A stretch of 22,886 nucleotides of DNA from contig DDHX01000028.1 of assembly GCA_002338255.1 (NCBI GenBank), positions 54,213-77,098 on the forward strand, given 5' to 3'. The stretch comes from Ruminococcaceae bacterium UBA1865. Its GTDB lineage: Bacteria; Bacillota; Clostridia; Oscillospirales; Acutalibacteraceae. A program made the position numbers and the translations under genes. This document shows, in pieces, positions 1 to 22,886 of the stretch (positions within the stretch are counted from its first letter, which is position 1; every line of letters begins with the position of its first letter). The notes under the pieces were generated by a model. That model saw only the letters and a list, made by a program, of their open reading frames with translations. It did no database searches and was not told where the DNA came from.

Positions 1-1036
1 TCTTTGTATCTATGTCTGGCTTTTCATATTTAAAAGATAGATCACTGGTGGACATATTAACAGGAAGCAGAGCGGAAACCTTTTCAGAGGGGGAATAAAC
101 TATACTGTTCAGCGTGTTATTCGCCAGAGTGATTTTTTGGAGAGCGGATTGAACAAGCTTTTCATTCGTGATAGCAACAGGTGCAAATTGTGTGAAGCCA
201 TAATTAAGCAGGTCAACTGTATCTTTCCATTTATCACTTGTATTGGAAGATTTCATCACAACAGCGATAAGGGTCGTACCATTTTTTTGCGCGGTTGTTA
301 CCAGTGTGTGCTGCGCTTCGCTTGTCCAACCGGTTTTGCTCATTAAAATTCCGTTATAGGGGATCTCACCGTTAATGAACTTATTGCGCGAACTGAAGAT
401 TCTTGTTTCGGGTTGCTTATTTGTCGGCGGAATTTTATATCGTTTTGCAGTAAAAATTTTTACAAATCTGGGGACTTTAATTGCCGCAGCCGTGATTTTT
501 GCCATGTCATAGGCTGTGGTATAGTGACTGTTGCTGTGCAATCCATTCGCATTGATGAATTTTGTATTCTTCGCGCCCGCTTGGACCGCCGTATCGTTCA
601 TCAGTTTTGCAAAATTGTTTAAAGTTCCTCCGATTGACTCTGCGATACCATTGGCAGCGTCATTTGCCGACTCAATGGACAATGCATATAATGCCTGCTC
701 CAAAGTGATTTTTTCTCCAACATCCAATGCGATATGGGAAGAATCTCTGTCAACTGAAAACACAGCGTTATCTGACATCGTAATCACATCAGTCAATTTT
801 CCCTTTTGCAAAGCAAGCATTCCCGTCATAATCTTTGTGGTGCTTGCGGGATACATTTTTCGGTCCATATTTTTTTGAAAAAGTATTTGTCCGCTCGTTG
901 CATCCATCAATATCGCTGCTTCGGAATTTATTTTTGGAATCTGTATTGTTTTCGTAACCGCATCCGCTTTTATAGAAGGCACGGTTACGATGCAGAGCAA
1001 CAGGAACAACAACAGAGCCGATACGACTTTTTGCAT
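1..1036 (-). CDS. D-alanyl-D-alanine carboxypeptidase (peptidase S11, DacF/DacA type), 3' end beyond the window
   Basis: The minus-strand frame from the ATG at 1036 is open to the left edge: 345 codons with no stop, so the C-terminus is missing. It starts with a signal peptide (hydrophobic residues 4-22, probable cleavage near A24). It then shows the three penicillin-binding motifs of S11 peptidases: S65-T-T-K68 (SxxK nucleophile), S123-A-N125 (SxN) and K234-T-G236 (KTG). Enzymes of this family trim the terminal D-Ala from peptidoglycan stem peptides outside the membrane. GAGGTG lies a few bases upstream of the ATG. The gene follows hflK by 23 bp, so it is probably the last or near-last gene of the foldase/SPFH operon and adds a cell-wall enzyme to that unit. 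Family assignment is secure. Which paralogue it is (vegetative or sporulation DacF/DacB) cannot be decided without the C-terminus. Confidence 0.93.
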   Translation of the reverse strand, partial: MQKVVSALLLFLLLCIVTVPSIKADAVTKTIQIPKINSEAAILMDATSGQILFQKNMDRKMYPASTTKIMTGMLALQKGKLTDVITMSDNAVFSVDRDSSHIALDVGEKITLEQALYALSIESANDAANGIAESIGGTLNNFAKLMNDTAVQAGAKNTKFINANGLHSNSHYTTAYDMAKITAAAIKVPRFVKIFTAKRYKIPPTNKQPETRIFSSRNKFINGEIPYNGILMSKTGWTSEAQHTLVTTAQKNGTTLIAVVMKSSNTSDKWKDTVDLLNYGFTQFAPVAITNEKLVQSALQKITLANNTLNSIVYSPSEKVSALLPVNMSTSDLSFKYEKPDIDTK

Positions 1037-1059
1037 GATTCACCTCATGAAATTGCTGA

Positions 1060-2262
1060 TTATGCATCGGGCTGAACCACTGAGCCCTGATTTCCGCCAG
1101 ACGAATTATTTGATGGCGTATCATTTGACGAATTATTTACGGTTGAGCCAGTTATCAGGTTTGGATCGAACATTTTTATATCAACGCTTCCATCAGATGA
1201 ATCGACAATATACTTTTTAACTTTTGGAAGTATTTTTTCAAGAGTTTCCAGCAACAAACGATATTTGGTGGTATCCTGCGTATAAATTTTGCTGTTTTTC
1301 TGGTATTCCTGCAGCATGCTTAGGAATTTATCCGCCTCGCCGGTCGCGCTATTGATTTGCTGAGTTTTGTAAGCCTCAGCCTTTGAGAGAATCGTATCCG
1401 CTTCCGCGCGTGCCTTTGGAATCAAGCTGTTATAATAACCATTCGCCTCGTTGATTGCCTTTTCCTTTTCTTCTTTTGCTGTAGTAACATCCAGAAATGC
1501 GGCGGAAACTTCGGATGGTGGAGTGATTGCCTGTATGTTGAAAGCTGTTACCTGTATCCCCGCATCATATAAATCCAGGGCATTCTGTGTCTGCTGCATG
1601 ATGGAATTCTGTATCTGAACCTTCTCCGTGCTTAAAATGTTGTCTACGGCCATATTTGCCAGAGTCTTGACAAGTGCGGCCTCAACGCTGTATCGTACCA
1701 ACTGTTCACTGCTTCCGTTCACGTTATAAAGAAATTTGGCAGCATCCTTGACTTTGTAATGAACGATTGCCTGTGAAGTGATGACGTTTTCATCGCCCGA
1801 AAGAACCTGAATGGCCTGAGGGGCGTCATTCGCATTGTGAACATGTTCAGGGATGCTCATTCCGATATCCGCACGACGAACCTCTGAGACACTTACTTTT
1901 TGTACTTGGTCAATCGGATAGGGAAAACGGTAATGAATCCCCTCGCTGACCGTTTGCGGCAAAACTGCTCCGAAACGTCGGATAACGGCCTGTTCACCTG
2001 GAGTTACTATGTAAATTCCGGTAAGCAAATAAATACCTAAAACACCGAGAACCATCGTAATTATAACTTTTTTAGGGTTCAGGTGACCAAATGCTTTCTT
2101 TATATCGCTGATCGCCGAGCTGTCTTTCTGCGAACCAAACAATTTGTTAAATTTGATCTTTGAAAGAAAAGCTCCGGGTTTGAAATGCAGATAGTTTTTT
2201 TTAATTTTTCCGTCGACTTTCTTGCCGTCAGTACCGGGCGGATTGTTGAATTCATCGTTCAT
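1060..2262 (-). CDS. hflK: SPFH-domain protein, HflK-like (second HflK of the operon)
   Basis: 400 residues. A charged cytoplasmic N-terminus of about 65 residues is followed by one membrane segment (about 66-86) and the SPFH signature starting TPGEQAVIRRFG. A long Ala/Glu/Lys-rich coiled coil runs over roughly residues 250-320, and the tail is Asn/Ser/Gly-rich. This is the HflK layout. HflK and HflC form large membrane assemblies that hold and modulate the membrane AAA protease FtsH. GGAAGGAG precedes the ATG by 8 bases, and the stop of hflC lies 15 bp upstream, so the two are cotranscribed. It is a paralogue of the SPFH half of the CDF-fused protein encoded two genes upstream, so this operon carries two HflK-type subunits and one HflC. 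The HflK call is secure. A role with FtsH is inferred from the family, because ftsH is not in the window. Confidence 0.92.
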   Translation of the reverse strand: MNDEFNNPPGTDGKKVDGKIKKNYLHFKPGAFLSKIKFNKLFGSQKDSSAISDIKKAFGHLNPKKVIITMVLGVLGIYLLTGIYIVTPGEQAVIRRFGAVLPQTVSEGIHYRFPYPIDQVQKVSVSEVRRADIGMSIPEHVHNANDAPQAIQVLSGDENVITSQAIVHYKVKDAAKFLYNVNGSSEQLVRYSVEAALVKTLANMAVDNILSTEKVQIQNSIMQQTQNALDLYDAGIQVTAFNIQAITPPSEVSAAFLDVTTAKEEKEKAINEANGYYNSLIPKARAEADTILSKAEAYKTQQINSATGEADKFLSMLQEYQKNSKIYTQDTTKYRLLLETLEKILPKVKKYIVDSSDGSVDIKMFDPNLITGSTVNNSSNDTPSNNSSGGNQGSVVQPDA

Positions 2263-2277
2263 CGTAGCCGCTCCTTC

Positions 2278-3189
2278 CTAATTTTTTGTGCTGCCGCTTA
2301 GATATTTTAGAATTTCAGCAGTTGACGGCAAAATTAGAGTAGTATTTTTGTCAATTGTTTTTTGATAGGTTTCAAGAGTTCGGATGAATTCATAGAACTT
2401 GGGATCCTTTTGGAATGCTGCTCCATAAATCTGAATTGCCTTGGCGTCGCCCTCACCCTTGATCTGTTGTGCCTGCTTATTGGCTTCGGATAAAATAATT
2501 TTCTGCTCCTTATCGGCGTTTGCGCGGATCTTTGTTGCTTCCTCACTGCCTTCCGAGCGGTATTTTTGCGCCATTTGCTCACGTTCCGCCTTCATACGGT
2601 CATACACACTCTTTTTGTTGGCTTCCGGGAAATTGAGGACGCGAACCTGTGCATCGACAACCTCGATGCCATATTCCCGCGCACGCTCTTTTGCATAGGA
2701 CACCGTGCTCCCCAGCATCGTGTCAAGCTGCAACTTTTTTGTGTCCACGTTTACAAGCTGATCAAGGCTATACTTGCCCATCTGAACACCGAGGCTGGAA
2801 GAAAAAACATCCAGAAGACGGGCTTCCGCGCCGATTTTATCCTTAACCGTTTTCAAATAGAGAACGGGATCCGCTATTTTCCATGTCCCATAATAATCGA
2901 TGGAGACGCTTTTTTTATCCAGGGTTAAAAGTTCAATGGAATTCGTTTTATACACCTGAATACGCTTGTCTAGGCGCTGCACAGATTGAAGCGGGTCTGG
3001 CAGTTTTACCCTAAGCCCTGGCTGGTCGACCGTAACCACCGGGTCGCCGAATTGCGTGACCACGGCATATTCCGTCACATCGACTTTGTAAATAATCAGT
3101 GTCAGAAACAGAAGAATAACAGTCAAAAAAGCTCCCAAAACAATCTTTTTATTCAGTTTGTGTCCTGAAACGGTTTTTGTCATTTCCAT
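2278..3189 (-). CDS. hflC: SPFH-domain protein, HflC
   Basis: 303 residues: a short N-terminus, one membrane segment (about 15-35), then an SPFH domain beginning VDVTEYAVVTQFGDP, with a basic, Glu/Ala/Gln-rich coiled-coil region around residues 195-255. The length and short tail fit HflC rather than HflK. HflC pairs with HflK in the inner-membrane complex that modulates FtsH. The ATG at 3189 overlaps the stop of the upstream CDF-HflK gene by one base (TAATG). Its Shine-Dalgarno GGAGGA lies inside the end of that gene, so translation is probably coupled and the two products made in fixed proportion. An ATG two codons later (3183) is a possible alternative start. Confidence 0.93.
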   Translation of the reverse strand: MEMTKTVSGHKLNKKIVLGAFLTVILLFLTLIIYKVDVTEYAVVTQFGDPVVTVDQPGLRVKLPDPLQSVQRLDKRIQVYKTNSIELLTLDKKSVSIDYYGTWKIADPVLYLKTVKDKIGAEARLLDVFSSSLGVQMGKYSLDQLVNVDTKKLQLDTMLGSTVSYAKERAREYGIEVVDAQVRVLNFPEANKKSVYDRMKAEREQMAQKYRSEGSEEATKIRANADKEQKIILSEANKQAQQIKGEGDAKAIQIYGAAFQKDPKFYEFIRTLETYQKTIDKNTTLILPSTAEILKYLSGSTKN

Positions 3190-4724
3190 TAATTTGTTCC
3201 TCCGGTTGTATTAGTGGTATTATTGGGAAGCCAGAGCTCGGCATTTTTAATCTTAACATTGGCTCCAAGCAATATTTTTTTCACATTGGGTAAAATCTGA
3301 TCCATCGTTTCCATGTAGAGCCGGAATTTTGTAACACCGGAATAAGACGCATATGCGGCCTGCTTTTTCGCAAACAGTGCCGCGTCGCCTTCAGCTGTCC
3401 GGATCTTTTCATTTCGGTATGCCTCGGCCTCGGACTTCATCTTATAGGCGTCCGCATTGGCCTGCGGAATAATGGTGTTTTTATATTGCTGAGCCTGGTT
3501 GGCATAGATGACTTTGTCCTGTCGGGCGCTGGCCAAATCCTGGAAACTCGCGACCACGTTCTCGGGGGGAGAAACATCCACAAGCTGTATCCCGACGATC
3601 TGGATACCGGTGCCATTTCGGTCCATAGTAGCCTGCAGGGAAGTTTTTGCCTGCTGTTCCATATCTTCCTTACCCTCGGTAAGTAGATAATCGATTTTAT
3701 TCTCGCCGACGATTTTGCGTATGCTTGTCGTAGCACTTGCACCGATCAGGGTATCCAGATTATTCACATTCATCACATAATCGACCGCATTACGAATCTT
3801 GTAATGAACCGACATGTTGACATTCACAAGATTTGTGTCACCGGTCAGCAGCTCCTGCCGTCCGGTTTCCGTTTTTCGAATATTGTCCTTTTTTATCACA
3901 GTGACCTGTTCGATTGGGGTCGGAAGCCGGTAGTGGATGCCTGGGACCGCATTACCATTCACGACAGAGCCGAATCGCCGAACAATGCCGACTTCATCCC
4001 ACTTTACAAAATAGACGCCCGATAATATGTAAGCTGAAAATAATATTAAGCCGATGCCGAAGTACATTTTTTTGTTCCCATGGAGTACGTGATGATGTGC
4101 GTGACCCACTTCGGTTGAATTTTCCTTAGGATGCAACAGCATTTTTAGATTAGAAGTCAAAATTTCATACCCGGCGGTCATCAAAAGTACCATTGCGGCA
4201 ACGGCCGAGATTTTGTCAAGACTGGGCATTCCGAAAAGAGAGCCCAACAGGCCGATAAGAACAGCGATGGAACAGTACATATCCATTTTTGAATGGTACC
4301 CGTCCGCGATCAGACTTTGTGAACCGGTCTGTTCGCCCACATAAATTTTGTATCGCGCCATAAAGTAATTGATAATGATTCCGACAAAGGCTCCGGCAGC
4401 CACAAACGGGACATATCGAAGCTCTGTCGTTTCCCCGCTTAACGCGTCCGAGAGGATCTCAGCACCCATAAAGAAAATGAACAGGGAAACAAAAACCGCT
4501 AGGATATTCTCCGCTTTTCCAGTTGCCTTCTTCTTTTTTGTGCCGTATCTGGTGTACAGAAGCCCCACGAAAACGACGGTGGAAACAAATACGTCGGTAA
4601 ATGAGTGCCACGCGTTTGCCTCCAGCCCAATGCTTCCCGAAATGTTTGCCAGGAAAAAGCGTAAAATAATCAAAACAATATTCGCAATAACCGAGATTAA
4701 AATCGTTTTTTCTTTTCTTCCCAT
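3189..4724 (-). CDS. Fusion protein: CDF cation-efflux membrane domain + HflK-type SPFH domain
   Basis: 511 residues. Residues 1-200 form a six-helix cation-diffusion-facilitator unit with both transport-site motifs: H40-S-F-T-D44 in the second helix and H144-S-K-M-D148 in the fifth, the HxxxD/HxxxD pair typical of zinc-type CDF transporters. The usual cytoplasmic metal-binding domain is absent. In its place is a short His-rich linker (H208, H210-H212, H215), then a seventh membrane segment (about 221-240) and an HflK-type SPFH domain (VKWDEVGIVRRFG onward) with an Ala/Gln/Lys coiled coil at about 395-460. GAGGTG precedes the ATG. The open frame crosses the junction without interruption, so this is a true fusion and not two genes misread as one. 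It lies 74 bp after the foldase gene and overlaps hflC. A metal-linked SPFH scaffold is inference; the two domains are clear. Confidence 0.9.
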   Translation of the reverse strand: MGRKEKTILISVIANIVLIILRFFLANISGSIGLEANAWHSFTDVFVSTVVFVGLLYTRYGTKKKKATGKAENILAVFVSLFIFFMGAEILSDALSGETTELRYVPFVAAGAFVGIIINYFMARYKIYVGEQTGSQSLIADGYHSKMDMYCSIAVLIGLLGSLFGMPSLDKISAVAAMVLLMTAGYEILTSNLKMLLHPKENSTEVGHAHHHVLHGNKKMYFGIGLILFSAYILSGVYFVKWDEVGIVRRFGSVVNGNAVPGIHYRLPTPIEQVTVIKKDNIRKTETGRQELLTGDTNLVNVNMSVHYKIRNAVDYVMNVNNLDTLIGASATTSIRKIVGENKIDYLLTEGKEDMEQQAKTSLQATMDRNGTGIQIVGIQLVDVSPPENVVASFQDLASARQDKVIYANQAQQYKNTIIPQANADAYKMKSEAEAYRNEKIRTAEGDAALFAKKQAAYASYSGVTKFRLYMETMDQILPNVKKILLGANVKIKNAELWLPNNTTNTTGGTN

Positions 4725-4798
4725 AAAGACACCTCTTTAACCTGTAATTCGCTTTGAATGAAAGACGTTGAGTTTCCTCCTCATGCGAAGCGTGAGAT

Positions 4799-7051
4799 TT
4801 ACTTTTTATTCTGTTCTTTCAGAAGTCTCCGCAGCGTTTTATCGTATAGGGTGAATTTTGCGTTTTTCAACAGTGCCTGTTCCATTTCGGATTCAAGCTT
4901 ACTGTGCTTTTGTTCGCTGAGATATTCTTTTATGCTCTCAGTCGATTCCTGATAAGTCTTCTGACGTTCTTTCGTTCGCTCAAGCACCTTTATAATATAA
5001 AATCCGTAATTATAGTCAATGATATCGCTCGTTCCGCCAACTTTGAGATTAAAGGCTACAGTTCCTAATTTTTCGGGAAGGTAGTTCTGATAATATACAT
5101 CGTCTATTTTTCCGCCAGAGCTAGCGGTGGCATCCTCCGAATATTTTTTGGCAACCTCGGCAAAGTTTGTGCCTTTGTTCAGTAAAGAAAGGGCTTCGGA
5201 GGCTTTCTTTTTGGCCTGCTCCGCCTTTTCTCCGTTTTGGCCCTGATCGATCCAGATTAAACTGATTCGGACGCCAACGGGGACAAGAAAGTCTTTTTTA
5301 TTCTGTTCGTAGAACTTTTTTATTTCCGCTTCCGTCGGATTAGCCAGTTTATCGTCCACATCTTGTTTATGAAGGATTTGAGCAAGGTATTGAATTTTCA
5401 ATTCGTCATAACTGTGCTGCGCCGTTTTATCGGAACTGTTGTCACTGGTTTTTTCCAGCAAAAGCTCTTTTGCAATCAGTTGTTGAACCAATTGCTGCTT
5501 TTTCTCAAACGTCGAAAACTGATCCTGATATTCGGGAGAAAGCTCCTGAAACTCTGTATAAAAATCTCCGATTGTATACGTCTTACTGTGGACGCTAAAC
5601 AGCGCCTCAGTTTTGCGGGTCTTATATTCTTTATCCATATTGCTTTTCAGAATTACCGCCCGTATCGCTGACTGTACTTCCGAAAGCGGCCTGGTACCAG
5701 CTTTTGACGTACTGACCAGCTTAAGGATGCTGTATGACCCGTCTGTATTTTTGATGGGATCACCGATATCACCTGGCTGCATTTTCCATATGGCGGCTTC
5801 GGTTGCCGCGCTGCCCGCTCCCTTTTCAAGCGAAAGCTTATTTGCCTTCCCGCCAAGGCCGTAGGATGCAGCCACGCTGTCAAAGTTTTCCCCGGAACGA
5901 ATTTTGCGGATTGCCTCTGTAGCCTTGCTTTGCGCGTCTCCACCCGAAATTTTAATTTCAAGGGTCTCGGCTTTTTCAGCAACCTTATATTTGGACAAGT
6001 TTTGGTTATAATAGGCGGAAATTTCCTCCTCCGTAGGCTCCGTTACTTTCAAAAGGTCAAAATTTACCTGCAGACCCGCGGTTTGCTTGAGCTTCTCGAT
6101 ATAAGTGCCGAGGAAGTCCTCGTCTTTTTTGGACACCAGAATATTTCTTATTTCGCTTTCCACCTCGGCCAGGGATTTTCCCTGATAGGTTTGCCGGTTA
6201 TTGTCATAGTATTGCTGAACTTCCCAACTTGATATGGATTCCGGCTTGATTTCTTCTTGATGAAGCTGATCAATCAGCTGATTGACATTTGCGTTGTCCA
6301 GCAAATCTTTAATTCCGTGCTGAACGTCGCCGCGTTGCGTAACACCCTTTGATGCGGCCTGCTTCTGAATAATCTGCTCCACAGCAAGATTGGTTGCCAG
6401 CTGACGATATCCTTCAATACTGTCGATTGGGTGCGCTTCACATTTTTCATCCGGAGTACATTTTGTGTGATCATATCCATGTTTGTCGCAGGCCTCATGT
6501 TCGGTTTCTTTTGCCTCCTCCAAAGCGATAAAACTCTTGAGTTCTTCTATCGTAATATTTTTCCCATTATAGGAAGCCACTACATCCTCCCCCGGAGGCA
6601 TAGGCTCTGTCAGATACGGTAAAACATAGGCTCCTGCAGCCAAAATCAAAACAGCCGAACCGATTATAATAATTTTTTTTGCCCTTGGCTTTCTGTGCGT
6701 AACTGCAGCATCGACAGGAAAACAGGCTTCTTTATTGGCAAAACCGGTTTCCGCGATAATATCCTCCGCATTATCTGATGGCAGGCCGTTTTCCGTATCG
6801 TCTGCTTTGACAACGGAACCTACCGAGACCGAAGGATCAGAAATCGCAGGAAGATTCGAGGATACCGTATCATCAGTCGGTGTCAGGGATTCAGAAGGCA
6901 ATTTTTCCGCTGCACTTTTCTTAAATCCCAAAACATGCATCAAATCCGAAATAGCGGATCCTTTGTCAGCCTGGGTGATATCGGTTTCTTCCTTTGGTTT
7001 TTCAAAAGAAGGGTCTGAGTTCATTTCTTCATTTTCGTTACTGCTGTTCAA
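4799..7051 (-). CDS. Membrane-anchored peptidyl-prolyl isomerase/foldase with two parvulin-type domains and a Cys/His cluster
   Basis: I place the start at the TTG at 7051, which has GGGGAGG 8 bases upstream. The in-frame ATG at 7084 has no ribosome site and lies about five bases after the expected transcription start. That gives 750 residues (numbered from the TTG): an acidic cytoplasmic N-terminus of about 120 residues, one membrane helix (about 124-146), then an external part with SurA/PrsA-like N-domain sequence and two PpiC-like segments (roughly 350-450 and 585-690; the second has the clear parvulin pattern around SEDATASSGGKI). Just after the membrane helix is a dense cluster H185, C188, H191, H195, C198, C204, H207, a likely metal site. 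Parvulins assist folding of exported proteins. It is the first gene of the SPFH operon. The PPIase family call is strong. The first domain may lack activity, and metal binding is inference. Confidence 0.87.
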   Translation of the reverse strand: MNSSNENEEMNSDPSFEKPKEETDITQADKGSAISDLMHVLGFKKSAAEKLPSESLTPTDDTVSSNLPAISDPSVSVGSVVKADDTENGLPSDNAEDIIAETGFANKEACFPVDAAVTHRKPRAKKIIIIGSAVLILAAGAYVLPYLTEPMPPGEDVVASYNGKNITIEELKSFIALEEAKETEHEACDKHGYDHTKCTPDEKCEAHPIDSIEGYRQLATNLAVEQIIQKQAASKGVTQRGDVQHGIKDLLDNANVNQLIDQLHQEEIKPESISSWEVQQYYDNNRQTYQGKSLAEVESEIRNILVSKKDEDFLGTYIEKLKQTAGLQVNFDLLKVTEPTEEEISAYYNQNLSKYKVAEKAETLEIKISGGDAQSKATEAIRKIRSGENFDSVAASYGLGGKANKLSLEKGAGSAATEAAIWKMQPGDIGDPIKNTDGSYSILKLVSTSKAGTRPLSEVQSAIRAVILKSNMDKEYKTRKTEALFSVHSKTYTIGDFYTEFQELSPEYQDQFSTFEKKQQLVQQLIAKELLLEKTSDNSSDKTAQHSYDELKIQYLAQILHKQDVDDKLANPTEAEIKKFYEQNKKDFLVPVGVRISLIWIDQGQNGEKAEQAKKKASEALSLLNKGTNFAEVAKKYSEDATASSGGKIDDVYYQNYLPEKLGTVAFNLKVGGTSDIIDYNYGFYIIKVLERTKERQKTYQESTESIKEYLSEQKHSKLESEMEQALLKNAKFTLYDKTLRRLLKEQNKK

Positions 7052-7095
7052 TTGGCAAACCTCCCCACAGATAAGTAAAGACATTTCATTATTTA

Positions 7096-7127
7096 ATTAT
7101 AGGAAAAAATGTGGTAATTTTATGGTG
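7096..7127 (-). promoter_or_regulatory. Promoter of the foldase/SPFH operon with a two-half-site box at the -35 position
   Basis: On the minus strand CACCATAAAATTACCAC (7127 to 7111) holds two CACCAT-like half-sites 11 bp apart. A perfect TATAAT (7101 to 7096) begins 15 bp after the start of the second half-site. There is no good TTGACA, as expected for an activator-dependent promoter. The same arrangement occurs at 8704-8736 and 16962-16994. Transcription would start near 7089, which supports the TTG start at 7051 for the foldase. Confidence 0.65.
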
Positions 7128-7240
7128 ATACGAATAGTTGCTCCAACGAAAAGAAAAACTAACACGAGTAGTAACAGCAATATCCATTTTGCGTTGTTTA
7201 ATGTAACTCTATTATTTCGATTCTTTTCACAGTATGACAT
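7097..7240 (-). CDS. Possible small single-pass membrane peptide (47 aa)
   Basis: An ORF runs from the ATG at 7240, inside the last codons of the DUF1624 gene (stop 7227-7229), to a TAA at 7097. The product has a polar, basic N-terminus (about residues 1-18, with NRNNR), one very hydrophobic helix (about 19-34, rich in Leu/Val/Phe) and a short basic tail. The overlap with the upstream gene would allow translational coupling. I see no convincing Shine-Dalgarno site, and the 3' end of the ORF coincides with the promoter box of the next operon. It may therefore be a chance ORF. I do not recognise the sequence. Confidence 0.3.
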   Translation of the reverse strand: MSYCEKNRNNRVTLNNAKWILLLLLVLVFLFVGATIRITIKLPHFFL

Positions 7241-7934
7241 TAAATATAAGCCAGAATAAACCCAAAAGCAGTGGTTGATGTACTAGAAAAACCCACAGTG
7301 TATGTCTCCCCAAGAAATTTATAAAAGGACACTCGAAATTGTACACCCATTGCGGCGTTTGATGCTTAAGCAAAGGCTCCGTCAGATATGTTCCGAAAAA
7401 AAACGCAAATATCCACGGAATTAAGGGATAATAATCGGCACTTATAAAATCATTTGAAATCAAACCAAACGGAAAAAGATACACCGAATCAAGGTTAATA
7501 GGAAATATTTGATTTGTAATTAAAAACAGGGCAGCAAAGAGTAGTAATGCAATATTGCGAGGAATCGCAATTAGGGCCTTTTTACAAAATGCTGCCATCA
7601 GCATGGCAGTCCCCATAAAGTGCAAAATGCCAAAACGGATAGGGAATTCTGGCGTGACAAAAAGCGTCAAAATCGAGACATCCAACGCTATAGCAAGAAC
7701 TTTCAGCCCGTTCCGTATCGGATTATAAGATAAATTGGTTGAAATACCTGAAATGATGATAAATGCAAGCGCGAAAACCGTTCGTATTAATTTGAACATT
7801 TCTGTATCCAAAAAAGGAATTTTCATATTGTAAAATGCGGTGAGATCAAACGCAGCATGGTGTGCTATCATGCCAACTATTGCCACACCGCGAATAAAAT
7901 CCAACAGATGTATGCGTTCTACTCCATTTTTCAA
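7227..7934 (-). CDS. DUF1624 / heparan-alpha-glucosaminide N-acetyltransferase-like multi-pass membrane protein
   Basis: 235 residues with about seven membrane segments. The N-terminus R7-I-H-L-L-D12-F-I-R-G followed by H25-H26 and D30 matches the opening of the DUF1624/YeiB-like acyltransferase group. The C-terminus GRHTLWVFLVHQPLLLG is the matching final signature. Related proteins move acetyl groups across a membrane onto sugars, but the bacterial DUF1624 members are uncharacterised and the substrate here is unknown. The start is a TTG at 7934, with AGGAGG nine bases upstream. The gene lies downstream of a strong terminator, so it probably has its own promoter in 7945-8010, but I could not pick a convincing one. 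Its last codons overlap a possible 47-residue ORF. The family call is good; function is open. Confidence 0.8.
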   Translation of the reverse strand: MKNGVERIHLLDFIRGVAIVGMIAHHAAFDLTAFYNMKIPFLDTEMFKLIRTVFALAFIIISGISTNLSYNPIRNGLKVLAIALDVSILTLFVTPEFPIRFGILHFMGTAMLMAAFCKKALIAIPRNIALLLFAALFLITNQIFPINLDSVYLFPFGLISNDFISADYYPLIPWIFAFFFGTYLTEPLLKHQTPQWVYNFECPFINFLGRHTLWVFLVHQPLLLGLFWLIFNVIL

Positions 7935-8011
7935 AAGAATCAGCCTCCTGATTGGAAGATTTTTTGGGAAACAACGGGTTCAAGGATCAGCATTCACATT
8001 GCATCTCGCAA

Positions 8012-8058
8012 ATAAAAAACTCCCGCATCTGCTCAGTTGTAGATGTGGGAGCTTTTTT
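8012..8058 (-). terminator. Rho-independent terminator after the lipoprotein gene, probably bidirectional
   Basis: An 11-bp stem pairs CTCCCGCATCT (8020-8030) with AGATGTGGGAG (8041-8051), with one G-T pair and a 10-base loop. On the minus strand it is followed by TTTTTTATT, and on the plus strand by six T. It lies 13 bp after the lipoprotein stop. Confidence 0.85.
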
Positions 8059-8070
8059 GAAATGAGAAAA

Positions 8071-8652
8071 CTATTTTGAGCTACTTGAAAGGCCGCTCTC
8101 ATTGGATGCAGGTGCAATTATATCGGAAGCTAATTTTTCGTTGTTACTTACAACTGCAATTGATTTCACGGTGTTTCCAGACATTTGCACATTAAGAATA
8201 TCACCAATCTTAATATCGGAAGGAGTACCTGATTTCCCTGATTTCAGAGTAATGTTGGTGCTTTTTACGACTTCTATTTTTCTTTCATCTCCTGTTGGGG
8301 TATATGAGGGTTTACCGCCAGCGGAAGAAGGAGCAGTAGATTGCATTTCTGAAGCTTTACTTGAGGGTTTGGTATCGCTTTTGTTATCAGAGGAGGAACT
8401 GTCACTTGTTTCTGCTTCACTGGCAGCTTCATTTTTAGTAAGCAATGAAAGCGTTATTATGTCATCACTAATATTAGACACTTTGCCCATTATTGTAATT
8501 TCACCAGCGGCATCGCTCGACTGCGGATTTATATTGCTGGTAACAATACTATCACCGCTAGATACAGCCTTGTCCGATAACGGATTGCTGCATCCTGAGA
8601 ATGTTAAGATAAGTAGAACCGATAAAACCATTATGACTGCTTTTTGTTTCAT
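8071..8652 (-). CDS. Serine-rich lipoprotein with a C-terminal beta-type domain
   Basis: 193 residues. The N-terminus is a lipoprotein signal: MKQK, a hydrophobic core, then the lipobox FSGC with C21 as the lipidated residue. Residues about 50-70 (ITIMGKVSNISDDIITLSL) and about 120-168 (ERKIEVVKSTNITL ... KIGDILNVQMSGNTVKSIAVV) look like strands of one small beta-barrel domain, similar in style to DUF5666-type domains. They are separated by a low-complexity Ser/Asp/Ala/Lys insert (about 72-115). AAAGGTGA precedes the ATG by four bases. The gene follows the histidine kinase but has its own promoter with the shared two-half-site box, and it ends at a strong terminator. It is therefore likely an output, or an accessory sensor, of the adjacent two-component system. 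Lipoprotein status is secure; ligand and function are unknown. Confidence 0.8.
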   Translation of the reverse strand: MKQKAVIMVLSVLLILTFSGCSNPLSDKAVSSGDSIVTSNINPQSSDAAGEITIMGKVSNISDDIITLSLLTKNEAASEAETSDSSSSDNKSDTKPSSKASEMQSTAPSSAGGKPSYTPTGDERKIEVVKSTNITLKSGKSGTPSDIKIGDILNVQMSGNTVKSIAVVSNNEKLASDIIAPASNESGLSSSSK

Positions 8653-8703
8653 AAAATCACCTTTCAGTTAATATTTTGCTTCGGAGTGAAGCGGAATAAA
8701 GAT

Positions 8704-8736
8704 ATAATAGCTGAAAAATATGGTGATTTTATGGCG
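8704..8736 (-). promoter_or_regulatory. Promoter of the lipoprotein gene with the shared two-half-site box
   Basis: On the minus strand CGCCATAAAATCACCAT (8736 to 8720) gives two half-sites 11 bp apart. Sixteen bases after the start of the second half-site comes TATTAT (8709 to 8704) as -10. The box begins two bases after the stop codon of the histidine kinase. It matches the box at 7111-7127 in 14 of 17 positions and the box at 16978-16994 in 14 of 17. Confidence 0.65.
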
Positions 8737-8737
8737 T

Positions 8738-10132
8738 TCATTTCCCATCAGGCAGCGAAACAATGAAGACGGATCCTGACCCAACTCTACTTTCAGCAGA
8801 TATTGTGCCGCCATGAGCTTCAACAATTGCTTTGGTAATGGAAAGTCCGATCCCCATTCCTGCGTTTGAATGGCAGCGAGACTTATCAACACGATAGAAC
8901 CGTTCAAAAATATGCCGCAAATCCGACTGGGGAATACCGATCCCATTATCACGGATACGTAGAATAATATTATGTGGGAATTTTTCGTACTCGACTGAAA
9001 CAAATCCCCCTGTCTCCGTATGTTTAATAGAATTGGAAATCAGATTCGTTATGCACTGCTTTATCTGATACATATCTCCGAATACCGGAGCGGGAACCTG
9101 GACTTTCTTCAATAACTTAATTCCTTTATTTTTTGAAGCGATTTGGAAATCTTCAAAAAGCAAGTCGCATAATTCAGAGAAGTCGAAGGATTCTTTTGTT
9201 AAGAACATCTGTTTATTTTCCAGAAGATTAAGCTTCTGTAATTGATCTACAATCTGAGTGAGCCTTAAAATCTCTGTATGGCAGTTTTGAAGCCTTTCTG
9301 CTGTTGGTTCCAGCACCTGATCGATCATGGCTTCTATGTTCCCCAAAAGATTAAATAAAGGCGTTCTGAGTTCATGAGCCACATCGGCGGTGATTTGTTT
9401 TTTCTGCTGTTCTTTGATAGCCAGCGCCTGTGACATCTCGTTGATCGAGTCAATCAAATCGGTTGTTTCACGGGTGGTAGAGGATTCTTTCACCTGAGTT
9501 CCGTAATTTCCATCCGCAATTTTCTTTGACGTACGGATCACGTTCGTGATCGGGGCAGAAATTCGCATTGCCATAATAATACCCAGTAAAACCGCTATCA
9601 CCAAAAATATCGTTCCCAGCAGTGCAAGTGCTCGATTTAACGATTGAATAAGCAACAATTCATTATCACTTAGAGAATATGGTCCATAGTATCCAATCGT
9701 AAGATACCCAATCAATTTGCTGTCATATTTCAAATCATAGGTATTTTCGGCATACCCTCCCTTAAAATCGGGATATCGGCTGTGCATATTCTTTTCCGCA
9801 TGCTGTAGAAGTACCTGACACTCCTGAACTTTGTGCTGTCGGATATCCCAATCAATCTCATTATTAAGCGTTCTCACATGCACCATGATTTCATTTTGCA
9901 GAGCTGCATTTGCAATTACTTCAAGGCCTTCCACATTATAAGTTCCGGTTTTTTTGAGATATTGTTGATTGACTTGGGCGATTATTTCCTGAATCTGTTT
10001 TTTTTGCTGATCTATTGCATACTGCTGAAATATCTTGTCAATGGACATATTAAAAAGTATACTGAGTGAAGCGACAATCATCAGAGATATAATTGTGTAG
10101 GTAATTATTAATTTGCCCTTTAATGTATTCAT
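8738..10132 (-). CDS. Two-component sensor histidine kinase (HAMP, HisKA, HATPase; BaeS/PhoR-like layout)
   Basis: 464 residues. Two membrane helices (about 8-29 and 168-187) enclose an extracytoplasmic sensor region of about 140 residues that I cannot assign to a named family. A HAMP linker follows (about 188-240). The HisKA dimer domain carries the phospho-acceptor H253 in DVAHELRTPL. The ATP-binding domain has the N box (N367), D395-N-G-I-G, F409ERFYRVD and GMGIGL (425-430). All catalytic motifs are intact. The gene starts six bases after the response regulator stop with GAGG upstream, so the two are cotranscribed. The signal sensed is not evident. Position next to a metal-efflux operon and a predicted regulon of envelope genes suggests envelope or metal stress. 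Confidence 0.95.
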   Translation of the reverse strand: MNTLKGKLIITYTIISLMIVASLSILFNMSIDKIFQQYAIDQQKKQIQEIIAQVNQQYLKKTGTYNVEGLEVIANAALQNEIMVHVRTLNNEIDWDIRQHKVQECQVLLQHAEKNMHSRYPDFKGGYAENTYDLKYDSKLIGYLTIGYYGPYSLSDNELLLIQSLNRALALLGTIFLVIAVLLGIIMAMRISAPITNVIRTSKKIADGNYGTQVKESSTTRETTDLIDSINEMSQALAIKEQQKKQITADVAHELRTPLFNLLGNIEAMIDQVLEPTAERLQNCHTEILRLTQIVDQLQKLNLLENKQMFLTKESFDFSELCDLLFEDFQIASKNKGIKLLKKVQVPAPVFGDMYQIKQCITNLISNSIKHTETGGFVSVEYEKFPHNIILRIRDNGIGIPQSDLRHIFERFYRVDKSRCHSNAGMGIGLSITKAIVEAHGGTISAESRVGSGSVFIVSLPDGK

Positions 10133-10138
10133 GCCGCC

Positions 10139-10837
10139 TCACTCATCAAATTGAAATTTATATCCGGTACCATGCACCGTTATAATATATTGAGGATTTT
10201 TTCGGTCAATCTCTATTTTTGCACGTAATCCTTTGATATAAGTATCTATGCTTCGGTCAAAACCATCAAACTCATCTTCCAGCGCGTAGGAAATTAGCTG
10301 ATCCCTAGTAAATATCCGATTAGGCGCTTTGGTCATAGTACTAAGCAGCTTATATTCTGTAGGAGTCAGGTTCACAATTTCGCCTTGCTTCTTTACAATT
10401 TTACTTTGGAAGTCAATTGTTAAATAACCGTTATTGTAGGAAACGGGTATACTTACCAATTCATCACATTCCACCCGGCGCAATACGGCCTCAACTTTCG
10501 CTGCGACGATTCTCGGACTGAATGGCTTTACTAGATAATCGTCCGCACCTATGCGAAACCCTTCCAACATATCTGATTCCTGAACCTTCGCAGTCAGCAT
10601 AATGATCGGTGTTCGGGTCGTACTTCGAATTGTTTTGCAGATTTCCTCCCCTGTTATGTCAGGCAACATTAAATCTAATATCACGAGAGATATATTGTGC
10701 TTCCTGAATAACTCCAACGCATTCTTCCCGGTATGAGCAATATATACAATATATCCGTTTTTTATAAGATAAGCCTGCAAAAATTCAGTAACCATCGTTT
10801 CGTCATCAACAATTAGGATATTTCTTTCCCTTTTCAC
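10139..10837 (-). CDS. OmpR/PhoB-family response regulator
   Basis: 232 residues. The receiver domain has the acidic pair D11-D12, phospho-acceptor D55 in LVILDLMLPD, T82 and K104. The C-terminal winged helix (about 135-230) includes NLTPTEYKLL and the recognition region DRSIDTYIKGLRAKIE, ending VHGTGYKFQ. The start is GTG at 10837, with AAGGA about ten bases upstream. OmpR-type regulators bind as dimers to tandem half-sites about 11 bp apart. Three such sites with matching -10 boxes lie in this window (7111-7127, 8720-8736, 16978-16994), so this protein is the obvious candidate regulator. I found no copy of that box before its own gene. Transcription may come through the hairpin from the upstream ATPase gene or from a weak promoter within it. 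Confidence 0.95.
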   Translation of the reverse strand: MKRERNILIVDDETMVTEFLQAYLIKNGYIVYIAHTGKNALELFRKHNISLVILDLMLPDITGEEICKTIRSTTRTPIIMLTAKVQESDMLEGFRIGADDYLVKPFSPRIVAAKVEAVLRRVECDELVSIPVSYNNGYLTIDFQSKIVKKQGEIVNLTPTEYKLLSTMTKAPNRIFTRDQLISYALEDEFDGFDRSIDTYIKGLRAKIEIDRKNPQYIITVHGTGYKFQFDE

Positions 10838-10862
10838 GGCAGCTTCTTCCTTTCGTATATTA

Positions 10863-10898
10863 GTAAGGCCAAGAGTTTGGTCATACTCTTGGCCTTAC
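10863..10898 (-). terminator. Stable hairpin between the metal ATPase and response regulator genes
   Basis: A perfect 14-bp inverted repeat pairs GTAAGGCCAAGAGT (10863-10876) with ACTCTTGGCCTTAC (10885-10898) around an 8-base loop. It begins two bases after the ATPase stop and ends 25 bp before the GTG of the response regulator. On the minus strand the 3' side reads TAATATACG, not a U run, so it may be a leaky terminator, an mRNA-stabilising element or an attenuator. Confidence 0.55.
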
Positions 10899-10900
10899 CG

Positions 10901-12769
10901 TTACATGAATTTTTTTACGTTGAGTATCCGAATCGCGTTTAGGATCGCAAGCACCGCAACGCCGACATCGGCAAATACGGCAGCCCACATGGTCGCAATG
11001 CCAATGGCGCCCAGAACCAAAACCACAGCTTTTACTGATAGTGCCAAGGTAATGTTTTGTTTTACAATACGCAGAGTTTTCCTTGATACTTTCATTGCGG
11101 TGGCAATTCTGGACGGTTCGTCGGTCATAATGACCACATCCGCCGCCTCAATCGCCGCGTCCGAACCGAGTCCGCCCATTGCGATGCCGATATCGGCTCT
11201 CGCCAGAACTGGCGCATCATTGATGCCATCGCCCACAAACGCGAGTTTACCTTTCGAGGATTTCCCTGCAAAGAGTTCTTCCATCTTCTGCACTTTATCT
11301 GCGGGAAGCAGTTCGGTATAAACCTTATCAAGACCCAACTGTGCGGCTACTTTTTCACCGATCCGCTTTGCATCTCCGGTCAACATGACTGTCTGTTTGA
11401 TCCCCGCTGCCTTCAGATCACGAATAGCTTCCGCTGAGTCCTCCTTAATTTCATCTGCGATAACGATATATCCCTTGTAGATGTTGTCGATTGCGACATG
11501 AACGACCGTCCCAACAACGTCATCAGGCTCCTGAAATGAGGTATTAAGCTTCCTCATCAGTTTGGCGTTGCCGGCAGCTACGGCTTTGCCGTCAATCTTT
11601 GCTACGACGCCGTGACCGGAAATTTCTTCAACATCTGAAATGCGCGCGTTGTCGATTTCCTTACCATATGCCTGCTTCAGCGAAAGAGAGATGGGATGGT
11701 TGGAGTAACTTTCCGCATACGCGGTCATTTCCAGAAGTCCTTCCTTGGAAATGTCATCGGGTATAACCTCCTGAACCTTAAACACACCTTTCGTCAATGT
11801 TCCCGTTTTGTCAAACACGACAATCTCGGTTTCAGCCAACGCCTCCAGATAATTGCTCCCCTTAACAAGGATACCTCTTTTGGACGCGCCGCCGATTCCT
11901 CCAAAAAAGCTTAGAGGAATGGAAATAACAAGGGCGCATGGGCACGAAATTACGAGGAAGACGAGCGCCCTGTAAAGCCAGTCACTGAATACCGCGCCCG
12001 GTACCACAAGAGGGGGTATAATCGCAAGCAGCGCTGCCACAATTACGACGGCCGGGGTATAATAACGCGCAAACTTTGTAATAAAGTTTTCAGAGTTTGA
12101 TTTTTTGCTGCTGGCGTTTTCAACAAGATCAAGAATTTTGCTGACAGTGGATTCGCCATACTCCTTGGTCACGCGCGCGGTGATAAGTCCGTTTATATTA
12201 ATACAGCCGCTTAAGAGATTATCGCCCGGAGCGATTTCCCGGGGTACTGATTCACCGGTCAGCGCAGATGTGTCCACCATGGAGTTTCCTTCAATGACCT
12301 CCGCGTCAAGAGGAATCTTTTCACCGGCTTTGACAACGATGACATCTCCGATCTTCACCTCGTCGGGATCAACTTTTTCCAGTGCCTCGCCGCGCTGCAC
12401 ATTAGCATAGTCGGGACGTATATCCATAAGGCTTGCAATGGACTTTCTAGAACTATCCACGGCGTAGCTTTGGAACAACTCGCCGACCTGATAGAACAGC
12501 ATAACGGCGACGCCTTCCGCATAGTCTCCAATGGAAAACGCACCGATTGTTGCGATGCTCATCAGAAAGTTTTCATCAAATACCTGTCCGTGAAAAATAT
12601 TTTTTATCGCTTTTAATACAATATCTCCGCCGATAATAATAAAAGCGGCTAAAAATATAATAAGGGAGACAATGTTGTTATCTGTTTTATATAGAATTCC
12701 GAAAGCATACACCGCCGCGCCAATCAAAATTCTCAGCAGTTGCTTTTGGTTTGAATTCAGCTTTTTCAT
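10901..12769 (-). CDS. cadA: P1B-type Zn/Cd/Pb-transporting ATPase (CadA/ZntA family)
   Basis: 622 residues with the full P-type ATPase core: T171GES actuator motif, CPC metal motif (C276-P-C278) in the membrane, D320KTGTLT phosphorylation site, the H358-P359 soft-metal signature and GDGINDAP (513-520). K580 and D601 in the last membrane helices match the residues that mark the Zn/Cd/Pb subgroup (P1B-2), not copper pumps. The enzyme exports divalent soft metals using ATP. There is no N-terminal metal-binding domain, which instead is a separate small protein encoded upstream. AAGGAG lies ten bases before the ATG. The HMA gene, a 12-bp hairpin and this gene form a unit controlled by an ArsR-type operator at 13184-13203. 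The subgroup is well supported; the preferred metal cannot be read from sequence. Confidence 0.95.
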   Translation of the reverse strand: MKKLNSNQKQLLRILIGAAVYAFGILYKTDNNIVSLIIFLAAFIIIGGDIVLKAIKNIFHGQVFDENFLMSIATIGAFSIGDYAEGVAVMLFYQVGELFQSYAVDSSRKSIASLMDIRPDYANVQRGEALEKVDPDEVKIGDVIVVKAGEKIPLDAEVIEGNSMVDTSALTGESVPREIAPGDNLLSGCININGLITARVTKEYGESTVSKILDLVENASSKKSNSENFITKFARYYTPAVVIVAALLAIIPPLVVPGAVFSDWLYRALVFLVISCPCALVISIPLSFFGGIGGASKRGILVKGSNYLEALAETEIVVFDKTGTLTKGVFKVQEVIPDDISKEGLLEMTAYAESYSNHPISLSLKQAYGKEIDNARISDVEEISGHGVVAKIDGKAVAAGNAKLMRKLNTSFQEPDDVVGTVVHVAIDNIYKGYIVIADEIKEDSAEAIRDLKAAGIKQTVMLTGDAKRIGEKVAAQLGLDKVYTELLPADKVQKMEELFAGKSSKGKLAFVGDGINDAPVLARADIGIAMGGLGSDAAIEAADVVIMTDEPSRIATAMKVSRKTLRIVKQNITLALSVKAVVLVLGAIGIATMWAAVFADVGVAVLAILNAIRILNVKKFM

Positions 12770-12795
12770 AATGTAACTACTCCTTTTATTGAACT

Positions 12796-12835
12796 ACAAG
12801 CACAAAATGATCATAAATGGCCGTTTTGTGCTTGT
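12796..12835. other. Intercistronic hairpin between the HMA and ATPase genes
   Basis: A perfect 12-bp inverted repeat pairs ACAAGCACAAAA (12796-12807) with TTTTGTGCTTGT (12824-12835) around a 16-base loop. On the minus strand it is followed by AGTTCAATAAAAGGAG, not a U run, and on the plus strand by TTT. It lies inside the cad operon and may set the ratio of chaperone to ATPase by processing or partial termination. Confidence 0.5.
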
Positions 12836-12889
12836 TTTACAGATAAGAATAACGCATAAGTATTAATAAAAGGTTGAAATTTCCTAAAC

Positions 12890-13111
12890 TTAAGCCTTCT
12901 TTACGACTACATCCGGCTCCAACTTTTTGACAATATTATGTGCAGATTTGACAATTTCATCGATTCTCGCGTCATCGCCCTCAATTATCATTTTCGTAGT
13001 CATGAAGTTAACAGACGCCGAGGTAACGCCGTCCAGTTTCTTCACAGCGTTTTCAATTTTTGCCGCGCAATTCGCGCAGTCCAGTCCCTCAAGTCTAAAT
13101 GTTTTTTTCAT
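12890..13111 (-). CDS. HMA-domain metal-binding protein (metallochaperone-like)
   Basis: 73 residues, essentially one heavy-metal-associated domain with the motif G9-L-D-C12-A-N-C15 in the first loop. The start is placed at the ATG at 13111 because AGGAGG sits eight bases upstream; the ATG two codons earlier (13117) is only two bases from it. The Asp before the first Cys is typical of HMA domains serving zinc/cadmium pumps, as in ZntA. The domain is normally the N-terminus of a P1B ATPase and here is encoded separately just upstream of a pump that lacks it, so it most likely hands metal to that pump. It is the first gene of the ArsR-controlled operon. Confidence 0.9.
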   Translation of the reverse strand: MKKTFRLEGLDCANCAAKIENAVKKLDGVTSASVNFMTTKMIIEGDDARIDEIVKSAHNIVKKLEPDVVVKKA

Positions 13112-13149
13112 TATCATTGCCTCCTGTCTTATTATTGAAGTCGAAGATC

Positions 13150-13169
13150 AATTGAGCCAATCTTCAACT
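13150..13169. promoter_or_regulatory. Second, weaker ArsR-type operator downstream of the cad promoter
   Basis: AATTGAGCCAATCTTCAACT matches the main cad operator in 14 of 20 positions and lies 34 bp from it. The 12-base word TTCAACTGTCAA is directly repeated at 13163-13174 and 13197-13208. Two sites could allow cooperative binding. Confidence 0.45.
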
Positions 13170-13178
13170 GTCAAATAC

Positions 13179-13208
13179 ATTATAGTTGAGTAATCGTTCA
13201 ACTGTCAA
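13179..13208 (-). promoter_or_regulatory. Promoter of the HMA-cadA operon
   Basis: On the minus strand a perfect TTGACA (13208 to 13203) and a perfect TATAAT (13184 to 13179) are 18 bp apart. The ArsR-type operator fills the spacer. Confidence 0.85.
13184..13203. promoter_or_regulatory. ArsR/CadC-type operator of the cad operon
   Basis: AGTTGAGTAATCGTTCAACT is an inverted repeat lying exactly between the -35 and -10 boxes, so a bound repressor would block RNA polymerase. Read on the minus strand it equals the operator of the second ArsR gene (17072-17091) in 18 of 20 positions. It is released by metal in CadC/SmtB-type systems. Confidence 0.8.
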
Positions 13209-13209
13209 G

Positions 13210-13336
13210 ACCTTTTTGATACATTTAAGAAAATTTTTTATGTATAAGCCATACCAGAGCTAAATATGGAGGACTTTTACAAAGAGATATACGGTAATTC
13301 ATGGTACTTCAAATGATCGGATTAACTTGTTACAAG
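13210..13336. other. Stretch with no recognisable gene between the cad promoter and a hairpin
   Basis: No gene is supported here. The only start with a reasonable look is ATG at 13267 on the plus strand, giving a 16-residue peptide (MEDFYKEIYGNSWYFK) with no separate ribosome site. It faintly resembles the start of a sigma-factor-like protein and may be a remnant or chance. The stretch is followed by a plus-strand U-tailed hairpin. Confidence 0.4.
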
Positions 13337-13380
13337 GACAGCCGAATATGCATAGTACATTGCGTATCCGGCTGTCTTTT
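13337..13380 (+). terminator. Hairpin with U tail downstream of the antiporter gene
   Basis: GACAGCCG (13337-13344) pairs with CGGCTGTC (13369-13376). Inner pairing of ATATGC (13346-13351) with GCGTAT (13362-13367) extends the stem. The plus strand continues TTTT. It may act in both directions and serve the antiporter gene on the minus strand, although the minus-strand 3' side is U-poor. Confidence 0.55.
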
Positions 13381-13486
13381 AAGATTTGTAGCTTTGTAGA
13401 AAGCCCTTAAACAGCTTTACTTTTTCAGCCCATGGGAATTTATCTATGAAAAACCTCCTTATGCTGATTACTAGACTGATTGCATA

Positions 13487-14884
13487 TTAGCAAATCAAAA
13501 ATCCGGCAATAATATAGCCGATCACCGACAGCGTAGCCCCTGCTACTACATAAGGTAAAGTGGTAATAAAATGTTTCGCATAAGGAATTTCTGCCATTTC
13601 TGCAGCGATGGGAGAAACGACATCAGTAACGGCCCCACCCGCCCATACAGTACCTGCCATAATTGCAATGTCGATACCGGAACCAATGAAAAATGTCGCC
13701 GCCAACGGGATCATCAAGGACCAGGTTGCCCAAGAGGAACCTATCATATAGGAAATAACCGCCGAAATGAGAAAGAGAATCGCCGGTATCAGAGGCCTGG
13801 GCATGCTGGCAATTAAATCGCTGCTGATCAGCTTGTTAAAGCCCAGATCCTGCGTAATTCTCGTGAGTACCCAGCTCAGCAGCAAAATAATGACTAAGGA
13901 CAGGACCTTTTCTCCACCCTTAACGATATGAGCTTGTATCTCGGCGAGGCTAATTTTTTGAAATAGATAAAAAACACTTGATAAAAATATCGAGAGAAAT
14001 GCTCCGGCGAAAATGGATACGTTAAAATCCGCATTGCTTAACGCCCCCAGAAATGAAGAAGATTTATCTCGACCCGTCCACCAAAAAAGGAATACAGTAC
14101 TTGCGATTAGAATAACAACTGGCACAATCAGGTTCATAGCTCTTTGTGGATATTCTTCAACTTGCTTATCCTCAAGCTTTTCTTTCTCGATATGTGCTTG
14201 AGTCAATTCCTCATTTAGTGCTTTACCAAACTTGATTTTGCCGAAACCAAGAGAAAAGAATGTGACTCCCAATGCCAGTAAGATCATAGACATTGAGAAA
14301 AAGTTCCATAATATGCTCCTTGCAACTATCCGATACGCACTGTCGTGAATACTAATACTCCTCATGTTAGCAGCTACTAGAGAGACCATATATCCGATAT
14401 TGGCCGACGCAACGGGAATCAATAAAATGAGCTGCAAGCTTGTAACCGAAAGAATGAAAGCAAATTTCTCTTTTGAAGCCTTTACTTTGTCCAAGAACGG
14501 GTTCATTACGGTTCCGACCGCTATAAAGTGAAAGGAACTATTAAAAAAGGTCGGCAAGCTCAGTCCCCAACTCCATCCAAGCACACCTTTCTCACTTTTT
14601 ATCCTTTTCTCCAGCATTCGGCTGAAACCCGCAATACCGCCGGCCATCGAAATCAATTCTGAAAGCGAGCCGTATAGAATCAGAAAACTTAGAGAATAGG
14701 CGCTTCCCTTATCTGATAGCACCTCTACAATATACTTGCCGATTGACATTATCCCATCTATGATAGATTTTGCGTTGAGCAATGTTCCAACAACGATTCC
14801 CGTGAGAAGGGCTGGAATCAGTTTTTTTGTTCTAAATGTTATGATAATTGTTACCAGGGCCGGTATAACAGACAGCCATTGCAT
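13487..14884 (-). CDS. NhaC-family Na+/H+ antiporter (or related organic-acid/ion exchanger)
   Basis: 465 residues with about eleven or twelve membrane helices. Family features include the N-terminal FRTKKLIPALLTGIVVG, the mid-protein SLPTFFNSSFHFIAVGTVM, and the C-terminal GSSWATWSLMIPLA with AGTVWAGGAVTDVVSPIA, which hold the polar residues expected within helices of the NhaC/ion-transporter group. AAGGAGG lies six bases before the ATG. Members exchange sodium for protons or couple organic acids to sodium (MleN-type), and the substrate here cannot be chosen from sequence. It stands alone between the cad operon and the divergent arsR gene. I see no ArsR-type operator oriented to it except the arsR1 site about 200 bp upstream, which could in principle affect both. 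Confidence 0.85.
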   Translation of the reverse strand: MQWLSVIPALVTIIITFRTKKLIPALLTGIVVGTLLNAKSIIDGIMSIGKYIVEVLSDKGSAYSLSFLILYGSLSELISMAGGIAGFSRMLEKRIKSEKGVLGWSWGLSLPTFFNSSFHFIAVGTVMNPFLDKVKASKEKFAFILSVTSLQLILLIPVASANIGYMVSLVAANMRSISIHDSAYRIVARSILWNFFSMSMILLALGVTFFSLGFGKIKFGKALNEELTQAHIEKEKLEDKQVEEYPQRAMNLIVPVVILIASTVFLFWWTGRDKSSSFLGALSNADFNVSIFAGAFLSIFLSSVFYLFQKISLAEIQAHIVKGGEKVLSLVIILLLSWVLTRITQDLGFNKLISSDLIASMPRPLIPAILFLISAVISYMIGSSWATWSLMIPLAATFFIGSGIDIAIMAGTVWAGGAVTDVVSPIAAEMAEIPYAKHFITTLPYVVAGATLSVIGYIIAGFLIC

Positions 14885-15057
14885 ATAATCCCTCCTTATG
14901 GAATATTTTCCCCAGCCATTTCAATAATATCATTAATACGGAAAGAATTAGTGCGCTTTTTTCTCAGCAAAACATCAGTCTCCTTCCTATGGTGTTAACT
15001 AGCGATGCTGGGTTACATTGGGGCATTATGCTGCAGTTCCATGGAAAACATCCCATA

Positions 15058-15085
15058 TTGACAAACATGGTCAAAAAGGTATAAT
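15058..15085 (+). promoter_or_regulatory. Promoter of the first arsR gene
   Basis: A perfect TTGACA (15058-15063) and a perfect TATAAT (15080-15085) are separated by 16 bp. The ArsR-type inverted repeat follows directly. Confidence 0.85.
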
Positions 15086-15087
15086 TT

Positions 15088-15107
15088 AGTTGAATAAATA
15101 AACAACT
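15088..15107. promoter_or_regulatory. ArsR-type operator before the first arsR gene
   Basis: AGTTGAATAAATAAACAACT has arms AGTTG and CAACT, two bases after the -10 box, so it would cover the transcription start. It matches the operator at 17072-17091 in 16 of 20 positions. Autoregulation is likely. Confidence 0.7.
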
Positions 15108-15134
15108 GAATGAAGATAAAGGAGGCTGTTGCCT

Positions 15135-15500
15135 ATGAAACCCTATATTCCTGATATCGATAAATGCGATTGCACGATAATACATGAAGATGTCGTCCAA
15201 GCTGTTCGAAGTCAAATGCCAGATGAGGAAAGTCTTTTGGATCTTGCGGATTTATTCAAAGTTTTCGGAGATTCAACCAGAGTAAAAATACTTTGCGCCT
15301 TATTTGAATCGGAAATGTGCGTTTGTGACATTGCCGCGCTGCTGGGAATGAGCAAATCGGCAATTTCTCATCAACTTCGTATTTTGAAAGAATCCAATCT
15401 CATCAAAAATCGTAGAGATGGGAAGGTCGTTTATTATTCACTTAATGACGACCATGTAAAAAATATTTTTGACCAAGGCTTGGCTCATGTATCTGAATAA
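15135..15500 (+). CDS. ArsR/SmtB-family metal-sensing repressor, CadC-like (first copy)
   Basis: 121 residues from the ATG at 15135, chosen because GGAGG lies nine bases upstream; a TTG two codons earlier is too close to it. The winged-helix core shows D46STRVKIL and the recognition helix SKSAISHQLRIL. Metal ligands typical of CadC are present: N-terminal C11-D-C13 and C62-V-C64-D in the DNA-binding region (the alpha3N or CadC-type thiolate site). The C-terminal D-D-H ... H-V-S-E residues correspond to the alpha5 site. It likely senses Cd, Pb or Zn and leaves DNA when metal binds. It has its own promoter and operator and is followed by a terminator, so it is probably transcribed alone and autoregulated. 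Confidence 0.93.
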   Translation: MKPYIPDIDKCDCTIIHEDVVQAVRSQMPDEESLLDLADLFKVFGDSTRVKILCALFESEMCVCDIAALLGMSKSAISHQLRILKESNLIKNRRDGKVVYYSLNDDHVKNIFDQGLAHVSE

Positions 15501-15577
15501 ATTTTTCATTAATTGGTTTACAGCTCAACTAACTTTTTAAAGGAATGGTTACGGCTTACACCGCTTGTGTCTTTGAA

Positions 15578-15606
15578 GAGAGGAAGGAACTCCTCTCGGA
15601 TTTTTT
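15578..15606 (+). terminator. Terminator of the first arsR gene
   Basis: A 7-bp stem GAGAGGA/TCCTCTC (15578-15584 with 15591-15597) and 6-base loop are followed by GGA and six T (15601-15606). Confidence 0.75.
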
Positions 15607-15685
15607 CCAAGGAAGAAAGTAATCCCGACAAAGCAGCAGATCAAAAAGAATTGATCCTTGAAAATGCGGTGAAAATAATTAAAAC

Positions 15686-15752
15686 AAAACATCCCTTTGC
15701 TTTTGATGAGGCTGGTAAGCCTGAATCAATCTTAAGCAAAGGGATGTTTTTT
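15686..15752. terminator. Long hairpin, probable terminator of the kinase gene, bidirectional
   Basis: Perfect 17-base arms at 15686-15702 and 15734-15750 (core ACATCCCTTTGCTT) enclose a second hairpin with TTGAT/ATCAA and AGGCT/AGCCT stems. The plus strand ends in six T. The minus strand continues GTTTTGTTTTAATT, placing it as the terminator of the kinase gene whose stop is at 15802. The 301-bp gap 15501-15801 holds only this and the smaller terminator. Confidence 0.75.
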
Positions 15753-15801
15753 GTGTCAAAAGTATTTAACTTCTACGATTCCGAATGCAAAATTAGAAGT
15801 T

Positions 15802-16533
15802 TTATATATGCGATTTATTATAGCCAAAGGACTGAATAAAATCATTTTTAACTTCTTCAATGCAAATGTAAGGTTCCTCGAGGCGCAACAGCTTTTTAAG
15901 GAACATCTTCTGTTCCGGGGAAAGGTCTAGTTCATTATACCATGCGAGTCTTTTTCCCTTTTTGGGTTTGTGTGACGAGTATAATAGATACAGGAAAAAA
16001 TCTCCCAAATATGAAAAATCAATTCCGTATGTGCAACGGACAAAATCACCCCGCCTTGACAGGCCAAAATCAATCAGATAGACAACACCATTATCAATCA
16101 GCACATTTGGCAGCCGTATGTCTCCGTGAATAATACCTTTATTATGAAGATATGAAATGATATCGATCAACTGAGAGATTATCTTGAAAATCTCACTGTG
16201 AGTAAAGCGATGCTTTTGTTTAAAAAGCAAGGATTCTACGGTATCTCCCGGTTTTTTCTCCAATACAAAGCCGTAGAAATCTTTTTCATGAACGACGCCT
16301 AATAACTTCGGAACGGCTATGTGACTGATTTGTGACAGGGCAACCGCTTCCATGGCGATTCTCTCTTTGTTTCCTTTTATGGAGGCTGGTTTGAAGCGTT
16401 TGATGATTACCCGTGCGCCACAGTTGGAATGTGCAAGAAAGCAAATCCCATATCGGCCCTCTCCAACATCTTTTTCTATTACATAATCTCCGTATTTCCT
16501 GCCTGAGTGTTTTATATGATGCAGCCAAAGCAT
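15802..16533 (-). CDS. Small eukaryotic-like protein kinase
   Basis: 243 residues, soluble, with a near-complete kinase fold: G-loop G24EGRYG, lysine K45 in VIIKRF, glutamate E62, catalytic loop H136-G-D138-I-R-L-P-N143 and D155-F-G. HGD replaces the common HRD, and R140 stands where most Ser/Thr kinases have lysine, so the protein may be an atypical kinase. The C-terminal lobe is short, and there is no membrane helix or PASTA domain, unlike PrkC-type kinases. The ATG lies three bases after the stop of the zinc ribbon gene, so the two are cotranscribed and probably translationally coupled. The target is unknown; the neighbour is a natural first candidate as partner or substrate. Confidence 0.87.
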   Translation of the reverse strand: MLWLHHIKHSGRKYGDYVIEKDVGEGRYGICFLAHSNCGARVIIKRFKPASIKGNKERIAMEAVALSQISHIAVPKLLGVVHEKDFYGFVLEKKPGDTVESLLFKQKHRFTHSEIFKIISQLIDIISYLHNKGIIHGDIRLPNVLIDNGVVYLIDFGLSRRGDFVRCTYGIDFSYLGDFFLYLLYSSHKPKKGKRLAWYNELDLSPEQKMFLKKLLRLEEPYICIEEVKNDFIQSFGYNKSHI

Positions 16534-16536
16534 AAA

Positions 16537-16878
16537 TCAACCGTTTGCTTTTTTTCCGCAATTCATGCAAAACTTTGCGTTTGGCAGCAGCGCCTGGCCG
16601 CAGCCTAAACATAGGCCAATTTTTACCATTTCACCGCATTCCAAACAAAATTTAGAACCTGCGGGTATCCTTGCACTGCACTTGCCGCAAATTGTGGCAG
16701 CCTGATTTGGCAAAGTATTATTCTGCGGCGGGTAAAAACCATTTTGATGGTGAGAATGACTCCCTGATCCCATCATACCCACCAGGTTTCCCAGGAAGCC
16801 CTTCCTCTGATAATACCCGCTTCCAAAATTCCCGTTTCTATAATGGTGGTCTCTCGATGAACGTGAAAACATACCCAT
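16537..16878 (-). CDS. Double zinc ribbon protein with a basic, His-rich N-terminus
   Basis: 113 residues. The C-terminal half has two zinc ribbons: C64-x2-C67 with C78-x2-C81, and C90-x2-C93 with C104-x2-C107. The N-terminal 60 residues are low-complexity, rich in Gly, Ser, Tyr, Asn and His with several Arg, including HSHHQNG, and look disordered. GGAGGAG lies five bases before the ATG. The upstream promoter carries the same two-half-site box as the foldase operon and the lipoprotein gene, and the next gene is a kinase. Zinc ribbons of this kind mediate protein or nucleic-acid contacts, but no function can be assigned. In a metal-stress setting the zinc sites might also sense metal load; that is speculation. 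Confidence 0.82.
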   Translation of the reverse strand: MGMFSRSSRDHHYRNGNFGSGYYQRKGFLGNLVGMMGSGSHSHHQNGFYPPQNNTLPNQAATICGKCSARIPAGSKFCLECGEMVKIGLCLGCGQALLPNAKFCMNCGKKANG

Positions 16879-16961
16879 TTTTTCTCCTCCTTATAGATAT
16901 TTTAAATACTCTGAGGTCAATTCTCTGCCAATATCATGGTCTGATAAAAGTTACTACATGA

Positions 16962-16994
16962 ATTATACAAAGTAATTATGGGGATTTTATGATG
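16962..16994 (-). promoter_or_regulatory. Promoter of the zinc ribbon-kinase operon with the shared two-half-site box
   Basis: On the minus strand CATCATAAAATCCCCAT (16994 to 16978) has two half-sites 11 bp apart. TATAAT (16967 to 16962) begins 16 bp after the start of the second half-site. The AAAAT core is identical in all three boxes of the window. Confidence 0.65.
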
Positions 16995-17031
16995 AATTAC
17001 ATATAGCAATTTTTCTGTGACGATTCTCTTC

Positions 17032-17061
17032 TTGACAATGGAACAGGTACTCTAGTATAAT
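17032..17061 (+). promoter_or_regulatory. Promoter of the second arsR gene
   Basis: A perfect TTGACA (17032-17037) and a perfect TATAAT (17056-17061) are separated by 18 bp. The operator lies ten bases downstream, covering the start region. Confidence 0.85.
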
Positions 17062-17071
17062 ATGCTCAAAT

Positions 17072-17091
17072 AGTTGAATGATTATTCAACT
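17072..17091. promoter_or_regulatory. ArsR-type operator before the second arsR gene
   Basis: AGTTGAATGATTATTCAACT is a nearly perfect 20-bp palindrome with one mismatched pair. It is the best-conserved of the ArsR operators here and nearly identical to the cad operator (18 of 20 on the opposite strand). Confidence 0.82.
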
Positions 17092-17119
17092 AATAACTCT
17101 GCGCATAGGAGGTACTTCC

Positions 17120-17476
17120 TTGAACACAAAGACGAATGCTTGTGATTTTGAAGTTGTCCATTCCGAGATTGTGGATCACATTGGCACACAAATGCCTGCA
17201 AAACAGGCGCTGAAGAAACTTTCCGATTTATATAAAGTCTTCTCAGACCACACCCGTGTACAAATTTTATGGGCTCTGAAATGTGATGAGCTGTGCGTTT
17301 GCGATTTGGCAGTATTGCTGGATATGACAATGTCGGCAATCTCTCATCAACTAAGGGTGTTGCGGTTTGCAAAACTTGTGAGCTCTCGCAGAGGCGGAAA
17401 AAATGTTTACTATTCTTTAGCTGATGATCATGTAAAAGGTATCCTGCTGCAGGGGTTAAGTCATGTTAATGAATGA
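17120..17476 (+). CDS. ArsR/SmtB-family metal-sensing repressor, CadC-like (second copy)
   Basis: 118 residues from the TTG at 17120, with AGGAGG seven bases upstream. An in-frame ATG at 17078 lies inside the operator and has no ribosome site, so I reject it. The core has D43HTRVQIL and the recognition helix TMSAISHQLRVL. Metal ligands include C59-V-C61-D and the C-terminal D-D-H ... H-V-N-E set. The N-terminus has C8 and H14 instead of the two Cys of the first copy, so metal preference may differ. It most likely represses itself and, given the 18/20 operator match, the HMA-cadA operon 4 kb away. It is the first gene in front of the methyltransferase, and I see no clear terminator between them. 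Confidence 0.92.
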   Translation: MNTKTNACDFEVVHSEIVDHIGTQMPAKQALKKLSDLYKVFSDHTRVQILWALKCDELCVCDLAVLLDMTMSAISHQLRVLRFAKLVSSRRGGKNVYYSLADDHVKGILLQGLSHVNE

Positions 17477-17652
17477 AAACAGCGAAAGACGCAAGAGATT
17501 GTCAGACCGACTAAGTGGGCTTCTGTATTTTGATCGACCAAAAATATATTGCCTGATTACCACTCATTAATGTAATGCCGTTTCGGAAATTCCAGCATTG
17601 CAGAAACCATCTGTACGAAGCACTGGTGGTATTCGAAGAAAGAGGAATGATT

Positions 17653-18246
17653 ATGAACCTTGTAAAAGGACTTGGCTCCTTGCTCATCGTGTTGTTTTAT
17701 GGAAGCTATTTTAGCAAGTTGCTTCTTCAACGCCGCCATGGTATTTCCACGAACCGGCTTGGTCGGGGAGAGAAACCGAAACAGACACATATCATTGAAA
17801 TCATCTTAAAAGCAGCCACTTTTTCCATGGCCGTTGCACAACTCATCAGTCTTTTTGCAGGCACAAATGGGTATTATCTGATTTCATTTGACGCTGTTCG
17901 TTATATCGGCCTTGGAATTGCTCTTGCCGGAACCGGTGTTTTTATTACGGCTATGGCTACGATGAAAAACAGTTGGCGTGCCGGTGTAGATGCATCTCAG
18001 CATACCGAGCTGATTCGCCATGGTATTTACCGGTTCAGCCGAAATCCAGCCTTTTTAGGCTTTGATTTGTTCTATATGGGCTTCACTCTGGCGTTCTGCA
18101 ACCCAGTGATACTTTTTTTTCTAATTTTCTGTGCCGTTCTGTTGCATCTTCAGATTTTAGAGGAAGAAAAATTCCTTCCTTTGGTTTTTGGAAAGGAATA
18201 CACGAATTACAAAAAATCGACCGGCCGGTATTTTCTGTTTTTATAG
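17653..18246 (+). CDS. Isoprenylcysteine carboxyl methyltransferase (ICMT)/PEMT-family membrane methyltransferase
   Basis: 197 residues from the ATG at 17653, with AGAGG upstream; longer in-frame starts at 17575 and 17647 lack good spacing. It has about five membrane helices. The C-terminal half carries the family's SAM-binding signature: R122-H-G-I-Y, S-R130-N-P, E170-E-E-K and F-G-K-E-Y-T-N-Y, near-invariant in bacterial ICMT-like proteins. Such enzymes methylate lipid-like or membrane-embedded substrates, and the bacterial targets are mostly unknown. It lies 176 bp after the second arsR with no visible terminator between, so metal-controlled read-through is possible. The gap holds nothing I can identify. 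Confidence 0.85.
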   Translation: MNLVKGLGSLLIVLFYGSYFSKLLLQRRHGISTNRLGRGEKPKQTHIIEIILKAATFSMAVAQLISLFAGTNGYYLISFDAVRYIGLGIALAGTGVFITAMATMKNSWRAGVDASQHTELIRHGIYRFSRNPAFLGFDLFYMGFTLAFCNPVILFFLIFCAVLLHLQILEEEKFLPLVFGKEYTNYKKSTGRYFLFL

Positions 18247-18353
18247 CTCCGTCGCAAATACGCGCCAATATTCTTGTTTCCAGGTGAGAAATCACACAGA
18301 AATGTTCAACGAACTCTTCCTGTCAGTTTTCAGTATATAGTAGTGTGCTAACA

Positions 18354-18452
18354 ATGAAGCAATCCAACTATCTGTTTTTATACTTGGATCTGTTTTTGTT
18401 TATGACGATGGGGGCGTTTTTTCTGGCAGATGTTTTTACCGCAAGTAGCTGA
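18354..18452 (+). CDS. Possible very small hydrophobic peptide (32 aa) or remnant
   Basis: ATG at 18354 to TGA at 18450-18452 encodes a 32-residue hydrophobic peptide (core FLYLDLFLFMTMGAFFLADV). No clear ribosome site precedes it. It sits just before the hairpin and the 90-residue membrane ORF in a different frame, so it may be a remnant of a longer gene. I do not recognise it. Confidence 0.2.
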   Translation: MKQSNYLFLYLDLFLFMTMGAFFLADVFTASS

Positions 18453-18463
18453 CCGGTATTCTG

Positions 18464-18495
18464 CATGGTCTGTCAGCTGAGGCTGGCAGACCATG
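18464..18495 (+). other. Strong hairpin that includes the ATG of the next small ORF
   Basis: CATGGTCTGTCAGC (18464-18477) pairs with GCTGGCAGACCATG (18482-18495) over 14 bp with one G-T pair and a four-base loop. No U run follows. The 3' arm contains the ATG at 18493, so it could hide that start, or mark an old gene boundary. Confidence 0.5.
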
Positions 18496-18765
18496 ATTGC
18501 GCTGTGGAATGTCGGAATCGACATAGGCATTGTGATTACAATAATCAAAAAGAATGTTGATTATGCCAAAATACTTACCGTAATCTCCGCCATACTCTGT
18601 GTTTTACTTGGCGGGCACTATCTGATTTATGCGATCGTTTCGAAAGGAAACACCCTTCTCCATTGGCTAGGAGTGATTGAAGTGCTTCTGATTGGCGGCG
18701 GTACCGGAATTTTTACCATCATCAAGTCAGGCACGTTCAAAAAAAGCGAAAACAGCAATTCGTAG
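18493..18765 (+). CDS. Small multi-pass membrane protein of unknown function
   Basis: 90 residues with about three hydrophobic segments (roughly 8-20, 26-50 and 56-76) and a charged Lys/Ser/Asn tail. The ATG lacks a clear ribosome site and lies inside the 3' arm of a strong hairpin, with an in-frame stop (18478-18480) just upstream. It could be a weakly translated gene or the 3' part of a broken one. It lies 46 bp before the ketopantoate-reductase-like gene. I do not recognise the family. Confidence 0.45.
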   Translation: MIALWNVGIDIGIVITIIKKNVDYAKILTVISAILCVLLGGHYLIYAIVSKGNTLLHWLGVIEVLLIGGGTGIFTIIKSGTFKKSENSNS

Positions 18766-18811
18766 GCCTTCACATTACGTGTTACAGAAATAATTTCCAG
18801 GAGGGCTGCTA

Positions 18812-19759
18812 ATGAAAATTCTCATTTATGGTGCGGGGGTCATCGGCAGTATTTTTGCGGTAAAGCTCAGTCTTTCGGGACAGAATGTAACGGTTCTCGC
18901 CCGAGGAAAGCGTCTGGAGGAAATCAGGGATACCGGAATCGTTCTTCGCAGCCCCCAAATAGGCAAAAAAGAGAGCGTAAGGATAAGGACAATCGGCAGC
19001 CTCTCCCCAGAAGAAAGATACGATTACATATTTGTTGTAATGCAGAGAACCCAGGTAGATTCCGTGCTCGAAAGCCTTGCCCGGAATTGTACGGAAAACA
19101 TCGTGTTTGTCGTCAACACAGCCGCCGGTTATGAGCAGTGGCAGCGCACCGTGGGTGCGGAGCGGCTGTTGATTGGCTTTCCCTCCGCCGGAGGAGAACG
19201 CAGGGACGGGGTCGTCAACTACTTTGTTGGCAGAGGGCTGATGAGAATCTTCCAGACGACGACATTCGGAGAGATTAATGGGCAAGGAACGCAGAGAGTT
19301 GCCCATTTGATTGCAATGTTCCGCCGTGCGGGTATCCCCTCTGTTTATTGCCCGGATATGGACGCATGGCAGAAAACCCATGTCGCCATGGTCACGAGCA
19401 TCGCTAATGCCCTTTACGGCCACGGCTGCGACAACAGGCGGCTTGCCGCCTCACGGAAGGATGTCAGGGAAATGGTGCTGGGGGTTAAGGAGGGCTTTGC
19501 CGTGCTCAAAAAACTCGGCATTCGGATAACCCCTGGGAAACTGGCGTTCTGGGATTTGTCCACAGGTATTCTCGTATTGGTGTTTCAGGTTTTTATGGGG
19601 ACGCGGCTTGCGGAGATCACCATGGCTAAACACTGTATCGCGGCCAGGCCGGAGATGATTTCCCTGCAGGAGAAATTTGACCGATTAATTGAAAAAAGCG
19701 GGCTGAAAACGCCGCATATTGATTTTCTCAGGCATAATCTGATAGACATTGATGAGTAA
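18812..19759 (+). CDS. Ketopantoate reductase (ApbA/PanE)-family oxidoreductase
   Basis: 315 residues. The N-terminus is the Rossmann motif G7-A-G-V-I-G12, followed by R31GKRLEEI, which suggests NADP binding. The family's catalytic lysine is probably K188 in WQKTHVAMVTSIAN, and FGEINGQGT fits the conserved family loop. GGAGG is seven bases before the ATG. PanE makes pantoate for coenzyme A, but many paralogues act on other 2-oxo acids. This one is divergent (Arg-rich mid-section, hydrophobic C-terminal part) and sits with a hydrolase and a glycosyltransferase rather than with pan genes. I therefore name the family and not panE. It heads the three-gene plus-strand unit ending at 21894. Confidence 0.85.
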   Translation: MKILIYGAGVIGSIFAVKLSLSGQNVTVLARGKRLEEIRDTGIVLRSPQIGKKESVRIRTIGSLSPEERYDYIFVVMQRTQVDSVLESLARNCTENIVFVVNTAAGYEQWQRTVGAERLLIGFPSAGGERRDGVVNYFVGRGLMRIFQTTTFGEINGQGTQRVAHLIAMFRRAGIPSVYCPDMDAWQKTHVAMVTSIANALYGHGCDNRRLAASRKDVREMVLGVKEGFAVLKKLGIRITPGKLAFWDLSTGILVLVFQVFMGTRLAEITMAKHCIAARPEMISLQEKFDRLIEKSGLKTPHIDFLRHNLIDIDE

Positions 19760-19778
19760 TGGATTTGAGGGTGATAAA

Positions 19779-20636
19779 ATGATTAGGACATCAGTAAAGA
19801 AAGACGGATTTCAAGGCTGCTTTTATGAGGCCGATTCGAAAAGCAGACTGGCACTGATTGCGATGACCGGAAGCGATGGCAAAATGGCCTACGCTAAGCA
19901 AATTGCAAAGCAGTTTGCCGACAGTGGGGTCCCGTCCATAGCGTTAGCCTATTTCCATACATCTGAAACCTCAAAGAATTTGGTCGAAATTCCCGTTGAA
20001 ATCATGGAGCATTCGGTTAATTGGTTGCGTGGCAAAGGCTTTCAGAAAGTTGCTGTTTATGGAATTTCCAAGGGCGCAGAATACGCGCTGCTATCCGCTT
20101 CTTTAATAAAACAGATAAACGCTGTAATTGCAGTTTCCGCATCGTGTTGTGTTTTCGAAGGAATAAAACACATGAGACCGGCAGCAAGATCCAGCTGGTC
20201 TTGGAGAGGAGAAGCATTGCCTTATATTTCTTTTGGAAAATATACAGCTCAGCAATTTATAAAAAACTTCCGAAAGAATAACGAAGTCCGGTTCGTGGAT
20301 GACTATGACAGGCTCCTTGCCACAGAAATGAACGAATCAAATACGATTAAGGTTGAAAATATAAACGGTCCGATATTATTGATATCGGCGCACGAAGATG
20401 TCATGTGGCCTTCGGAACGAATGGGAAATTTGATCGTTAATCGGCTAAAAAATAATGACTTTAAATTTACTTACCATCATGAGGTTTATGAACGTGCCAG
20501 TCACGTTCTTACGCCGAACAGAAGCCCCATGCTCAAAATGTCCCGGATAGAGCGCATGTATTCGAAGGAATGTAACGATTCCAGAAACAGCGCGTTTGCA
20601 TTGTCGCTGGATTTTTTGCATTCAGTATCACTATAA
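19779..20636 (+). CDS. Alpha/beta hydrolase of the acyl-CoA thioester hydrolase/BAAT C-terminal family
   Basis: 285 residues from the ATG at 19779, with GAGGGTG upstream; an ATG at 19749 lies inside the previous gene. The nucleophile elbow is G95-I-S97-K-G-A-E, the acid is probably D207 in SAHEDVMWPS, and the base H242 in RASHVLTP. The stretch after the elbow and the WPSERMGNLI region fit BAAT-type thioesterases, which remove or transfer acyl groups from CoA or act on related esters. It starts 19 bp after the stop of the reductase gene and is followed 16 bp later by the glycosyltransferase. The substrate is unknown. Confidence 0.85.
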   Translation: MIRTSVKKDGFQGCFYEADSKSRLALIAMTGSDGKMAYAKQIAKQFADSGVPSIALAYFHTSETSKNLVEIPVEIMEHSVNWLRGKGFQKVAVYGISKGAEYALLSASLIKQINAVIAVSASCCVFEGIKHMRPAARSSWSWRGEALPYISFGKYTAQQFIKNFRKNNEVRFVDDYDRLLATEMNESNTIKVENINGPILLISAHEDVMWPSERMGNLIVNRLKNNDFKFTYHHEVYERASHVLTPNRSPMLKMSRIERMYSKECNDSRNSAFALSLDFLHSVSL

Positions 20637-20652
20637 TAAAGAAGGTGTGAAG

Positions 20653-21894
20653 ATGAATGTTGTAGCCGTAACGATTGGGTCAACGGGAGACATTCAGCCC
20701 TTTCTCGCTTTAGGCTGTGTGCTCTCGAAAGCGGGTCATAAACTTACAATTGTGACTTTTCCTCGGTTCCAGGCTTTAATTGAGAAGCGTGGCTTTTCCT
20801 TTGCCCCCATCCATGGGGATGAGGACCTGATGATGAAACTGCTCATCGGCGACGGCGTGACCGGCATGGCGTATATGAAGGGTCTGTCGGCGCTCCTGAA
20901 TAAAAACAAGGACGAGATCCTTGATGACGTCTATAACGCCTGCCGGTCTGCGGATCTCATCTTGTATACGATTTTGGGCAGCCTTGCTTATCATGTCGCG
21001 GAGAGCCTGAAAATTCCGTGCATGCGGACGATTTTCTGCCCAATGGACAAAACGGGAGATTACCCCATTCCCGGTATGAAGGATTGGCCGCTCGGAAGAT
21101 GGTATAACCGCCTTACATATTCTCTTTCGGATATTGGTTTTTCCCTTTTTACGAAACAAGAACTGAACGCATGGCGCATCAGTCTAGGGCTGGGAAAGTG
21201 GAATGGTCGTTCCTATCATGAAATGCTTGGGAAACCGGTTGAAACACTTTACGCCTACAGCGGATGTCTGGCTCCGAAGCCGAAGGTCTGGGGCGAACAC
21301 CTGCATATAACGGGCTTCTGGACTTTGAATGACGAAGCCGTCGCGTCTGCCGATGAGGGCCTGGTACGCTTCCTGAAAGACGGTGACAAACCGATATACA
21401 TAGGCTTTGGAAGCATGGTCGGCGGTTCCTTTGAGGAAATGCAGCACATTATACTGGAGAGCTTAAAAAACACGGGGCAAAGAGCGATTCTCTCGTCCGG
21501 ATGGCGGAAATTCAGTGATGACAAACTCCCGCCAAATGTATACTGCGTGGATTTCGTCCCGCATGGTTGGCTGTTTCCGCGCGTCAAGGCGGTTGTGCAT
21601 CACGGCGGCGCCGGAACAACGGCAGCAGGTCTTCTGGCCGGGAAGCCAACTCTTATTATACATTTCGGAGGAGACCAGCCGTTTTGGGGCAGGCAGGTAT
21701 ACCTTAGCGGTGCGGGGCCAAAACCAATTGCCCGAAAAAAGCTGACCCTCAGTCTTTTGACGGAGAGGCTCAGGCAGCTTGAAGATGAGCAGATGCAGAA
21801 AACCGCTAGGCAGCTTGCAAAACAGTTATCTGCGGAAGACGGATGCCAGCGCGCCTGCGATATCATAGAGCATTATCTGAGGAAGGTTAAATAA
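20653..21894 (+). CDS. GT1-family glycosyltransferase (UGT/MGT-like, sterol-glucosyltransferase type)
   Basis: 413 residues from the ATG at 20653, with AAGGTG upstream. The N-terminal acceptor domain has the G-S-T-G-D-I-Q-P motif (9-16) typical of UGT80-type and MGT-type enzymes. The C-terminal donor domain has the UDP-sugar-binding signature H316-H-G-G-A-G-T-T-A, with the sugar-contacting FGGDQPFWG (338-346) after it. The fold is GT-B. These enzymes move a hexose from a nucleotide sugar to lipid, sterol, antibiotic or polyketide acceptors; some inactivate macrolides. The unit with a reductase and a thioesterase-like hydrolase hints at modification of a small hydrophobic or lipid molecule. 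No acceptor can be named. Confidence 0.9.
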   Translation: MNVVAVTIGSTGDIQPFLALGCVLSKAGHKLTIVTFPRFQALIEKRGFSFAPIHGDEDLMMKLLIGDGVTGMAYMKGLSALLNKNKDEILDDVYNACRSADLILYTILGSLAYHVAESLKIPCMRTIFCPMDKTGDYPIPGMKDWPLGRWYNRLTYSLSDIGFSLFTKQELNAWRISLGLGKWNGRSYHEMLGKPVETLYAYSGCLAPKPKVWGEHLHITGFWTLNDEAVASADEGLVRFLKDGDKPIYIGFGSMVGGSFEEMQHIILESLKNTGQRAILSSGWRKFSDDKLPPNVYCVDFVPHGWLFPRVKAVVHHGGAGTTAAGLLAGKPTLIIHFGGDQPFWGRQVYLSGAGPKPIARKKLTLSLLTERLRQLEDEQMQKTARQLAKQLSAEDGCQRACDIIEHYLRKVK

Positions 21895-22001
21895 TTGCCC
21901 TTATACCTTTATGCTGTCAGCCAGAGCAGAGAATATGTCCTGCGCTATTAGCTGCTTTCATCGGGCGGCACCGTCATTTTATGCTGTTGTGCGGTGTTGC
22001 C

Positions 22002-22094
22002 TTAATAATTCTCGGGATGTGTGATCAAATGCCGGCTTAAAAAATTATAGAAATAATTTATTCGCCATAATGGTAACTGCCAGTATGTTCTCAT
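22002..22094 (-). CDS. Possible small peptide gene (30 aa) with a near-ideal ribosome site
   Basis: On the minus strand GGAGGTG, seven bases before ATG (22094), opens a 30-codon frame ending in TAA at 22002. The peptide is aromatic-rich (MRTYWQLPLWRINYFY at the start) and basic. Its Shine-Dalgarno is one arm of an 11-bp inverted repeat whose other arm is the Shine-Dalgarno of the divergent XRE gene. I do not recognise the sequence; it may be a chance ORF at the edge of a mobile element. Confidence 0.35.
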   Translation of the reverse strand: MRTYWQLPLWRINYFYNFLSRHLITHPENY

Positions 22095-22097
22095 TGT

Positions 22098-22131
22098 TTC
22101 ACCTCCAACGTAGAATTTTCTTGGAGGTGAA
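22098..22131. repeat. Inverted repeat carrying two divergent Shine-Dalgarno sites
   Basis: TTCACCTCCAA (22098-22108) and TTGGAGGTGAA (22121-22131) are perfect 11-bp arms around 12 bases. The right arm holds GGAGGTGA for the XRE gene and the left arm GGAGGTG for the 30-codon ORF on the other strand. If transcribed together, the hairpin would hide the XRE ribosome site. Confidence 0.6.
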
Positions 22132-22137
22132 CTGACA

Positions 22138-22461
22138 GTGGAGGAACAAATGAACATATTCGGTCAGATAATCAAAGACGCACGGCAGGCTGCAGGACTG
22201 ACACAGGACGCTCTTGCCGAACAGGCTAGCATCACAACGCAGTACATCATGGCGATTGAAAACGAGAACAAACTACCGAGGGCAAAAGTGCTGTTTATGC
22301 TCATTCGCGCCTTGAAAATATCGGCGGATACCATCTTTTATCCGGAAATTCAACATGCAGATAAGAAAAGGGAGTACATTATCCACATGATCCAACTGTG
22401 TGATGAGCGGGATATTCAGGTAGTTACGGTGACCGTCAAGGCATTGCTGGACATAAAATAA
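22138..22461 (+). CDS. XRE-family helix-turn-helix transcriptional regulator
   Basis: 107 residues from the GTG at 22138. An ATG four codons later (22150) has its own GGAGG five bases upstream and is an equally good start. The HTH_3 domain spans about residues 9-65 (IKDARQAAGLTQDALAEQA, then TTQYIMAIENENKLPRAKVL). The C-terminal part has no other domain I recognise. Such small regulators are common in clostridial plasmids and integrative elements, where they control excision or transfer genes. A hairpin terminator follows five bases after the stop. The preceding 240 bp after the glycosyltransferase hold no clear gene apart from the 30-codon ORF on the other strand. Confidence 0.85.
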   Translation: MEEQMNIFGQIIKDARQAAGLTQDALAEQASITTQYIMAIENENKLPRAKVLFMLIRALKISADTIFYPEIQHADKKREYIIHMIQLCDERDIQVVTVTVKALLDIK

Positions 22462-22465
22462 GCAG

Positions 22466-22497
22466 AGGGCCATCTTCTTTTGGGAGATGGTCCTTTC
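22466..22497 (+). terminator. Terminator after the XRE gene
   Basis: GGGCCATCT (22467-22475) pairs with AGATGGTCC (22485-22493), nine pairs with one G-T. A short T run follows. Confidence 0.65.
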
Positions 22498-22623
22498 CCT
22501 GTAGAGTAAATTGTTTTTCTCTGACGTTAGCCTTCTGTTAGAGTGGATCCTTCACTGATGGTTCACCATGAACCGTACCATAGTTCAGCGTATGGACAGA
22601 CCGCCCCCTTGGAGGGACGGTAA

Positions 22624-22886
22624 TTATTTTGCACTACTGAAATCAGCCTTCGTTAGATAAAACATATTACTGCTTTTGCCGCCGTTTTCTCGCCACCGCT
22701 GCTCCTTGGAAAGATTGCCGGTCTTTTCAAGATCAGCAATCGCGCGTTTGACGGTGCTGCGGGAGAGTTTCAATTCGTTAGCGATGGTACCAATGGCAGG
22801 ATAACATCTACCATTCCTGTCGGCCCGATCTCGGAGGTACATATAGACAGCCTTGGCCCGGTGTGGTAGATTTTCTGCATAGATGT
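22624..22886 (-). CDS. Helix-turn-helix protein of mobile-element type, 5' end beyond the window
   Basis: The minus-strand frame is open to the right edge: 86 residues plus stop, with no confirmed start. The visible sequence reads AENLPHRAKAVYMYLRDRAD near its start, then a winged-helix segment YPAIGTIANELKLSRSTVKR and ADLEKTGNLSKEQRWRENG. This matches, from memory, the short HTH proteins found in clostridial conjugative and mobilisable elements, where plasmid-replication-like or regulatory roles are assumed. An internal ATG at 22842 is in frame but lies inside the conserved region, so the true start is upstream. It faces the XRE gene. The 160 bp between holds the terminator and small dyads (GGTTCA-CCA-TGAACC near 22560), nothing more. 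Confidence 0.75.
   Translation of the reverse strand, partial: IYAENLPHRAKAVYMYLRDRADRNGRCYPAIGTIANELKLSRSTVKRAIADLEKTGNLSKEQRWRENGGKSSNMFYLTKADFSSAK

Follow-up and report, generated by a model that had tools for sequence, protein, structure and literature searches.

At the pho box, PhoB performs class II activation from tandem direct half-sites that lie 11 bp apart in place of the -35 element. Two-component systems also serve secretion and envelope stress (CpxAR, CssRS) and copper (CusRS, CopRS). A further secretion- and envelope-stress system, CutRS, is described in the part of its source considered here as having a sensor, CutS, with conserved extracellular Cys, and a regulator, CutR, with the motif TAWATAAA (PMC12802291). 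As for copper in gut Firmicutes, CopA, HMA-DsbD and DUF2318 genes are given as inferred targets of CsoR, which the portion of that source drawn upon presumes to be the only copper regulator that Clostridiales have (PMC4938975). Envelope-stress and copper regulation in Clostridia, gut commensals included, seem to have been little mapped.

The window analysed here, the whole stretch of 22,886 nucleotides from Ruminococcaceae bacterium UBA1865, carries an OmpR-family response regulator, an adjacent sensor histidine kinase and three promoters that share a box (Table 1). The original prediction was that this regulator controls all three promoters, which head a foldase operon, a lipoprotein gene and a zinc-ribbon/kinase pair. 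The boxes are very probably its binding sites, and the regulator is predicted from the sequence to activate these promoters from a PhoB-type box placed over the -35 position.

The three boxes of the window

The box is a tandem direct 11-bp repeat, TCnCCAYA-AAA-TCnCCAYA, formed by two 8-bp half-sites that span 19 bp in total (unsupervised motif; 53 aligned sites). Direct reading of the sequence places the three 17-mers first described at the positions and on the strand claimed for them, and a count by eye returns the same pairwise identities (14/17 for boxes 1 and 2, 13/17 for boxes 1 and 3, 14/17 for boxes 2 and 3), with the half-sites 11 bp apart in all three. TATAAT or TATTAT lies 8–9 bp past the end of the 19-bp box, about 15–16 bp if the count begins close to where the second half-site starts, and a consensus -35 is indeed absent, as a 17-bp spacing puts the hexamer on the box letters ATAAAA and not on TTGACA. 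All three boxes lie outside the main genes, in a window of which intergenic DNA makes up about 12% (by the gene list of this analysis); box 2, whose first half-site is degenerate, follows immediately on the stop codon of the kinase gene.

Table 1. Boxes, promoter elements and genes of the window
Feature	Position	Strand	Sequence or match	Remarks
Box 1	7110..7128	-	TCACCATA-AAA-TTACCACA	Foldase operon promoter; PWM 22.3, motif rank 1
-10 of promoter 1	7096..7101	-	TATAAT	Box end 8 bp upstream
Box 2	8719..8737	-	ACGCCATA-AAA-TCACCATA	Lipoprotein promoter; PWM 16.9, motif rank 3
-10 of promoter 2	8704..8709	-	TATTAT	Box end 9 bp upstream
Box 3	16977..16995	-	TCATCATA-AAA-TCCCCATA	Zinc-ribbon/kinase promoter; PWM 22.8, motif rank 2
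-10 of promoter 3	16962..16967	-	TATAAT	Box end 9 bp upstream
OmpR-family response regulator	10139..10837	-	Pfam Response_reg + Trans_reg_C	Candidate box binder
Sensor histidine kinase	8738..10132	-		Extracellular CACHE-like domain, W95 H100 E104 C105 H111 M116
PPIase foldase	4799..7084	-	Pfam rotamase	Candidate target 1
CDF cation-efflux transmembrane domain fused to HflK/SPFH	3189..4724	-	Profile matches	Candidate target 1, gene 2
HflC	2278..3189	-	Profile matches	Candidate target 1, gene 3
HflK	1060..2262	-	Profile matches	Candidate target 1, gene 4
S11 D-Ala-D-Ala carboxypeptidase	2..1036	-		Candidate target 1, gene 5; incomplete at window end
Lipoprotein	8071..8652	-	Pfam: no match	Candidate target 2
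HGSNAT-type acyltransferase	7227..7934	-		Behind lipoprotein and hairpin
Double zinc-ribbon protein	16537..16878	-	Pfam	Candidate target 3
Small Ser/Thr protein kinase	15802..16533	-	Pfam	Candidate target 3

The start of the foldase is more likely the TTG at 7051, which stands behind GGGGAGG, than the ATG at 7084, since the latter lies only 11 bp past the -10. No copper gene with a box was found in the window by the matrix scan, and the neighbouring P-type ATPase gene has none.

Within the window alone the statistics are too weak (a loose scan gives 8 matches at ≤3 mismatches, with 2.9 expected), and relatives were therefore brought in. An unsupervised motif obtained from 12 other genomes (13 foldase promoters, the window excluded) reads TCCCCATAAAATCCCCACATTT and has a total log-odds of 399.7, against 185.6–192.4 in six shuffles run with fewer iterations; in a scan of the window, its ranks 1–3 are exactly the three claimed sites (25.6, 24.5 and 20.2), followed by a score of 9.4. 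A matrix built from the 13 foldase promoters of other genomes also has its top three window scores there (22.8, 22.3 and 16.9; next 11.6), and about 0.02 matches scoring at least 16 are expected per window. Across 300 Markov surrogates of the window, scores peaked at 20.0 for the best site and at 11.7 for the third-best, so that box 2 alone is not decisive, whereas the trio is. The three boxes are thus confirmed as genuine, and a chance likeness of AT-rich promoter DNA, which the loose window scan might suggest, is contradicted by independent motif discovery and by the surrogates, to the point that its probability is negligible.

Distribution of the box in relatives and across Clostridia

All 13 foldase-CDF/HflK-HflC-HflK operon promoters examined, which come from 12 genomes of the regulator's clade (L014 and L020 belong to one genome), carry the box with 0–4 mismatches in 19 positions, and one relative, L035, has a zinc-ribbon/kinase operon with its own box (PWM 16.4). 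Conservation upstream of orthologues, on which the original prediction had staked itself, is therefore found for two of its targets. For the lipoprotein as a target, the site itself and a recurring layout, in which a box follows shortly downstream of the kinase gene (L003, L013, L018, L020, L204), speak in favour; no orthologue was found among the relatives' loci examined. In L003 an orthologue of the HGSNAT-type acyltransferase comes directly after a box. Boxes also head regulator-kinase operons (L010, L014, L020, L116 and L117; five promoters, two genomes) and, in relatives, genes for M23 or NlpC/P60 wall hydrolases and a VanW protein. The training set left out near-duplicates and loci ending before the promoter (L007, L008, L011, L012, L016, L017, L021, L022, L025, L028, L030, L031, L034, L036), as well as L015, whose box sits within a mechanically over-long frame.

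In eight operon-bearing loci accompanied by distant regulators only, no box was found, their best sites having at least 5 mismatches; the gap is narrow, given that positives reach 4 (L002, L004). A genome-wide regulator search covered three of the eight: it found no regulator in G015 (L019), and G016 and G017 (L023, L024) have 49%-identical regulators that the tree places in a separate group. Among the 12 training genomes, 11 have a regulator match at E≤1e-60; in G010 the regulator is seen only as a contig-edge fragment, and in G001 the match is a copper-cluster copy, the foldase-side copy being lost to a contig end.

At 0–1 mismatches, 14 clade genomes contain 25 sites, 20 of them at regulon promoters; four of the other five (G012:C18, G010:C112, G010:C156, G009:C19, G002:C25) overlap an ORF on either strand. 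G008 and G014 have no such site, and their foldase boxes score lower. Scans at 2 mismatches are mostly noise (the 14 clade genomes give 109 sites and their reversed control 65; for three others the figures are 30 and 30). At the level of the order, 147 genomes gave a match (≤1 mismatch) in 15, a regulator at E≤1e-60 in 6 and both in 1; 14 regulator-negative genomes had one match each, and the 16 sites compare with 24 in the reversed control, a result that at best says nothing for the link between box and regulator and at worst counts against it.

At the level of the class, 391 genomes were scored by exact pattern match and regulator at E≤1e-68, with no more than 7 regulator candidates considered in each, and the box was found in 19 of 46 regulator-positive against 25 of 345 regulator-negative genomes (p 1e-8), the exact pattern being absent from 27 of the 46. 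At the sequence level, this tracking of box and regulator, together with the conservation described above, supports the proposal that the regulator controls the three promoters. Among the sites in regulator-positive genomes, 15 of 25 head copper/thiol-type genes (FtrD-like, HMA-DsbD, HMA-ATPase), and in other Clostridia the box lies upstream of clusters that join FtrD, HMA-DsbD or HMA-ATPase genes to a regulator and a kinase. The original prediction was silent on this predominance of copper/thiol-type genes.

Of 53 sites, 46 have a sigma-A-like -10 exactly 9 bp past the box, against 2.8% at 8–9 bp in the control, ties being resolved towards 9 bp in both. This set excludes 28 of the 50 class-level sites (without a downstream target, or duplicates) and the L057/L122 site (inside or antisense to ORFs), and retains L191 2672+, which heads no identifiable gene. 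When all 50 class-level sites are taken, TAnnnT stands at 8–9 bp in 21 of the 25 that come from genomes with the regulator, as against 6 of the 25 from genomes without it (p 4e-5). The box thus lies over the -35 at a fixed distance from the -10, in the selected and unselected sites alike, as in OmpR/PhoB regulons. Some promoters have three or four half-site units in register (L010 7670/7681, L133 1501/1512).

Regulator, kinase and proposed signal

The regulator combines a receiver (PF00072) with a winged-helix effector (PF00486), the composition of the OmpR type. Among the best 25 of 103 NCBIfam matches listed for the regulator, no model reached its cut-off, VanR included; the regulator scored 198.6 of 273 bits against CreB, 186.8 of 296.2 against PhoB, 185 of 380 against BaeR and 131.9 of 341 against CpxR. 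The heavy-metal models also stayed below cut-off, with 150.9 of 279.2 bits for the regulator (TIGR01387, cztR_silR_copR) and 201.2 of 292.6 for the kinase (TIGR01386, cztS_silS_copS). Fold comparison of the sensor yields a broad CACHE-like shape only, and CusS, one row among many, was discounted as evidence for copper. In the regulator tree the foldase-linked regulators form one group of 18 rows and L160 (99/93), separate from the remaining 40 rows; the tree is midpoint-rooted and so does not fix the direction of change between copper and proteostasis.

In the proposed mechanism, the adjacent kinase would phosphorylate the regulator, a dimer of which would bind head-to-tail across the missing -35 and recruit RNA polymerase by PhoB-like class II activation. 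The output would be a membrane and cell-wall quality-control set comprising the PPIase foldase, CDF/HflK-HflC-HflK, the D-Ala carboxypeptidase, the lipoprotein and the zinc-ribbon/kinase pair, to which relatives would add the wall hydrolases, the VanW protein and autoregulation. In other Clostridia the same regulator family and box would drive FtrD-like, HMA-DsbD(-cupredoxin) and HMA-ATPase (CopA-like) genes. The least certain step is the signal, plausibly a copper-like soft metal outside the cytoplasm or the thiol or protein damage that results from it; it is proposed on account of the Cys and mostly His/His/Met kept by the CACHE-like sensor, and of the same box and regulator family at copper/thiol genes elsewhere in Clostridia.

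The box may be genuine and yet be bound by a paralogous OmpR-family regulator or another transcription factor, with the neighbouring pair a bystander. The genomes examined do hold many first-look regulator candidates, and 25 of the 44 box-bearing genomes have no regulator at E≤1e-68 (four of these have one at E≤1e-55, in three cases well away from the box); against this, 12 of the 19 genomes with both have box and regulator ≤10 kb apart (13 of 23 once the four E≤1e-55 genomes are counted), the box heads the regulator's own operon in several, 19 of the 25 sites in regulator-negative genomes are without the -10 geometry, and the eight loci with only distant regulators have no box, all of which makes another binder improbable. 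Still more improbable, by a good way, is that the box belongs to the core promoter of an alternative sigma factor; this would account for the rigid 9-bp spacing but neither for a -10 that is sigma-A-like (TATAAT/TATACT) nor for a 19-bp tandem repeat, sometimes of three or four units in register, that fits a tandem-binding activator. An ArsR-type binder was set aside because ArsR operators are known as inverted repeats and the ORF lists of sister clusters L206 and L208 show no ArsR gene.

The signal might instead be misfolded extracytoplasmic protein or wall damage, in the manner of CssRS or Cpx, without any metal or thiol acting as ligand. The boxed genes of the window's clade (foldase, HflK/C, wall hydrolases or carboxypeptidase) fit such a signal, and the acidic E104 is missing from the copper-linked kinases, as to some extent are H100 and H111, so that one common metal site is not assured; on the other side, the sister systems are located in copper/thiol-type clusters, which they appear to control, and the copper-side kinases keep C105 in 22 of 22 rows and M116 and H100 in 19 of 22 each. 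A ligand-free signal is thus a serious contender, if on the unlikely side. The metal or thiol signal is tentatively preferred. A wider reading, rated just short of an even chance, is that of a two-component system found throughout Clostridia and separate from CsoR, whose CACHE-like Cys/His/Met sensor would follow external soft-metal/thiol status and normally govern copper export (FtrD-like, HMA-DsbD-cupredoxin, CopA-like ATPase), while in the window's lineage the box would now drive membrane proteostasis and wall remodelling, including a metal-efflux-HflK fusion, in effect a Cpx of Clostridia built on the wiring of a copper system. Such a stress response has apparently not been described so far.

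Comparison with known systems

A precise box and a candidate regulator make the regulon predictable in Clostridia genomes, suggest what some unknown genes may do (DUF6803, the zinc-ribbon/kinase pair, CDF-HflK fusions) and offer for comparison a single box and regulator family that serve different physiology in sister lineages. The locus resembles PhoB in its tandem half-sites, in a -10 about 10 bp downstream and in its winged-helix response regulator; it differs in the half-site, TCnCCAYA, and in boxed genes that belong to envelope quality control or are of copper/thiol type, instead of phosphate genes. With CpxAR, CssRS and CutRS it would have in common the two-component control of extracytoplasmic foldases and, in the case of CutRS, a conserved extracellular Cys in the sensor. 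As far as the CutRS source was drawn upon, however, the box TCnCCAYA-AAA-TCnCCAYA is not TAWATAAA, the targets of CutR are HtrA-type whereas here a PPIase foldase goes with CDF/HflK-HflC-HflK, and CutS has two Cys where the window kinase has one conserved Cys with His/Met (PMC12802291).

The sister clusters, like CusRS/CopRS, pair an extracellular-sensor kinase with copper export genes, but the cut-offs of TIGR01386 and TIGR01387 are not reached and the window's candidate targets are not copper genes. CopA, HMA-DsbD and DUF2318 genes are common to the box-headed sister clusters and the inferred CsoR regulon, and the L110 cluster contains a CsoR-family gene; CsoR differs, in the portion of its source used here, as a one-component repressor with its own binding motif (PMC4938975). 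Taken together, the comparison suggests that the box and the regulator/kinase pair form a second copper regulator of Clostridiales besides CsoR.

Boxes and promoters in the window

The original prediction rested on three minus-strand sites, and direct reading of the sequence finds them at exactly the positions proposed, with half-sites 11 bp apart in all three and a −10-like hexamer behind each. Extended to 19 bp, each box consists of an 8-bp unit and its direct repeat, at a period of 11 bp. The observation of three boxes is confirmed. The evidence from the window taken alone is weak, and a window-only scan gives eight matches with three or fewer mismatches, against 2.9 expected.

Features of the window (window positions)
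Feature	Position	Strand	Description
Box 1	7128–7110	−	TCACCATA-AAA-TTACCACA, then TATAAT after 8 bp
Box 2	8737–8719	−	ACGCCATA-AAA-TCACCATA, then TATTAT after 9 bp
Box 3	16995–16977	−	TCATCATA-AAA-TCCCCATA, then TATAAT after 9 bp
CDF-HflK fusion	3189–4724	−	CDF cation-efflux transmembrane domain fused to HflK/SPFH domain (domains)
P-type metal ATPase with SCPC motif, separate HMA protein, two ArsR-family regulators	10901–13117, 15129–15500, 17078–17476		
Hairpin	8014–8058		T-run on both strands; between lipoprotein and HGSNAT-type gene (sequence read); likely bidirectional terminator

A matrix trained on 13 foldase promoters from 12 genomes (L014 and L020 come from one genome), with the window excluded, scores the three sites at 22.8 (box 3), 22.3 (box 1) and 16.9 (box 2) and the next window site at 11.6, when about 0.02 sites scoring ≥16 are expected per window. 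Because the training sites had first been located by the window's own consensus, unsupervised motif discovery was added, with expectation maximization started from every position of the L003 upstream DNA and run on 250-bp upstream regions. The resulting motif, TCCCCATAAAATCCCCACATTT, has a log-odds of 399.7 vs 185.6–192.4 in six shuffles, which were given fewer iterations, and its top three sites in the window are again the predicted ones (25.6, 24.5 and 20.2; next 9.4). Across 300 window surrogates, the maximum best score was 20.0 and the maximum third-best 11.7.

A sigma-A-like −10 lies exactly 9 bp behind the box in 46 of 53 aligned sites (3 from the window, 28 from relatives' loci and 22 class-level), and 8 bp behind it in one, window box 1; among random positions, 2.8% have a −10 at 8–9 bp. 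A −35 at normal spacing would coincide with the AT letters between the half-sites. PhoB-type class II activation uses such an arrangement, with a box over the −35 position and a −10 at fixed distance. Some promoters have the half-site three or four times over, all at the 11-bp period (L010:7670–7699, L133:1501–1541, L009:7698), which suggests extended regulator arrays.

Conservation among relatives

One scan of genome contigs for the CDF-HflK fusion gave 36 loci, labelled mostly as Clostridia-type, together with Desulfosporosinus, Anaerospora, Synergistaceae, Actinomycetota and Poribacteria. Many are ordered foldase, CDF-HflK, HflC, HflK and have a kinase, a regulator or a metal ATPase as neighbour. 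Two HxxxD motifs (HSFTD and HSKMD) are visible in the window's fusion. None of the literature matches listed for HflK with cation diffusion facilitator contains the second term.

Upstream of the foldase orthologues, the box precedes the gene in 13/13 promoters from 12 genomes, with 0–4 mismatches of 19 (4 in L002 and L004). Eight loci that have the operon with only distant regulators alongside (L019, L023, L024, L026, L027, L029, L032, L033) hold no site with fewer than five. Other boxed promoters precede, by Pfam, an M23-LysM-G5 endopeptidase (L005, L006), an S11 carboxypeptidase (L004), HMA-DsbD (L110) and NlpC/P60-regulator-kinase operons (L020, L116, L117), as well as a small ORF-regulator-kinase operon (L010, L014) and an HGSNAT-type gene (L003); the five boxed regulator operons belong to two genomes only (G009, G011). 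Closely spaced divergent box pairs lie between foldase and M23-LysM-G5 genes (L005:6842/6850, L006:6847/6855), and another adjoins a regulator operon that includes an HMA gene (L191:2646/2672).

The zinc-ribbon/kinase pair, proposed as a third target, is independently supported by L035, in which a boxed operon of zinc ribbon, kinase and M23-LysM-G5 diverges from the foldase; in L001, zinc ribbon and kinase follow HflK within the foldase cluster. The proposed lipoprotein target is weaker: no lipoprotein orthologue was found among the loci examined, but in L003, L013, L018, L020 and L204 a box again lies a short way downstream of the kinase gene.

The candidate regulator of the boxes

Comparative evidence (co-occurrence, co-location and conservation) gives good support to control of the boxed promoters by the window's response regulator, through predicted binding. 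Among 391 genomes from the class to which G007 belongs (the Flavonifractor genome of L008; NCBI class Clostridia), 44 hold the strict box pattern, at 50 sites (reversed control, 15 sites), and 46 the regulator at E ≤ 1e-68. Nineteen genomes hold both (odds ratio 9, Fisher p 1e-8), 12 of which have the regulator gene ≤10 kb from a box, or 13/23 once four genomes with E ≤ 1e-55 regulators are included. Among unselected sites, TAnnnT at 8–9 bp is found at 21/25 sites of regulator-positive vs 6/25 sites of regulator-negative genomes (p 4e-5), and three of the latter six come from genomes (G446, G403, G326) with a regulator at E ≤ 1e-55. Against this regulator as the binder count the lack of an exact box match in 27/46 regulator-positive genomes and, in the order-level set, a match in only 1/6 such genomes and 16 box sites, not above the control's 24. 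In the regulator tree, whose root is arbitrary, the foldase-linked regulators (18 rows plus L160, 99/93) form a set apart from the rest.

Candidate signal and known copper systems

Copper/thiol-type genes (Pfam) lie behind 15/25 class-level sites of regulator-positive genomes (12/19 genomes): FtrD-like at seven, HMA-DsbD with or without a cupredoxin domain at four, an HMA-bearing, CopA-like P-type ATPase at three, and an HMA gene at one. The other ten comprise VanW, a small membrane protein, foldase and M23 in G007 (two sites) and six with no identifiable gene. L206 is ordered box, FtrD-like, HMA-DsbD-cupredoxin, HMA-ATPase, regulator, kinase, and L207 and L208 resemble it. DUF6803 membrane proteins are found repeatedly after the box or next to the regulator-kinase pair (L134:1583–2059, L124:1344–1829, L207:9472–9966) and are candidates for a metal or envelope function. 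In the window itself, the matrix scan finds no box at the metal ATPase, HMA and ArsR-family genes; their relatives accompany the regulator/foldase locus in many loci.

The 119 close kinases (46–92% identical to the window kinase, itself included) all have W95, H100, E104 and M116; 117 have C105 and 116 have H111. A more distant group of 22 kinases, most of them copper-linked, keeps C105 in 22/22, H100 and M116 in 19 each and H111 in 15; 17 have Met at 112, and none has E104. The sensor domain, predicted with pLDDT 92, appears to have a CACHE-like fold, and no solved structure stands out in structure comparison. A soft metal or a thiol is therefore favoured as the signal, though only modestly, over protein-folding or wall stress alone.

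No description of the box or regulon was found in titles and abstract openings, mainly of open-access papers, on copper two-component systems in Clostridia, on DUF2318 with copper or two-component, on envelope stress with foldase/HflK in Clostridia or, among the matches listed, on CutRS and on HflK with cation diffusion facilitator. In L110:5877–13460 (G001, of the regulator's clade), the boxed HMA-DsbD stands ahead of a CsoR-family gene, an HMA-ATPase and a further regulator-kinase pair of the same family, the genome's second: CsoR and the box/regulator system may share targets. One account presumes CsoR to be the only copper regulator in Clostridiales (PMC4938975), and the CutR motif given in another (PMC12802291) differs from the box.
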